A stretch of 59,850 nucleotides of DNA from an uncultured Lachnospiraceae bacterium (GTDB lineage Bacteria; Bacillota; Clostridia; Lachnospirales; Lachnospiraceae): assembly GCA_946541955.1 (NCBI GenBank), contig CAMNJZ010000003.1, positions 1 through 59,850 on the forward strand, in the 5' to 3' direction. The position numbers and the translations under genes were made by a program. Numbering within the stretch: the first letter of the stretch is position 1; every line of letters starts with the position of its first letter. The notes below the pieces were generated by a model. The model saw only the letters and a list, made by a program, of their open reading frames with translations. It was not told the origin of the DNA and did not search any database. Shown one piece after another: positions 1 through 59,850 of the stretch.

Positions 1-35
1 CATGCATTTTATGCGCGCATTTTATGCGCATTTCA

Positions 36-803
36 TTACCAGATAATAACTTTCTGACCGCCGCGGATATTCCAGAACATCCAGTAGGCGTTGCTCAGGG
101 ACACACGCACGCAGCCCTTGCTGATATCCTCGCCCAGCTTCTCATCGATCTTCTCGGAAGCCACCGGATATTCGAATCTCTGGGTATAGGGCGTGCTGTG
201 GAAATAGCCGGAGGACCGCTGGATCGTGACCGGATAGAAGGCCCTTCTGGTACCGAAGTTGATGAAGGTCCTGGTGTTGTTGCCGGTGTAGAAGGTACCG
301 CGGGAGGTGATATAGCCTTCCTTGCCGGTGGAGCAGGCAAAGTACTTGACGCAGTGGAGGGCGCCTTCCCGCTTCTGATAAATGGCGATCATATGGTGCT
401 TTGTATCCACCATGATCAGATACTTGGTGGTCATGGCCGTTGCCTTGGCCTTTTTATAAATGGCCTTGGACTCCTTGATCCCGCCGCCTTTGCCGTCCAG
501 AACGCCTTTTTTGTCGAACCAGTAATACTTGGCCTTGCCGTTCCTTTTCAGATATCTCCAGCCGGTCACCCTGTGGTAGTGCTTGTCAAAGTAATAGGTC
601 TTGCCGTCGATCTTCTGCCAGCCTCTGACCTTTTTGCCGTTTTTCTTATAGGCGTAAAAGTCACCTTCCTTGACGAAGCCTGTGGTGCCCGCTGCCTCGG
701 CGGTCACAGCCGGCGCCGCATAAAAGGCGGCCAGGGAAGCCGCGGGGGCGGACAGGGTCATGATCAGTGCCAGAATTAGCAGCATCAGATTTTTCTTTTT
801 CAA
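36..803 (-). CDS. L,D-transpeptidase (YkuD) with cell-wall-binding repeats
   Basis: This is a secreted peptidoglycan cross-linking enzyme of about 255 aa. A signal peptide (KKK followed by a hydrophobic stretch, cleavage near an AEA-A region around residue 38) precedes two short aromatic repeats (GWQKIDGKTYYFD and GWRYLKRNGKAKYYWFD, about residues 60-100). These resemble the choline/cell-wall-binding repeats of Firmicutes surface proteins. The C-terminal half is a YkuD domain ending in the catalytic SKGCVRVS motif, in which Cys is the nucleophile, with an upstream conserved-type His (GYFHSTP). Known YkuD enzymes form 3-3 cross-links or attach proteins to peptidoglycan. The start is TTG at 801-803, supported by GGAGG six bases upstream. 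The gene lies 56 bp downstream of the aminopeptidase P gene on the same strand, so it may be co-transcribed. The family call is firm; the substrate is unknown. Confidence 0.88.
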   Translation of the reverse strand: MKKKNLMLLILALIMTLSAPAASLAAFYAAPAVTAEAAGTTGFVKEGDFYAYKKNGKKVRGWQKIDGKTYYFDKHYHRVTGWRYLKRNGKAKYYWFDKKGVLDGKGGGIKESKAIYKKAKATAMTTKYLIMVDTKHHMIAIYQKREGALHCVKYFACSTGKEGYITSRGTFYTGNNTRTFINFGTRRAFYPVTIQRSSGYFHSTPYTQRFEYPVASEKIDEKLGEDISKGCVRVSLSNAYWMFWNIRGGQKVIIW

Positions 804-859
804 ATTTAACCTCCTCTTGAAAAAGCCGGGGTCTCATTTCTCCTCTTTTGCAAAAGCCC

Positions 860-2659
860 TTATAGAGGCTTTGTGCACTCCCTCAGCCAGCTGCATTCTT
901 CGAATGTCAAAAACGGAGAAATCTGCCGGTATACCTTTTCATGATAGTCGTTGAGCAGCGCCTTTTCCTCCAGGGTCATCAGGGACGGATCAATGGCCCG
1001 CCTGTCATAGGGGACAAGGGTCACCATTTCGAATTTCATGAATCTTCCCATCTCTGTGCGGAAGGCTTCCCTGCAGAGCATGAGGTTCTCGATCCGGATC
1101 CCGTAGCGGTCTGTCAGATACAGACCCGGTTCATCCGAGGTCAGCATGCCCTCTTCCATGGGGACCATGTTGGCCTTGTTGGAGATCCTCTGGGGGCCTT
1201 CATGGACATTCATCAGATAGCCCACGCCGTGGCCGGTCCCGTGATTGAAGTCCAGGCCCAGCTCCCACAGGGGGGCTCTTGCCAGATAATCCAGCTGCAG
1301 GCCGCCGGTCCCATAACGGAACACCGCCCCTGCCAGGTTCAGATGGCCCCGCAGGACCGCTGTATAGTGCTTTTTCATTTCCTCCGTGACGGTGCCGATC
1401 ACAGCCGTCCGGGTGATGTCCGTGGTGCCCTGCAGATAGTGGCCGCCGGAATCCATCAGCAGGAAGCTGTTGTCCTTCACGGGAATATTGGTCTCCGGGG
1501 TGGGCTCATAGTGGACAATGGCCCCGTGGGGGCCTGCCGCAATAATGGGGGCAAAGCTCTGCTCTATGAAATCCGCCTGCTCCTTCCGGAAAGAGAGGAG
1601 CTTTTCGGAGACGTCCAGCTCGGTCAGAAGGCCCTTTCTGATACGGTCTCTCTGTTCCTCCTGGTCCAGCCAGTAAAGAAGCTTGGTAACGGCCACGCCG
1701 TCCTTGATATGGGCCTTGCGCTCGTTCTCCATTTCGACGGGATTCTTGCAGGCCTTGGCGGCCGTGGTGCAGTTTGGCCTCTCCAGGATGGCGGCGCTCT
1801 CCGGCAGGGAAGAAAGCAGGGCTACGTTGCAGGTCTCCCGGTCCAGGACCACCCTTTGTCCCTCCAGGGTCTTCAGGTCCTCATAGATCTGCAGATAGGG
1901 CCTGAGCTGGACGCCGTCGGCCTCCAGGGCCTGCCTTACCTGATCTCCCGCTGCAGAGGGAGCTGCATAGAGAATGGCGCTGTCTGTGCCGATCAGGGCG
2001 TAGGCAAGGGGCACGGGGTTGTAATCAATGTCGCCGCCCCGGATGTTGAACAGCCAGCCGATATCGTCCAGGCTTGCCAGGACCTGCCAGTCTGCCCCTT
2101 CTTTTTTCAGATTCTCCCGGACCAGGTCCAGCTTGGCGCTTCTTTCCTGCCCTGTATAGGCTGCGTCCAAAAGCCAGATCGGTCTTTCAGGCAGGGCGGG
2201 TCTGTCCTTCCAGATCATGCCAGCCAGGTCCACGTCCTCCCGGAAGCGGATCCTCTCGCGGCCCAGGGTCTGCTTCAGGGCTCTGGCCCTGGCGCTGCCC
2301 ACTGTTCTGCCATCATATCCCAGACACTGTCCGTTTTCAAGTTTATTTTTTAACCATAAATCCACTGTGGGTACGCCGGGCTCTCCCATCTTCATCAGGC
2401 AGATGCCTGTATCCTGGAGCTGGTCGGCCGCCTGAAGGAAGTATCTTCCGTCCGTCCACAGGCAGGCTTCCTGCGCTGTTACGGCCAGGGTCCCGGCAGA
2501 TCCGTCAAAGCCGGAAATGTATTCTCTGCATTTGAAATAATCCCCTACATACTCGGATGCATGGAAGTCATCCGTCAGGATCAGGCAGGCGTCGATCCCA
2601 TGGCGCTGCATCTCCTCTCTGAGGGCCTTTACTCTGTCTCTGTAAATTGTTTTGTCCAA
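860..2659 (-). CDS. Xaa-Pro aminopeptidase (aminopeptidase P, M24B family, three-domain form)
   Basis: This cytosolic metallopeptidase removes N-terminal residues preceding proline. At 599 aa it matches the long three-domain aminopeptidase P: two creatinase-like N-terminal domains and a C-terminal pita-bread catalytic domain. Metal-ligand motifs are visible in order: LLMDSGG and TTDITRT (the two Asp), HGTGHGVG (His), SDEPGLY (Glu) and RIENL (Glu). The start is a TTG at 2657-2659 with AGGAAAA upstream. The N-terminal sequence MDKTIYRDRVKALREEM is typical for the family. The gene is divergent from pheA, and an extended -10 (TGG-TACAAT) on this strand lies about 70 bp upstream. The L,D-transpeptidase gene follows downstream. 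Confidence 0.93.
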   Translation of the reverse strand: MDKTIYRDRVKALREEMQRHGIDACLILTDDFHASEYVGDYFKCREYISGFDGSAGTLAVTAQEACLWTDGRYFLQAADQLQDTGICLMKMGEPGVPTVDLWLKNKLENGQCLGYDGRTVGSARARALKQTLGRERIRFREDVDLAGMIWKDRPALPERPIWLLDAAYTGQERSAKLDLVRENLKKEGADWQVLASLDDIGWLFNIRGGDIDYNPVPLAYALIGTDSAILYAAPSAAGDQVRQALEADGVQLRPYLQIYEDLKTLEGQRVVLDRETCNVALLSSLPESAAILERPNCTTAAKACKNPVEMENERKAHIKDGVAVTKLLYWLDQEEQRDRIRKGLLTELDVSEKLLSFRKEQADFIEQSFAPIIAAGPHGAIVHYEPTPETNIPVKDNSFLLMDSGGHYLQGTTDITRTAVIGTVTEEMKKHYTAVLRGHLNLAGAVFRYGTGGLQLDYLARAPLWELGLDFNHGTGHGVGYLMNVHEGPQRISNKANMVPMEEGMLTSDEPGLYLTDRYGIRIENLMLCREAFRTEMGRFMKFEMVTLVPYDRRAIDPSLMTLEEKALLNDYHEKVYRQISPFLTFEECSWLRECTKPL

Positions 2660-2727
2660 AACAGTTTTCCTGTTCCTTTCCTCAGTAGTCTGTGGTCTTC
2701 AGCCTCTGCGGCTGCATACCTTTTTCT

Positions 2728-2736
2728 ATTGTACCA
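2728..2736 (-). promoter_or_regulatory. Probable extended -10 promoter for aminopeptidase P
   Basis: On the minus strand the sequence reads TGG-TACAAT, an extended -10 element, in an AT-rich stretch. No good -35 is visible. It points at the aminopeptidase gene, whose start is at 2659. Confidence 0.45.
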
Positions 2737-2750
2737 CATTTTTTATTTTT

Positions 2751-2780
2751 TTGTGCATAAGGAGGAACTTATGGTAGAAT
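2751..2780 (+). promoter_or_regulatory. Probable pheA promoter
   Basis: TTGTGC at 2751-2756 and TAGAAT at 2775-2780 are separated by 18 bases, with a TGG extension before the -10. The predicted transcript begins near 2787, about 40 bases before the pheA ATG. Confidence 0.55.
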
Positions 2781-2825
2781 ACTCGCAGTTTTGTAATTTA
2801 AAGCAATGAAGAAAGAAGGCTTTTT

Positions 2826-3836
2826 ATGCGTACCATTGAACAAATAAGCGGGGCTCTGGAGGAAAATGAACAGCAGCTTCTCCAGCTCTATGTCCGCAAG
2901 ACCGAACTGAGCAGGGAACTGATCCATATCAAGCGCCAGAGCGGCGTCTGGGTCCACGGCCGGGAATATGAGCATTTCCTCCAGTCCGTCGCCATGAGCC
3001 GGGAAAGCATTCAGAATCCCCGGGTCGTCTTCCACGGAGAGCCCGGTTCCTTCTCCGAGATGGCCGCCATCGATTTTTTCGGGGAAGGCGTCAGGGCCGG
3101 CGGCCAAAGGCAGTTTGAGGATTCCTTCCAGGCCGTGACCTCCGGCAGGGCCGATTATGCGGTCCTCCCCATTGAGAACTCCTCCACCGGCGCCATCCGC
3201 CAGGTCTATGACCTTCTGGCCAAATATGACTGCTTCATCGTCGGCGAGACCTCCGTCCGGGTCAGTCAGAACCTTGCCGCAGTGCCCGGGACCAGCCTGG
3301 ACCAGATCCGGACCGTCTACTCCCACGAGCAGGGCCTCTTCCAGTGCGAAGAATTCCTGAACGCCCACCCCGACTGGCGCAGGATCCCCCAGTCCGACAC
3401 GGCCGGCAGCGCCAAACTGGTCGCAGAAAAAAAAGACCCCTCCAGGGCCGCCATCTGCTCGGAACGGGCCGCCTCGATCTATGGCCTGGAAATTCTGGCC
3501 CCTGCCATCAATTCCAACAGCCTCAACACCACCCGCTTTGTCGTGGTCTCCCCCAAAATGGAGCTGCGGCCCGGCAGGGACAAGATCATCATCTCCCTAA
3601 AGACCAGACATGAATCCGGCTCCCTCCACGAGGTCCTGACCATTTTTACCGTCCGGGGGCTCAACCTGGTCCGTCTGGAATCCAGGCCCATCCCCGGCCA
3701 TAACTGGGAGTATATGTTCTTCATTGAATTTACCGGCGATCTGACCGGTACCGGCATGGACGACGTCGTCCGGCTCCTTTCGGAGTCCACCAGCGAGCTG
3801 CGGATCTACGGCAATATCAAAGCCAATCTCAGCTGA
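2826..3836 (+). CDS. pheA: Bifunctional chorismate mutase / prephenate dehydratase (P-protein)
   Basis: This enzyme converts chorismate to prephenate and then to phenylpyruvate, the committed steps of phenylalanine synthesis. The 336 aa contain an AroQ-type chorismate mutase helix bundle (residues 1 to about 85, with R..L...I..IK contacts). A prephenate dehydratase domain follows (about 85-265), with the GEPGSFSE opening and the catalytic-type NTTRF motif. A C-terminal ACT domain carries the ESRP signature that binds phenylalanine for feedback control. Start: ATG with GAAGG six bases upstream. No leader-peptide attenuator or T-box fits in the short upstream region, so control is probably mainly allosteric through ACT. 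A lipoprotein gene follows 82 bp downstream. Confidence 0.95.
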   Translation: MRTIEQISGALEENEQQLLQLYVRKTELSRELIHIKRQSGVWVHGREYEHFLQSVAMSRESIQNPRVVFHGEPGSFSEMAAIDFFGEGVRAGGQRQFEDSFQAVTSGRADYAVLPIENSSTGAIRQVYDLLAKYDCFIVGETSVRVSQNLAAVPGTSLDQIRTVYSHEQGLFQCEEFLNAHPDWRRIPQSDTAGSAKLVAEKKDPSRAAICSERAASIYGLEILAPAINSNSLNTTRFVVVSPKMELRPGRDKIIISLKTRHESGSLHEVLTIFTVRGLNLVRLESRPIPGHNWEYMFFIEFTGDLTGTGMDDVVRLLSESTSELRIYGNIKANLS

Positions 3837-3873
3837 TTAACAAACAGAGGAGAGCAGGGATCCTGCCCTGTGT

Positions 3874-3879
3874 TACAAT
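3874..3879 (+). promoter_or_regulatory. Possible extended -10 for the lipoprotein gene
   Basis: TACAAT is preceded by TGT, giving the TGn extension, about 40 bases before the ATG at 3919. No convincing -35 is present, so this is a weak call. Confidence 0.35.
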
Positions 3880-3918
3880 AGGCTCAGAAGGATACTTTTG
3901 CGCACAGGAGGATTCAAC

Positions 3919-4779
3919 ATGAAAAAGAAATTATTGGTTCTTTTGGCGGCAGTCCTGGTCCTTGCCTCCGGCTGCTCCCAGAAAATGACGGCAGCCGTCA
4001 TCGCGGCCAAGGCCGTATCCAACCTGCAGAAGACCAGCTCCGCGGTCATGGACCTGGAGATCGGTCTGGGCGCCGACATCGACGCCTCGGCGCTGAGCCA
4101 GTCCTACCTGGGCCTGCCTCTGGACCTGGGCACGGTCAGCTCGGACATTGAAGCGCTCCTGCACTGTGAGACCACCTCGGACCCCTCCGCCCTGCACGGC
4201 AGCGGCAATATCGATCTGAACATCCCCATGATCCCGGAAATCCCCCTGGAGCTCTATGTGGTCCCGGAGGACGGCGGAGATATGATGTACACCTCCACCG
4301 CCGGCATGTGGGTCAAAAAGGCCCTGCCCCGGAAGGAAGCGGAGGAAAGTGAATCCCAGCCCTGGTACAAGATGCTCTTCGGCGCCTGGCAGGCAGTCAG
4401 CGACGACATGATCTCCATGGACGAGGGCACCGTGGAAATGGAGGGCAGAGAGTGCCACGTCCTGCACGGCAATATCCCCTCTTCCATGCTCTATGATTTC
4501 CTGGCTTCTTCCGTGGACCTCTCTTCCATCCTGGGCGATACCTCCCAGGTGGATTTCGGAGACCAGAAGACCCCGGTCACCTTCTATATCGAGAAGGAGA
4601 CCCTTCTGCCCTATGTCGTGACCCTGGAGGATCCGGCCTTTGCCAACACCCTGATGGCCGGAACAAAGCTGAGCCCGGTCTCCATTAAGGACCTGTCCCT
4701 GAAGGTGACCTACAAGAGCTTTGATAATGCAGGCCCCATCAGCCTGCCGGCCGAAGCCCAGAACGCCCAGGCCTTCTGA
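3919..4779 (+). CDS. Secreted lipoprotein of unknown function (DUF6612-like)
   Basis: This is a 286-aa surface lipoprotein. MKKKLLVLLAAVLVLASGCS is a clear lipoprotein signal with lipobox ASGC. The mature part has alternating short beta-like stretches and a repeated scheme of membrane-lipoprotein residues. In layout it resembles LolA/LppX-like lipoproteins often filed as DUF6612 in Clostridia: an N-terminal 'AV-NLQKTSSAVMDLEI' helix and strand, then paired strands with 'MYTSTAGMWVKK' and 'YIEKETLLPYVV'. The ATG at 3919 is chosen because AGGAGG lies seven bases upstream; an in-frame TTG at 3898 is upstream of that site and is not needed. Its function cannot be read from the sequence. Confidence 0.8.
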   Translation: MKKKLLVLLAAVLVLASGCSQKMTAAVIAAKAVSNLQKTSSAVMDLEIGLGADIDASALSQSYLGLPLDLGTVSSDIEALLHCETTSDPSALHGSGNIDLNIPMIPEIPLELYVVPEDGGDMMYTSTAGMWVKKALPRKEAEESESQPWYKMLFGAWQAVSDDMISMDEGTVEMEGRECHVLHGNIPSSMLYDFLASSVDLSSILGDTSQVDFGDQKTPVTFYIEKETLLPYVVTLEDPAFANTLMAGTKLSPVSIKDLSLKVTYKSFDNAGPISLPAEAQNAQAF

Positions 4780-4808
4780 ATAAGCCCCCAAAATAAGCCC
4801 CCAAAAAA

Positions 4809-4846
4809 ACAATGAGCCGGAACTCGCTGAGAGTCCGGCTCATTGT
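4809..4846. terminator. Bidirectional terminator between convergent genes
   Basis: A 13-bp perfect stem (ACAATGAGCCGGA / TCCGGCTCATTGT) encloses a short loop that itself contains CTC/GAG. An A-tract lies on the left (a U-tract for minus-strand transcripts) and TTTAT on the right. It serves both the plus-strand lipoprotein gene and the minus-strand oxidoreductase gene. Confidence 0.85.
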
Positions 4847-4860
4847 TTATGCCTGTTTAT

Positions 4861-7671
4861 TTACTTTTTCAGCTTCTTCAGGGCAAATTCGGAGGCGATC
4901 TTCACGCCCCTCTTTGCCGCATAGACGCCGATGGGACCGAACTTGTCCTCGCAGCGGACCATGGTGCTGGCAGCCGGGACGTCCCGGGTCAGGTGGATGG
5001 CGTCAAATTCGCAGCGGGTGGTGCACAGGCCGCAGCCGATGCAGCGGTTGGTATCCACCGTCGTTGCGCCGCAGCCAAGGCATCTGGCTGCTTCCGCTTT
5101 GACCTGCTCCTCCGTCAGGGTCAGGCGCAGGTCTTCATAGGTTTTGGAGGCAAGGCCGGCCTTTCTGCCGGGGATCTGCCGCTTGGCGTTGTCAAAGGTC
5201 TCCACCTCGATGTCATCCTTATTGAGCTCAATAAAGTGACGCAGGTCTCTGGCCAGGGTCAGGGACTGTCCGGGATGGACGAAACGGTTGATGGATACAT
5301 AGCCTTCCCGGCCGGCCGCAATGGCGTCAATGGCAAATCTGGGTCCGGTAAAGACGTCGCCGCCCACGAAGATATCCGGTTCGCCGGTCTGGCAGGTAAC
5401 GGGATCGGCCACGGCCGTTCCGTTCCGGTTGATCTGGACTTTGCTGCCCTCCAGCAGGCCGCCCCATTCGATGGACTGGCCGATGGAAAGAAGCACATTG
5501 CTGCAGGAAAGGGTGATGGTATCCTCCTCGTCGTAGCTGGGATTGAAGCGCCCCTCTGCATCCTTGACAGCCGTGCATTTCTTAAAGACGATGCCGGTGA
5601 CCTTTCCGTCCTCTGTCATGATCTCCTTAGGGCCCCAGCTGTTCATGACGACGATGCCCTCTTCCTCGGCTTCCTCCACTTCGTCCCTGGCTGCAGGCAT
5701 CTCAGGCCTGGATTCCAGACAGATCATGGTGACCTTGGAGGATCCGGCCCGCAGGGCAGTCCTTGCCACGTCTACGGCCACGTTGCCGCCGCCGACCACG
5801 ACGGTCTCGCCTTCCAGGCTGACGCTGTGGTCCAGGTTGACCCTTCTGAGGAAGTCAACGCCGGTCTCAACGCCTTCCGCATCCTCGCCGGGAACGCCGG
5901 TCATCCTGCCGCCCTGGGCGCCGATGGCTACGTAGAAGGCCTTATAGCCTTCCTTTCTGAGCTCGTCCAGGGTGATGTCCTTTCCGATCTCCACGCCGCA
6001 GCGGATCTCCACGCCCATTTCCCGGATGACGTCGATCTCGGCTTCCACCACATCCTTTTCCAGACGGAAGCTGGGGATCCCGTTCATCAGCATGCCGCCG
6101 GGGCGGGATTCCTTTTCAAAGACCGTAACGGGATAGCCGTTCCTTCTCAGATAGTAGGCGGCGGAAAGGCCTGCAGGGCCTGCGCCGATGACGGCGATCT
6201 TCTGCGGATAGAATTTGCCCTCTCCGTTCTCGCACAGAGGAATATAGCGGTCCTCCGCCTTCAGATCCAGGGAGGCGATGTATTTCTTGATCTCATCGAT
6301 GGCCAGGGGCTGGTCGATGGTGCCTCTGGTGCAGGCGTCCTCGCAGCGTCTGTTGCAGACTGCGCCGCAGACAGCGGGGAAGGGGTTGTCCTGCTTGATC
6401 AGCTCCAGGGCCTCTCTGTAGCGGCCCTCGGAAGCCATCTTGATATAGCCCTGGATGGCCAGATGGGCCGGGCAGGCGGTCTTGCAGGGAGCCGTGCCGG
6501 TGGGATAGCAGTTGATCTTGGCGTCGTCCCTGTAGTTATAGTTCCATTTTTCGGGTCCCCAGGCTTTGGCGTCGGGCAGCTCCGTAACGGGATAGACCAC
6601 GGGGCCGTTCTTGGTGCAGAGCTTCTGGCCCAGCTTGGCGGCGCCCACAGGGCAGACCTCCACGCACTTGCCGCAGGCTACGCACTTTTCCTTCTCCACA
6701 TGGGCCCTGTAGGCCGATGCGGACATGTTGGGGGTATTGAAGAGCTGGGAGGTGCGCAGGGCGTTGCAGACGCCGGGAGCGCAGTTGCAGATGGCCACGA
6801 TCTTGGTCTCGCCGTCGATATTGGTGACCTGGTGGACATAGCCGTGGCGCTCCGCCCTCTTCAGGATCTCGATGGCCTCGTCATAAGTGATATAGCGGCC
6901 CATGCCCCTGTCCACGGAGTACTCAGCCAGATCGCCCAGGCCCATGCAGTATTCGCCTTCGATCTCGCCGCTGCCCTCTCCGCGGATCCTCTGCTGCTTG
7001 CGGCAGGTACAGATGCCGACGGAGATCTTGTCATATTTCTTCAGCCAGTGGGAGATATGCTCGATGGAGACCGAGGTGTTCTCGGCCTCAATGGCCTTCT
7101 CCACAGGGATGACATGCATGCCGATCCCGGCGCCTCCGGGAGGCACCATCTGGGTAATGCCGGCCAGGGGAAGCTGGGTCATGAGGTTGAAAAAGGTCGC
7201 CATTTCCGGGAACTTGTCCGTCAGCTTGTCGTTCATCATCATGAACTCGGCGGACCCGGGCACAAAGATGGGCAGGTTGTACATCTTGTCATGGGGCTCT
7301 TCTTCCCTGCGGACCATCTCCACGATGCCGATCCAGCACAGGCGGTCCACCATCTTTCTGGTCTTCTCCACAGACATTTTGTTCATCCTGGCCAGCTCTT
7401 CCAGGGTATAGGGCTTCCTGGTCTTTTTAAAGGACAGCAGGAAGGCCACCTCCTTCTTGGAAAGGATATGGTCCAGGGCCCAGTATTCGGGATCCCGGTT
7501 ATTCAATGTCCTGGTATAGCGCTTGACATAGCGGTCTGTGATCATATAGGCCAGCTTCAGGACCATTTTTTCCTTTTCAGGGTCCTCGGCCACATAATTG
7601 GGGTCCTGGAAATAATCCCATTCATTGATCATGGGATCTCCGGGTTTCCACTCAGCAAATGATTTTCCCAT
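4861..7671 (-). CDS. Multi-domain Fe-S flavoprotein, NAD(P)H-dependent oxidoreductase (GltD-like core)
   Basis: This is a 936-aa electron-transfer enzyme of mosaic build. Residues 85-125 look like a winged helix ([21 protein letters not shown]). Residues 221-302 hold a Cys set (C221, C223, C242, C295, C297, C302), as in Fe-S proteins carrying an ICNC motif. A ferredoxin motif follows (C330, C333, C336, C340, then P). Next comes a GltD-type N-terminal Fe-S domain (C396-C447) and an FAD Rossmann fold (GAGPAG 496-501). The NAD(P)H fold is [10 protein letters not shown] (627-636), and a C-terminal 4Fe-4S set uses C864-C887. It should take electrons from NAD(P)H through FAD to several clusters; the acceptor is unknown. 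Start: ATG 7671 has GGAGG upstream, and the ATG at 7683 lies inside that ribosome site. It lies 90 bp downstream of the PAI-like flavoprotein gene, which suggests joint function. Confidence 0.85.
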
Positions 7672-7761
7672 TATTTCCTCCATACAGGCCTCTGGCCCTG
7701 TCCCCTGCGGGACTGCCCGGCTGCCCGGTCGCTTGTCTTTTCTGTGTTTGTCTTTTTATCC

Positions 7762-9174
7762 TCAGAAGAATCTGCCCACGATGTCTCTGGAGGATGCGCA
7801 GGTGTCTTCCATGTCGCCGAAGGACAGGATCTCGCCCGCATAATAGGTGTTCTGTCTGCCCTGCATGGCATCCAGCTTGTCATACCAGCCGTCCGCATAG
7901 TCTTCCGGAGAAACGTGAGGACAGTAGTAGGTCTCCTGCTCAAAGAGCCTTTCCTTCACAGGGAAGCCGCAGAGCTTCATGTCTTCCTCCATCAGGCGGA
8001 TGGTCTCGTCATAGGGAACGTCCGGATCGCCGGTATGATTGCGCAGGGCGTAGACAGGGCAGGGACAGTTGGATCCCAGATCCTCCCATCTGTGATAATA
8101 GACCATGGCGTGGCCCAGGCGGTCACTGGTCATATTGTCGAAGATGTAGCCGGAAATATCCGGGCCTCCGTTCTCTTCGAAGACGGCCGTAAAGTCCACA
8201 TATTTCTCATGGATGATCTTGGAGAAGAGGGCCTTCTCGTCCTCTCTGGCGTCGGCAAAGTCCTTGAACCAGTCCAGAGGAGTGGTGACGATCAGCTTGT
8301 CGAATTCCTCCACCTGCTCGCCCTGGTCATTTTTGATGGTGACTTTGATCTTTCCCTTTTCTCCCTCGGCGGGACGCTCCACCTTCACGACCTCGGTGTT
8401 CAGAATGGCCGGATGCTGGAGCTTTTTGTTGGCCGCCTCATAGATGGACTGGGTGCCCCGCTTCCAGGTCCAGAGCCGCATGTTTACGAACTCAATGGCC
8501 GTGGTGGTATCCAGATACTTCATGACATAGGCGGCAGGGATCTCGTCAAAATAGCCGTAGCCGAAGGAGGTATAGGGACCGATCCAGATCCGCTGGACCT
8601 CTTCCACGCCGTTGATTCTGCAGAATTCACTGAAGGGAAGGGCCAGGTCCTTGAGGTTGGGATTGCGGCCCTTGATCCGGTGCAGGGGCCTGTCCACCTC
8701 CTTGGAAAGGCCGTAGAATTCGCCCTTGGCTACGCCGATATGGCCATAGGTATCATAGCCGCGGTATTTGGTGTTCATGAGCTTGACCAGCTTCTTCATC
8801 TGCCGTTTCAGCTTCAGAAGGCCCAGGGTCTTGGACACGGAGAAATCCTCCCCGATCTCAAAGGGATGGATCACAAAGCCGTCCTTGTCCCGGTACATGC
8901 GGCGCATGTTGGGTCCGTCGTCATGGGTCTCTCCGCCGAATTCCTCCACCTCATGGACTGCAAAATAGGTCTTGGCGCCCATGATGGCGCCGGTCTCAAA
9001 GGTCCTCTCCTCGCCGTTCACCGTCAAAGTGGGTGACCAGGACTTGCCGCCGACCTTGTTGAGCTTCTCATATACTGCATAATTTCTGTACCCCTTCTTT
9101 TCCAGGTACATGGCCGCGGATATGCCGGCGGGACCGCCGCCTATGATGCAGACTCTTTCGTTGTGTTTTGCCAT
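7762..9174 (-). CDS. FAD-dependent polyunsaturated fatty acid isomerase-like protein (PAI family)
   Basis: This 470-aa flavoprotein has an N-terminal dinucleotide fold (GGGPAGISAAMYL, residues 12-24; YEKLNKVGGKS) and a C-terminal FAD contact (YYAGEILSFG, about 444-453), the flavin amine oxidase-like topology. From memory of the family it matches the linoleate double-bond isomerase of Cutibacterium acnes unusually well along its length. Examples are 'FGYGYFD-IPAAYVMKYLD', 'LWTWKRGTQ', 'SGYIFDNM--DRLGHAMVYYHRW', 'YCPHVSPEDY-DGWYDK' and the end 'MQGRQNTYYAGE'. PAI turns linoleic acid into conjugated trans-10,cis-12 linoleic acid without net redox. The substrate here is inferred. ATG with AAAGGGG upstream. 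The neighbouring Fe-S flavoprotein could supply electrons for flavin priming or a following reduction. Alternative: another amine-oxidase-like desaturase or isomerase. Confidence 0.75.
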   Translation of the reverse strand: MAKHNERVCIIGGGPAGISAAMYLEKKGYRNYAVYEKLNKVGGKSWSPTLTVNGEERTFETGAIMGAKTYFAVHEVEEFGGETHDDGPNMRRMYRDKDGFVIHPFEIGEDFSVSKTLGLLKLKRQMKKLVKLMNTKYRGYDTYGHIGVAKGEFYGLSKEVDRPLHRIKGRNPNLKDLALPFSEFCRINGVEEVQRIWIGPYTSFGYGYFDEIPAAYVMKYLDTTTAIEFVNMRLWTWKRGTQSIYEAANKKLQHPAILNTEVVKVERPAEGEKGKIKVTIKNDQGEQVEEFDKLIVTTPLDWFKDFADAREDEKALFSKIIHEKYVDFTAVFEENGGPDISGYIFDNMTSDRLGHAMVYYHRWEDLGSNCPCPVYALRNHTGDPDVPYDETIRLMEEDMKLCGFPVKERLFEQETYYCPHVSPEDYADGWYDKLDAMQGRQNTYYAGEILSFGDMEDTCASSRDIVGRFF

Positions 9175-9334
9175 TGTTATACCCCTTTCTGACCATACAT
9201 ATATTTTTGCTATGATGGCGCCCGCCCAGGCGGCGCCTCAGGATCTTCGCCTTTTATTCTACTGCATTTATCAGCACTCTGCACTGAATCCTGTAAAGAT
9301 TTAATAAAAATTTCTCCCTTTTTCACAAGGCGCC

Positions 9335-9652
9335 TCAGGGCGTCCCAAAGAGCCTTTCATGCTCCGCGTGGAGCCAGTCGCTGACCTGGTCCAGGCCCTC
9401 GGCCGAGAACTCAAAGTCCTTTGCCGTTTTCTCTTCGGCAGGGGTCGACGCCCAGTTCATGGGCCCTGTCCAGTATTCGGCCCGCAGGACCGCCGGCCCC
9501 CTCTTGTCGGCCGGAACATAGAAGACATGCTCCAGGGGATCTCTGGCCACCCGGAACCGCATGCCCTGGTAGCTGCCGTAGTTGGCTTCCCCATACAGGT
9601 AATAGAGGATCCCGTAAAGGTCCTTCCGGATGGGATCGGTCATATCCGCCAT
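9335..9652 (-). CDS. Small hypothetical protein
   Basis: I do not recognise this 105-aa protein. It is probably soluble and mixed alpha/beta, with no signal peptide or membrane segment. The N-terminal part has a helical 'DPIRKDLYGILYYLYGEANYG' stretch. The middle is strand-like ('MRFRVARDPLEHVFYVPAD', 'AVLRAEYWTGPMNW') and the end is a helix ('LDQVSDWLHAEHERLFG'). The ATG at 9652 is preferred because GGAGG lies seven bases upstream; the longer frame reaching 9730 has no such support. The gene sits alone between the isomerase/oxidoreductase pair and the RND pump terminator, with an apparent promoter of its own near 9810. Confidence 0.65.
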   Translation of the reverse strand: MADMTDPIRKDLYGILYYLYGEANYGSYQGMRFRVARDPLEHVFYVPADKRGPAVLRAEYWTGPMNWASTPAEEKTAKDFEFSAEGLDQVSDWLHAEHERLFGTP

Positions 9653-9809
9653 ATATTTTCCTCCTGTCCTGATTTCCTCCAAAATGGCCCTCCAGGGCCC
9701 TTTTCCTTGCCGCGCCGGGAAGATATCCAAAAGCCCGCAGAAAGCGCTCTAAGGGGCGTTTAGGCCCTGTTCCCGGCCTGCCAGGCTTTTCTCCCCGGCC
9801 GGCCGTTCC

Positions 9810-9818
9810 AGTATACCA
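9810..9818 (-). promoter_or_regulatory. Possible extended -10 upstream of the small hypothetical gene
   Basis: The minus strand reads TGG-TATACT. It lies about 155 bases before the hypothetical gene's ATG and just past the RND terminator. No clear -35. The stretch between this site and the gene (9665-9809) shows nothing else I can name. Confidence 0.35.
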
Positions 9819-9842
9819 CCTGGCCCCCAAAAAGGGAAACAG

Positions 9843-9874
9843 GAAAGCCGGCCCCCTGCCTGGGACCGGCTTTC
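9843..9874 (-). terminator. Terminator of the RND permease gene
   Basis: A nine-bp stem (GAAAGCCGG / CCGGCTTTC) starts about 20 bases after the stop codon. The minus-strand transcript then continues through CTGTTTCCCTTTTT. Confidence 0.7.
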
Positions 9875-9894
9875 TGACTTTACAATAAAACTTT

Positions 9895-12800
9895 TCAGGC
9901 TTTCCCTGCCCGCTCGGCAGCAAGCTGCTCGAGGAACTCGGCTGCATCGTCGGGGACTTTATCCAGATCGTCTCCGGTGTCGATGTCGCTGGGCTGCTTA
10001 CGGAAGAGGATATCGTACATGATGGGAATGATATAAAGGGTCATGAGGGTGCCGTAGATCAGGCCGGCCGCAATGACGATGGCCATGCCCCTTCCCATCT
10101 GGCTGCCCATGCCGGAGCCGAAGATCAGCTGGCTCATGGCCAGGATGGTGGTCAGGGCTGTCATCAGGATGGGCCGCATACGGGTCTGGCCCGTCGCCAC
10201 CAGTGCGTCGCGCCTTTCCAGGCCGCCCTTTCTCAGCTCATTGGCATAGTCGACAAAGACGATACCGTTGTTGACGACCGTACCCATCAGGATGGCAAAG
10301 CCCATCAGGGAAAGGAGGGAGAGCTGCTCTCCTGCCGCCATCAGGCCCAGCATGCCGCCGGTAAAGGCCAGCGGAATGGTGAAGATGATGATGAAGGGCG
10401 AAAGCAGGCTCTGGAATTCGGCCACCATGACCATGTAGATGAACATGAAGGCCAGAAGGATCAGCTCGATCATCTGCCTGAGCATGTCGTTGACCTGGCT
10501 GGCTTCACCCTCGATCTCGATGGTATAGCCGCGGGGCGTCTCATAGGCGTCCAGGTCCTTCTGCAGCTCTCTGGAGAGCAGGGTCGTGTTGTAGCCTTCC
10601 TTCAGCGTCGCGGAAACGCTCAGGTAGGAGGCCAGGTTCTTGCGGCGGACGGAGCTGAGGGAATCAGTGGTCTCCAGGGTCGCGAATTCGCGCAGCTTGT
10701 GGACGGTGGATTCCTCCTCCTCTTCCTCCTTGTCCTCTTCTTCCTCCGCTTCGCCTCCCATCATGGCCATCATGGCTTCCATGGAGGAGGCGCCGCCTGC
10801 GCCTGTCATGGAAGCGCCCATGGAGCCCTTGGAACCGCTCATGGAGGCGGCCGCGGAATCAAATTCCATTTCCATCAGATTCTCCCGCATGAGAGGATCC
10901 GTTTCATCCAGGATCAGAACGTCATAGTCCGTATCTCCCACCGTGATGGTGGTGCTGGTCACGGAGGTGCTGAGTCTGGCAGCGATCTGGCCGTAGACCT
11001 GGGCCACTGTCAGGCCATAGGACATGGCCTTGTCCTTGTCGATGACCAGGTGAAGGGCCGCTTCCGTTTCTTCCTCCAGGCCCGAGACCGTATCCACGCC
11101 CTCGAGCTTTTCGATCATGGCGCTGACGTCCTTGCTGATCTCCTCGATCTTCTCCAGGTCTGTTCCGTAAATGTTGACGGTCAGGCCCGAGGAAATGAGG
11201 GCGCTGGTGTCGCTCATGCTGCCTCCGTTGGAGACTGTGATCTCCGCGTCGATCCCGGAAACGGCTTTTTCGATGTCGGCGCAGATCCGGTCCATGTCAT
11301 CGGAGAAGGCGGCGCCTTCCGCAGGTCTGACATAGCACAGATAGGAGCCGTAGCTGTCGGAGGCAGCTCCGAAGGATCCCAGAAGGCCTGCGGTGGAGCC
11401 GGAGTCCATGATGCCCACGTCTCCGATGCCTTCCACGCCCCGGATGGCCTCCATGACCTGGTCGGCCTTGGCGTGGGATTCTTCTCTTTCATCCTCCTCA
11501 GGGGTCACGATGGTGACCTGAATGTCGTCGCCGTTCATTTCAGGCAGGACAACGATGCCGGTGGTGGCCACGCGGGCGATGCAGAGGACCAGCAGAATGA
11601 TGGCCAGGGCCAGGGGGATCAGCTTATGGGACAGGCACCAGCGGAGACTGGCGGCGTAGGCCGCCTGGACCTTCTCCATGATCCCGTTCCTCTTGGGTTT
11701 TGCGTTTTTGAGCAGGGTGGAGCCTGCCGCAGGGACCACCGTCATGGCTACGATCAGGGAAGCCATCAGACAGTAGGTAATGGACAGGGCCAGGGGGATC
11801 AGAAGGGATCTGACCGTACCCTTGGTAAAGACCATGGGCGCGAAAACGCAGACCGTGGTCAGGGTGGAGGCTATGATGGAGCCGCTGACCTGCCTGGCAC
11901 CCTGGACGGCCGCACGGGGCGCCGCCAGGCCTCTGCCCCGAAGCCGGAAGATATTCTCCATGACAACGATGGAGTTGTCCACCAGCATGCCGATGCCCAG
12001 GGACAGGCCCGAAAGGGTCATGATGTTGAGGGACAGGCCGCTGAAATACATGAGCAGCAGGGCGCACATGACGGAAAGGGGAATACTGATGCCTACCACC
12101 AGGGTGGGCCGCACGTCCTTGAGGAAGAGGGCCAGGATCACGATGGCCAGCAGGGCGCCAAGGCCCATGCTCCTTAAAATGTCCTCCACAATGATGGAGA
12201 TATAGGAGCCCTGGTCCATCAGGGTCACCAGGTTGAGGCCCCCGTCCCGCTCCTCCAGCTCCGAAACAGCCTGGGCGATGTTGCGGGATACCTCATTGGT
12301 ACCGGCTGAGGAGCCCTTGTAAACAGAAAGCAGGATGGCCGGATTTCCGTTCAGGCTGGCGTAGCTCTTGCCCGCGTTGTCTGTCACGGTGATGTCCGCC
12401 ACGTCGCTCAGACGCACGACGCCGACGCCGTCAACGTCGCACAGAAGGGCCTGGGCGATGTCATCCGAGGATTCAAACTCGTCTCCAATCTTCAAAAGCC
12501 AGGAATTGTCCCTGGCGTCGCTGATATAGCCCGCCGGCATGGAGAAGTTCTGGGCGTAGATCATGGAGGAAAGGGTATTCATGTTGAGCAGGGCGTTCAG
12601 ATTGGCTGCCTCCAGGGTCTGCTCCTTGGTGGTTTCAAACTGGGTCTGGGCGTTCTTGAGCTGGGTCTGGGCGCTCAGCAGCTGGTTTGCCGCAGTAGAG
12701 AATCCGACGGCGGCGGAAAGCTGAGCCTGGGTCAGGCCGCCGAAAATAGCCTCCATGGAATCCAGCACGGAAGGGATCCTGTCCACAGATCCCTGCAGGG

Positions 12801-14166
12801 CGCCAAGGCCCCCTGTCACGGCCGCGATGGGATCCACCATCTGGCCGCCCGTATCCATGGCCCGGATCTGGTTCACGAGAGCTTCGATCTTGGGCGTGAC
12901 GGTCGCCAGCTTGGTGGCGGCATTCAGCAGACTGGAAATGGATCCCCCGTCCAGGACTGCGGAAGCATCCCGCAAGGTGGCAACAATGTCCTCGATCTGC
13001 TCCCTGACGCCGGATGCACTGATGGTGGACGCGGCCTGGGCCGCCGTCTCGGCCACCTTGGCAGCCGCTTCCTCCATCCTGGCTCTGGCGGCTGTCACAT
13101 CAGTCTGGGCCTCGGTCAGGGCCTGGGCTGCCAGATCTGCGGCCTCCTGCAGGCCTGCAAGGGCCTCTTCAGAAGCTTCCTCCCCGGCGGCGGCCAGATC
13201 TTCCATGGCCTTGTTGTAGGCCTCCTGGGCCTCCTGCAGGGCGGCGGTAAAGGTATTGACATCTGCAACAGCCTCGTCGTAGGCCTTCTGGGCGTCCTCC
13301 GCCGCACTGCGGGCGGTTTCGGAGGCTTCATTGATGGAGTCCACGGATCCCTGCAGGGACTGGACTCTGTCGATCAGACTTCCGATGCCGGACTTCAGGG
13401 CCGTGGACAGGGACTTTACAGGCTGGTCCAGGGCGCCGAAGATCCCAGAGGCCATGGTGGAGCCAAAGGAGGATTCCTGGCTTTCCAGGGTCCTCTGTCC
13501 GCTTTCCACCTGCGCCAGGGCATCGTCCAGCTGCTTCTGGGCTTCGTCCAGCTTGTCCTGGGCTTCCTTCTGCAGCTTTTCATTCAGAGAATCGATCTTG
13601 TCCTTATTGAGTCTGACCTCCACGGTCTTGTCCACAAGGCCGATGGCCGTGACTCTGGCAACGCCCTCCTGGCGTTCCATGTAGGGCAGGAGGGTCCTTT
13701 CCACGTAATCGGAAAGCTCATAAATATCATATCCTTCCCGCTCGACGCCAACGTAGGCCGTCGCCAGCATATCCATGCTGATCTCCAGAATGGTGGGCGT
13801 CGTGGCCGTATCGGGAAGATTGCCGGAGATCTGGTCAATGGAGCTGGAAACCCTGACCATGGCGGAATCCATGTCGGTACCGTCGACAAATTCCAGCTGG
13901 ACCATGGAGAAGTTCTCAGAGCTGACGGAATATACGTTTTCCACATTGGAAACGGTTCCCAGCGCATTTTCCATGGGTTCGCTGATCTCCTTACGAACCT
14001 TCTCGGGACTGGCCCCGGGATAGGTGGTGATGACCATCAGATACGGGAGCGAAAGCTCCGGCAGCAAATCCAGAGGCATCTTTGTAAAGGATACGATGCC
14101 GAGGACTATGACGGCGATCACAGCCACCAGGATCGTAAAGGGTTTTTTAACACTGAATCTTTCCAT
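9895..14166 (-). CDS. RND-family efflux permease with large coiled-coil and Met/Glu-rich insertions
   Basis: This is a proton-driven inner-membrane pump of the AcrB/HAE1 type, 1423 aa against the usual 1000-1050. Recognisable parts are TM1 (residues 10-30), the porter segment with 'YPGASPEKV', the TM2-TM6 block ('ALFLKDVRPTLVVGISIPLSV', 'GIGMLVDNSIVVMENI' carrying the Asp proton relay), and the second-half counterpart ('MGTVVNNGIVFVDYAN'). Two insertions stand out. Residues about 195-535 form an Ala/Glu/Gln-rich helical segment with heptad-like repeats. Residues about 1100-1156 are a Ser/Met/Gly tract followed by an almost pure Glu run. The start is placed at ATG 14166 (MERFSVKKPFTI), the usual cytoplasmic beginning of the family. 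No adaptor gene is adjacent. The substrate is unknown. Confidence 0.9.
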   Translation of the reverse strand: MERFSVKKPFTILVAVIAVIVLGIVSFTKMPLDLLPELSLPYLMVITTYPGASPEKVRKEISEPMENALGTVSNVENVYSVSSENFSMVQLEFVDGTDMDSAMVRVSSSIDQISGNLPDTATTPTILEISMDMLATAYVGVEREGYDIYELSDYVERTLLPYMERQEGVARVTAIGLVDKTVEVRLNKDKIDSLNEKLQKEAQDKLDEAQKQLDDALAQVESGQRTLESQESSFGSTMASGIFGALDQPVKSLSTALKSGIGSLIDRVQSLQGSVDSINEASETARSAAEDAQKAYDEAVADVNTFTAALQEAQEAYNKAMEDLAAAGEEASEEALAGLQEAADLAAQALTEAQTDVTAARARMEEAAAKVAETAAQAASTISASGVREQIEDIVATLRDASAVLDGGSISSLLNAATKLATVTPKIEALVNQIRAMDTGGQMVDPIAAVTGGLGALQGSVDRIPSVLDSMEAIFGGLTQAQLSAAVGFSTAANQLLSAQTQLKNAQTQFETTKEQTLEAANLNALLNMNTLSSMIYAQNFSMPAGYISDARDNSWLLKIGDEFESSDDIAQALLCDVDGVGVVRLSDVADITVTDNAGKSYASLNGNPAILLSVYKGSSAGTNEVSRNIAQAVSELEERDGGLNLVTLMDQGSYISIIVEDILRSMGLGALLAIVILALFLKDVRPTLVVGISIPLSVMCALLLMYFSGLSLNIMTLSGLSLGIGMLVDNSIVVMENIFRLRGRGLAAPRAAVQGARQVSGSIIASTLTTVCVFAPMVFTKGTVRSLLIPLALSITYCLMASLIVAMTVVPAAGSTLLKNAKPKRNGIMEKVQAAYAASLRWCLSHKLIPLALAIILLVLCIARVATTGIVVLPEMNGDDIQVTIVTPEEDEREESHAKADQVMEAIRGVEGIGDVGIMDSGSTAGLLGSFGAASDSYGSYLCYVRPAEGAAFSDDMDRICADIEKAVSGIDAEITVSNGGSMSDTSALISSGLTVNIYGTDLEKIEEISKDVSAMIEKLEGVDTVSGLEEETEAALHLVIDKDKAMSYGLTVAQVYGQIAARLSTSVTSTTITVGDTDYDVLILDETDPLMRENLMEMEFDSAAASMSGSKGSMGASMTGAGGASSMEAMMAMMGGEAEEEEDKEEEEEESTVHKLREFATLETTDSLSSVRRKNLASYLSVSATLKEGYNTTLLSRELQKDLDAYETPRGYTIEIEGEASQVNDMLRQMIELILLAFMFIYMVMVAEFQSLLSPFIIIFTIPLAFTGGMLGLMAAGEQLSLLSLMGFAILMGTVVNNGIVFVDYANELRKGGLERRDALVATGQTRMRPILMTALTTILAMSQLIFGSGMGSQMGRGMAIVIAAGLIYGTLMTLYIIPIMYDILFRKQPSDIDTGDDLDKVPDDAAEFLEQLAAERAGKA

Positions 14167-14202
14167 ACTTCGATCTTTCCAAGTCAGGTTGCAGGGTGAA
14201 AC

Positions 14203-14208
14203 ATTATA
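14203..14208 (-). promoter_or_regulatory. Possible proximal -10 for the RND permease
   Basis: A perfect TATAAT on the minus strand lies 37 bases before the ATG. The nearest -35-like hexamer (TTGCAT) is 20 bases away, longer than ideal. Confidence 0.35.
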
Positions 14209-14373
14209 CAACTGTTAAAAATAGCATAATGCAATCCAATTGTGGAAAATTTTTTATGAACAATTCGTGAATTACGCATCAAAAAACAGTGTTAGGCAAA
14301 ATCCCCGGTTCCCAGTCCCTCTGCCCCCTTTTTTCTCCAAATCTGTGTCCAAACGGGCTGAAAACGTCTAAAA

Positions 14374-14403
14374 ATTGTTAATTGACTGACTCAGTCAGTC
14401 AAT
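14374..14403 (-). promoter_or_regulatory. Palindromic TetR-type operator overlapping a promoter upstream of the RND permease
   Basis: Positions 14381-14403 form a perfect odd-length palindrome centred on 14392, with arms TTGACTGACT and AGTCAGTCAA. This has the form of operators bound by TetR-family repressors of efflux genes. On the minus strand its end supplies a -35 (TTGACT, 14397-14402), followed after 17 bases by AACAAT (14374-14379), so a bound repressor would cover the promoter. The rest of the gap is empty: 14209-14373 and 14404-14618 hold no gene I can support. Confidence 0.65.
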
Positions 14404-14618
14404 ATACGCCGTTTTGACTGCAAAGTCCGCCTGTCTCAGAGACCGCTTTTCTCTCCTTTTCATCCTTTCGAAGGCCCGGGCCGGCCATCCGATTCTGTCC
14501 TTTAAGGCATGGATCCCCCACCGTTTTGCTGCTTCGGCCTTTCCCCTGAGCCATACCGGCACCACGCAGCAGATGCCGCCCGGCGATGCGGCATTCGTTT
14601 GGTCACTGCTAAGGAAAA

Positions 14619-14646
14619 AGAGCTCCAGGCCGTAGCCTGGAGCTCT
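14619..14646 (-). terminator. Terminator of the division cluster (after ftsZ)
   Basis: A perfect 12-bp stem (AGAGCTCCAGGC / GCCTGGAGCTCT) with a CGTA loop begins 35 bases past the ftsZ stop. A T-tract follows on the minus strand. A second T-tract on the plus side makes it look bidirectional. Confidence 0.85.
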
Positions 14647-14681
14647 GGTTTTTTTAATATTCAGATTTCGCTTTACGAGGA

Positions 14682-15821
14682 TCAGCGTCCGTTGTTCTTC
14701 AGGAAGGAAGGAATCTCCACGCCCTGGTTTGAAGATGCAGGTCTCTGCTGAGGTCTTCTCTGCTGAGTCTGCTGACCCTGTCTCTTGGTATAGTTTCCAC
14801 TGCCGCTGTAGGAAGAGCTGTTGTTTCCGCTGTAGGAATTGCTTCCGCTGTAAACAGGGATATCTGTTGTCTTCTGGCCGATACCGGTTGCGATCACAGT
14901 GATGTTGCAGGCATCGGTGTTGCTCTCGTCATACATGGAACCGAAGATGATGTTGACATCCTCTCCTGCCTGCTCCTGGATGTAGCCGACTGCTTCGGAA
15001 GCGTCGGTCAGGGAGATATCGCCGGAGATGTTGACGATCACATCGGTCGCACCGCTGACAGAGGTCTCCAGCAGAGGAGACTCGACTGCCATCTTGACTG
15101 CGTCGATTGCCTTGGTCTCGCCCTTGCCATAGCCGATACCGATATGGGCAATGCCCTTATCGCGCATGACAGTCTGCACGTCTGCGAAGTCAAGGTTGAT
15201 AATAGCGGGAACATTGATCAGGTCCGTGATGCCCTGCACTGCCTGCTGCAGCACTTCATCCGCTTTCTTCAGAGCTTCGGGCAGAGTAGTCCTTCTGTCC
15301 ATGATCTGCAGAAGCTTGTCATTGGGAATAACGATCAGGGTATCTACGTTCTCCTGGATCTTCTCAATGCCCTGCAGGGCCTTGGACATACGGCTCTTTG
15401 CTTCAAAGCTGAAAGGCTTTGTTACAACGCCAACGGTCAGGATGCCCTGATCCTTGGCCAGCTTTGCAACGACAGGAGCAGCACCCGTGCCGGTTCCGCC
15501 GCCCATACCACAGGTAACGAAGACCATGTCTGCACCCTTGATGGCTTCAGCGATCTCATCTGCAGTTTCCTCGGCAGCCTTCATGCCTACCTCGGGATTT
15601 GCACCGGCGCCCAGGCCCTTGGTCAGCTTCTCGCCGATCTGGATCAGCTTGGGAGCTCTGCAGTAATGGAGTGCCTGCACATCGGTATTGACTCCGATGA
15701 ATTCCACATCCGTTACATCAACGTCTACCATTCTGTTGACTGCATTGTTTCCTGCACCGCCAACACCAACCACTTTTATCTTACAAGCGGGTTCAGCTTC
15801 GTTCGTCTTAATTTCAAGCAC
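14682..15821 (-). CDS. ftsZ: Cell division GTPase FtsZ
   Basis: This tubulin homologue forms the division ring. The 379 aa contain the GTP-binding signature GGGTGTG (residues 107-113), the N-terminal nucleotide-binding [13 protein letters not shown], and the T7 loop NLDFADV. A Ser/Tyr/Asn and Gln-rich linker is followed by the conserved C-terminal peptide (IPSFLKN) that docks FtsA/SepF-type partners. The start is GTG at 15821 with AAAGGAGG eight bases upstream. ftsZ is the last gene of the cluster and also has its own likely promoter at 15879-15907, so it can be expressed above the level of the upstream genes. No ftsA is present next to it. Confidence 0.97.
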
Positions 15822-15878
15822 GGTAAGCTCCTCCTTTAAAAATTTTACAATTTTGTTAAATTTCTGCTAACGACAATA

Positions 15879-15907
15879 ATATTACAGAGCAATTTGTAAA
15901 AAATCAA
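15879..15907 (-). promoter_or_regulatory. ftsZ proximal promoter
   Basis: The minus strand has TTGATT (15902-15907), a 17-base spacer and TAATAT (15879-15884). It lies in an AT-rich gap between ftsQ and ftsZ, about 58 bases before the ftsZ GTG. Confidence 0.6.
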
Positions 15908-15916
15908 TCAGTTTTT

Positions 15917-16738
15917 TTATCTTTTTTTCTGCAAAATGATGATATTTTTTTCTGACGTGTATGTCATTAAATTGATGACGCCCGTTCTTCCCTGTAATTC
16001 CGGCATAAGTCCTGCAAGTCTGGACAATTTCAGGTCATAATTTTCGTCCTGCCCCAGGATCACATCGATGTCTCCAAGGTCGATGGTGATGCTGGCGGAG
16101 GGGTCGGAGCTGAGATTACTGACACTAATGTCATATTTTGCCATGGTGTGCAGGGCGTGCAGAGCAGCGCTCAGACCGAAGGGATTGTCCACGATCAGCT
16201 TTTCTCCCTTGACAGCCTCTTCTGCTTCGACGCCTTCGATCCTCGGAACTCCAAAGATGGTCTTCATGGACCGCTCCACAACGATGCCGGCTTCGTCTAC
16301 ATAGATGTTGCTGTCTCCGGCATCGATATAGCCGGCCAGCTTCTTCTCATGTACGACGATGTTGACCTCGACGGGACTGAGCATCTGAATGTCAATGGAT
16401 TCAACGAAAGCCATGTCATCTACGGACCGGTTGTGGTAGAGGAGGGAAAGGGCGAAGCTGTTTTCTCCAAAAAAGCCCTTCTGTACATACTCTGTCATCT
16501 CATCATTGGTATAGATGGTGTTTCCGATCACATGCGTCTTATGCACATTGAAGAAGGTCACCAGGATCGCTGCGATCACGGTAACGGCCAGGGCCAGGGT
16601 CAGAGCCAGATTTCTGGGCGTAAGAAGGGGGACGATGTCCGCGCCTTCCGCTGCGCGCAGTCTGCCGGCAGCCACTGCCGCCGCTTTGCTTCCTGCCCCG
16701 TATTTATTTGTTCTGAAGTCTTTTCCTGTGCCTTTCAT
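15917..16738 (-). CDS. ftsQ: Cell division protein FtsQ/DivIB
   Basis: This is a bitopic divisome protein of 273 aa that links FtsL and other partners to the septal synthase. A basic cytoplasmic N-terminus is followed by one membrane helix (about residues 50-70, 'LALTLALAVTVIAAILVTFF'). A POTRA domain follows (VIGNTIYTNDEMTEYV to about 145) and then the FtsQ/DivIB beta region. The ATG at 16738 is favoured because GGAGG lies eight bases upstream; the GTG nine bases earlier overlaps that site. It is preceded by ftsW (48 bp) and followed by ftsZ, as in Firmicutes division clusters. Confidence 0.88.
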   Translation of the reverse strand: MKGTGKDFRTNKYGAGSKAAAVAAGRLRAAEGADIVPLLTPRNLALTLALAVTVIAAILVTFFNVHKTHVIGNTIYTNDEMTEYVQKGFFGENSFALSLLYHNRSVDDMAFVESIDIQMLSPVEVNIVVHEKKLAGYIDAGDSNIYVDEAGIVVERSMKTIFGVPRIEGVEAEEAVKGEKLIVDNPFGLSAALHALHTMAKYDISVSNLSSDPSASITIDLGDIDVILGQDENYDLKLSRLAGLMPELQGRTGVINLMTYTSEKNIIILQKKR

Positions 16739-16786
16739 ACGACGCACCTCCGGGCTTCCGAAGAATTTGGTTAAATCCGATTTGAA

Positions 16787-17980
16787 TTAATCTGATTTTT
16801 TGATTCCGATTCCCCTGGATACGCTGATCACGACGCCGACCTCGGCCAGCAGCAGGAGGATCGAAGTGCCTCCGTAGCTGATAAAAGGAAGGGTCACGCC
16901 CGTATTGGGGATGGTATTGGTTACGACCGCAATGTTCAGGATGACCTGGACTGCGATGTGGGTCAGGACCCCGATGACCAGAAGGGCACCGTAAAGATCC
17001 CTGGTATTATTTGCAATCATCACGAAGCGCAGGATCAGGAAGAGATAGAGCAGCATCAGGCTGATGGCTCCAAAGAGTCCCAGCTCTTCGCATATGATTG
17101 AAAAAATCATGTCATTCTGCAGCTCAGGCACATGGCCCAGCTTCTGCAGTGACTGGCCCAGCCCCTTGCCGAAGAGGCCGCCGGAGCCGATGGCGTAGAG
17201 GGCCTGCAGGGTCTGATAGGCTTTATCGTCGGCGTAGGCCTGCGGATTCAGCCAGGCCAGGATACGCTCGCCGCGGAAGTCCGCCGTTACGCCGGTCTCC
17301 GCTGCCCTTCTTACGGTGCTGGCGATCCAGTAGATCCCGGCGCCGCCCACCAGGGCCCCCAGAGCGATGAATCGTTTGTAGTAGGGACAGGCCACAAAGA
17401 GCATTCCCATGACGATGGCCATGACGATGATGGCCGAGCTCATATTTCTTGTGATCCGCCAGATCAGCAGTGCTGCGAAGGAGGACGGGACCAGGGGGAG
17501 CAGAAAGCCCCGCCAGGTGGCGATCCTGTGGCCCAGGGAATCGATCATGGAGGCTGTCAGAAAAATCACGCCTGCCTTAACGATCTCCGCCGGCTGTACA
17601 TTGAAATATTTGAAATCCAGCCACCTGGTGGCGCCGTTGGCGCTGTAGCCCAGAGGCGTCAGCGTCAGAAGGACCGAGATAATGGAGGCCAGATATACCG
17701 GAACTGCCAGCCTTTTGGTAATGGAGTAGGGAAAGATGGCTGCCACGATCATGATGAGCAGGCCCACCACCATATATCTGAACTGGTTCCGGAAGTAGAA
17801 CATCGAGTCATCGTTCAGGACCTGTCCCTGATAGGAGGTGATCGAATAGAGCATGATCAGTCCGAACAGGAGCAGGGCAAAGATAATGAAGACCAGCGTA
17901 TAATCATGGAAAGGAACTCTTCCGTCTGATTTGGCCGCTTCAAGTCCTCTTTTTCTCGTTTTCGGTTTGAAAAAAGGCAT
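16787..17980 (-). CDS. ftsW: SEDS peptidoglycan glycosyltransferase FtsW/SpoVE
   Basis: This polytopic lipid II polymerase has 397 aa and about ten membrane helices. Family landmarks are visible: the early 'MLYSITSYQGQ' helix end, 'GGLFGKGLGQS', 'HVPELQNDMIFSIICEELG' (the periplasmic loop), and the C-terminal 'NTGVTLPFISYGGTS' signature. It should work with the class B PBP encoded two genes upstream and with the FtsQ/FtsL proteins of the same cluster. ATG with AAGGAAG upstream, 18 bp after mraY. Position in the cluster favours FtsW; a SpoVE-type sporulation role cannot be told apart from sequence alone. Confidence 0.93.
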   Translation of the reverse strand: MPFFKPKTRKRGLEAAKSDGRVPFHDYTLVFIIFALLLFGLIMLYSITSYQGQVLNDDSMFYFRNQFRYMVVGLLIMIVAAIFPYSITKRLAVPVYLASIISVLLTLTPLGYSANGATRWLDFKYFNVQPAEIVKAGVIFLTASMIDSLGHRIATWRGFLLPLVPSSFAALLIWRITRNMSSAIIVMAIVMGMLFVACPYYKRFIALGALVGGAGIYWIASTVRRAAETGVTADFRGERILAWLNPQAYADDKAYQTLQALYAIGSGGLFGKGLGQSLQKLGHVPELQNDMIFSIICEELGLFGAISLMLLYLFLILRFVMIANNTRDLYGALLVIGVLTHIAVQVILNIAVVTNTIPNTGVTLPFISYGGTSILLLLAEVGVVISVSRGIGIKKSD

Positions 17981-17998
17981 AGAATCTTCCTTATTGAA

Positions 17999-18979
17999 TT
18001 ACCATATTCCCAGAAGAGAGACCGAACACAGAAGAATGGTCACAATGGTGAATACGGCTACGACCTGCACTTCAGACCAGCCGCCCTTCTCATAATGATG
18101 ATGGATGGGAGCCATTCTGAAGATTCTTTTTCCATGAGACAGTTTGAAATATCCGACCTGGAGGATGACCGAAATCACCTCGATCATATAGATGAAGCCG
18201 ATAACGGGGATCAGCAGGGGGATCTGGAGCTGGTAGCACATGGCGGTGACAAAGCCGCCCAGGGCCAGAGACCCGGTATCTCCCATAAAGACCTTGGCCG
18301 GATAGGCGTTATATACCAGAAATCCCAGCAGAGCGCCGATCATGGCAGCGCCGGCAGGGGCCGCCGGTGAGGAAAGCAGGCAGGCCGTCACAGTCAGAAA
18401 GAGGGCGACTGCCACCGTCACACAGCCCGCCAGGGCGTCGACGCCGTCTGTAAAATTCGTTCCGTTGACTGTCGCAGTGCAGACAAAGATCAGCACGGCG
18501 ATGTTTCCCGCCTGGCCGAAATCCAGGAAAGTGCCGGGCATAAAGGGCACCTTCAGAGCCAGGGACTGGCCCAGGACCTCCGTCAGATAGTAAGCGTAGC
18601 CGCCTGCAGCCAGGATCTGAAGAGAAAACTTCTGCCAGGCCTTCAGACCGTCCGAACGCTTCAGGACGACCTTGATAAAATCATCGATAAAACCGATGGC
18701 GGCAAATACAAGGGTAAGCAGGAGGACCGGAACAACAGTCATGTTGCCGGTATAGGCGATGTAAGCGGCAGCCCCGGCCAGTCCCAGAAGGAACATAAAG
18801 CCGCCCATGTTGGGGGTGCCGGTCTTCTTCAGGTGAGACTCCAGTCCCTCTCCCCTTTCTGTCTGTCCGGCCTTGACCCTTCTGAGGAAGGGGATCAGGA
18901 ATTTACCGGAAACAAGGCTGACTGCAAAGGCCAGGAGGAAAGGGATGATCAGAACTGAAAGTTCAACTTCTCTGTACAT
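17999..18979 (-). CDS. mraY: Phospho-N-acetylmuramoyl-pentapeptide transferase MraY
   Basis: This integral membrane enzyme makes lipid I from UDP-MurNAc-pentapeptide and undecaprenyl phosphate. The 326 aa hold about ten helices and the conserved cytoplasmic motifs 'FIDDFIKV' (Asp-Asp), 'NGTNFTDGVDGL'-type 'NFTDGVDALAG', and 'APIHHHYE' near the C-terminus. The ribosome site GGAAGG is about 13 bases from the ATG at 18979, longer than usual, but the N-terminal sequence fits the family. It lies between the class B PBP gene and ftsW. The murD gene often found here is absent. Confidence 0.95.
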   Translation of the reverse strand: MYREVELSVLIIPFLLAFAVSLVSGKFLIPFLRRVKAGQTERGEGLESHLKKTGTPNMGGFMFLLGLAGAAAYIAYTGNMTVVPVLLLTLVFAAIGFIDDFIKVVLKRSDGLKAWQKFSLQILAAGGYAYYLTEVLGQSLALKVPFMPGTFLDFGQAGNIAVLIFVCTATVNGTNFTDGVDALAGCVTVAVALFLTVTACLLSSPAAPAGAAMIGALLGFLVYNAYPAKVFMGDTGSLALGGFVTAMCYQLQIPLLIPVIGFIYMIEVISVILQVGYFKLSHGKRIFRMAPIHHHYEKGGWSEVQVVAVFTIVTILLCSVSLLGIW

Positions 18980-19021
18980 AATATTGTGAATATCCTTCCA
19001 AAAGTATTTGACAGTGCCGGA

Positions 19022-21055
19022 TCAGTCTCCCAGACCGTTGGTATCGCGAAGGCCTTTTTCTTCCAGCTCCGCTTTTTCCCTGTCTGTCAGATCCTCTGTC
19101 ATGTAGATGTTGAGATAAGGCAGGACCTCCTGCAGGATATCTCTTCCCAGGAGGCAGGCGTACCTTGCCGTATCCTGCTGCTCAACGTTCGGCCGGTCGA
19201 TTACCACGTAGATGGCGATCTGGGGATGATCGATCGGAGCAAATCCCATAAAGGATGTTACATATTCATTGTTGTTACGGGGCAGGGTTTCCGCCGTTCC
19301 CGTTTTGCCGCCGATCCTGTAGCCTGCAGGCTTGGCGGACTTGCCGGTGCCGTTGTCACCTTCCACGACCCTGACCATGTAATCCTTGAGCTGTTCACAG
19401 GTATCTTCTGAAATGGTATGCTTCAGGACCCTGGGCTGGATGGTCTGGACAGTGGCGCCGCTGGCGCTGGTGATCCTGGATACGATATGGGGCTCGTAGT
19501 AGACCCCGCCGTTGACCAGGGAGCTGAACCCGGTAATGGTCTGGATCATGGTCACGTTGAAGTTCTGGCCAAAGGAGTTGGTGGCCAGATCGACAGGGCC
19601 CATGGAATCGGCGTCATAGACCATGCTGTCCGTTCTGGCTTCTCCCGCCAGATCAATGTTGGTCTTGAGGCCGAAATTGAAGTTCTTCTGATACTGGGTA
19701 AAGAGTTCTGTTCCGATCTGCTCGGCCATATACATGAGGGCCACGTTGCAGGATCTTTCCACCGCTTCACCCACGGTAAGGGTCCCGTCACCGTAAATGT
19801 TGTGGCATTTGATGGTCTTGTCCGCCACCAGGAGCTTGCCTTCACATTCATAGGTATCATCGGGACTGACCTTGCCGGTCTCCAGACCGGTGGCCACGGT
19901 AAAGGGCTTAATGACCGAACCCGGTTCGTAATAATCTGTAATGCAGTAGTTCCGCCAGAGGGCGTTCAGATACCGGTTCTGGTCTTCCTCCGTCAGGGCC
20001 TCCACAGCCTCCTCCGTCAGATATTCATCGGTGGCCTCGTCCGTTTCGGAGAGGACGGGCATTCCGATCAGTCTGACCGGGTCGTAGGGGTTGCTCAGGT
20101 CGTAGCCCGGATAGGAGCCCATGGCAAGAATGTTGCCGTTGTTGACGTCCTGGATGATGCAGCCGATGTTGTTGGCACCGTTGCCGGGATGGACATTGTC
20201 CTTATACTCTTCCCCGAAGGCGTCCAGATACCGCATCACAATGGACTGGATATTTCCGTCCAGGGTCAGGACCAGGTTGTTGCCGTCCTGGGCTTCGATG
20301 GTGGTGGTCTCCAGATTCCTAGCTTCATCCAGGTATCCGTAGGTCCGGCCCTCGACGCCGTTCAGCACGTCATTGTAATATTCCTCCAGACCATAGGATC
20401 CGACGTTGCTGTTGTTGGCAAAGCCGATCACATCGCTGGCCAGCGCTCCGCTGGGATAGGTCCGGATATAATTCTGTTCGAACCAGATTCCCTTGATATT
20501 GTTGTAGAATTTGTTGGAATCCAGCAGACCCTTCTTGGAGTTTTCTTCCTCCAGGCCCTTGTTGATCCATTCGTCATAGGCCAGCCGGTCCTTGTAGGAT
20601 ACCCTTTTTCTGGCTATGTAATACTGGGAGGTGGGATGCTCCGTAATATAGGTACGAAGCTTTTCCTTATCCAGGCCCAGGTATTCCGCCGCCGCCAGGG
20701 TCGGCTCCATGTAGTAAGGGCTCTGGCCGATGACCTTGGAATCGATAATCACGTTGTAGACCAGGGTCGAATCCGCAAGGATGGTGCCGTTGGCGTCTGA
20801 GATCCGTCCTCTTTTATAAGGAAGGGTCAGGTTTTCATAGCTCTGCTGCGACAGGACCGCCATGGAATATTCGATTCCGTTGTTGCGGGTGATCATGACC
20901 AGTCTGCCCGCCAGTATGAGGAAGCATAAGCAGATCAGACCGAAAAGGATGATCAGCTTTTTCTGCATCTTCAGCGTAAATCTTTTTGTTTTTCTGGAAG
21001 CTCTTTTCTTTCTTTTCGGAGAGGAAGAGCTTCTACCTGCCTGTTTCCGATTCAT
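19022..21055 (-). CDS. Class B penicillin-binding protein (FtsI/SpoVD/PBP2b type transpeptidase)
   Basis: This is a septal peptidoglycan transpeptidase of 677 aa. A very basic cytoplasmic tail (residues 1-30) and one membrane anchor (about 33-53) precede the dimerisation/pedestal domain. The penicillin-binding domain has all three active-site motifs: SVIK (380-383, Ser nucleophile), SCN (435-437) and KTG (584-586). No C-terminal PASTA domain is present, which separates it from Bacillus SpoVD and streptococcal PBP2x. It follows ftsL by 10 bp and precedes mraY, so the vegetative divisome role (FtsI) is most likely. Confidence 0.93.
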   Translation of the reverse strand: MNRKQAGRSSSSPKRKKRASRKTKRFTLKMQKKLIILFGLICLCFLILAGRLVMITRNNGIEYSMAVLSQQSYENLTLPYKRGRISDANGTILADSTLVYNVIIDSKVIGQSPYYMEPTLAAAEYLGLDKEKLRTYITEHPTSQYYIARKRVSYKDRLAYDEWINKGLEEENSKKGLLDSNKFYNNIKGIWFEQNYIRTYPSGALASDVIGFANNSNVGSYGLEEYYNDVLNGVEGRTYGYLDEARNLETTTIEAQDGNNLVLTLDGNIQSIVMRYLDAFGEEYKDNVHPGNGANNIGCIIQDVNNGNILAMGSYPGYDLSNPYDPVRLIGMPVLSETDEATDEYLTEEAVEALTEEDQNRYLNALWRNYCITDYYEPGSVIKPFTVATGLETGKVSPDDTYECEGKLLVADKTIKCHNIYGDGTLTVGEAVERSCNVALMYMAEQIGTELFTQYQKNFNFGLKTNIDLAGEARTDSMVYDADSMGPVDLATNSFGQNFNVTMIQTITGFSSLVNGGVYYEPHIVSRITSASGATVQTIQPRVLKHTISEDTCEQLKDYMVRVVEGDNGTGKSAKPAGYRIGGKTGTAETLPRNNNEYVTSFMGFAPIDHPQIAIYVVIDRPNVEQQDTARYACLLGRDILQEVLPYLNIYMTEDLTDREKAELEEKGLRDTNGLGD

Positions 21056-21065
21056 AGCCTTCCTG

Positions 21066-21524
21066 TCATTCTCCTACTTCCGAAACCTGGTGGACATATT
21101 CCTCGGTTCCGCTGGAATATGTGATCACCTGGTCGTCTGTCGCATACTGCATGCCAAGCACATTGATGGCATAGTCGCGAATCTCATCGAGATCGATGCT
21201 GTTCATGATCTCGTTGTAATTTTCGTCATTGGTGGACTTCTTCTCCGCCAGCTGGTATTCCAGGGAGGAGATCCGGGAAATCGCCTTGGTGATGTCCGAC
21301 TGCAGGGTAATATAGCCGACCAGTGCGATCATCATCAGTCCCAGCAGAACCAGCATAAAGACGGCGTAGCCCAGATTCATGTAGGCCGCCTTTTTTCGGT
21401 TTCTCCGAATGGCTACCCGAACGTCCGCGCTTCTTTGCGGCGCCTTCCTTGTAACGGATTCTTCCCAGAAATGACTCTCCTGCTTCTGAGGCTGCCGGAC
21501 CGGTTTCTTTCTTTTTACTGCCAA
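21066..21524 (-). CDS. ftsL: FtsL-like septum protein
   Basis: This is a 152-aa bitopic protein. A basic N-terminus is followed by one membrane helix ('YAVFMLVLLGLMMIALVGYITL', about residues 60-80) and then an extracytoplasmic coiled coil ('ISRISSLEYQLAEKKS') and an 'RDYAINVLGMQYA' segment, as in FtsL/DivIC. The start is TTG at 21524: AAGGAGG lies nine bases before it, inside the end of rsmH, and the rsmH stop is two bases upstream. The longer in-frame ATG at 21551 lies inside rsmH without such a site. FtsL links FtsQ and DivIC to FtsW and the PBP. Confidence 0.85.
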   Translation of the reverse strand: MAVKRKKPVRQPQKQESHFWEESVTRKAPQRSADVRVAIRRNRKKAAYMNLGYAVFMLVLLGLMMIALVGYITLQSDITKAISRISSLEYQLAEKKSTNDENYNEIMNSIDLDEIRDYAINVLGMQYATDDQVITYSSGTEEYVHQVSEVGE

Positions 21525-21525
21525 T

Positions 21526-22479
21526 TCAGCCCACCTCCTTAGTCTTTTCAAAGATCCTGAGTTTTGCGCTGGCAGATCTCCGGTTCCTTTCCAGTTCTTC
21601 CCCGGAAGGCAGGATGGGCTTTTTCGTGATCACCTTTCCTCTGGATTTTCTCCCGCAGGTGCATACCGGAAATTCCGGCGGGCAGATACAGGGATTTTCA
21701 TTTCTCCGGAAGGCGTTCTTGACGATCCGGTCCTCCAGAGAATGGAAGGTTATGATGCAGAGCCGGCCTCCGGGTGAAAGTCTTTCAATGATGGTGTCAA
21801 TGGAATCCTCCAGCACGTCCAGCTCTCTGTTGCAGGCGATCCGGATCGCCTGGAAGGTCCGCTTGCAGGGATTGCCGCCCTTCTCCTGCATCCTGCGGGG
21901 AATGGCTCTGCGGATGATCTCCACCAGCTCTCCCGTTGTTTCGATGGGAGAAGCGGCTCTCTCCTTTTCGATCTCTCTGGCGATGGCTGCGGCGTATCGT
22001 TCCTCGCCGTAGTCCCGCAGGATCCTGGTGAGCTCTGCGGCAGAATATTCATTGACGATGTCCCTGGCGCTGACCGGATTGTCCTGGTCCATGCGCATAT
22101 CCAGGGGCGCATCCGCCATGTAGGAAAAGCCTCTTTCGGGATTGTCCAGCTGGTAGGAGGAGACCCCCAGGTCCAGCAGCATGCCGTCGATGGCGCCGAT
22201 TCCCAGGTCGTCCAGGACCCGGGCCGTGTTCTCGTAGTTGTCATGGACCAGGATGACCCGGTCCAGGAAAGGGGTAAGCCTTTCGGTGGCCGCTGCAATG
22301 GCGTCCCTGTCCTGATCGATCCCGATCAGGTGTCCGCCCTCTGTCAGAGCCTCTGCGATGTGAAAGGAATGTCCCCCACCGCCCAGGGTCCCATCCACAT
22401 AGGTCCCGTCCGGTCTGATGTTCAGTCCCTCAATGCATTCATCGAGGAGCACAGATTCATGTTTGAATGTAATACTCAT
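21526..22479 (-). CDS. rsmH: 16S rRNA (cytosine1402-N4)-methyltransferase RsmH (MraW)
   Basis: This SAM-dependent enzyme methylates C1402 of 16S rRNA in the decoding centre. The 317 aa show the N-terminal HESVLLDE, the SAM-binding '[11 protein letters not shown]', '[10 protein letters not shown]' and '[18 protein letters not shown]', all hallmarks of the family. ATG with AAAGGATC upstream. It is second in the division cluster after mraZ, its standard place, and its last codons carry the ftsL ribosome site. Confidence 0.97.
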
Positions 22480-22530
22480 CTGATCCTTTCCTGCTTCTGT
22501 ATCAGGCAGCCCTCAGATGAAGTTCATCTG

Positions 22531-22965
22531 TCAGATCTCGTAGCCGTCTGAAAACAGAGTTTCCGCTATTGCCTTAATGTCTTCGGGTTCCACGTGAGCC
22601 TCATCCCAGCGCTCCTTGCTCCAGAGCTCGATATTGCTGCCGTTTCCGGACAGAACGATATCCTTGGTGATACCGGCATATTCACGTATTTTAGCGGGGA
22701 TCAGGGCACGGCCCTGCTTATCGATTTCGATTTCAGCAGCGCCGCCGATGAAATGCCTCTTCAGAATCCTGGTGCGGTCTGCATTTGCAGGCAGCTTATT
22801 AAGCCTGGAGACAAAGTCCTCCCAGGCTGCCAGGTCATAGATGTACAGGCAGGGGTCAAAAGCCTTAGATATGATGATTTTTTCTCCGAGCCCTTCCTTG
22901 AACCGGGAAGGAATGATCAGTCGCCCCTTCGAATCGAGCGAGTGATCAGATTCACCCATGTACAT
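22531..22965 (-). CDS. mraZ: Transcriptional regulator MraZ
   Basis: This AbrB-fold regulator of the division cluster has 144 aa with two repeats of the SpoVT/AbrB-like half. Each repeat carries the D-x-K-G-R or D-x-Q-G-R turn ('SLDSKGRLIIPSRF' near the start and 'EIDKQGRALIPAKIREYA' later). ATG 22965 is chosen over the GTG at 22980 because GGAGG ends eight bases upstream of it. Known MraZ proteins bind short direct repeats at their own promoter; a pair of perfect 11-bp repeats lies at 23003-23024. Confidence 0.95.
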   Translation of the reverse strand: MYMGESDHSLDSKGRLIIPSRFKEGLGEKIIISKAFDPCLYIYDLAAWEDFVSRLNKLPANADRTRILKRHFIGGAAEIEIDKQGRALIPAKIREYAGITKDIVLSGNGSNIELWSKERWDEAHVEPEDIKAIAETLFSDGYEI

Positions 22966-23002
22966 CCTGTCGGCCTCCACTCAGGTACTACTTTGGTGGG
23001 TT

Positions 23003-23024
23003 TTTACAACCACTTTACAACCAC
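23003..23024 (-). promoter_or_regulatory. Direct repeat, probable MraZ operator
   Basis: Two abutting perfect copies of GTGGTTGTAAA (minus strand) lie just downstream of the -10 element and over the predicted transcription start. MraZ is known to bind tandem GTGG-type boxes at this place in other bacteria. The helical period (11 bp) fits an oligomeric regulator. Confidence 0.6.
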
Positions 23025-23054
23025 ATAATAGCACCTGATGGGCCTGCATTTCAA
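23025..23054 (-). promoter_or_regulatory. Promoter of the mraZ division cluster
   Basis: The minus strand has TTGAAA (23049-23054), an 18-base spacer and TATTAT (23025-23030). The start would be near 23018, about 55 bases before the mraZ ATG. Confidence 0.65.
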
Positions 23055-23118
23055 TACCCCGCTATTTTTTTATTGCAAATATATTGCAGATTTCCCTGAA
23101 AAAACCCAAAAAAGGTCT

Positions 23119-23973
23119 TCAGGCCGTCTGCTTCCGCAGGCTGTGGAGCCTGTAGAAAATCACTGAAATGGAAACGGCTGCGACGCCGATCCCCAGGACC
23201 AGATTGACCGGTGTGGAGGTACCGGGAATATAGAGCTGGTCTGTCCGGATGGACTCTATGATGGCTCTGCCGATGCCGTAGCCGGCAAAGTACATCAGGA
23301 TGATCTGCCCGTCGAACTTCTTATATTTAAGGAAGGCCAGTAAGAAGAGGAGCAGGGCCGTATTCCAGAGTCCCTCATAAAGGAAGGTGGGATGGACCTG
23401 GATATAGTTATCCGTTATGTGGGCCGCAATGGTCTCGCTGATATCGGACTGGCGGACCATCTCCACCGGGATCCGCATGGCAAAGAGGCTCTCCGTATAT
23501 TCGCCAAAGACCTCCCGGTTAAAGAAATTTCCCCATCTTCCCAGGATCTGTCCCACCAGGACGCCGTAGGCGCAGCAGTCCAGGACCCAGAGGGGGCTGA
23601 CCTTTTTGATCCTGCAGAAGACAAGGATGGTGGTCACGCCGGCAATGATGCCGCCGTAGATGGCAAGGCCGCCGCCCCGGATGTTGAAGATCTGCAGGAG
23701 GTTGTCCTTGTACATATCCCACATAAAGATCACGTAATAGATCCTGGCGCCCAGAACCGAAAGGACCAGGAGCCAGACGGACAGATCCCAGATCACATCC
23801 GGATCATGCCCCGTCTTTTTGGCGATGTGGGCGGCCATGGTCAGGCCCAGCAGCATGCCGATGGCGATCACAATGCCATACATGGCAATGTCAAAGCCAA
23901 AGATGGAAAAGGTCTTGGGTACGTTGTGCAGATAGATCCCCAGATTGGGAAAGGAAATATCCATTAAGTCCAT
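23119..23973 (-). CDS. lgt: Prolipoprotein diacylglyceryl transferase
   Basis: This polytopic membrane enzyme transfers diacylglycerol to the lipobox Cys of prolipoproteins, the first lipoprotein maturation step. The 284 aa with about seven helices contain the signature 'GRWGNFFNREVFG', the conserved 'HPTFLYEGLWN', and the 'RIYYVIF' and 'GGLAIYGG' motifs. ATG at 23973 with GAGGTG eight bases upstream. It serves the lipoproteins encoded here (3919 and 51596). It precedes the mraZ promoter but is probably a separate unit. Confidence 0.95.
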   Translation of the reverse strand: MDLMDISFPNLGIYLHNVPKTFSIFGFDIAMYGIVIAIGMLLGLTMAAHIAKKTGHDPDVIWDLSVWLLVLSVLGARIYYVIFMWDMYKDNLLQIFNIRGGGLAIYGGIIAGVTTILVFCRIKKVSPLWVLDCCAYGVLVGQILGRWGNFFNREVFGEYTESLFAMRIPVEMVRQSDISETIAAHITDNYIQVHPTFLYEGLWNTALLLFLLAFLKYKKFDGQIILMYFAGYGIGRAIIESIRTDQLYIPGTSTPVNLVLGIGVAAVSISVIFYRLHSLRKQTA

Positions 23974-24004
23974 TGTTCACTCACCTCATTTTGAATATAG
24001 TAAT

Positions 24005-24020
24005 GCGACTATATAGTAGC
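24005..24020 (-). promoter_or_regulatory. Near-palindrome over a probable lgt -10
   Basis: The 16 bases GCTACTATATAGTCGC (minus strand) are palindromic except for one pair and contain TGC-TACTAT, an extended -10 pointing at lgt. They could be a regulator site or simply a symmetrical promoter. Confidence 0.35.
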
Positions 24021-24112
24021 ACACTCCCTATTTTTTAAATCGAAAATTTCTATTAAAAAACTTATTAAATAAGAAGCAACTGCTCTCAAATCAGAAGCAG
24101 GACATAAAAAAA

Positions 24113-24137
24113 GGATGCAGGCAGTCAGCCCGCATCC
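24113..24137 (-). terminator. Terminator of ychF
   Basis: A ten-pair stem (GGATGCGGGC with GCCTGCATCC, one G-U pair) and a five-base loop are followed by seven T residues on the minus strand, about 20 bases after the ychF stop. Confidence 0.85.
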
Positions 24138-24155
24138 CCCATTTTTTACATTAAA

Positions 24156-25253
24156 TCAAACATTAAAGCGGAACAGGATCACGTCCCCGTCCTGTACCAC
24201 ATATTCCTTGCCTTCGATGCCGACAAGGCCCTTCTCCCTGGCCGCTGCCAGAGAGCCTTCTCTGAGCAGGACCTCATAATTGACGACCTCGGCCTTGATA
24301 AAGCCTCTTTCAAAATCGCTGTGGATCTTACCGGCTGCCTGGGGCGCCTTGGTCCCGATCTTAATGGTCCAGGCCCGGCACTCGTCCTCTCCTGCCGTCA
24401 AAAAGCTCATCAGGCCAAGGGTATGATAGCTGGCCCGGATCAGCTTCTCCAGACCGGATTCGGACAGGCCCAGATCCTCCAGGAACATGGCCTTTTCATC
24501 CTCGTCCAGCTCTGCGATCTCCTCCTCGATCTTGGCGCAGATCACAAAGACCTCGCTGCCTGTACCGGCTGCAAATTCCCTGACCTTCTGCACGAAGGGG
24601 TTGGATGCTCCGTCGTCCTGCAGGGAATCCTCATCCACATTGGCTGCATAGATGACCGGCTTGTCTGTCAGCAGATTGTACTCCTTGATCCACTTGACCT
24701 CATTCTCGTCTTCCCGTTCCAGGGAGGATGCCATATTGCCTTCCTCCAGATGGTCTTTGAGCTTCTTCAAAAAAACCAGCTCCTTGCCGGCGTCCTTGTC
24801 CATCTTGGCGGTCCGGGCCACCTTGGCGATCCTTCTTTCCAGGACCTCCAGATCGGCAAAGACCAGCTCCAGATTGATGGTCTCAATATCCCGGATGGGA
24901 TCGACGCTGCCGTCGACATGGATGACATTGGAGTCCTCAAAGCAGCGGACCACATGGACAATGGCGTCCACCTCACGGATATTGGCCAGGAACTGGTTGC
25001 CCAGGCCCTCGCCCTTGGACGCGCCCTTGACCAGGCCTGCGATATCCACGAACTCGATCACGGCCGGCGTGACCTTCTTGGTATGATACATTTCCCCCAG
25101 AAGGCGGATCCTTTCATCCGGGACCGCTACCACGCCCACATTGGGGTCGATGGTGCAGAAGGGATAGTTGGCGGATTCCGCGCCTGCTTTGGTCAGGGAA
25201 TTAAACAGAGTACTTTTACCGACGTTGGGAAGCCCTACGATACCTAATTTCAT
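24156..25253 (-). CDS. ychF: Obg-family ATPase YchF
   Basis: This ribosome-associated P-loop ATPase acts in stress and translation-associated roles. At 365 aa it is the standard length. Motifs: the P-loop '[12 protein letters not shown]', the G3 '[10 protein letters not shown]', and the altered G4 'NVDE' (N-x-x-E instead of NKxD) that gives the family its ATP preference. A coiled coil follows in the middle, with a C-terminal TGS-like domain ending '[13 protein letters not shown]'. ATG with AAGGAG eleven bases upstream. It is monocistronic between a promoter (25346-25374) and a terminator. Confidence 0.96.
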
Positions 25254-25320
25254 GTATGCTATATCTCCTTAAAAATACTGTAAGTTCACTGGTCTGTTGC
25301 CATGCTCCTTTCCAGCCGGA

Positions 25321-25369
25321 AAAAGAGCCTGACAGAACGCCATATATTATAGCGTACTCAGGCTCTTTT
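25321..25369. repeat. Long inverted repeat enclosing the ychF -10 element
   Basis: Twelve-bp perfect arms AAAAGAGCCTGA (25321-25332) and TCAGGCTCTTTT (25358-25369) flank a centre that contains a second small pairing (ACGC/GCGT). T-tracts exist on both sides, so it can act as a terminator for rsgA (about 195 bases upstream), yet it also contains the ychF promoter. The other part of this gap, 25375-25564, shows no gene; I see only a five-bp hairpin (CCTGA/TCAGG). Confidence 0.6.
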
Positions 25370-25374
25370 CTCAA
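25346..25374 (-). promoter_or_regulatory. ychF promoter
   Basis: The minus strand has TTGAGA (25369-25374), a 17-base spacer and a perfect TATAAT (25346-25351). The start would be about 85 bases before the ychF ATG. Confidence 0.65.
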
Positions 25375-25564
25375 TCTCTTTCCGCCGATAGCAATCAGAT
25401 GCAATCAGATGATCATACGGGTATGCTGCCAACGAGCTCAAAGTATTGTCTGTTCCAACTCTGACATTTGGAATTATCTTTCCCCCTGATATTATTTCAG
25501 GATTTTCAAAGCATCATTGCGTGACACCAGATACAGGCCATGCCAGATGGAACGAAGGTCTTTC

Positions 25565-26464
25565 TTATTTTTTGTTCCTGCTATAGACCGGCTTCTGCAT
25601 CTTGAGATCCCGGTAGATCTCACAGTAATTCTGGTAGCGGATGGAACTGATCTCCCCCCGCTCCAGCGCCGCTTTTACAGCGCAGTCCGGTTCGTTGATA
25701 TGGACGCAGCCCTTGAAGCGGCATCCCTCTTCTCTTTCCACGAACTCCTGATAGTAATCCTTCAGCTGGTCCGCCTCGATCTCCAGAAGATAGAGGGAGG
25801 TAAAGCCCGGGGTGTCCACCAGGAAGGTATCCTCTCCGGAGGAAAGGAGCTCCACATGGCGGGTGGTATTTCGTCCCCGCTGGATCTTTTTACTCAGCTC
25901 TCCGGTCTGCATCCGGGCTCCCGGGCAGATGGCGTTGATCAGGGTGGACTTGCCGGCGCCGGAAGGGCCGGTCAGGACCGTGGTCTTGTGGGAGAGGGCC
26001 TTTCGGACCTCGGGCAGAGACGCCTCGTCCAGGGCGCTGATGAACATGACCCTGCAGCCGCAGGCCTCATAGGTGGTGCGGAGCTCTTCGATTTCCTCCG
26101 CAGAAGCAATGTCCGCCTTGTTGAAGCAGATCACGGCCTCCAGGTCTTTCTGTCCCAGGACGATGAGCAGCCGGTCCAGGGTATTATAGTTGGGATCCGG
26201 TCTGGTGATGGCAAAGAGGCAGAAGGCCTGGTCGACGTTGGCCACATTGGGCCTGACCAGCTCATTCTTTCTGGGAAGGAGGGCTGTCACATTGCCTTCC
26301 TTGGGGATGCTGACCGTATCCGTGATGTCAAATTCCACATTGTCGCCGACCAGAGGCTTCTGCTTCAGGGCCCTGAAGAGTCCCTTGGCTCTGCAGCGGT
26401 AGACCTCTTCTCCTGCCTGGACTTCATAGAAGCCGGCGATGCTTTTGATGATCTTTCCTTTCAT
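25565..26464 (-). CDS. rsgA: Ribosome small-subunit maturation GTPase RsgA
   Basis: This circularly permuted GTPase checks late 30S maturation. The 299 aa contain an OB fold (N-terminal 'GFYEVQAGEEVYRCRAKG'). The G motifs appear in permuted order (NKADI = G4, then GPSGAGKST = G1, then DTPGF = G3). A C-terminal zinc knuckle uses 'CRFKGCVHINEPDC'. It starts 8 bp after the prkC stop and closes the operon; the rpe and thiN genes that follow in Bacillus are missing. RsgA is a known substrate of the neighbouring kinase in Bacillus. Confidence 0.96.
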   Translation of the reverse strand: MKGKIIKSIAGFYEVQAGEEVYRCRAKGLFRALKQKPLVGDNVEFDITDTVSIPKEGNVTALLPRKNELVRPNVANVDQAFCLFAITRPDPNYNTLDRLLIVLGQKDLEAVICFNKADIASAEEIEELRTTYEACGCRVMFISALDEASLPEVRKALSHKTTVLTGPSGAGKSTLINAICPGARMQTGELSKKIQRGRNTTRHVELLSSGEDTFLVDTPGFTSLYLLEIEADQLKDYYQEFVEREEGCRFKGCVHINEPDCAVKAALERGEISSIRYQNYCEIYRDLKMQKPVYSRNKK

Positions 26465-26472
26465 ATACAGTC

Positions 26473-28644
26473 TTAATACTCCGGCGTGAAGGTGATCGTT
26501 CTGGTGACCGACCTGGGCTCCGTCCGTTCAATGGTCTGGGTGGCCGGCGTCGGCTCGACGGCCGGTTCCCCGCCGGAGGAGTCAGTGATCTCCTCTGTCG
26601 GGGTGGGGTCCACTTCCACCGGGACCTCCTCCTGATAGGTATAGTTCCAGGAAAGGGTCACAATGCCTGCCGAATCGCTGATGCCTGTATATCTTGTTCC
26701 TTCAAAGGGGAAGGAGGCTGTATCCGTTTCCAGAAGGACCTGGCCGCTTACCGTCTTGACGACGATGTGGACAATGGTCCCGTTGGTATAATCCGCGCCC
26801 TGGGAGCCGTCGTTGGCAGAGGGCTTGGCGATGGAGGCCGTATAGCTGTAGGTCATCTGGGAACCGACTTCCACGTCGATGGCCGTGCCGCGGTCGATGT
26901 ATACGCCTTCCTGGACCGTCTGGCTCAGGATGATGCCCACCTGGTTCTGGTCATAGGTCACGACCGGGGTCACCCTGCCCATGCGCAGTCCCAGCTGCTC
27001 CAAAAGGAGCTTGGCCTGGGTCTCGGACAGATCCACCAGGGAGATCATTTCGACCTTGCCCTCCAGGTCCGGTCCAAGGCTGACGGTGATCACCACCTCC
27101 GAGCCCTTCTGGGCCTTGGTATTGCCCTCCGGCGTCTGGGCCATGACCACGCCTTCGGGGACCTCTTCGCTGTAGTCATTTTCGACCTTGACGGTAAAGC
27201 CGGCGTTCTGCAGGGCTTCCTTTGCGTTTTCTTCGGTATAGTCCAGGACCTTGGGCACCAGGACGCCGTCATTCATACTGACGGTCAGCGTTACGATGGT
27301 GCCTGCCTGAATGCTGGCCCCTTCCGATTCAGAGGCTGCAATGACATAGCCAGGATCGTAGCGGTCCGAAATCTCATAGACGACATCGGGGATGAGGTTG
27401 GCGGCCCGGAGGGCTTCCGAGGCTGCCTGCTCCGTCTTGCCGATGACGTTGGGCATTTTGGTCATGGCCGCGGCTTCCTGCTCCTTGTCAGAGCTGCTCA
27501 GGAAACCGATCCGGTTGGCTGCAAAAACAATGATGACCAGGCCGATGATGACCGCTGCCAGAATGGAAACGACGGCCGTGATCTTCTCCGTCCGGTGGTT
27601 CTCCTCGTCATCCAGATATTCGTCAAAGACCTCCTCTTCCGGGGCCGTTCTGTCTCCGGCCTTTTCGCCGGCGCGCTCGTTTCTGTCCCCGGCGGGATCG
27701 CTGCTGCCTGCTTCCGCGCCTGCGGCAGCCTCGGCGGCCTCCTTGATGGTCCTGCGCTCTTCCTCTGTCATGGCCCGGGTCGCCCCCAGGTCCTCTGTAT
27801 TGAATCTTGTCACAAAGTCCCCGTCGGGATCGATCAGGGAGTGCTTGAGATCCGCGATCAGCTCCGACATGTTCTGATAGCGCTTGTCGGGGCTCTTTTC
27901 ACAGCACTTCATGACGATCTGCTCGATGCTGTAGGGCAGATCGTGCACATAGGTCCTGGGCGAAGGCATAGGCTCCTGGATATGCTTGATGGCGATGGCC
28001 ACCGTGGTCTCGCCCGTATAGGGGACCCGGCCTGTCAGCATTTCAAAGAGGGTAATGCCCAGGGAATAGATATCGCTCTTGGCGTCGGAATAGCCGCCTC
28101 TGGCCTGCTCGGGAGAGGTATAGTGAACGGATCCCATCACGTTGGAGGTAATGGTATTGGAGGTCGCGATCTTGGCGATGCCGAAATCCGTGACCTTGAC
28201 CTTGCCTTCCTTGGAGATGATGATGTTCTGGGGCTTGATGTCCCTGTGAATGATATGATTTCTGTGCGCAGCTTCCAGACCCATTGAGACCTGGACGGCA
28301 ATGGTCACCGCCTCCTGCTCATTGAGTCTGCCCTTGGATTCGATATATTTTTTCAGTGTAATGCCATCGACAAGCTCCATGACGATATAGTAGATGCCTT
28401 TTTCCTCACCTACGTCATAGACATTGACGATATTCGGATGCATCAGTCCTGCTGCAGCCTGGGCCTCGACCCGGAATTTCGATACGAAATTTGCGTTTTC
28501 GGAAAACTCCTGCTTCAGGACCTTAATTGCGACCAGTCTGTTGAGCTTCTGGTCCTTTGCCTTATAGACATCAGACATGCCGCCGTTTCCGACCTTATCC
28601 AGTATCTCATATCGATCCGCGATCAACATTCCAATCTTGATCAT
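26473..28644 (-). CDS. prkC: PASTA-domain serine/threonine protein kinase PrkC
   Basis: This membrane kinase senses muropeptides or lipid II and phosphorylates division, wall and translation targets. The 723 aa show a Hanks kinase domain (P-loop GNGGMSDVY, Lys41, HRDIKPQN at 133-140, DFG 153-155). An acidic, Ala-rich juxtamembrane segment and one helix (354-376) follow. Outside lie three PASTA repeats (from about 396 to 600, each with a P-x-V-x-G or P-K-V-x-D opening). The extracellular tail (600-723) is Pro/Glu/Thr-rich. It follows the phosphatase gene by 29 bp. The kinase-phosphatase pair is standard in Firmicutes. Confidence 0.96.
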   Translation of the reverse strand: MIKIGMLIADRYEILDKVGNGGMSDVYKAKDQKLNRLVAIKVLKQEFSENANFVSKFRVEAQAAAGLMHPNIVNVYDVGEEKGIYYIVMELVDGITLKKYIESKGRLNEQEAVTIAVQVSMGLEAAHRNHIIHRDIKPQNIIISKEGKVKVTDFGIAKIATSNTITSNVMGSVHYTSPEQARGGYSDAKSDIYSLGITLFEMLTGRVPYTGETTVAIAIKHIQEPMPSPRTYVHDLPYSIEQIVMKCCEKSPDKRYQNMSELIADLKHSLIDPDGDFVTRFNTEDLGATRAMTEEERRTIKEAAEAAAGAEAGSSDPAGDRNERAGEKAGDRTAPEEEVFDEYLDDEENHRTEKITAVVSILAAVIIGLVIIVFAANRIGFLSSSDKEQEAAAMTKMPNVIGKTEQAASEALRAANLIPDVVYEISDRYDPGYVIAASESEGASIQAGTIVTLTVSMNDGVLVPKVLDYTEENAKEALQNAGFTVKVENDYSEEVPEGVVMAQTPEGNTKAQKGSEVVITVSLGPDLEGKVEMISLVDLSETQAKLLLEQLGLRMGRVTPVVTYDQNQVGIILSQTVQEGVYIDRGTAIDVEVGSQMTYSYTASIAKPSANDGSQGADYTNGTIVHIVVKTVSGQVLLETDTASFPFEGTRYTGISDSAGIVTLSWNYTYQEEVPVEVDPTPTEEITDSSGGEPAVEPTPATQTIERTEPRSVTRTITFTPEY

Positions 28645-28673
28645 GCATTCCTCCGCAAATAAGAATAACCCCT

Positions 28674-29420
28674 TTATCCTTCCCCATATCGGGACGGATC
28701 GATCAGCGTGACAGAAATGTTGTCCTTGCCGCCTGCTTCATTGGCCACGGTGACCAGAAGATTGGCCGCTTCCTCAATTGTCCTGCTGCGCCAGATGATC
28801 TGCTCTATCTGTCTGTCATCCAGCATATTGGTAAGTCCGTCCGTACACATCAGGATCAGTGACTGTCCTGTCAGTACTTCCGTAAAAAGATCCACTTTCA
28901 GTGTGGGTTCCGCACCCACAGCCCGGGTAATCACATTTTTATCAGGATGGTTCCTGGCCGCTTCCTTGTCCAGAGAGCCTGCCTGGATCATCTCCTCCAC
29001 CAGGGAATGGTCCGTGGTGACCTGGTACATGCCCCTGGCCCGGTCCACGATGTAAAGCCTGCTGTCTCCGACATTGGCGGCCTGCAGAATGTTGCCTGTG
29101 ATCACAGCCATGACGGCTGTGGTCCCCATCCCGTAGTATTTGGGATCGCTCTCAGCGATCAGGCGCAGCTCCCGGTTGGCTTCCTGCAGGGCCAGCACCA
29201 TGACCTCCTCCGGCGAAGCATTGTCTGAATCCTGCATGATGGAGGCGATCCGGTCTACCGTAAACTGGGAAGCATACTCCCCGGCCTGATGACCGCCCAT
29301 ACCGTCCGCAACAATATAGAGGTTGGGGAACCTCCCCACCGGTCTGTCGCTGGAAAATAAAAAATCCTGATTCATTTGTCGTCTCCGGCCGATGTCGGAT
29401 ACAGAATAAGAGATAGCCAT
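28674..29420 (-). CDS. stp: PP2C-type protein phosphatase (Stp/PrpC)
   Basis: This metal-dependent Ser/Thr phosphatase reverses phosphorylation by the neighbouring kinase. The 248 aa contain the PPM motifs: 'RRRQMNQDF', 'VADGMGGHQAGE', 'NVGDSRLY', 'CTDGLTN' and 'GGKDNIS', which carry the metal-binding Asp residues. It is encoded between rlmN (33 bp) and prkC (29 bp) in the same order as in Bacillus and Streptococcus. Confidence 0.95.
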   Translation of the reverse strand: MAISYSVSDIGRRRQMNQDFLFSSDRPVGRFPNLYIVADGMGGHQAGEYASQFTVDRIASIMQDSDNASPEEVMVLALQEANRELRLIAESDPKYYGMGTTAVMAVITGNILQAANVGDSRLYIVDRARGMYQVTTDHSLVEEMIQAGSLDKEAARNHPDKNVITRAVGAEPTLKVDLFTEVLTGQSLILMCTDGLTNMLDDRQIEQIIWRSRTIEEAANLLVTVANEAGGKDNISVTLIDPSRYGEG

Positions 29421-29453
29421 TTTCCTGTTTTCTCCCCTGATTGCAGACAGTTT

Positions 29454-30536
29454 CTAATGCTCGGAATCAGCCATATGACGGTGGCGGAGCTGCCCGCAGG
29501 CACCGTCGATATCTCTGCCCATTACTCTCCTAATACTAACATTTATGCCGCGTTTTTCAAGTTTATTTTTGAAGGCCCGGACCGCGTCGTCCTCGGGATG
29601 CTCATAGCCTCTCTCCCTGACAGGATTGACAGGGATCAGGTTGATATGGGCCTTCAGGGGCCGGGCCAGATCGGCCAGGCCGGCCGCATCCGCAGCGGAA
29701 TCATTGACGCCCCGGATCAGGCTGTATTCAAAGGTGACCTGCCTTCCCGTCCTGTCAAAGTAGGCGGCGCAGGCCTCCATCAGCTCCTTTATACTGTAAC
29801 GGTTGGCGATGGGCATGATCTCCCGCCGCTTTTCATCCGTCACCGCATGCAGGGACAGGGCCAGGGTAATGGAAAGATCCTCCCTTGCCAGGTCGTACAT
29901 TCTGGGAACGATCCCGCAGGTGGATACGGTCAGAGACCGCTGGCTCAGATGCATGCCGTTTTCATCCGTCAGAAGATGGATGAAGCGGACCAGGTTGTCA
30001 TAATTGTCCAGAGGCTCCCCGGTGCCCATGACCACGACGTGGGAGATCTTCTCCCCCGTCACCCGGCGGATCTCATAAATCTGCTCCAGCATTTCGGAGG
30101 CAGAAAGGGACCGGATCAGGCCGTCCAGAGTCGAAGCGCAGAAGCGGCATCCCATCCTGCAGCCCACCTGGGAGGAGATGCAGATGCTGTTTCCGAACTT
30201 ATACTTCATGAAGACGCTTTCCACCAGGGAATCGTCCGGCATGGCAAAGAGAAATTTCTGGGTCCCGTCCAGCCTGGAGATCTGCCTGTCGATCATCCTG
30301 ACCCTGGTATAGGTAAAGCTCTCCCGGAGCTTTTCCTTCATGGCCGCAGGGATATTGGACATGGCTTCATAGTCCGGAGCCAGCTTCACATGCATCCACT
30401 GATAGAGCTGCCTGGCCCGGAAGGCAGGCAGGCCCATTTCCTTTACGGCCCCCTCCAGCTCGGGAAGGGTCATGGATTTCAGGTCCCTGCCGGGCCCTGC
30501 CACACTATGGTCCTTTGAATTTACGCTGCTGTCCAT
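29454..30536 (-). CDS. rlmN: 23S rRNA/tRNA adenine-C2 methyltransferase RlmN
   Basis: This radical SAM enzyme methylates A2503 of 23S rRNA and A37 of some tRNAs. The 360 aa have the CxxxCxxC cluster motif (C126, C130, C133 in GCRMGCRFCAS), 'MGTGEPLDNYDN', 'STCGIVPRM', and the C-terminal 'GRDIDGACGQL' with the second catalytic Cys. It starts six bases after the rsmB stop with AGGA before the ATG, so it is clearly in the same operon. Confidence 0.96.
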   Translation of the reverse strand: MDSSVNSKDHSVAGPGRDLKSMTLPELEGAVKEMGLPAFRARQLYQWMHVKLAPDYEAMSNIPAAMKEKLRESFTYTRVRMIDRQISRLDGTQKFLFAMPDDSLVESVFMKYKFGNSICISSQVGCRMGCRFCASTLDGLIRSLSASEMLEQIYEIRRVTGEKISHVVVMGTGEPLDNYDNLVRFIHLLTDENGMHLSQRSLTVSTCGIVPRMYDLAREDLSITLALSLHAVTDEKRREIMPIANRYSIKELMEACAAYFDRTGRQVTFEYSLIRGVNDSAADAAGLADLARPLKAHINLIPVNPVRERGYEHPEDDAVRAFKNKLEKRGINVSIRRVMGRDIDGACGQLRHRHMADSEH

Positions 30537-30542
30537 ATATTC

Positions 30543-31919
30543 CTACAAATCCGCCGGCCGGAAAGCTTCCAGCTTTCGAAACCGGGCTACAAAAAATCCG
30601 TCTGTTCCATGGATATGGGGAAGGAGCTGGAGTCTGTTCTGCCCCGGTCCTTCGATCCCGGGGATCCCCTCCGGCAGACAGGGCAGGAGGCTGTCCGGGA
30701 CAAGTCCCAGTTCCTTCTCAATAAAATCGGCATTCTCCTGATTCTCCAGCCTGTTGATGGTACAGGTGGAATAGATCAGGACCCCGCCGGGCTTTAAGTA
30801 AGAGACCACATTGGCAAGGATCTCCCTCTGCAGGGCGGCCAGATCCTCCAGCTCCTTTCTGCTGACCCTGTACTTGATGTCCCTCTTTCGGCCGATGATG
30901 CCAAGGCCCGAGCAGGGAAGATCGCAGAAAAGAATATCTGCGCTTTCGTCATACTGACTGACATGGACTCTTGCGTCCTGGACCTGTGCCTGGACCCTGT
31001 CCTCCAGGCCCATTCTTTGAATATTCCGGCGGATCTGCCGGACCTTGTGGTCTGTCAGATCAAAGGCCAGGACCCTGCCCTCCTTCAGATAAGAGGCGGC
31101 GTGCATGGATTTTCCGCCGGGGGCGGCGCAGACGTCCATGACGATCTCATCCCCCCGGATCCCTGCGGCCTCCGCAACGAACATGGAGCTTTCATCCTGA
31201 ATGGTCCATCTGCCCTGGGCGTAGCCGGGGAGATCCTGCAGGTCCCTGGTCCCTGTCAGGTAAAAGGCGTAGGGCAGCCAGGCAGCGGGCCGCACGGCCG
31301 CGCCCCTCTCCCGCATCTGGCAAAGCAGATCTTCTCTTTCCCCCGGGGAAACCTCCGGGGCAAAGCGGATGCAGACCGGCCGGACCTCCAGAAGGGCCTC
31401 CAGCATCTGCTTTGTCTCTCCTTTGCCAAGCTGGTCCTCCCACAGGTCGATCAGCCACTGGGGCATGGAATAACGGACGGAGAGGGAGGTCTCTTCCAGG
31501 AGAGAAGCCAGCTCTCCCCTGTCCCTGCTTCGGATCACATTCCGGAGAACGGCGTTGACAAAGCCGGAAAGGCTGTCCATCTTCCGCTTCTTCACCAGGC
31601 GGACCGCCTCGGAGGCCGCCGCCGCATCCGGGACAGCGTCCATATAGAGGATCTGATAGACCCCCATCCGAAGGACCTGGCGGATGACAGGCCGGAGGGA
31701 AGCCGCCGGTTTTTTGGAGAAGCGGTCGATCACCGTATCCAGTTCGATCCTTCTTTCCAGGACGCCCTCCGTCAGCCTTTTCATAAAGGCCCTCTGATTG
31801 TCCGGCAGGTCCTTATATTTGTCCAGGGCCTCCCGGATCAGGAGATGGCTGTAGGTCCCCTTCTGCTCATTGTCCAGCAGGATCCGCAGGACGATTTCTC
31901 TTTCATTTACTGTCTGCAA
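30543..31919 (-). CDS. rsmB: 16S rRNA (cytosine967-C5)-methyltransferase RsmB
   Basis: This SAM-dependent m5C methyltransferase has 458 aa. An N-terminal NusB-like RNA-binding domain (residues 1 to about 140) is followed by a Rossmann methyltransferase with 'DVCAAPGGKSMHAA', the Pro-Cys catalytic motif 'DLPCSGLG' and the second Cys in 'STCTINRLENQ'. It starts 12 bp after fmt and is followed by rlmN. The order fmt-rsmB-rlmN matches Firmicutes genomes. Confidence 0.96.
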   Translation of the reverse strand: MQTVNEREIVLRILLDNEQKGTYSHLLIREALDKYKDLPDNQRAFMKRLTEGVLERRIELDTVIDRFSKKPAASLRPVIRQVLRMGVYQILYMDAVPDAAAASEAVRLVKKRKMDSLSGFVNAVLRNVIRSRDRGELASLLEETSLSVRYSMPQWLIDLWEDQLGKGETKQMLEALLEVRPVCIRFAPEVSPGEREDLLCQMRERGAAVRPAAWLPYAFYLTGTRDLQDLPGYAQGRWTIQDESSMFVAEAAGIRGDEIVMDVCAAPGGKSMHAASYLKEGRVLAFDLTDHKVRQIRRNIQRMGLEDRVQAQVQDARVHVSQYDESADILFCDLPCSGLGIIGRKRDIKYRVSRKELEDLAALQREILANVVSYLKPGGVLIYSTCTINRLENQENADFIEKELGLVPDSLLPCLPEGIPGIEGPGQNRLQLLPHIHGTDGFFVARFRKLEAFRPADL

Positions 31920-31931
31920 GATATTTCCTCG

Positions 31932-32858
31932 TCAGCCCAGGCGGTCGCCGGCCTTCACCGGATATCCCAGCAGGAAGGCAGACACGGGCATTCTCTTCTT
32001 TCCCTCGATCTGTACCTCCCTGACCGCCAGGATCCCCTGACCGCAGGAGACATAAATGGTCTTTTTATCGGTGGCGGTCACTGTGCCGGGCTGGTCTTCG
32101 CTTTCTTCTTCCACAACATCGGCGTCCCAGATCTTCAGGATCCTGCCCTGGTAACGGGTATAGGCGCTGGGCCAGGAATTGAGGCCCCGGACCAGGCGCT
32201 CGATCTTCGAGGCGCTGTCCTGCCAGTCGATGTCTCCCATTTCCTTTTTCAGCATGGAGGCGTAGCAGGTCTCGCCCTCCTGGGGCTTTTCCGAAAGGCT
32301 CCCTTCCTCCAGGCCCCGGATGGCCTCCAGAAGAAGTCTTCCCCCCATGACGGAGAGCTTGTCATACAGAGACTCTCCTGTCTCTTTGGGGTCCAGGGCC
32401 AGCCTTTCCTGTAGAAGAATGGGACCGGTATCCAGGCCCTCATCCATCTTCATGATGGTCACGCCGCTGTATTTTTCTCCGTTGATCACGGCCCACTGGA
32501 TCGGGGCCGCCCCCCGGTACATGGGAAGGAGGGAGGTATGCACATTGATGCAGCCATAGGGGGGCAGGTCCAGGATCTCCTTCGTAAGGATCTGTCCGAA
32601 GGCCGCCACCACGATCAGATCGGGCTTTTCCTCCCGCAGCCTTTCCACTGCCTCAGCGCGTCTGATCCTGTCCGGCTGAAAGACCGGGATATTCCATTTT
32701 TCAGCCAGGACCTTGACGGGGGATTTTACGATGCTCTTGCCCCTGCCCTTCTGCCTGTCCGGCTGGGTCACGACCAGGGAGACGTCAAGGCCTGCTTCCA
32801 GCATGGTATTCAGTACTGTGGCCGCCAGATCCGGCGTTCCCATAAAAACAATCTTCAT
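31932..32858 (-). CDS. fmt: Methionyl-tRNA formyltransferase
   Basis: This enzyme formylates initiator Met-tRNA using 10-formyl-tetrahydrofolate. The 308 aa contain the N-terminal 'IVFMGTPD', the catalytic Asn-His context 'NVHTSLLPMYRGAAP', the Asp in 'MKMDEGLDTGP', and the C-terminal OB-like tRNA-binding domain. Its ATG is two bases after the def stop, and its ribosome site (GGAGAG) lies in the end of def, so the two are probably translationally coupled. Confidence 0.97.
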   Translation of the reverse strand: MKIVFMGTPDLAATVLNTMLEAGLDVSLVVTQPDRQKGRGKSIVKSPVKVLAEKWNIPVFQPDRIRRAEAVERLREEKPDLIVVAAFGQILTKEILDLPPYGCINVHTSLLPMYRGAAPIQWAVINGEKYSGVTIMKMDEGLDTGPILLQERLALDPKETGESLYDKLSVMGGRLLLEAIRGLEEGSLSEKPQEGETCYASMLKKEMGDIDWQDSASKIERLVRGLNSWPSAYTRYQGRILKIWDADVVEEESEDQPGTVTATDKKTIYVSCGQGILAVREVQIEGKKRMPVSAFLLGYPVKAGDRLG

Positions 32859-32860
32859 CT

Positions 32861-33397
32861 TTACTCGATCTCTCCGTTTACCTGGGCTTCCATTTCCTCC
32901 AGGATCTCCTCATCGTCCACAGGAACCGCTTCGCCTGCGTCATGCAGAGGTCCTTCCACCAGGTCTACATACATTCTGCCCTCCAGATGGTCCAGCTCAT
33001 GGCAGATGGCTCTGGCCAGAAGCTCTGTACCCTCCAGTTCAATGGGCTCCATATTTTCATCAAAGGCCTTGCAGATCACGTGATTGGGCCGGGTGACCTG
33101 TCCCATCTTTCCGGGAACGGAAAGGCAGCCCTCCATACCGCACTGCTCGCCTTCCGCCAGGATGATCTCGGGATTGACCAGGACATGGGGGTCGTTCTGC
33201 TCTTCAGACACGTCGATGACCACGATCCTTTTCAGGACGCCCACCTGGGGAGCCGCAAGGCCCACGCCGCCGGTATCATACATGGTCTCCAGCATGTCTT
33301 TGACCAGGGTCTTCATCCGGTCGTTCATTTCCTTTACGGTCTTACATTTCTTTTCCAGTACGGGATCGCCGTACTCTCTGATGGTTCTTAGTGCCAA
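32861..33397 (-). CDS. def: Peptide deformylase
   Basis: This Fe(II)/Zn metalloenzyme removes the formyl group from nascent proteins. The 178 aa show all three motifs: 'GVGLAAPQVG', 'EGCLSVPG' (ligand Cys) and 'HELDHLEG' (two ligand His and the catalytic Glu). The start is TTG at 33395-33397, with AAGGAGG four bases upstream. The C-terminus has an acidic extension ('VDDEEILEEMEAQ'). It lies nine bases after priA and two before fmt. Confidence 0.97.
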   Translation of the reverse strand: MALRTIREYGDPVLEKKCKTVKEMNDRMKTLVKDMLETMYDTGGVGLAAPQVGVLKRIVVIDVSEEQNDPHVLVNPEIILAEGEQCGMEGCLSVPGKMGQVTRPNHVICKAFDENMEPIELEGTELLARAICHELDHLEGRMYVDLVEGPLHDAGEAVPVDDEEILEEMEAQVNGEIE

Positions 33398-33406
33398 AAT
33401 GCCTCC

Positions 33407-35680
33407 TTAATAGGGATTGACCGGATCGAAATCGAACTGGATCTGAACGTTCCGAAAATTTCCGTTTCCCTGCATGGTATGTATATATGTTTCAATCTGA
33501 TCCTTATAGTCAATCAGTGTATCATATTTTGGATCTTTTATATACAGGCCAAACCTGTATATATCCCGGATCCTGCCGATTCCGGCCGGGGCAGGTCCGA
33601 TCAGGACGGAGGGGATCTCCTCCAGCAGGCTCCGGATACCGCCAGCGGCGGACAGGGCCGCGTCCTCGGAGGAGGAAAGGATCTGCACCGCCAGCATGTG
33701 GGAAACGGGCGGGTAGAGCAGAAGCTTTCTGTAGAGGATCTCCTCCTCATAGAAGCCTTCATAATCCTGCCGGGAGGCATGGACGATGGCGTAGTGATCC
33801 GGCTGGTAGGTCTGGATGACCACGTCGCCGGCAAGGCTTCCTCTGCCGGCCCGGCCGGCAGCCTGGGTCAAAAGCTGGAAGGTCCTCTCCGCAGCCCGGT
33901 AATCGTTGCTGTAAAGAGAAAGGTCCGCCATCAGGATCCCCACCAAGGTCACGCCGGGAAAATCATGTCCCTTGACGATCATCTGGGTCCCCAGGAGGAT
34001 ATCCGCCTCCTCATTGGCAAAGGAGGACAGGATCTTTTCATAGCTTCCCTTGGCGGAAGTGGTATCCGCATCCATCCTAAGGATCCTTGCGCCCGGAAAG
34101 GCCTGCCTCAGATAGGTCTCCACCTGCTCTGTCCCCGCCTTCATGGCGGAGATATATCTGGATCCGCAGGAGGGGCAAAGGCCTGGCGCCGCCTCCTCAT
34201 GGCCGCAGTAATGGCAGACCATCCTTCCTTTGCCTCTTCCCATATGGACCGACATGGCCACATCGCAGTGGGGGCACTTGACCACATAGCCGCAGGCTCT
34301 GCAGGAAAGGGAGCCCGCAAAGCCTCTGCGGTTCAAAAAGAGCATGGTCTGCTCTCCCTTCTGCAGTCTCTCCTCCAGCTTCCTGCGCAGGGAAGCGGAC
34401 AGGATGGACCGGTTGCCCCGTCTGAGCTCCGCCCGCATGTCTGCGATCTCCACCGCAGGCAGGGTGCCGCCCGTCAGCCGCTCCTTCAGGGTAAAGAGTT
34501 TGAATTCTCCGGTCAGAGCCCTGTAATAGGCGTCCAGAGAAGGGGTCGCACTCCCCAGGACCAGGGCCGCCCCCCGCATGCGGGCGATCTGCATGGCGGT
34601 CTCTCTGGCGTGGTATTTTGGCATGGACTCGTTCTTATAGGAGTTCTCATGCTCTTCATCGATCACGATCACCCCCAGCTTCTCGAAGGGGGTAAAGAGG
34701 GCCGACCGGGGACCAATGATCACATCGATCTCTCCCCTTCTGGCCCTTTCCCACTGGTCCGCCTTTTCACTTTCGGACAGGGAGGAATTGATGACTGAGA
34801 CCCGGTCCCCGAAGTGTCTGTAGAAGCGGATCAGGGTCTGATAGGTCAGGGCGATCTCCGGGATCAGCATGATGGCCTGGCGGCCCTGGCTGCAGATCCG
34901 GCTGATGATGTTGATGTAGACCTCGGTCTTGCCGCTCCCTGTGATCCCATGGATCAGGGTGACGCCGGGGTCTCCCGCTTCAAAGGCAGACACCACATGG
35001 TCCGCGATCTCCTGCTGCCCTGGAGAAAGGGCGGCAGGTCCCCTGCCTGCATCCTGAATGGAAACGGGATTTCGAAGGAATCCTGTTTCTTCGATCTCCA
35101 CAAGGCCCGCGCTTTTCAGGGCCCGGATCACAGGGCCTGTCACATGGAGCTTGGCCGTGACCATCTCATAGGGGATCTCCGGCGTTTCCAGAAGGGCCTC
35201 CAGAAGCCTGGCCCTGGCCAGCTGGTGCTTTTGCCGGTACCAGGCCAGCTTTTCCTCCGCCGCCTCCGGATCCGCTATCAGGCGGATGGTCCGTTTCTTT
35301 TTGGGAGCCCCGCTCTTACGGGAGGTCATGACGGTCTTCAGGGCGGTGATCATGGTGGACCCATAGGCGTTCTTCATCCAGATGGCCAGACGGAGGTTGA
35401 AATCCCGGTCGGATTCCTCCGTATAGCCCTCCCGGAGGCTGACCAGGTCCAGGATGTCCCGGATCCGCTCCTCCTCCAGGTCCGCCCTGTCACGAAAGCC
35501 TGTGACATAACCCTTTCTGGGCTCTTTCCCCTTTCCGAAGGGCACCAGGACCTGGGAGCCTAAAAGGATCCTGTCCCGGAGATGGTCCGGAATCCTGTAG
35601 GTGAAGGGTCTGTCCAGCCTGTCGTGGGATATGTCAATGATCACATCTGCATATCTGTGCATTTCCACCTCGCAAAGCAT
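33407..35680 (-). CDS. priA: Primosomal replication-restart helicase PriA
   Basis: This is a 3'-5' superfamily 2 helicase that reloads the replisome at stalled forks. The 757 aa contain an N-terminal 3'-binding domain, Walker A 'GITGSGKTEVYI', Walker B 'DEEH' and 'GSATPS' helicase motifs. A zinc region with eight Cys follows ('CRACGYVVKCPHC' to 'CGSRY'), then the conserved 'QAAGRAGRG' motif. The ATG at 35680 shares its A with the murE stop (TGATG). A second candidate, ATG 35662, has GAGG five bases upstream; family N-termini fit either. Confidence 0.95.
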   Translation of the reverse strand: MLCEVEMHRYADVIIDISHDRLDRPFTYRIPDHLRDRILLGSQVLVPFGKGKEPRKGYVTGFRDRADLEEERIRDILDLVSLREGYTEESDRDFNLRLAIWMKNAYGSTMITALKTVMTSRKSGAPKKKRTIRLIADPEAAEEKLAWYRQKHQLARARLLEALLETPEIPYEMVTAKLHVTGPVIRALKSAGLVEIEETGFLRNPVSIQDAGRGPAALSPGQQEIADHVVSAFEAGDPGVTLIHGITGSGKTEVYINIISRICSQGRQAIMLIPEIALTYQTLIRFYRHFGDRVSVINSSLSESEKADQWERARRGEIDVIIGPRSALFTPFEKLGVIVIDEEHENSYKNESMPKYHARETAMQIARMRGAALVLGSATPSLDAYYRALTGEFKLFTLKERLTGGTLPAVEIADMRAELRRGNRSILSASLRRKLEERLQKGEQTMLFLNRRGFAGSLSCRACGYVVKCPHCDVAMSVHMGRGKGRMVCHYCGHEEAAPGLCPSCGSRYISAMKAGTEQVETYLRQAFPGARILRMDADTTSAKGSYEKILSSFANEEADILLGTQMIVKGHDFPGVTLVGILMADLSLYSNDYRAAERTFQLLTQAAGRAGRGSLAGDVVIQTYQPDHYAIVHASRQDYEGFYEEEILYRKLLLYPPVSHMLAVQILSSSEDAALSAAGGIRSLLEEIPSVLIGPAPAGIGRIRDIYRFGLYIKDPKYDTLIDYKDQIETYIHTMQGNGNFRNVQIQFDFDPVNPY

Positions 35681-37203
35681 CAGGCCTTTTGCGCATCCTC
35701 CTCCAGGATATCCCGGATCAGCTCGCGCTCATCCATATGGTACTTGGTCTTTCCTATGATCTGATAATCCTCATGTCCCTTGCCGGCCAGAACGATGATG
35801 TCCCCGGCCTGGCCGTTGTGAATGGCGTAGGCAATGGCTTCCTTTCTGTCAGGAATGGTCACATAGACTCCTTCGGTCCGCTTCATGCCGGTCTCGATAT
35901 CGGCAATGATCTTCATGGGATCCTCGGTCCTGGGATTATCGGAGGTAATGATGGTAAAATCGGAGGTCCTGCCGCTCTCTTCTCCCATGGTAAAGCGTCT
36001 TTCGGGGTCTCTGTCGCCGCCGCAGCCAAAGAGGGTCACCAGGCGGTTGGGTTCATATTCCCGCAGAGAGGTCAGAAGACTGCGCAGGGCCATGGCGTTG
36101 TGGGCGTAGTCGATGAGGAGGGTGAAGCTGTCGGACACCCTGACCATCTCAATGCGGCCTCTTACCTTAATGCCCAGCAGGGCTTTCTGAATGGCCTCTG
36201 TATCCGCTTTGAAATGCCGGCAGATGGCAATGGCGCAGAGGGCGTTGTAGACCGAAAAGCGTCCCGGCATGGGGACTTCGGCCGCAAAGTCCAGAAGGCC
36301 CCGGACATGGAAGCGGATGCCCAGCTCGCCGGGCTCCTTGATCAGCTCCAGGTCCTGGGCGTAGAGGGAATTGGTCTCTGCCAGGCCGTAGGTCTCCACC
36401 TCGCAGGTGTGACCGTCCAGGATCCTTTCGGCATAGGGGTCGTCGCCGTTGACAATGCCCATCCTGCACTGCTTGAAAAGCAGGCTCTTGCAGTAGAGAT
36501 AATCCTCAAAGCTGCTGTGCTCGCCCGGGCCGATATGGTCCGGAGACAGATTGGTGAAAATACCGTAGTCAAAAATAAAGCCCTGGGTCCTGTGGAGCTT
36601 GAGGGCCTGGGAGGAGACCTCCATGACCACCGCATCCATGCCGGCGTCCGCCATATCCCTGAAATACTTCTGCAGGGTCATGGATTCGGGCGTGGTATTG
36701 GGAGAAGGGATCCTGACGTCTCCGTAGACGGTCTCGATGGTGCCCACCAGGCCCACCTTGTAGCCGGCGTTCTGCAGGATGCTGCGGACCATGTAGGTGG
36801 TGGTGGTCTTGCCCTTGGTGCCCGTGATACCGATGATCTTCATGCGGGAGGCAGGATTTCCGTAATAGGCGGCAGAGATCCAGGCCATGGCGTAGCGGGA
36901 ATCATAGACCCTGATGATGACCGGGTCTTCCCCCTGGATATAGGGGGTGATGTCCAGGTCCTTTTCCACCACCAGGGCTGCGGCGCCCTTTTCCAGCACC
37001 ATGGGAATAAAGGAGTGGCCGTCCGAAACGGTTCCGGAAATGCAGAAGAAAAGGCCTCCCTTTTCCACCTTTCTGGAATCGTTGTAGATCCCCGTGATCT
37101 CTTTCTTTAAAAGAGACCGTACTACCTCGGGATCTGTAATGGCCTGTCCCCTTGCGTCATTAAAATGATAGTCCACCTTACTGATCAGATCTGCTATTTT
37201 CAT
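35680..37203 (-). CDS. murE: UDP-MurNAc-L-Ala-D-Glu:meso-diaminopimelate ligase
   Basis: This cytosolic Mur ligase adds the third stem-peptide residue. The 507 aa carry the ATP loop 'GTKGKTTTTY', the carbamylated-Lys region, and the specificity motif DNPRTEDP. DNPR is the form associated with meso-DAP rather than lysine, so the wall should be A1-gamma/DAP type. ATG with GGGAG five bases upstream, 21 bp after recJ. Unusually, it is not in the division cluster at 14682-22965 but in the recJ-priA operon. Confidence 0.96.
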   Translation of the reverse strand: MKIADLISKVDYHFNDARGQAITDPEVVRSLLKKEITGIYNDSRKVEKGGLFFCISGTVSDGHSFIPMVLEKGAAALVVEKDLDITPYIQGEDPVIIRVYDSRYAMAWISAAYYGNPASRMKIIGITGTKGKTTTTYMVRSILQNAGYKVGLVGTIETVYGDVRIPSPNTTPESMTLQKYFRDMADAGMDAVVMEVSSQALKLHRTQGFIFDYGIFTNLSPDHIGPGEHSSFEDYLYCKSLLFKQCRMGIVNGDDPYAERILDGHTCEVETYGLAETNSLYAQDLELIKEPGELGIRFHVRGLLDFAAEVPMPGRFSVYNALCAIAICRHFKADTEAIQKALLGIKVRGRIEMVRVSDSFTLLIDYAHNAMALRSLLTSLREYEPNRLVTLFGCGGDRDPERRFTMGEESGRTSDFTIITSDNPRTEDPMKIIADIETGMKRTEGVYVTIPDRKEAIAYAIHNGQAGDIIVLAGKGHEDYQIIGKTKYHMDERELIRDILEEDAQKA

Positions 37204-37224
37204 GCTTTTCTCCCATAAGTCCTT

Positions 37225-39012
37225 TTATTTGAAACGTATATCCTTCACAACATACTGGAGCGTTTCCTGCCCCTGATAGCTGTTGATATCCGGGTAATAT
37301 ACCATATCTATTGTAACATTTCCCCTGCCTCTGAGGAGTTCATTTGCGTTAATTGTTCCTGCCTCCTGCCGGACCAGTTCCAGGAAGGCGTCTCCGTCGT
37401 CAAAGCGGATGAGATCCAGCCAGGCGCCGTTCATGTCCTTTCCCTTCATCCGGACCACGTTCCGGTTCCTTCCCACGATCCGGACCTCGGACAGCACGAC
37501 GTTTTTGGTAACAAAGAGGGGCTTGGGGTTTTCCTGGCCCCAGGGCTCGAGGGACTCCAGCTCCCTGACCAGGGGGAGGCCGATCAGGCCGGGGGGCAGC
37601 TCCATGTCGATCCGGATGGTCTCTGTCAGGTCCTCTTCGGAGAGGGTGCACTGGTCATTGATCCGTTTCCGGAAGATCTCGACGTTCTCCTCCTTCATGG
37701 AAAGGCCGGCTGCCATCTTGTGGCCTCCGAATTTCACAAACAGGTCTCCGCACCGGCTCAGCTCCTCAAACATGTTGTAGGCTTCAATGGACCTGCCGGA
37801 CCCCTTGGCGATCCCATCGCCGGTCTTTGTCAGGACAATGGAGGGCCTGGCAAATCTTTCTCTGACCCTGCCCGCAATAATGCCGGCCAGGGACTCGTGG
37901 CAGTCCGGCAGATACAGGACCAGGACTCTGTCCTGCAGATAGGGACCGGTCCGGGCCAGTTCACAGGCCCTTTCCACGCCCTGCTTTGTCATGTCCTTGC
38001 GGCTGTCGTTGAGGCTCCTCAGGTCTGCCGCCTGGACCAGGGCCCTGTCATAGTCTTCTTCAAAAAAGAGGGCCAGGCCCCGCTTGGCCGAATCCAGCCT
38101 GCCGGTGGCGTTGAGGCAGGGACCCAGGATAAAGCCTGCATGATAGGCGGTCAGCTTTCTGTCCGCCAGATCGGTGGCCCGGATCAGGGCCCGGAGTCCG
38201 GTATTGCTGGTGACGGAAGCCCTTTTCAGGCCTTCCCGGACCAGGACCCGGTTCTCGTCCTTTAAGGGCATGACGTCACAGACCGTTGCCAGGGCGCAGA
38301 AGGGAAGCAGGTCCCCTGCCAGGGGCTCCTTGGGAAAGCCGCCCTTTTCCAGGATCTTCAGACACAGCTTATAGGCCACGACGGCCCCGCAGATCTCCGG
38401 GAAGGGATAGGCCCTTCCTCCTGTCAGCGAGGGCGGGATCTTGGGATCCACCACCGCCTGGCCGGGCGGCAGCACGTATTCCTTTTCCCCCTTTTCATTC
38501 AGCTTGAAGGGGACTTCGTGATGGTCTGTGACGATCACGGTCATTCCCGCTTCCACTGCCGGCCCCAGGACAGGCCCTGCGGCGATGCCGTTGTCGCAGG
38601 TCAGGATGGTATCGATCCCGTCCGCCAGGGCATCCTGTACGATCCGGGCGTTGATGCCGTATCCGTCCAGGATCCGGTCCGGCAGCTCATAGTCCGCCTG
38701 CCCGCCCATCTCCCGGATGCTTTTGACCAGGATATAGGTGGAACAGATCCCGTCCACATCGTAGTCGCCGATGATGCGGATCCTTTTTCCGGTCCGGATC
38801 TTTTCAAGGACCAGGTCCGCCGCCCTGTCCAGGTCCGGCAGCAGGGAGGGATCATGCAGGTCCGCCAGGGTCCCTGATAAAAAGATCCTGTAATCCTCCT
38901 CCGTCTCCATATCCCGATTCCGCAGGATCCTGGCGGTCACCTGGGAGATCCGGTGCCTTGCCGCTATGCTCTTAAAATCTGCTCTTTTCTGATAGACGAT
39001 CCACTTGGCCAA
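37225..39012 (-). CDS. recJ: Single-strand-specific exonuclease RecJ
   Basis: This is a 5'-3' ssDNA exonuclease of the DHH family, acting in recombination and repair. At 595 aa it is close to the E. coli core length and shorter than Bacillus RecJ. It has 'IGDYDVDGICST' (motif I), 'VTDHHEVP' (the DHH motif), 'GPCLNATGRLDSA', and the C-terminal DHHA1 domain with 'KFGGHKMAAGLS'. It ends with the OB domain. Start: TTG at 39010-39012, with GAGGGTGA upstream. It is the first gene of the ten-gene run that continues to rsgA. Confidence 0.95.
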   Translation of the reverse strand: MAKWIVYQKRADFKSIAARHRISQVTARILRNRDMETEEDYRIFLSGTLADLHDPSLLPDLDRAADLVLEKIRTGKRIRIIGDYDVDGICSTYILVKSIREMGGQADYELPDRILDGYGINARIVQDALADGIDTILTCDNGIAAGPVLGPAVEAGMTVIVTDHHEVPFKLNEKGEKEYVLPPGQAVVDPKIPPSLTGGRAYPFPEICGAVVAYKLCLKILEKGGFPKEPLAGDLLPFCALATVCDVMPLKDENRVLVREGLKRASVTSNTGLRALIRATDLADRKLTAYHAGFILGPCLNATGRLDSAKRGLALFFEEDYDRALVQAADLRSLNDSRKDMTKQGVERACELARTGPYLQDRVLVLYLPDCHESLAGIIAGRVRERFARPSIVLTKTGDGIAKGSGRSIEAYNMFEELSRCGDLFVKFGGHKMAAGLSMKEENVEIFRKRINDQCTLSEEDLTETIRIDMELPPGLIGLPLVRELESLEPWGQENPKPLFVTKNVVLSEVRIVGRNRNVVRMKGKDMNGAWLDLIRFDDGDAFLELVRQEAGTINANELLRGRGNVTIDMVYYPDINSYQGQETLQYVVKDIRFK

Positions 39013-39054
39013 GCTGTCACCCTCTTTGCGTAAATACTGCCATACAGATGAGAA

Positions 39055-39080
39055 CAGGGGGATACTTGCGCATCCCCCTG
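39055..39080 (-). terminator. Hairpin after secDF
   Basis: A nine-bp stem (CAGGGGGAT / ATCCCCCTG) with an eight-base loop lies about 25 bases after the secDF stop. The T-tract that follows is poor (TGTTCTC), so termination may be partial and recJ may receive read-through. Confidence 0.55.
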
Positions 39081-39104
39081 CCAGGTATTGGTTTTATATC
39101 AGCT

Positions 39105-41513
39105 TCAGATCACAGTCTTGGATCTGTCGCTTGCTTCTTTGTCTTTCTTTCTGGCTTCTGCCCTTTCCTTTCTGGACATGCCGGAATAGTCATTGTTCTT
39201 CCTGGAGGAAGAAGGAATGTTCACACGGCTGGCCGGTGCTGCTGCAGCTGCGGCCTCATTGACCTTGAAGGTATTGCGAAGGACATACCAGAGGGAGCCT
39301 GCGATACATACGGAGGACCAGGCGCCGGAAATGATACCGATCATGATGGGAAGGGCAAATTCCTTGACATCCGATACGCCGAAGATCCAGAGGGTGGCGA
39401 CCATGAAGAAGGTCGTCAGGGAAGTAAAGAGGCTTCGGGACAGGGTCTGGGTCACAGCCCCGTTGATCATGTCTGCCAGGTCGTCCTTTCTGGACATGAA
39501 CTGCTTGTTCTCACGGATACGGTCAAATACGACGATGGTCGCATTGATGGAATAACCGACGATGGTCAGCATGCAGGCGATGAAGGTGGAGCCTACGGAT
39601 ACACGCAGGATCGCATAGCCGCCCAGAACGATCAGCACGTCGTGGATCAGGCAGGCCACGGCGGAGGCGCCGAAGCGGATATCGGTAAATCTCAGCCAGA
39701 TGTAGATCAGCATCAGAGCCAGGGCGACCGCCACGGCGATCAGAGCATCCTGCTTCATCTCGCTGCTGATAGTGGAGCTGATGGTCTCGGATGTGATCTT
39801 GTCCTTGTCAACGCCGAACTCCTCCACCAGTTTGTTGGAGATTTCCGTGCTGGCCTCGGTGGAAAGCTCAACGGTCTTGAAGATGACTTCGCTGGTGCCG
39901 GTGACCTTCTGGACCTGTACGTTGGCGTTGCCGGAAAGATCCTGGAAGATCGGAACCACCTGGGCGTCGATGTCTTCCAGTGTCTTGTCTTCATTGAAGG
40001 TAACGTTGGTGGAAGTACCGCCTACAAAGTCCAGGCTGTAGTTGAGCATGCCCCTGCCGCTGCCGGCGTTGATGCCCATGCCTGCAAAGCCTGCCAGGAT
40101 CAGAATGATGGAAATGGCAAAGACCAGCTTCCTCTTTCCGACGAAGTCGATGACCTTCAGGCTTCTTGCCTTACCATACCACTTCACATCTTTGGCGCCC
40201 AGGGCGTAGAAGATGCTGATCAGGGCTCTTGTTACAAAGAGCGCTGTGAACATGGAAAGAACAATACCGATGGCCAGGGTCTGGGCAAAGCCCTTTACAG
40301 TACCGGAGCCCAGCAGATACAGAACGACTGCTGCGATCAGGGTTGTAACGTTGCCGTCGATGATGGCGGACAGGGCCTTCTGGAAACCGGACTTGATGGC
40401 CATTTTCACAGAAGCGCCTGCGGAGATATCCTCACGGATACGGGCGAAAATAATAACGTTGGCGTCGACTGCCATACCGATGGAAAGCAGAATACCTGCA
40501 ATACCGGGCAGGGTCAGGGTCACGTCAAAGCCGTTCAGGACCAGAGCGATCAGAATGACATAGATGGCCAGAGCCACAACTGCCAGGAGACCGGGCAGGA
40601 AATAGACTGCGATCATAAATACAGCGACCAGGGCAAAACCGATGATACCGGCTGTCTTAGAGGTCTTCAGAGCGTTCTGGCCCAGCTGGGCGCCGACGAT
40701 CTGAGAACGAAGTCTCTGCAGTTCGACCTTCAGTCCGCCGATACGGATGGTGGAGGCCAGGGTCCTGGCGGATTCGATGGTCTCTTCGCCTTCGATGATG
40801 GCGCGGCCGTCTGTGATGGCTGCGTTGACCTTGGGAACGGAAACGAAGGCACCGTCATAATAGATACCGATGGTGTCTCTGTTGTCGTTGAAAGCAGCTG
40901 TGGTGGCGTCTGCGAACTTCTGCTTGCCTTCTGCGGTAAAGGTCAGGGAGACAACGATCTGCTGGTTGTTCATGGAGTCGGTCTGATAGCCGGCCTCTGC
41001 CGTTTCCACATCGGTACCGGACAGGACTGCGTCGCCGTCGGCGATGCATTCTTCAATGGACTTGTTCAGAACGTAGCCATAGGATCCGTCCTCCAGGGTG
41101 CCGAGGGAATAGTTTTCCTTGCCTTCGGCGTCCTTATGACGGATGAAGTAGAGGGAACCGGGACGGCCCAGCTCCTCCAGGATGGCATTGGTCTCAGCGA
41201 CGCCGGAAATGCCGGGGATCTCAATGTTGAGACGGTCTGCGCCTTCCTGGTATACAGTCGCTTCTGTGCTGTACTGTTCTACACGTTTCTGAAGCTTGTA
41301 GATGGTATCATCCATATCTTCCTGGGAAGGGGCTTCGTCCCCGACTGCTTCATAGGTAATGGAAGCGCCGCCGGCCAGGTCAAGACCAAGCTTGATATTC
41401 TTGTAGGATCCCTTATGCTCGCTGCCGATGCCGAAATATGCAACATATCCCAGAATGCCGGATGCAATAAGGATCAATGCCAGAAAAATTGCTGCTCTTG
41501 ATTTTTTCATCAC
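39105..41513 (-). CDS. secDF: Fused protein-export membrane protein SecDF
   Basis: This RND-superfamily accessory protein of the Sec translocon uses the proton gradient to pull secreted chains outward. At 802 aa, SecD and SecF are joined in one chain, each with six membrane helices and a large extracytoplasmic domain. The conserved motifs are 'LGLDLAGGAS' (D1), 'GMAVDANVIIFARIRED' in the SecD half, 'DFVGGT' and 'YSINATIVVFDRIREN' in the SecF half. GTG (41513) or the adjacent ATG (41510) can start; GGAG lies upstream of both. It has its own promoter (41577-41604). Confidence 0.96.
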   Translation of the reverse strand: MMKKSRAAIFLALILIASGILGYVAYFGIGSEHKGSYKNIKLGLDLAGGASITYEAVGDEAPSQEDMDDTIYKLQKRVEQYSTEATVYQEGADRLNIEIPGISGVAETNAILEELGRPGSLYFIRHKDAEGKENYSLGTLEDGSYGYVLNKSIEECIADGDAVLSGTDVETAEAGYQTDSMNNQQIVVSLTFTAEGKQKFADATTAAFNDNRDTIGIYYDGAFVSVPKVNAAITDGRAIIEGEETIESARTLASTIRIGGLKVELQRLRSQIVGAQLGQNALKTSKTAGIIGFALVAVFMIAVYFLPGLLAVVALAIYVILIALVLNGFDVTLTLPGIAGILLSIGMAVDANVIIFARIREDISAGASVKMAIKSGFQKALSAIIDGNVTTLIAAVVLYLLGSGTVKGFAQTLAIGIVLSMFTALFVTRALISIFYALGAKDVKWYGKARSLKVIDFVGKRKLVFAISIILILAGFAGMGINAGSGRGMLNYSLDFVGGTSTNVTFNEDKTLEDIDAQVVPIFQDLSGNANVQVQKVTGTSEVIFKTVELSTEASTEISNKLVEEFGVDKDKITSETISSTISSEMKQDALIAVAVALALMLIYIWLRFTDIRFGASAVACLIHDVLIVLGGYAILRVSVGSTFIACMLTIVGYSINATIVVFDRIRENKQFMSRKDDLADMINGAVTQTLSRSLFTSLTTFFMVATLWIFGVSDVKEFALPIMIGIISGAWSSVCIAGSLWYVLRNTFKVNEAAAAAAPASRVNIPSSSRKNNDYSGMSRKERAEARKKDKEASDRSKTVI

Positions 41514-41576
41514 GAATTATCTCCTATCTTTACTCGCTGCAGCCTTGTCTTCCTCCAAAAGCCAACAGCCTTTGAA

Positions 41577-41604
41577 ATTATAGCACAAAAGATTGGGAAG
41601 TAAA
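41577..41604 (-). promoter_or_regulatory. secDF promoter
   Basis: The minus strand has TTTACT (41599-41604), a 16-base spacer, and TGC-TATAAT (41577-41582). It lies about 64 bases before the secDF start. Confidence 0.7.
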
Positions 41605-41702
41605 ACTTTTTTTCATCTTCCCCTCCCCTTTTTCCGGGCCCTGTGTTAGCATTTGAACTGTGTTCCCAGAAAGGATCCCCCATATTCAGGAAGGAAAAGC
41701 CC

Positions 41703-42242
41703 ATGCTCCGGATCTGCCTCTATGCATCTCCTGTCACAACCAAAGAATTCCTGCGTCAAAGCGGCATCAGCAGCGTCCCTGTCATCGGCGCCCATGGAAA
41801 GCCCTCCCTTCCGGGGACCGGCCTTTTTTTCAACAAGTCCGACTCCGGATCTCTGACGGCCTTTGCCCTCTCCGACGAGTGCGAAGTCGGGATCGATCTG
41901 CAGGAGATCCTCCCCTATAAGGACCGGTATGACCGCCTGGCCCGCCGCTTCTTCCGGCCGGAGGAGCAGGAGGCCCTCGCCCTCCTGGAAGGGGACCGGC
42001 GGGCCGAAAGCTTCTTCCGGCTCTGGACCATCAAGGAAAGCTATCTGAAGTATACAGGCAGGGGCATCGGGGGCGGACTCTCCTCCTTCCGGATCGATTT
42101 TGAAAACCGCCTCATCCTGCCGGACCAGGGAGGGACGGCCGCCTTCCGGATTTTTACGCCGGAGTGCCTGAAAGAAAGCTATGTACTCTCCCTCTGCGCA
42201 GGCTCTCTGCCTGCCTCCATTCCCATTCTATATAAGGATTAA
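41703..42242 (+). CDS. 4'-phosphopantetheinyl transferase (Sfp-type superfamily, short form)
   Basis: This enzyme attaches the phosphopantetheine arm of CoA to a Ser on carrier proteins. The 179 aa show the two family motifs: 'VGIDLQ' (Mg-binding Asp) and 'LWTIKESYLKYTGRG' (the W-x-x-K-E-x-x-x-K motif). It is shorter than Bacillus Sfp (about 224 aa) because the N-terminal half is reduced. ATG 41703 is chosen for AGGAAGG upstream; the frame is open from 41643 without a better site. No polyketide, NRPS or fatty acid synthase gene is in the window, so its carrier protein is unknown. It is convergent with aspS. Confidence 0.85.
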   Translation: MLRICLYASPVTTKEFLRQSGISSVPVIGAHGKPSLPGTGLFFNKSDSGSLTAFALSDECEVGIDLQEILPYKDRYDRLARRFFRPEEQEALALLEGDRRAESFFRLWTIKESYLKYTGRGIGGGLSSFRIDFENRLILPDQGGTAAFRIFTPECLKESYVLSLCAGSLPASIPILYKD

Positions 42243-42259
42243 AAAAACAAGGTAATAAA

Positions 42260-42291
42260 CAAGGCGCTGCACAGCCAGGTGCAGCGCCTTG
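42260..42291. terminator. Terminator between the PPTase gene and aspS
   Basis: A perfect 13-bp stem (CAAGGCGCTGCAC / GTGCAGCGCCTTG) has a six-base loop. It sits between the convergent stops and likely ends both transcripts. Confidence 0.85.
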
Positions 42292-42310
42292 TATGCATTT
42301 ATCGGTTGAA

Positions 42311-44095
42311 TCAGTCGGCTTTCGTGGAAAGGGAAAGTTCCTCCAGCTGCCTGGGATCCACGACATCGGGCGCGCCGCTCATCAGATCGGCCGCATCCTT
42401 GTTCTTGGGGAAGGCGATGACGTCACGGATGGAATCCGCCTTGGTCAGCAGCATGACCATACGGTCCAGACCATAGGCCAGGCCTGCGTGAGGCGGAACG
42501 CCGTACTTGAAGGCGGTCAGCAGGAAGCCGAACTTCTCCTCAGCCTCTTCCCGGGTCAGGCCGATGACTTCGAACATCTTCTCCTGAATGTCATTCTGGT
42601 GGATACGGACAGAGCCGCCGCCCAGCTCGACGCCGTTCAAAACGATGTCATAAGCCTTGGCGCGGACAGAGCCGGGATCTGCATCGATATTGGGCCAGTC
42701 TTCTTCCATGGGCATGGTGAAGGGATGGTGCATGGCCACAAAGCGGTTCTCCTCCTCGGACCACTCCAGGAGCGGGAATTCAACGACCCAGAGGAAGTTG
42801 AACTGATCGTGGTCGATCAGACCCAGGTCATCGCCCAGCTTCAGACGCAGGGCGCCCAGAACGTTCCATACCAGGGGCGTCTTGTCGGAGGCAAAGAAGA
42901 TCATGTCGCCTGTCTGCGCGCCGGTCCTCTCGATCAGGGCCGCGATCTCCTCCTCCTTCATGAACTTGGCGAAGGAGCACTTGACGCCGTCTTCCTTCAC
43001 AGCGATGTAGGGAAGGCCCTTGGCGCCGTAGCCCTTGACCATCTCCACGTACTTGTCGATCTTCTTTCTTGCCATGCCGGCCTGACCGGGGGCAACGATG
43101 GCCCTGACAGAGCTGCCGGCAGCGCGGGCTGCCTCCTGGAAGGGCGGGAATTCACAGTCCCTGACCAGGTCTGTCACATCCTTCAGGGTCATGCCAAAGC
43201 GGGTATCCGGCTTGTCGGATCCATAGTTGTTCATGGCGTCGATCCATTTGATGCGGGGAAGCGGGAGCTGTACGTCCAGACCGATGGCCTTTTTGCATAC
43301 GTACTGGAGCAGTCTCTCGTTGGTCTCCATGACGTCTTCTTCATCGACGAAGGAGAATTCCATATCCAGCTGGGTGAATTCCGGCTGCCTGTCGGCACGC
43401 AGGTCCTCGTCGCGGAAGCACTTGGCGATCTGGAAATATCTGTCATAGCCGGAAGCCATCAGGAGCTGCTTGAAGAGCTGGGGAGACTGGGGCAGGGCGT
43501 AGAAGGTGCCGGGACGGACTCTGGAAGGGACCAGGTAGTCTCTTGCGCCTTCAGGGGTGGACTTGCAGAGAATGGGCGTTTCGATCTCCAAAAAGCCCTC
43601 TCCTGCCATGAACTCCCGGATATACTGGGTGATCTGGCTGCGGAGGATCAGTCTCCTCTGCAGGTCAGGCCGCCGCAGGTCCAGGCTTCTGTACTTGAGA
43701 CGGAGCTCTTCTCTGGTCTTGGAGTTTTCCTCGATGGCGAAGGGCGGCGTCTCGGATTCGGAAAGGATCCGGGTGTCGGTGACACGGATCTCGATATCGC
43801 CGGTAGGGATATTCTTGTTGACGGCGCCGCTTCTGGCTGTCACGGTGCCGGTGGCTGCAACAACGTATTCAGACCGCATGGACGCAGCCTTCTCCATGTT
43901 TGCAGGGCCGCAGTCCGCTTCTTCATAGATCAGCTGGATGATGCCGCTTCTGTCCCGCAGGTCGACAAAGACGATGCCGCCCTTGTTTCTCTGCTTCTGT
44001 ACCCAGCCCATAACCGTCACTGTCTGACCGATACAGGCATTTGTCAGTTCCGCACATCTGCATGTGCGCTTCAGGCCTTTCATGGATTCTGCCAT
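42311..44095 (-). CDS. aspS: Aspartyl-tRNA synthetase
   Basis: This class II synthetase charges tRNA-Asp. The 594 aa have an N-terminal OB anticodon-binding fold ('TVMGWVQKQRNKGGIVFVDLRDRSG') and motif 2 'CFRDEDLRADRQPEF'. The bacterial GAD insertion follows in the middle, with motif 3 'GLAYGLDRMVMLL'. ATG 44095 (MAESMKG) is chosen because AGGAAG lies upstream and the family begins here; the open frame extends 37 codons further without support. It lies 67 bp after hisS. Confidence 0.97.
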   Translation of the reverse strand: MAESMKGLKRTCRCAELTNACIGQTVTVMGWVQKQRNKGGIVFVDLRDRSGIIQLIYEEADCGPANMEKAASMRSEYVVAATGTVTARSGAVNKNIPTGDIEIRVTDTRILSESETPPFAIEENSKTREELRLKYRSLDLRRPDLQRRLILRSQITQYIREFMAGEGFLEIETPILCKSTPEGARDYLVPSRVRPGTFYALPQSPQLFKQLLMASGYDRYFQIAKCFRDEDLRADRQPEFTQLDMEFSFVDEEDVMETNERLLQYVCKKAIGLDVQLPLPRIKWIDAMNNYGSDKPDTRFGMTLKDVTDLVRDCEFPPFQEAARAAGSSVRAIVAPGQAGMARKKIDKYVEMVKGYGAKGLPYIAVKEDGVKCSFAKFMKEEEIAALIERTGAQTGDMIFFASDKTPLVWNVLGALRLKLGDDLGLIDHDQFNFLWVVEFPLLEWSEEENRFVAMHHPFTMPMEEDWPNIDADPGSVRAKAYDIVLNGVELGGGSVRIHQNDIQEKMFEVIGLTREEAEEKFGFLLTAFKYGVPPHAGLAYGLDRMVMLLTKADSIRDVIAFPKNKDAADLMSGAPDVVDPRQLEELSLSTKAD

Positions 44096-44162
44096 AGTTT
44101 CTTCCTTTCCGGACGCAGGTTCTGCGCCGACCCTTAAGGGATTTTTTATCTTCCTAAATGAA

Positions 44163-45425
44163 TTATCTGCTGATCGGGTCCTTATAGAATTCCACGAATT
44201 CCTCATAACCCCTTTCCGTCAGCTGCTGCTTCTGGAACTTCTTGTTTTTCGCCATGTGGGCGATCAGGACCTGGCCGCCGGCTTCTCTGGCCTTCTGGGC
44301 GCTGGAAAGAACCTCCCGCATTCTGTCTGCGGGCATGTTCTTTTCGATCAGGTAGGCAGTCTTTTTGGCCGCGCCGGGGATCTTGAAGCCCTGCTCGAGA
44401 AGGATCAGGATGATCCGCTCAAAGCCGATGGAAAAACCGCAGGCGGGTACGTCCCGGCCGGTAAATTTCCCTACCATGCCGTCATAGCGGCCGCCGCCTC
44501 CGCAGCTGATGCCCAGCTCGGGCATGGCGATCTCAAAGATGGTGCCGGTATAATAGGACATGCCTCTGACGATGGTGGGATCAAAGACCATACGGAAATC
44601 TGCGCTCTTTACAGCGTCCACGCTTTCAATTACTTCGCGCAGGTCCGGAATGACGTCGGGCTCGATGACGCCGGAGAGTTTTTCTTCCAGCCATGCCAGC
44701 TGGTCCTCTGCCTCCTGAAGGCCCTGGAAAAGACCGATGTAGGTATCGGTGCTTTCCTTGGAAAAGCCGCTTTCCACCAGCTCTCTGGCAGCGCCCTCCA
44801 TGCCGATCTTGTCCATCTTGTCAAGAATGATGAAGACCTCGTCGAAGCGGTCAGCCGGGAATCCGCTGTAGGCCGCCATGGCCTTGAGGAGCCTTCTTTC
44901 ATTGATGCGGATCTGGAAGTTCTTAAATCCCAGCCTGCCAAGGGTGGTGGTGGTGGCCAGGATCAGTTCGATCTCAGCCAGATTGGTGGGCTCACCGATG
45001 ATATCTATGTCGCACTGCATGAACTGGCGGTAGCGTCCCTTCTGGGGCCTGTCCGCTCTCCATACATTGCCCATCTGCAGCGCCTTAAAGGGAGCGGGCA
45101 GCTCATTGGCGTGATTGGAATAATAACGGACCAGGGGAACGGTCAGGTCATAGCGCAGGCCGCCGTCGACCAGATCCGCTTCCGAGGAAGCCGTCTCCAG
45201 CTTCAGCTTTTCGCCCCTCTTCAGGATCTTAAAAATCAGTTTTTCATTATCGCCGCCCTGCTTGCTGGTCAGGTTCTGAATACTTTCCACGCAGGGGGTC
45301 TCAATAGACTGGAAGCCGAATTCCGCATAGGTCTTCTTAATGACAGACTGTGCGTAATCTCTGATTTCCATTTCTTCAGGCATAATGTCCTTCATGCCTG
45401 TAACAGGTTTCTTAATGAGTGCCAT
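44163..45425 (-). CDS. hisS: Histidyl-tRNA synthetase
   Basis: This class II synthetase has 420 aa. Motifs: 'PVTGMKDIMPEE' at the N-terminus, motif 2 'GNVWRADRPQKGRYRQFMQ', the histidine-specific segments ('GGGGRYDGMVGKF') and the C-terminal anticodon-binding domain. The ATG at 45425 is used because AGAGGA lies upstream and the predicted promoter -10 (45469-45474) would put the longer 45491 start outside the transcript. The leader is only about 35-45 bases, too short for a T-box. aspS follows, a common pair. Confidence 0.97.
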   Translation of the reverse strand: MALIKKPVTGMKDIMPEEMEIRDYAQSVIKKTYAEFGFQSIETPCVESIQNLTSKQGGDNEKLIFKILKRGEKLKLETASSEADLVDGGLRYDLTVPLVRYYSNHANELPAPFKALQMGNVWRADRPQKGRYRQFMQCDIDIIGEPTNLAEIELILATTTTLGRLGFKNFQIRINERRLLKAMAAYSGFPADRFDEVFIILDKMDKIGMEGAARELVESGFSKESTDTYIGLFQGLQEAEDQLAWLEEKLSGVIEPDVIPDLREVIESVDAVKSADFRMVFDPTIVRGMSYYTGTIFEIAMPELGISCGGGGRYDGMVGKFTGRDVPACGFSIGFERIILILLEQGFKIPGAAKKTAYLIEKNMPADRMREVLSSAQKAREAGGQVLIAHMAKNKKFQKQQLTERGYEEFVEFYKDPISR

Positions 45426-45468
45426 GCTGCTCTTTCCTCTCTGCCTTCGGCAATTTTCACAACTATTC

Positions 45469-45497
45469 ATTCTACATTTTTTACAATCCAATGTAAA
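45469..45497 (-). promoter_or_regulatory. hisS-aspS promoter
   Basis: The minus strand has TTTACA (45492-45497), a 17-base spacer and TAGAAT (45469-45474), just past the dprA terminator. Confidence 0.65.
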
Positions 45498-45506
45498 GCA
45501 AAAAAG

Positions 45507-45534
45507 AAAAGGCCTTTGTTATGCCTGGCCTTTT
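45507..45534 (-). terminator. Terminator of dprA
   Basis: An eight-bp stem (AAAAGGCC / GGCCTTTT) with a 12-base loop starts seven bases past the dprA stop. The minus-strand transcript then reads CTTTTTTG. Confidence 0.75.
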
Positions 45535-45540
45535 GGACCC

Positions 45541-46761
45541 TTAATCCCTGCGCCTGTCCCGCTTCCGGCAGTAGGTCCCGACGGCTTCCTCCCTGGCCAG
45601 GTCCCGGAGGATCAGCATCATGACGGCCTCCAGGAGCTTCCCGGTTCCGGTCTTCCGGCCTGTCATCCTCACTATGCTTTCTTCGATTTCAAAAAGGTCC
45701 ATGGGCCTGTCGTCGGAAAGGGCCAGATAGACCGTCTTTTCCAGGTCCGAGAGGCCCTCCGGGGCTCCCGGACCCCTTTTTTCCTCCTCCTCCCGGACGC
45801 CGTAGAAATACTCGATCAGGTCCCTGGGGGAAAGGGCCATGGCGGCCCCCTGGGCCAGGAGAGCGTTGCAGCCCTCCGAGAGTCTGTCCGTGATCCGGCC
45901 AGGCAGGGCGAAGACGTCCTTTCCCTGGCTCAGGGCATAGTCCGTGGTGATCAGGGTGCCGCTCCCCCCTTTGGCCTCAACGACCAGGACCAGGTCGGAA
46001 AGCCCGCTGATGATCCGGTTCCTTGGGGGGAACTGGGAAGGACGGGCCTTTGTCCCCGGCCTGTATTCGGAAACGATGCAGCCCCGGCCCTGGAGCATAG
46101 CATAGAGGTCCTCATTCTCCTGGGGATAGCAAACGTCCACGCCGCAGCCCAGGACGGCCAGAGAATAGCCGCCCGCCTGCAGGGCCGCCCGGCCCGCAAT
46201 CCCGTCTACGCCCCGGGCCATCCCGCTGACGACCCCGATGCCGGCGCCCGCCAGAGCAGAGGCAAAGCGCCTGGCCTCCTCTCTTCCATAGGCGTCCGGG
46301 ATTCTGGCTCCGATCACGGCAGCGCAGGGCAGGGCCGGATCCGGAAGCCTTCCCACATAGTAGAGGCCCAGGGGCATGTCCTGGATCCTGCGGAGCCTTG
46401 GCGGATAGGCCGGATCCTCCAGGGAAACATAGGAAATTCCCTTTTTCTGCAAAGCCTCCAGGGCCTTTTCCGGATCCCTCTGCCTGGCCTGCAGGAGAAG
46501 GCGCATGTATTTCTCACCTCCCTTCTCCCCAAAAGCCTCCCGGGTCAGACCGGCCAGGTCCCTTCCCCCCATCTGATAGAGGGCGCAGGCAAAGCCGCTC
46601 CCTTCCAGGCCGGCCGCCAGGTCATAAGGGGACGCCTTCTCCTTCCTTCCCTCCCTGTTTTTCTGGTAACTGTCAAAGAGTCTTAATACTGCTGCGGTCC
46701 CGATTCCCTGGATCTCCCTGAGCCAGAGGCCATAGGCCGAATGCCTGTCCTGGTTCTCCAT
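45541..46761 (-). CDS. dprA: DNA-processing protein DprA (Smf)
   Basis: This protein binds incoming single-stranded DNA and loads RecA during natural transformation. The 406 aa show a SAM-like N-terminal part, the Rossmann core with 'VIGARIPDAYGREEA' and 'GIGVVSGMARGVDG', 'LGCGVDVCYPQEN', 'FPPRNRIISGLSD', and a C-terminal winged helix. ATG with GAAAGGA upstream, 48 bp after the comM-like gene. Pairing with a ComM-like ATPase fits a competence or recombination function; no topA follows. Confidence 0.95.
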   Translation of the reverse strand: MENQDRHSAYGLWLREIQGIGTAAVLRLFDSYQKNREGRKEKASPYDLAAGLEGSGFACALYQMGGRDLAGLTREAFGEKGGEKYMRLLLQARQRDPEKALEALQKKGISYVSLEDPAYPPRLRRIQDMPLGLYYVGRLPDPALPCAAVIGARIPDAYGREEARRFASALAGAGIGVVSGMARGVDGIAGRAALQAGGYSLAVLGCGVDVCYPQENEDLYAMLQGRGCIVSEYRPGTKARPSQFPPRNRIISGLSDLVLVVEAKGGSGTLITTDYALSQGKDVFALPGRITDRLSEGCNALLAQGAAMALSPRDLIEYFYGVREEEEKRGPGAPEGLSDLEKTVYLALSDDRPMDLFEIEESIVRMTGRKTGTGKLLEAVMMLILRDLAREEAVGTYCRKRDRRRD

Positions 46762-46809
46762 ACTTTTCCTTTCTGTTTAAAACGCCTTTTCCCCTCATGC
46801 CGGGCACTC

Positions 46810-48366
46810 TCAGTGCCCAAAGATCTGTCTTTCTCCGACCCGGAAGGCAGCCGCCTCCATCAGGTGGCCGGCCCCGATCTCCCGGCTTCCTGCCAGGTCC
46901 GCAATGGTCCTGGCGGTCTTCAGAAGTCTGTGAAAGGTCCTGGCGCTGAAATGATATTTCTCATAGAGGGACTCCATGATCTTCTCTTCCTCTGGTCCCA
47001 GCCGGCACAGGTCTTCCACCATGGTTCCGGTCATGTCTGCATTAAAGCGGATCCCGGTCCCCCGGAACCGGTCCCTTTGTCTTTCTCTGGCTGCCTCCAC
47101 TCTTTCCCGGATCCTGGCGCTGGATTCTCCCTTTTCCGGTCTGAGCAGGTCTGCGGCCCCAACGGAAGCGACCTGGGTGCAGAGATCGATCCTGTCCAGG
47201 ATCGGCCCCGAAATCCTTCCCAGATATTTTCGGATCTGGCTCTCGCTGCAGCGGCACCGATTCCTGTCTGGGTAGTATCCACAGGGACAGGGGTTCATGG
47301 CCGCCAGCAGCAGAAAGCGGCAGGGAAAGGTACAGGAGCCCGCCTGCCGGACCAGGGTGATCTCCCTGTCCTCCAGAGGCTGGCGCAGAAGGTCCAGCTT
47401 CTCTCTTCCAAATTCCGGCAGCTCATCCAGAAAAAGAACGCTCCTGTGAGCCAGAGAGATCACCCCGGGCTGGGGCGTGACGCCCCCGCCCGTCAGGGCA
47501 ATGGGCGTAATGGAATGATGGGGGGCCAGAACGGGACGGATCCGGATCAGGGGATCCTCCTTTGGCAGCCTGCCGGCTATGCTGTAGATCGATGACACCT
47601 CCAGACTTTCCTCCAGGGTAAAGGGCGGCAGGATCCCCGGCATGCATTTGGCCAGCATGCTCTTGCCTGTGCCGGGCGGGCCGATCATCAGGGCGTTGTG
47701 AAAGCCGGCCGCTGCGATCTCCAGCATCCTTCTGGCAGCGGTCTGCCCGATCACGTCCTCAAAGTCAGGCAGGTCCCTGCCGGGCCCCTCCGCCTGGGAA
47801 AATCGTTCTGCAAGGTCTGTGTGTCCTGGCGGGTAAAGCCTGTCCCGGTCTTCCTCCCCGGCTTTGAGGTAAGCAATCAGGTCCTTCAGGCTGGGAAGGC
47901 CCACCACTCTGATCCCCTGGGCGGCTTCTCCCTCCTGCAGGTTGCCGGCGGGAATGAGGCAGGTATGCAGGCCCTTTTCTCTGGCCCGGAGGACCATGGG
48001 AAGAATGCCCCGGACGGGCCGGATCTCTCCGTTGAGGCCCAGCTCTCCGGCGATCAGAATCCCCTCCACAGACTTCTGGTCCAGAAGTCCCATGGAAATC
48101 AGGATCCCTGCCGCCACCGGCAGATCCAGGATGACGCCTCGTTTGGGCAGGTCGGCCGGCGCAAAATTCACGGTGATTCTGGAGGGCGGAATCTGAATCC
48201 CCGTATTTTTCAGGGCGACCCGGACCCTCTTTTCGGCTTCCCGGACCTCTCCGGAGACAAAGCCCACCATGGAAAAGATGGGAAGGCCGGAGGAGATATC
48301 CGTTTCCACACGCAAAAGACAGCTGTCGACACCAATGACGGCAGCGGAAATGACAGAACTGTACAT
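46810..48366 (-). CDS. comM: Mg-chelatase-like AAA+ ATPase (YifB/ComM family)
   Basis: This is a 518-aa hexameric helicase-like ATPase; ComM promotes branch migration during natural transformation in Gram-negative species. Layout: an N-terminal Lon-S5-like domain ('VETDISSGLPIFSMVG'), the AAA+ core with Walker A 'GPPGTGKSMLAK' and Walker B 'VLFLDELPEF', the zinc-like Cys cluster ('MNPCPCGYY'), and the C-terminal Mg-chelatase domain. ATG 48366 (MYSSV) is used because AAGGAGAGG lies upstream; the 40 codons before it run into the preceding terminator. dprA is immediately downstream. The name follows family resemblance. Confidence 0.9.
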   Translation of the reverse strand: MYSSVISAAVIGVDSCLLRVETDISSGLPIFSMVGFVSGEVREAEKRVRVALKNTGIQIPPSRITVNFAPADLPKRGVILDLPVAAGILISMGLLDQKSVEGILIAGELGLNGEIRPVRGILPMVLRAREKGLHTCLIPAGNLQEGEAAQGIRVVGLPSLKDLIAYLKAGEEDRDRLYPPGHTDLAERFSQAEGPGRDLPDFEDVIGQTAARRMLEIAAAGFHNALMIGPPGTGKSMLAKCMPGILPPFTLEESLEVSSIYSIAGRLPKEDPLIRIRPVLAPHHSITPIALTGGGVTPQPGVISLAHRSVLFLDELPEFGREKLDLLRQPLEDREITLVRQAGSCTFPCRFLLLAAMNPCPCGYYPDRNRCRCSESQIRKYLGRISGPILDRIDLCTQVASVGAADLLRPEKGESSARIRERVEAARERQRDRFRGTGIRFNADMTGTMVEDLCRLGPEEEKIMESLYEKYHFSARTFHRLLKTARTIADLAGSREIGAGHLMEAAAFRVGERQIFGH

Positions 48367-48456
48367 TGTAGTTCCTCTCCTTGAAAGTAGAAGCAAAGCC
48401 GGGAAGAAATGGAAGCGGACGCTTCCGGAAAAGAAAATTTGAAAGAAAAGAAAAAA

Positions 48457-48478
48457 GACAGGATCAGGAGACCCTGTC
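48457..48478 (-). terminator. Terminator of hemW
   Basis: A six-bp stem (GACAGG / CCTGTC) on the minus strand is followed by six T residues, about 80 bases past the hemW stop. The rest of the gap up to the comM-like gene holds only a small GGAAGCG/CGCTTCC hairpin (48411-48426). Confidence 0.65.
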
Positions 48479-48558
48479 TGTATCATACCATACCTGCATC
48501 ACTCCGGGCGGCGAAATTTTCCGGCCAGTCCGGATCTTTCCAGGCCCTGCCGGAGCCT

Positions 48559-49707
48559 TCAGTCTGAGGCACCGGTCAGAATGTAGTCGGACATCACATA
48601 GTTGGCAAGGTCCAGCCCCTTCTCGGTCAAAAAGAGCCTGTCCCCCTCCTCTGCCAGAAGGCCCTGGGCCAGGTGCTTTTGGCTGACCTCGCCATAGACC
48701 GAAGCAAAGGACCTGCCAAAGCGCTCTGCAAAGGCGCCGGTCCGGACGCCTTTTGTCATGCGAAGGCCAAGAAACATGAATTCCTCCATCTCATCCTCCA
48801 GGGAAAGATGCGTCTCCTCCTCATGAAAGGCTTCCCAGCTGCCAGCCTCCAGGTAGTCCTTCAGAGACCTGACACAGGTATAGCGCAGGTTTCCTGTACA
48901 GGAGGCGGCGCCAAGGCCAAGGCCAAGGTAGTCATGGCCCGTCCAGTAGCCGCAGTTGTGCCTGCAGGCAAAGCCCTCCCTGGCATAGTTGGAGATCTCA
49001 TAGCGCCTAAGGCCGAAGGTCTCCAGGATCCTTCCGGTCTCATGATACATGCGCCTGTCCGTCTCCTCATCGGGCAGGGGCGGCAGGTCCATTTCTGCAA
49101 AGGGCGTTCCCTCCTCAATGATCAGGCTGTAGGCCGAGATATGCTCTGGTCTCAGGCGGCAGGCCGTCAGAAGATTTTCCTCCCATTTTTCAAAGGTCTG
49201 GCCGGGCAGGGCGCTCATGAGATCCAGATTCAGATTGCCGAAGCCGGCTTCCCTGGCCTCATGGAAGATCCGCAGGGCGTCCTCTGCCGAGTGGATCCTG
49301 CCAAGAAGGGCCAGCTCCTCCTCATGAAAGGACTGGACCCCGATGGAGAGCCGGTTGATCCCGCACTGCCTAAAGGCCCTGAGCTTTGCCAGGTCCGCCG
49401 TGCCGGGATTGACCTCCATGCTGATCTCCGCCTGGTCCTCTATATCAAACACGGACCGGAGCCTTTCCATGAGCTGCTCCAGGTCCCCTTGTCCCATGAG
49501 GGAGGGGGTGCCGCCGCCAAAAAAGACCGTATCCACAGGCCTTGTCCGAAGGGCCTCCGGCACCAGAGAAATCTCTCTTTCCAGCGCTGCCAGATAGGCC
49601 CCTCTGGCGCTTTCCTCTGCCGGGCCCGACAAAAAATCGCAGTAGCGGCATTTCCGCACGCAGAAGGGGAAATGAATATATAAAGAAAGCTCCCTGTTCA
49701 CTGACAT
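48559..49707 (-). CDS. hemW: HemW-like radical SAM protein
   Basis: This radical SAM protein of the coproporphyrinogen-oxidase-like family has 382 aa; HemW is thought to be a heme chaperone. It has the CxxxCxxC motif (C16, C20, C23 in 'FCVRKCRYCDF') and 'FFGGGTPSL'. A fourth Cys follows after CDF-x, not the CxxxCxxCxC of HemN. 'GVQSFHEEELALLGR' and the C-terminal HemN-type winged domain complete it. ATG 49707 has GGGAG only two bases away; the GTG at 49701 is eight bases from the same site and may be the true start. It follows lepA, the usual Firmicutes order. Confidence 0.92.
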   Translation of the reverse strand: MSVNRELSLYIHFPFCVRKCRYCDFLSGPAEESARGAYLAALEREISLVPEALRTRPVDTVFFGGGTPSLMGQGDLEQLMERLRSVFDIEDQAEISMEVNPGTADLAKLRAFRQCGINRLSIGVQSFHEEELALLGRIHSAEDALRIFHEAREAGFGNLNLDLMSALPGQTFEKWEENLLTACRLRPEHISAYSLIIEEGTPFAEMDLPPLPDEETDRRMYHETGRILETFGLRRYEISNYAREGFACRHNCGYWTGHDYLGLGLGAASCTGNLRYTCVRSLKDYLEAGSWEAFHEEETHLSLEDEMEEFMFLGLRMTKGVRTGAFAERFGRSFASVYGEVSQKHLAQGLLAEEGDRLFLTEKGLDLANYVMSDYILTGASD

Positions 49708-49724
49708 TACTCCCTGTTAAAAAA

Positions 49725-49750
49725 AAGGATCCTGCCGCTGCAGGATCCTT
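49725..49750 (-). terminator. Terminator of lepA
   Basis: A perfect 11-bp stem (AAGGATCCTGC / GCAGGATCCTT) with a four-base loop and a run of T residues on the minus strand. It ends only 18 bases before the hemW start, leaving no room for a separate hemW promoter. Confidence 0.85.
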
Positions 49751-49760
49751 ACTGCCTTTC

Positions 49761-51578
49761 TTAATTGCCGGAATCCAGCTTGAGGACGTTCATGAAGGCT
49801 TCCTTTGGAATCTCCACGTTGCCAACCACCTGCATCCGGCGCTTGCCTTCCTTCTGCTTCTCCAGCAGCTTCTTCTTTCTGGAAATATCGCCGCCATAGC
49901 ACTTGGCCAGGACGTCCTTGCGGAGCTGGCGGATGGTCTCTCTGGCAATGATCCTGCCGCCTACGGCTGCCTGGATCGGTACGTCAAAGAGCTGTCTGGG
50001 GATCTCATCCTTGAGTCTTTCGCACATACGGCGGCCCCGTTCATAGGCTCCGTCTGCATGCACGATAAAGGAAAGGGCGTCCACAGGCTCCTTGTTGACC
50101 AGGATATCCATACGGACCAGTCTGGAGGTCTCATAGCCCTTGAGCTCGTAGTCGAAGGAGGCGTAGCCTCTGGACCTGGACTTGAGGGCGTCGAAGAAGT
50201 CATAAATGATCTCGTTCAGGGGCAGGTCATAATGCAGGACCGCCCGGGTCTGTTCGATGTATTCGGTACTGATATATACGCCCCTGCGCTCCTGGCAGAG
50301 CTGCATGATGGGGCCGATGAATTCTGTCGTGACCATGATCTCGGCGGAAACGATGGGCTCCTCCATGTGCTCGATCAGGGTCACATCCGGCAGGTTGGAG
50401 GGATTGGTCAGCTCGATCATGGTCCCGTCTGTCTTATAGACCTTATAAACAACGCCGGGGGATGTGGAGATCAGATCCAGATCGTATTCCCGTTCCAGAC
50501 GCTGTAGGATGACCTCCATATGGAGGAGGCCCAGGAAACCGCAGCGGAAGCCGAAGCCCAGAGCCAGAGAGGTCTCGGGCTCGAAAAAGAGGGAGGCGTC
50601 GTTGAGCTGGAGCTTTTCCAGGGCATCCCGCAGGTCGGGATATCTGGCGCTGTCCGCCGGATAGAGTCCGCAGTAGACCATGGGCTGGGCCTTCTTGTAG
50701 CCGGGCAGGGCCTCGGCACAGGGCCGCTCCAGCTCGGTAACGGTATCGCCGACTCTGGTATCCTTGATGTTCTTAATGGAAGCCGTAAAGTAACCGACCA
50801 TGCCGGCGTAGAGCTCCTCGCAGGGAATGAACTGGCCGGGGCCGAAGTAACCGACCTCCACCACCTCTGCCACCGCGCCGGTGGCCATCATGCGGACCTT
50901 GGAGCCCCTGCGGATCACGCCGTCCCGGAGTCTGATGAATACGATGACTCCCTTATAGCTGTCATAGAGAGAGTCAAAGATCAGGGCCTTGAGGGGCGCG
51001 TCGGGGTCGCCCTGGGGAGCCGGGATCTTTTCCACCACGGCTTCCAGGACATCCTCGATCCCGATTCCCTGCTTGGCGGAAATCAGGGGGGCATCCTCGG
51101 CCTCGATGCCGATCACATCCTCGATCTCGGTCTTGACGGCATCCGGCATGGCGGAGGGCAGGTCGATCTTATTGATGACCGGGAAGACATCCAGATCCTG
51201 CTCCAGGGCAAGATAGACATTGGCCAGGGTCTGGGCCTGGATGCCCTGGGTGGCGTCCACCACCAGGATGGCGCCGTCGCAGGCAGCCAGGGACCGGTTG
51301 ACCTCATAGTTGAAATCCACATGGCCGGGGGTATCGATCAGGTTGAAGGTATATTCCCTGCCGTCCTTTGCCTGGTAGATCAGACGGACCGCCTGGGATT
51401 TAATGGTGATGCCTCTTTCCCTTTCCAGGTCCATGTTGTCCAGGACCTGGTCCTGCATTTCCCTGCTGGTCAGAAGACCTGTCTTTTCGATCATCCGGTC
51501 TGCCAGGGTGGATTTACCATGGTCGATATGGGCTACGATACAGAAATTGCGAATGCATTCCCTGCTTCTATCTGTCAT
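49761..51578 (-). CDS. lepA: Elongation factor 4 (LepA)
   Basis: This ribosome-associated translational GTPase acts in ribosome biogenesis or back-translocation. The 605 aa have G1 '[13 protein letters not shown]', G3 'DTPGHVDF' and G4 'NKIDLPSA', then domains II and III and the LepA-specific C-terminal domain with '[18 protein letters not shown]'. ATG with GCGGAG seven bases upstream. It begins 17 bp after the stop of the solute-binding lipoprotein, so it is very likely the sixth gene of that operon and shares its promoter. Confidence 0.97.
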
Positions 51579-51595
51579 AAAACAACTCCGCTTCT

Positions 51596-54025
51596 TTAGT
51601 TATTTTCATTGATGAAGATGGAGATCCTGCTCTGGATGATATCGGCCACCTCTCTGGAGGATTTGATTCCGTTCCAGTAGGATTCCGCTTCTTCCGCAAT
51701 GATATCCATGACTTCGTAATTGTCGTAGGAGGTATGGTCTACCGCCTTTATGATGTCCACCAGCTTCTGGGCCTCTTCCGGCTTCAGGGGCGTCATTTCA
51801 ATGTCCACGCCGCCCAGGGAAGCGATGGGGTTGTCGGGCTGCTCCAGACCGTACTCATCCACATAATACTTCTGCTTGGTGGATTCCTCGGCCATGTTCT
51901 CCAGGGCCTGTACAGAAACAGGGAAGGAGGAAGCGAACTCGCTCTTATAAATGCTCTCCTGATAGGCATCTGTCAGGAAGCTGCGGATGAACTGCCATGC
52001 GCCGTCCTTTTCGGCGGAGGTGCTGGACATGCAGATCCGAAGGTCGGGGCTGACGCAGGCTGTGGCCTTGTCATCGGACGGGAAGCCCGTTACGGAAACG
52101 TCTGCGCCGAAGGTGGCCTGCAGGGCTTCCTGATAGGATTCAAAGTTGACAAGATAGCTCATGGCCATCAGAGCCCTGTCATCCCGGTAGTAGGTCTCAT
52201 AGGCGTCAAAGTTCTCTTCGGTCTCTTCCGAGTAATCCAGCGGGAACTTGTTGGTGAACTCCAGCAGCTTGATGAATTCATCCGAATTAAAGCTGCACCT
52301 GCCGGTGGCAAGGTCGATGAACTTGCTGCCGTTAAGCTTCAGGGCATAGTACAGAATGGTGCTCTTGGGCTCATAGGTGAAGATATCCTTGTATTCGATG
52401 CCCTTGGAATCTGCCAGACGAAGCAGGTCGTCGGTGCTGATGCCGTCGCCGATCAGCTCGGTCTTGCCCAGCATGGACTCCAGGGTAAAGGAAGGGGTCA
52501 GGACATAGAGACCGCCCCAGGGATTCACTGCATTAAAGACATTGGTCAGATATTCCTTGCCGGCCAGCTCGCTGTCCTTTTCCAGATAGGGCTGCAGGTC
52601 TTCAAAGATGCCCTTGCCCACATAGTTCTCGGGATGCATGTCGCCGGAAAGGATCACGATATCCGGAACGTTGCCGGAGATGATATCCGTATTGAACTGG
52701 CTGCCGCCCTGGGAAACCGAGCTGATATCATCGCTGTATACGTCATACTTGGAATAGTCTGTGGCAATGATCTTGTACTCTTCGTTGGTCTTGTTGAAGT
52801 CGATGATCTGCTTGCGGGTATTGGCGTCCATGTAGTAGCAGCTCAGCTTCAGCTCTTTTCTTTCCTTGATGGTGGACGCGTCCACAGGGGTCAGGACATG
52901 GAGCTTCTGGGCGCCGGTGCTGGATTCCATGACCATGATGACGATGGTGCCGTCCTCACCCTCCACCAGGGAGCTGACATAGTTGACGTCCATTTCCGTG
53001 CCGATGTAGTTGACGATCTCGACCATGTCGTCATCGCCGAAATTGTAGGTATAGATGCCGTTGGCGTCGGTCAGGATCAGATCGCTGTTGAGGCCGGCAT
53101 AGATGTTGTAGTTGTAGTCAATGCGGACATTGGGGCTGACCTCGGGCTCCGTCATTTCGCCGGATTCCTCCTCCAGGAGGCTGTACTGGTAGCCTTCTCC
53201 GTTGTTGTAAAGGATCAGAATGTCTCCGTTCTTCATGACCAGCATCTGGCACTGGGACATGTCGCTGATGCCCTCCAGCTTGCCGGTGGCGTCGCCGTTT
53301 TTGGGGTCAAAGCGGAGGATTCCGTTGGAGGTGCTCACGAAAAGGCCCTGCTTTTCGGAGCTGATCAGACCGTAGACAGCGGGATAGGCGTATTCTTCTC
53401 CGCTGTTTTCAAACTTGATCTCCTGCTCCCAGAGGGTCTGGCCGGACTGGTCCATTTTGATCAGGGAGAAGTCCTCTTCCGCACTGAAGAAGTCCTCAAA
53501 ATCCTCTTCGGATTCAAAGTCGACCTCGCCTTCCTCCTCTTCTTCGGCAGCTTCGGGCTCTTCCATGGCTTCTTCGGACATGGTCTGCTTGATGAAGTAG
53601 ATATTGCCCTCCTCATCCATGGCATAGTTGCTGTAGAAGGTGGTATAGCCGTCATACTCCAGATCCAGCTTCGTGATCTTCATATCGGATCCGTCATAGT
53701 TGAAGCTGCAGAGGAAATCCACCTGGCTGTCTGTGTTGGGCTCATAGAAGAAGCCGTATCCGTAGATCTTGTCCTTGGTCGACTTCATGTAGCAGATCTC
53801 ATAAATGGTGTTGTTCTGGGAGAGCTCGCCCAGGTCCACCTCGCTGTCGGTATAGACGACCTCACCCTCGGCAACTGCATTGCTGATTTCAGATGAGCTG
53901 CCGGAGGAAGCATTTCCCCCCTCCTGGGTGGTGGCAGAGCCGTTTGAACCGCCGCCGCAGCCGGCCACAGACAGTGCCATGATTCCTGCCAGAAGCAGGC
54001 TTACTGTTTTTGTATACTTTCTCAT
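51596..54025 (-). CDS. Extracellular solute-binding lipoprotein with propeller-like N-terminal half
   Basis: This 809-aa lipoprotein is about twice the usual binding-protein length. The signal peptide ends in the lipobox VAGC. Residues of roughly 50-395 form short repeated strand units ('[13 protein letters not shown]', '[14 protein letters not shown]', '[13 protein letters not shown]') that look like a beta-propeller, interrupted by an extreme acidic run of Glu/Asp near residues 160-195. From about 395 onward it resembles a type 1 carbohydrate-binding protein ('[21 protein letters not shown]', 'PDIVILSGD', '[11 protein letters not shown]'). The start is ATG 54025: AAAGG lies upstream inside the preceding gene. 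No ATPase is encoded nearby. The ligand is unknown; a peptidoglycan or polysaccharide fragment is possible. Confidence 0.85.
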
Positions 54026-54026
54026 C

Positions 54027-55406
54027 TCATTCACCTTTCTCTATATCTGGCTTTTCGTCAGTGTCTACGCCTTCTTCAGAAGAAGGACCGTCTGAAACTG
54101 TTTCATTTGTACGCAGATCTTCCATATCCTCCAGATCGTCGAAGAAATCGAAATCATCCTCCTCTGCTTCTTTGTCCTCTGCAGCGGAGATTCTGCCGGA
54201 GGGATCCTCCTGGGCGGCAGCGATCTGGACCCGGGCGGACTGCCTGTCATAGAGCCAGTCGGCCGCCTTCCTGGTAAGGGAAGCGGTATTCCATTTCCTG
54301 TGTCTGTACCAGCTGATGATCAGGATGACGCCGATCACGGCTGCAATAAAGAGACACAGGCAGTAGCCCATAAAGACCAGGGAAAGAATGTTTTCCCAGG
54401 CTCTGGCCCTGTTCTCCCAGAAAGGATAGGAAATGCCGGTCATCTGCATGCCCCGGGAGGTAAAGCCCATAAAGATATCAAAAAGGGCGCCGTTCTCGAA
54501 TCTGGCAGTATTGTCCACAATACTGACGCTGGCAGATCCCCCTGTCGCTTCCTTCATGATCCCGGCCGCAAAGCCCTCCACAGGATTGGGCAGGACGGTC
54601 TCCAGACAGGTGATCATGGGGCCGCTCTCCTGGGTGCCCTCGTCTGCGGAGCTTGTATCTCCGGTCATGCTCAGCTGGCCGTAGTCCTCCTCCACTGCAC
54701 TGGTCTCGGAATAGGCTGCCGTCACAAAGCTGCCGGCATAATACTTGCGCAGGGAATCGTAGGACACATAGGCCAGGGATCTTGAGGAGCCCGCTGCCCT
54801 GGTCAGCCGGTCGTCTTCCCTTTTGTAAACGCCTGCCACATAGTGGGGCACATTGTCGATGTCCACGGATTTGCCGACACAGTCGGGAGATCCGAACAGG
54901 GACCAGGCCGTCTCTTCATCGATCAGGATCCTGTCCCGCATCAGTTCGTCTTCGGAATAGTAGCTTCCGCTCAGGAGCTTTACGGGATGGAACAGGAAAA
55001 AGTCACCGCCGGTGCCGACGGCATTGACCGTAAAGGTATGGCCGTTCCCGGTCATCTCCACCTGTCCCAGGCCGCTGTAGCCCAGGGCAAAGAGTCTGGC
55101 GTTTTCCTCCAGACCAAGGGTCTCATGGCTGATCGCTCTGTTTTCCAGAATTTCCGAAAGCCGGTAGCGCAGCTCCGGGATGTCCTCCTCGGAGAGTCCC
55201 TGCCAGCTGCCGTAAAAGCAGCTGATCTGGGCAGCGCCGCTGCCCCGGCTCCAGCGCCCGCCTTCCCCCTGGTCATAGAGGGAATCGACCAGATGGCGCT
55301 TGATGGCCCCGATGGTGGCCGCCATCAGGAGGAAAAGCAGGGCCAGTCCGATCAGGATCAGCCTCCGCAGGGAGATCTTCCCGCGGACTCGTGCTTTATC
55401 AGACAT
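54027..55406 (-). CDS. MacB-core-like membrane protein without FtsX domain
   Basis: This 459-aa protein has a basic N-terminus, one membrane helix ('LILIGLALLFLLMAATIGAI', about residues 16-36), a large extracytoplasmic domain and a second helix near 365-390 ('FMGYCLCLFIAAVIGVILII'). The extracytoplasmic domain resembles the MacB periplasmic core ('LFHPVKLLSGSYYSEDEL', 'ILIDEETAWSLFGSPDCVGKSV'). The cytoplasmic tail is very acidic ('EEDDFDFFDDLEDMEDL'). The usual three-helix FtsX transporter block is missing, so it cannot be a complete MacB-type permease. The start at ATG 55406 (MSDKAR) has GGAGG six bases upstream and overlaps the adaptor gene's end by eight bases. The role is unknown; it may be a scaffold or mechanotransmitter. 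Confidence 0.75.
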   Translation of the reverse strand: MSDKARVRGKISLRRLILIGLALLFLLMAATIGAIKRHLVDSLYDQGEGGRWSRGSGAAQISCFYGSWQGLSEEDIPELRYRLSEILENRAISHETLGLEENARLFALGYSGLGQVEMTGNGHTFTVNAVGTGGDFFLFHPVKLLSGSYYSEDELMRDRILIDEETAWSLFGSPDCVGKSVDIDNVPHYVAGVYKREDDRLTRAAGSSRSLAYVSYDSLRKYYAGSFVTAAYSETSAVEEDYGQLSMTGDTSSADEGTQESGPMITCLETVLPNPVEGFAAGIMKEATGGSASVSIVDNTARFENGALFDIFMGFTSRGMQMTGISYPFWENRARAWENILSLVFMGYCLCLFIAAVIGVILIISWYRHRKWNTASLTRKAADWLYDRQSARVQIAAAQEDPSGRISAAEDKEAEEDDFDFFDDLEDMEDLRTNETVSDGPSSEEGVDTDEKPDIEKGE

Positions 55407-56772
55407 CTGCATCCTCCGCAAGTCTAACCTGCTCGCCGGCTGAGACCGGTTTCGTCGCATTGGTGATCACATATTCATAGCCCAGCAGGATCGCCGAAAT
55501 GGCGGATACGCTTTCATCGGAAGCCAGGACGTCCACGTTGACCCTGGACGCCACATAGCGGTTGCCCAGCGGGGACTGCTTGCTTTCCACGATCAGGATA
55601 AATTTGCCCTGGTTGTCCTCATGAATGGCGGAATTGGGCACGATGTAATCATAGTAAACGGAATTCTGGGGAACCGTCAGGCCGATGTTGTCGCCCACCT
55701 CCACTTCGGGACAGACAACGGAGAAGACCAGGATCCGGTTGTCCTTGTTCTCAGGATCCCGGTTGATGGCTTCGAGTCTGGCCGAGAAGTTCTCATAATA
55801 CCAGGCGTTCTGGGCCTCTGCGGCCGTGCCGGTCTTCAGATTGGCGGCCTGCTCCTTGGTGACGGAGAATTGGACAGCCAGGGCGGAGCCCTCGGGCTGG
55901 ATCACGGCTGCTTCCGTATCCTGGGAGGTCTCGTCGCCCGCGCTGTAGTTGAGGGAGACGATCTTGCCGGAGATGGGGGCTGTCACCTTGGTCCGGGTGT
56001 CCTTTTTCTCCAGAGATTCCACCTGGGCCCTTGCTTCCTCGATCTGGTCGTACTTGGCCCGCAGATCGATCTCGGCGCTGATGCTCGCGATGAGCTTTTC
56101 ACGCTCCGCCGTGATGGTCTCCACGGCGTTCTCCCAGGTAGACAGGGTCGCTTCCGCAGCGGCCTTTTCCTTCTGGGCCTTCTTGCCGGTACCGGTGATG
56201 GAATTGACCTTGTTCTTGGCAGAGGCCACGTTGGCTTCTGCGTTGGCCAGACGTCCGTTCACATCCGAAAGCTGGGACTGCATGGCGTCGGTGCTGCGCC
56301 AGTTGCCCTGGCGGATCCGGTAAATATCCGCGTCGGAAAGAGCGCCCGAGAACATATCCTTTTCGTACTCTGTTTCCAGGGTGGTCAGGTTCTTTTTGGC
56401 CTCCTCCAGCTCTGTGGAGGAAGTCTTGCGCAGACGGTAGATCATATCGCCCTTCTGCACGGTATCGCCCACCTTGACCGCCACGGACCGGACGGTCCGG
56501 GTCCCGCTGATGGTCACCTTATAGGGATTGGTGATCTCGGCCTGGCCGGTCCCTCTGACCTTGGGGGTGATCTCACCGGAGGTCACATACTGGACCGAGA
56601 CCTGGGAAAGAGAATGATTCATGATCGTATTGGAGAAGAAGGTCAGGACCAGCATGATCACCAAAAAGATGATGATCGCCGTTTTGATCCGGTCCTTTCT
56701 GGTCGCCTTCTTTTTGTCAGAAGACTCTTCCACTTCCGTCACATACCCATTGTTATCTTCTATCTGATACAT
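55399..56772 (-). CDS. HlyD/RND-type membrane-fusion adaptor
   Basis: This is a 457-aa periplasmic-adaptor-like protein. A cytoplasmic start is followed by one membrane helix ('TAIIIFLVIMLVLTFFSNTI', about 31-50). The first lipoyl half ('VAVKVGDTVQKGDMIYRL') precedes a long alpha hairpin (about 115-260: 'LEEAKKNLTTLETEYEK', 'ADAQVESLEKK'-like heptads). The second lipoyl half is 'TKVTAPISGKIVSLNYSAGDE', then beta-barrel and membrane-proximal parts. In Gram-negative bacteria such proteins bridge to outer-membrane channels; in Gram-positives they pair with MacB-like exporters. Here the next gene is MacB-core-like, overlapping by eight bases, but the upstream genes are sugar-type import permeases. 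Confidence 0.85.
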   Translation of the reverse strand: MYQIEDNNGYVTEVEESSDKKKATRKDRIKTAIIIFLVIMLVLTFFSNTIMNHSLSQVSVQYVTSGEITPKVRGTGQAEITNPYKVTISGTRTVRSVAVKVGDTVQKGDMIYRLRKTSSTELEEAKKNLTTLETEYEKDMFSGALSDADIYRIRQGNWRSTDAMQSQLSDVNGRLANAEANVASAKNKVNSITGTGKKAQKEKAAAEATLSTWENAVETITAEREKLIASISAEIDLRAKYDQIEEARAQVESLEKKDTRTKVTAPISGKIVSLNYSAGDETSQDTEAAVIQPEGSALAVQFSVTKEQAANLKTGTAAEAQNAWYYENFSARLEAINRDPENKDNRILVFSVVCPEVEVGDNIGLTVPQNSVYYDYIVPNSAIHEDNQGKFILIVESKQSPLGNRYVASRVNVDVLASDESVSAISAILLGYEYVITNATKPVSAGEQVRLAEDADV

Positions 56773-56816
56773 AGTCGGAAAGCTCCTTTTGTTATTGATA
56801 TCCCTGTATGTTCTGA

Positions 56817-57851
56817 CTACTCTTTAATGCCGCCCTGGTAGGTAATGCCCTCGATCAGGTACTCCTCTCCGTAAAGGAAGATCAGAAGGGGCAGGATCAT
56901 ATAGATGACCGCCACCGCAAAGGCCAGGGAGATTTCTCCCTGATTGATCTCCGAAAGGAATACGGAAAGGGGATGCATTTCCTTGTCCGAAAGCAGGATC
57001 AGCGGCTGCTCCACCATGTTCCAGTAATCAATGAAGATCAGGATGGCGATGGAGGCCAGGCCGCTCCGGCAAAGAGGCATGCAGATCCTGGAAAAGATCT
57101 GCCATTCGTCGGCGCCGTCGATCTCGGCCGCCTCATAGATGGACCGGGGAATCCTCCGCATATATTTGGTCAGCATATAGACCGCAAAGGGAGAAAAGAT
57201 GCCCGGCAGCCAGATGGCCCACCTGGTATTGAGAATATGCAGCCAGGAGGAAACCAGGTAATTGGGTACCAGGGTGACCTGGTAGGGCATCAGCATGAGA
57301 ATGATGTAGGCAAAGAAGATCCCTGCCTTCAGTTTCCCGTAGTATCTGGCAAATCCGTATGCGGCCAGCGAAGCGACCGCCAGCTGAAAGACGACGATCG
57401 GAACCACATAGAATACCGAGTTCCAGAATTTGAGCAGATAGGCCGGAGACCGGAAAAGGACCGTCACATACTGGTTGAAGGTTACCATGTCCGGCAGGAA
57501 TTTCAGATTGACCTTTTCTGCTATGAATACCTTGCCGCCGTTGTCTGTCGAAGCAAAGACCTGACCGTAGTTGGCGTTGATCTCCGACGGCGACATAAAG
57601 GAATTTGTAAAGGTAAGGAGGATGGGCATCAGAAAGAGAAAAGCAAAGGCGGACGCAATGACCACTGTCACAATGATCCTGGTCCATTCCTTTCTCTTTT
57701 TCTTCTGACGGAGGGCCAGGGCTTCCGGATCCATGGGTTTTTTTACGATCCGGACCCTCTGCTGCGTTCTCTGGGCCGGCGGGCCGGCCTTCCTTTGCGG
57801 CTTCTGTTCCCTTCCGCCTGTATCCTCCCTGTCATCCCAAAGACTTCTCAT
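56817..57851 (-). CDS. MalG-type ABC transporter permease
   Basis: This 344-aa inner-membrane permease has a basic, Gln/Arg-rich N-terminal extension of about 50 residues and six helices. It carries an almost canonical EAA coupling loop ('EAAEIDGADEWQIFSRICMP'), the site that docks the ATPase in sugar uptake systems. The extracytoplasmic loop between helices 1 and 2 is long. Start ATG with GAGGAG upstream, 21 bp after the MalF-like gene. No nucleotide-binding subunit is encoded in the window, so a shared MsmX-like ATPase from elsewhere would be needed. Confidence 0.85.
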   Translation of the reverse strand: MRSLWDDREDTGGREQKPQRKAGPPAQRTQQRVRIVKKPMDPEALALRQKKKRKEWTRIIVTVVIASAFAFLFLMPILLTFTNSFMSPSEINANYGQVFASTDNGGKVFIAEKVNLKFLPDMVTFNQYVTVLFRSPAYLLKFWNSVFYVVPIVVFQLAVASLAAYGFARYYGKLKAGIFFAYIILMLMPYQVTLVPNYLVSSWLHILNTRWAIWLPGIFSPFAVYMLTKYMRRIPRSIYEAAEIDGADEWQIFSRICMPLCRSGLASIAILIFIDYWNMVEQPLILLSDKEMHPLSVFLSEINQGEISLAFAVAVIYMILPLLIFLYGEEYLIEGITYQGGIKE

Positions 57852-57872
57852 ACACGTCTCCTCTGCCGGGGC

Positions 57873-58934
57873 TTAATACTCCAGATCCCGGCTGATGCGG
57901 TTTTCAGCCTTAAACATCACGGCGATGATGACGATCATGATGAGGGACATCAGGATCGCAGCGGCTGAGAGCTTCTGATAATCCAGCGAGTTAAAGGTAT
58001 TGTTCATGAAGTGCTGGAGCATGTAGAGAGAGTCATAGGGGTAATTGCCCGTCATCAGGTAGATCTCTCTGAATACCTTGAAGGAATTGATGACGGACAT
58101 GATCGTCACAAATACGATGGTCGATGACAGATAGCGCAGCTTGATCAGCAGGAAGATCTGCAGGGAGGATGCGCTCTCCAGTCTGGCCACCTCCAGGATA
58201 TCCCTGGGGATGGAGGCCAGTCCGGCCATGAACAATATCATATTATAACCGAGATTCTTCCATTGGAACAGCGTGGCGATGACGATGGGGGCATATTCGG
58301 ATTTCATCCAGTCCACTGGACCGGCGCCGAAAATCCCGATCAGATCATTGGCAAGGCCGTGATAATGGAAGAGGACCTCCCAGATCAGGATGACCGAAGC
58401 GACAGGGACCATCATGGGCGTCAGAAAGGCGGTCCGGAAAGCGCTTCTAAAGGGGATCTTAGTGTCCATCATGACCGCCAGCCCCAGAGACAGAAGCACG
58501 GCCAGCGGCACCGAAATAGCGGTAAACTTCAGGGTGTTTCCGGCGGCCAGGAGAAAGGCCGCGTTGCCGGCTGCCCGGATATAGTTGGCAAAGCCCACGA
58601 ACCTGTGCTGGACCGGATTGTTGACAAAAGAGTAAAAGATAACGACCAGGAAGGGAAGAAAGAAAAACAGGCATACCCCCGCCAGAGAAGGCAGGATAAA
58701 GAGCCAGGACAGTCTGCTGTGCCGGCTGGTATGATAACCGTTGTCCAGTCCTTCCTCCAGAAAAGCACGGATGCGCGAAAGTGCAAGGAGGGCGGCTTCC
58801 CTGGCAGACTTGCCCTTCAGATCTTCTCTGAGTCTGCGGGCCTTCCTTCCAAGGGTCCCCTTCAGATTCGGGCGCCTTATGCTTTTGTCCGGTTTTGTGT
58901 GCTTGCGCAGGAAGCGATTGATTCTGTCCTTCAT
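57873..58934 (-). CDS. MalF-type ABC transporter permease (degenerate EAA loop)
   Basis: This 353-aa permease has a basic, Arg/Lys-rich cytoplasmic N-terminus of about 85 residues and six helices beginning 'LSWLFILPSLAGVCLFFFLP'. The part that should be the EAA loop reads 'LEVARLESASSLQIFLLIKL': the invariant Gly is Ser and the final Leu-Pro is lost, so ATPase contact may be weakened. The start is ATG 58934 (MKDRINRF), with GGAAGG upstream; the 45-codon upstream extension has no support. It opens the five-gene operon. Confidence 0.8.
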   Translation of the reverse strand: MKDRINRFLRKHTKPDKSIRRPNLKGTLGRKARRLREDLKGKSAREAALLALSRIRAFLEEGLDNGYHTSRHSRLSWLFILPSLAGVCLFFFLPFLVVIFYSFVNNPVQHRFVGFANYIRAAGNAAFLLAAGNTLKFTAISVPLAVLLSLGLAVMMDTKIPFRSAFRTAFLTPMMVPVASVILIWEVLFHYHGLANDLIGIFGAGPVDWMKSEYAPIVIATLFQWKNLGYNMILFMAGLASIPRDILEVARLESASSLQIFLLIKLRYLSSTIVFVTIMSVINSFKVFREIYLMTGNYPYDSLYMLQHFMNNTFNSLDYQKLSAAAILMSLIMIVIIAVMFKAENRISRDLEY

Positions 58935-59031
58935 GAATGATCCTTCCGAGTCCGAACAGGCCAGTCCGGTGCAGTGAAAATAATATGGCCTTTTATCATG
59001 ATACCATACTGAATAATACAGAAAATGACAG

Positions 59032-59041
59032 GTTTGCAAAC
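59032..59041. promoter_or_regulatory. Small palindrome in the operon leader
   Basis: GTTTGCAAAC is a perfect ten-base palindrome about 45 bases after the predicted transcript start and 98 before the MalF ATG. A second one, TATCATGATA, is at 58994-59003. Either could be a repressor site; neither is proven. Confidence 0.3.
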
Positions 59042-59087
59042 AATTCCTAAGCGTTTGGAAGCCGGACACTCTTGCTGCATTCTCATT

Positions 59088-59096
59088 ATTATATCA
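59088..59096 (-). promoter_or_regulatory. Promoter of the permease/adaptor/solute-binding operon
   Basis: TGA-TATAAT on the minus strand is an extended -10 with perfect hexamer. A TTGACA lies just upstream but only eight bases away, so the extended -10 probably carries the promoter. The leader to the ATG is about 145 bases. Confidence 0.55.
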
Positions 59097-59118
59097 TACT
59101 CTGTCAACATAAAAAAAA

Positions 59119-59140
59119 GTGCGGGCCGAAAGGTCCGCAC
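59119..59140 (-). terminator. Terminator of the Lrp-type gene
   Basis: A nine-bp stem (GTGCGGGCC / GGTCCGCAC, one G-U pair) and a four-base loop are followed by eight T residues on the minus strand. It separates the regulator gene from the ABC operon. Confidence 0.85.
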
Positions 59141-59143
59141 CAA

Positions 59144-59173
59144 TATGGTGTCCTGTATGGTGTCCTGTATGGT
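59144..59173. repeat. 12-bp tandem repeat
   Basis: TATGGTGTCCTG occurs twice in tandem with a third half copy. It lies between the Lrp-type gene's stop and its terminator. It looks like replication slippage. Confidence 0.8.
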
Positions 59174-59216
59174 AAGCGTATGGAAAGTGCCTGCAAGGCA
59201 CTCTGAAAAACCTGCC

Positions 59217-59648
59217 TCAGAATTCCTCTTTCACCGTCTTAAGGGTAATATAGGTCCTGGTGCTGCTGACCCCGTGGATGCTCTTGATCCTTTTGTGGAT
59301 CCGCTCCAGGTCGTCAGAGTCCTGGGCATAGATCTTCAGAATGAAGTCGAAATCTCCTGTCATATAGTAGCAGGATACGATCTCCGGCATGGACTGGACG
59401 AGCCCGGTAAAGCTGTCGTAATACTTGGGATGCTCCAGGGAGATTTCCATGACGGCCAGCATGCCCATCCCCAGCATCTTTTTATTGGTCACCACCGTAT
59501 AGCCTTTGATCACGCCCTGCTGTTCCATCTTGTGGATCCGCTCCAGGACGGCCGATACGGAAAGATTGATCTGTCTGCTGATGACAGACGCCTTTTCTCT
59601 GCTGTTCCTTTTCAGGTATTCCAGAATCTCGTAATCCAGTTTATCCAT
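59217..59648 (-). CDS. Lrp/AsnC-family transcriptional regulator
   Basis: This is a 143-aa regulator with an N-terminal winged helix ('SREKASVISRQINLSVSAVLERIHKMEQQGVI') and a C-terminal RAM ligand-binding domain ('MLAVMEISLEH', 'VSCYYMTGDFDFILKI'). Such proteins form octamers that sense amino acids. ATG with AAAGGA nine bases upstream. The nearest downstream gene on the same strand is the MalF-like permease behind a terminator, so the Lrp protein may regulate other loci. The ligand is unknown. Confidence 0.93.
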   Translation of the reverse strand: MDKLDYEILEYLKRNSREKASVISRQINLSVSAVLERIHKMEQQGVIKGYTVVTNKKMLGMGMLAVMEISLEHPKYYDSFTGLVQSMPEIVSCYYMTGDFDFILKIYAQDSDDLERIHKRIKSIHGVSSTRTYITLKTVKEEF

Positions 59649-59693
59649 TCTGTTTTTCCTTTCTCAGCACTGATGATTAAGGGAGGCACATTA

Positions 59694-59827
59694 CGGCCAT
59701 CTCACAGCTTCGCTGTTCGATGTCCGCTTGCCGCACTCCTGTATGCTGAGCCATGCCGTCACCTCGCGGCATTCGCCGTATGCTTCCAGTCTGTCATCCG
59801 GCCATTCGAGAGCAAGCTCTCAATGGC
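59694..59827. repeat. Cluster of three hairpins in the right-end non-coding region
   Basis: Three stem-loops follow one another. A is at 59694-59726: arms CGG, CATC and ACAGC pair with GCTGT, GATG and CCG around a TTC loop. B is at 59753-59772 (ATGCCG/CGGCAT). C is at 59801-59827 (GCCATT plus GAGAGC with GCTCTC plus AATGGC). The motif GTATGCT recurs at 59741 and 59778, and CTGTCATCC (59791) resembles CTGACATCC (59830). No open frame with a ribosome site was seen in 59649-59850. It may be an interspersed repeat element or a structured RNA cut off by the window end. Confidence 0.55.
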
Positions 59828-59850
59828 GTCTGACATCCTGGCAGCGCATG

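Follow-up and report, generated by a model that had tools for sequence, protein, structure and literature searches.

We showed that five adjoining genes, which encode a MalF-MalG permease pair, a HlyD/MacA-type adaptor, a MacB core without an ATPase and a binding lipoprotein, are a real, conserved system whose arrangement recurs far beyond chance. Its conservation in gut and rumen clostridia suggests an undescribed machine that moves something through the envelope. The reading that we favour, at a probability of about 0.48, is that the five genes encode one envelope machine, in which a CUT1-type importer served by a shared MalK-type ATPase would carry a scaffold of the adaptor and the ATPase-less MacB core. 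The evidence that bears directly on it is the gene content, the predicted folds of the core and the binding lipoprotein, the gene order conserved over many families, the adaptors lying on one branch, the kept EAA motifs, the MalK-type ATPase in some of the operons and the lack of an FtsX match.

Gene layout and conservation of the gene set

The window, that is, the whole stretch of 59,850 nt analysed (contig CAMNJZ010000003.1 of assembly GCA_946541955.1, an uncultured Lachnospiraceae bacterium), carries the following features.

57873..58934, minus strand: MalF-like permease, 353 aa
56817..57851, minus strand: MalG-like permease, 344 aa
55399..56772, minus strand: HlyD/MacA-type adaptor, 457 aa, one N-terminal transmembrane helix
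54027..55406, minus strand: MacB core without ATPase (transmembrane helix, periplasmic core domain, transmembrane helix), 459 aa from the ATG at 55406
51596..54025, minus strand: binding lipoprotein (propeller-like N-terminal half and sugar-type solute-binding C-terminal half), 809 aa from the ATG at 54025
49761..51578, minus strand: lepA (EF4), LepA_C 171 bits (Pfam)
49725..49750, minus strand: terminator-like hairpin 3' of lepA, 11 pairs followed by T6
59079..59107, minus strand: promoter-like site 5' of malF, 10 of 12 consensus matches

The longest frame of the core starts at 55460 and that of the binding lipoprotein at 54034; the ATG codons at 55406 and 54025 were used instead. Open reading frames and Pfam matches confirmed the five-gene content and order of the sequence-only reading (MalF, MalG, adaptor, MacB core and binding lipoprotein, from 58934 to 51596 on the minus strand), and the coordinates confirmed its 8-nt overlap between adaptor and core genes (adaptor stop 55401-55399, core ATG 55406) and its 1-nt gap between core and binding lipoprotein genes (core stop 54029-54027, lipoprotein ATG 54025). 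The distance from the binding lipoprotein gene to lepA is 17 nt, and the hairpin after lepA has the most pairs among the terminator-like sites of this strand; from this spacing and this site, lepA is probably on the same transcript as the five genes. The promoter-like class is no commoner in the region than chance, with 5 sites found and 5.9 expected from shuffles.

A core match was detected in 23 of 37 genomes of the same genus (own included) and, weakly, in 1 of 24 others. In the same-genus loci L026-L047 the adaptor, core and binding lipoprotein occur together in 22/22, accompanied by MalF and MalG in 20; the remaining two run into contig ends. The core is split into two frames in L027, the binding lipoprotein gene precedes MalF in L029, and lepA follows the binding lipoprotein gene in 19 of the 22 loci. 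A core scan with one genome per species gave at least 448 relatives, the best 80 of which by similarity were kept; these are mostly Lachnospiraceae (Butyrivibrio, Kineothrix, Lachnotalea, Acetatifactor and others), one locus (L138) being labelled Gastranaerophilales. Among these best 80 of at least 448, the order MalF-MalG-adaptor-core was kept in 77, with the binding lipoprotein after it in 29, before it in 4, on both sides in 43 and undetected in 1, and all five families were present in 76. The exceptions were L094, L099 and L149, which are cut by contig ends, and L144, in which the core is fused in frame with the binding protein. Median intergenic gaps in the same best 80 were -4, 26, 10.5 and -4 nt (71-78 pairs).

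In wider searches, the adaptor profile matched 34 of 200 genomes of the family at 1e-20. The core adjoins the adaptor in 29 of the 30 family loci inspected (own included; L176 ends first), and MalF or MalG was found in 28, L174 and L180 being cut. At class level, 145 of 391 genomes matched at 1e-12, and 30 loci, partly overlapping the earlier sets, showed MalF or MalG in 28 (not L230 and L232) and the core in 28 (not L232 and L234). Twenty tier-two and check loci (L236-L255) had MalF or MalG on the same strand in 12. The other eight, with adaptor hits of 72-112 bits, were rejected as members, L246, L251, L252 and L253 being ordinary MacAB-like loci (ATPase confirmed in L252) and L240, L242, L250 and L254 RND-like. 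Across the phylum, 27 of 398 genomes matched at 1e-20; MalG was present at 7 of these 27 loci, one of them the window's own, and absent from 20.

The association was also found from the permease side, using a profile built only from MalGs of this system and containing no adaptor. It matched 114 of 246 genomes of the order at 1e-30, and the adaptor adjoins MalG in 29 of 30 fetched loci (best per genome, own included), the contig ending in L315. Among 20 wider MalG contexts the adaptor was present in 18, with a detected core in 10 of those 18. The adaptor was present and the core undetected in L334, L335, L336 and L347; L264 is likewise without a detected core, and the other such contexts end too early or show none. 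L348, a lower-score MalG hit, was rejected as an ordinary CUT1 set without adaptor. Weak core matches in the order's other families had been taken for ordinary MacB; this was wrong for G063, G137, G161, G257 and G273, where a MalG of the present system is 1.6-1.9 kb away. Chance grouping of the five genes is ruled out by their repeated co-occurrence in many genomes. In relatives the permeases are regularly accompanied by adaptor and core, as the joint operon proposed from the sequence had foreseen. Since the core was undetected beside the adaptor in some outlying loci, adaptor and MalFG are the firmer pair, and the core is usual, not universal.

Adaptor, MacB core and binding lipoprotein

The adaptor has HlyD_3 at 40.3 bits (cut-off 22.2) and scored 72 bits against RND_mfp, under the cut-off of 94.9. 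Its profile A4 matches the RND adaptor 6vej (3.3e-14) and MacA 5nik (9.8e-14), and its transmembrane helix lies at residues 33-51. Conservation peaks in the stretch just outside the membrane (0.87), while the hairpin tip is among the least conserved parts (0.43), a pattern that fits contacts near the membrane and would fit the lack of a fixed distal partner.

A first tree was built from 93 of the 137 adaptors collected, with L237 and the window copy labelled MalFG-adjacent by hand; six of seven contig-edge adaptors were left out and the seventh, L234, was kept as MalFG-adjacent. It separated 68 MalFG-adjacent adaptors from 25 others on one branch (SH-aLRT 100), and the neighbour trait needs 1 change versus 22.3 in shuffles. 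A second tree of 76 adaptors gave 55 versus 21 rows (SH-aLRT 99.9; 18 of the 55 fetched by MalG) and 1 change versus 18.7. Both trees come from quick searches and are unrooted with long branches, and the separation is partly expected because the outside adaptors are weaker hits of the same searches. Adaptors outside the branch are of MacAB/RND type, some beside frames of 1027-1044 aa with 11-12 helices; in the window no open reading frame for an RND transporter lies beside the adaptor. No MacB-type ATPase directly follows adaptor and core in the operons inspected, which agrees with the sequence-only reading, and the tree places the ordinary MacAB- and RND-like loci opposite the MalFG-adjacent ones. 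Pairwise distances of the five proteins correlate over 65 loci at r 0.67-0.85, which is also expected from shared species history alone. Mean identities over these loci were 0.73 (MalG), 0.66 (MalF), 0.46 (adaptor), 0.42 (core) and 0.35 (binding lipoprotein).

The core matches MacB_PCD at 44.3 bits (cut-off 27). FtsX (PF02687) was absent from the window core up to E 1 and gave no match in 12 core proteins scanned (window and 11 relatives) at the thresholds used; of these, L198 and L199 stay under the MacB_PCD cut-off and L196 has no MacB_PCD match. With both domains detected in the control MacB of L251, the claim that the operon lacks an FtsX domain was upheld. The structure model of the window core is predicted to hold two transmembrane helices, and its fold matches MacB and YknZ. 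A plain hydropathy scan gave two helices in 72 of 78 cores of the window's branch, three in four and one in two. In the divergent branch (L191-L205, n=15) seven cores have four helices, three have five, three have three, one has two and one has one. Cores with four to six helices also occur at class level (L237-L239, L241, L243-L245, L247-L249, L258, L262, L263, L265 and L267), together with cores of one or two helices (L256, L257, L259, L260) or three (L261). The core is a cut-down MacB, a truncated relative of a fuller MacB-like protein. It keeps 22 invariant positions over 64 sequences and is therefore under selection.

The binding lipoprotein had been read as propeller-type, and this held in part. 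Its C-terminal half matches importer families (SBP_bac_8, 27.1 bits, cut-off 27). The propeller-like N-terminal half has weak but repeated support from sequence and is all-beta in the predicted model (mean pLDDT 85.3), but the fold search gave no match covering it. The fusion in L144, a single frame of 1093 aa from one MAG in which the periplasmic core domain and the binding protein are joined and the lipobox is kept, is only a hint.

Permeases and energy supply

Both permeases match BPD_transp_1 (cut-off 26.4), MalF at 47.6 bits when scanned with one extra codon and MalG at 46.7 bits; against the UgpA model MalF reached 73 bits, far under the cut-off of 335. Window MalG is 67-74% identical to that of 17 relatives. 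The coupling loops read EVARLESAS in MalF and EAAEIDGAD in MalG, and the strict EAA-type motif was found in 75 of 78 MalG and 52 of 77 MalF proteins of the window's branch, and outside it in 31 of 37 and 26 of 36. The traits of a CUT1 importer found here are thus a MalF/MalG-type BPD_transp_1 pair, the EAA loop and a MalE-type binding protein.

None of the open reading frames of the five genes is an ATPase gene. Between MalF and the last binding lipoprotein gene, no frame with an LSGG motif was found in the best 80 of at least 448 loci, by motif only, and a MacB ATPase hidden in the operon was rejected on this ground; the motif is loose and missed upstream ABC ATPases of Butyrivibrio loci that Pfam detected. 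In the genome of the window ABC_tran gave 63 matches, some of which are parts of a single protein. Two OB_MalK matches mark MalK-type ATPases, both outside the operon and with a putative pairing to MalFG, one on contig 121, followed by a BPD_transp_1 permease, and the other on contig 57, cut by the contig start. In L196, L239, L265 and L339 an ABC ATPase bearing OB_MalK lies inside the operon, directly after the core or MalG (28.2 bits in L339, against a cut-off of 27), and L236 has an ABC_tran fragment at the contig end. The earlier claim of a missing ATPase accordingly stands for the five genes but not for the genome. Because the EAA loops are kept, the genome holds MalK-type matches and four relatives carry MalK in the operon, the gap would largely be explained by a shared MalK-type ATPase.

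It is established that CUT1 importers can share an ATPase, and PMC8579813 describes this for MsmK in C. bescii and S. pneumoniae and MsmX in B. subtilis. The present set is like those importers in its MalF/MalG pair, its binding lipoprotein and the lack of an ATPase of its own, but its binding protein carries an extra propeller-like half. We know of no shared-ATPase CUT1 system with an adaptor or a MacB core. With MacAB, YknXYZ and S. pneumoniae SpMacAB the set shares a MacA-type adaptor beside a MacB-type periplasmic domain; unlike them, its five genes encode no MacB-type ATPase and give no FtsX match, the window core has two helices instead of four, and an importer permease pair adjoins. Likewise, in contrast to LolCDE and other type VII ABC proteins, no LolD-type ATPase is among the five genes. 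Mce importers likewise combine importer permeases with a tunnel made of protein and draw on a shared ATPase whose gene is at another site; they belong to different protein families, with no MCE domain or YrbE permease match in the five proteins by Pfam, and serve as an analogy only. Each part is known, and for their combination a limited check of the open-access full-text literature found no description; the available portions of PMC8579813, PMC12096829, PMC11466899, PMC4446572 and PMC5985334 do not describe the gene set. In PMC8579813 and PMC12096829, 'MACB' is a strain name.

Candidate mechanism and alternative explanations

In the favoured reading, MalF and MalG would import a solute, powered by a MalK/MsmX-type ATPase encoded elsewhere, and would bear a permanent scaffold on their outer face, a MacA/YknX-type adaptor seated on the MacB-derived core. 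This core would have kept the first helix, the periplasmic domain and the second helix and lost the ATPase-coupling half. The solute would be brought by propeller-bearing binding lipoproteins, and above the mouth of the permease, in the space separating membrane and wall, the adaptor and the core would make up a collar or a short conduit. Contact between the proteins, inward direction, an oligosaccharide or glycan as solute and a passive core are what we infer from the gene set. A bolder version, a new ABC importer in which MalK-driven MalFG takes up solute through an adaptor/stripped-MacB collar or tube loaded by the propeller lipoprotein, giving trans-wall uptake in monoderms, is tentative and somewhat doubtful. 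Of the hybrid of importer and exporter parts that the sequence-only reading had proposed, the conserved joint gene set stands; the corrections to it are the largely explained ATPase gap, a core that is truncated and not universal, and an ABC pair upstream of some loci.

This ABC pair came from the neighbouring genes. In 12 of the best 80 of at least 448 loci, malF is directly preceded by a frame of 721-741 aa, at -74 to 55 nt; this frame matches DUF6449 in L090, and a DUF6449 protein precedes the binding lipoprotein gene in L029, a locus from the window's genus. In all three loci scanned (L090, L104, L151), the gene ahead of the 721-741-aa frame encodes an ABC ATPase. In L158, ABC_tran and BPD_transp_1 frames lie about 0.2 kb before the first binding lipoprotein gene. 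The flank scan covered 50 of 74 upstream proteins (ABC_tran 10, DUF6449 5) and 70 of 135 downstream proteins. The 25 commonest families per side show no sugar-use theme apart from UxaC (glucuronate isomerase), the sole enzyme of the usual sugar-use type there (4 of 70 downstream); the flanks offer no substrate theme, and the loci do not look like plain sugar-use loci. Some loci of the family may thus share their transcript with a different kind of ABC pair.

Because of this upstream pair we lowered the favoured reading from 0.50 to 0.48 and slightly raised that of an exporter, which is still unlikely. Here MalK-driven MalFG or another engine would move a glycan or peptide outward, with adaptor and core guiding it as in MacAB/YknXYZ and the lipoproteins holding or handing on cargo. 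HlyD-type adaptors are known from exporters, an adaptor of a Gram-positive MacAB-like pump was proposed to form a channel under the wall (PMC5985334), and the flanks hold mostly genes other than sugar-use genes; against export, the matches of MalF, MalG and the solute-binding half are all to importer families, the permeases retain their EAA loops, and the ATPase seen directly after core or MalG in four relatives is of MalK type.

Unlikely to the same degree is a sensing or defence device, in which binding protein and scaffold would sense a glycan or a compound active on the envelope and pass the signal to a two-component system, with transport as a secondary role. An OmpR-family response regulator near 11 of the 15 divergent-branch loci would fit a stress or sensing role, and MacB-family proteins such as BceB act in sensing according to PMC5985334. 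In the window's branch, however, the 25 commonest flank families per side include no response regulator, and the window operon has an AsnC-type regulator gene on one side and lepA on the other.

That the operon merely houses two unrelated systems, a CUT1 importer of the ordinary kind and the remnant of a MacAB, is very unlikely. Every part has ordinary relatives, and the window's genome does have elsewhere a MalK-MalF pair and, on contig 1, a MacB match roughly 2.5 kb from an ABC_tran match; but a single change on the adaptor tree accounts for the association, which is kept in many families, and the core with its invariant positions is under selection. Least probable of all is a stand-alone ATPase, one of the many ABC_tran matches of the genome, driving core and adaptor for mechanical envelope work, for example on wall enzymes, with MalFG separate, since MacB-family proteins do spend ATP on work outside the membrane (PMC5985334) but the window core has no FtsX match and, like most of its branch, two helices.

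What is understood of HlyD/MacA-type adaptors comes from exporters, and two reviews (PMC4446572, PMC5985334) ask what role they play in bacteria that lack an outer membrane. If the adaptor is tied to an importer permease, as the favoured reading holds, this would be a second use of such adaptors and a concrete test case. It would also mean that MacB parts have been reused without their engine, and would give gut and rumen bacteria a possible extra uptake route.

Core and binding lipoprotein variants

Two or three genes for the solute-binding lipoprotein (SBP), each scoring >100 bits, were found in 44 of the 80 loci L081-L160, which are the best 80 of at least 448 relatives of the ATPase-less MacB core protein. 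In L144, a single open frame of 1093 aa (8052-11333) spans the core and the SBP and retains the SBP lipobox; this is possibly a natural fusion, seen in one MAG. Two frames make up the core gene of L027 (7913-9410), a locus from the same genus as the window. By plain hydropathy scan, 3-5 helices were counted in the core proteins of 13 of the 15 divergent-branch loci L191-L205, i.e. a fuller core.

Core next to adaptor was not detected in the outlying loci L264, L334, L335, L336 and L347, though MalFG and adaptor were present. The adaptors of L334-L336 were 680-697 aa long.

The Lachnospiraceae-type operon of L138 lies on a contig named Candidatus Gastranaerophilales, for which either mis-binning or transfer is offered as the explanation.

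Regulators, and other genes of the window

One regulator is located upstream of the operon and on its strand:

59217-59648, minus strand, AsnC/Lrp-type regulator

Its homologue is also upstream in L026, a locus of the same genus. An OmpR-type regulator was observed near 11/15 loci of the divergent branch. The ORFs at 45541-48486 of the window resemble DprA and a ComM-type Mg-chelatase protein, and the next ORF, upstream of these, is taken to be HemN-like.

Genes upstream of the operon

In L030, L036, L038, L041 and L044, a phosphoglycerate-mutase-like ORF, recognised by eye, was located upstream of malF, and the operon was flanked by this ORF and lepA. The SBP gene of L029 was preceded by a DUF6449 protein. 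A frame of 721-741 aa directly precedes malF in L090, L091, L096, L097, L103, L104, L108, L116, L120, L124, L130 and L151, and an ABC ATPase precedes this frame in all three loci scanned singly (L090, L104 and L151).
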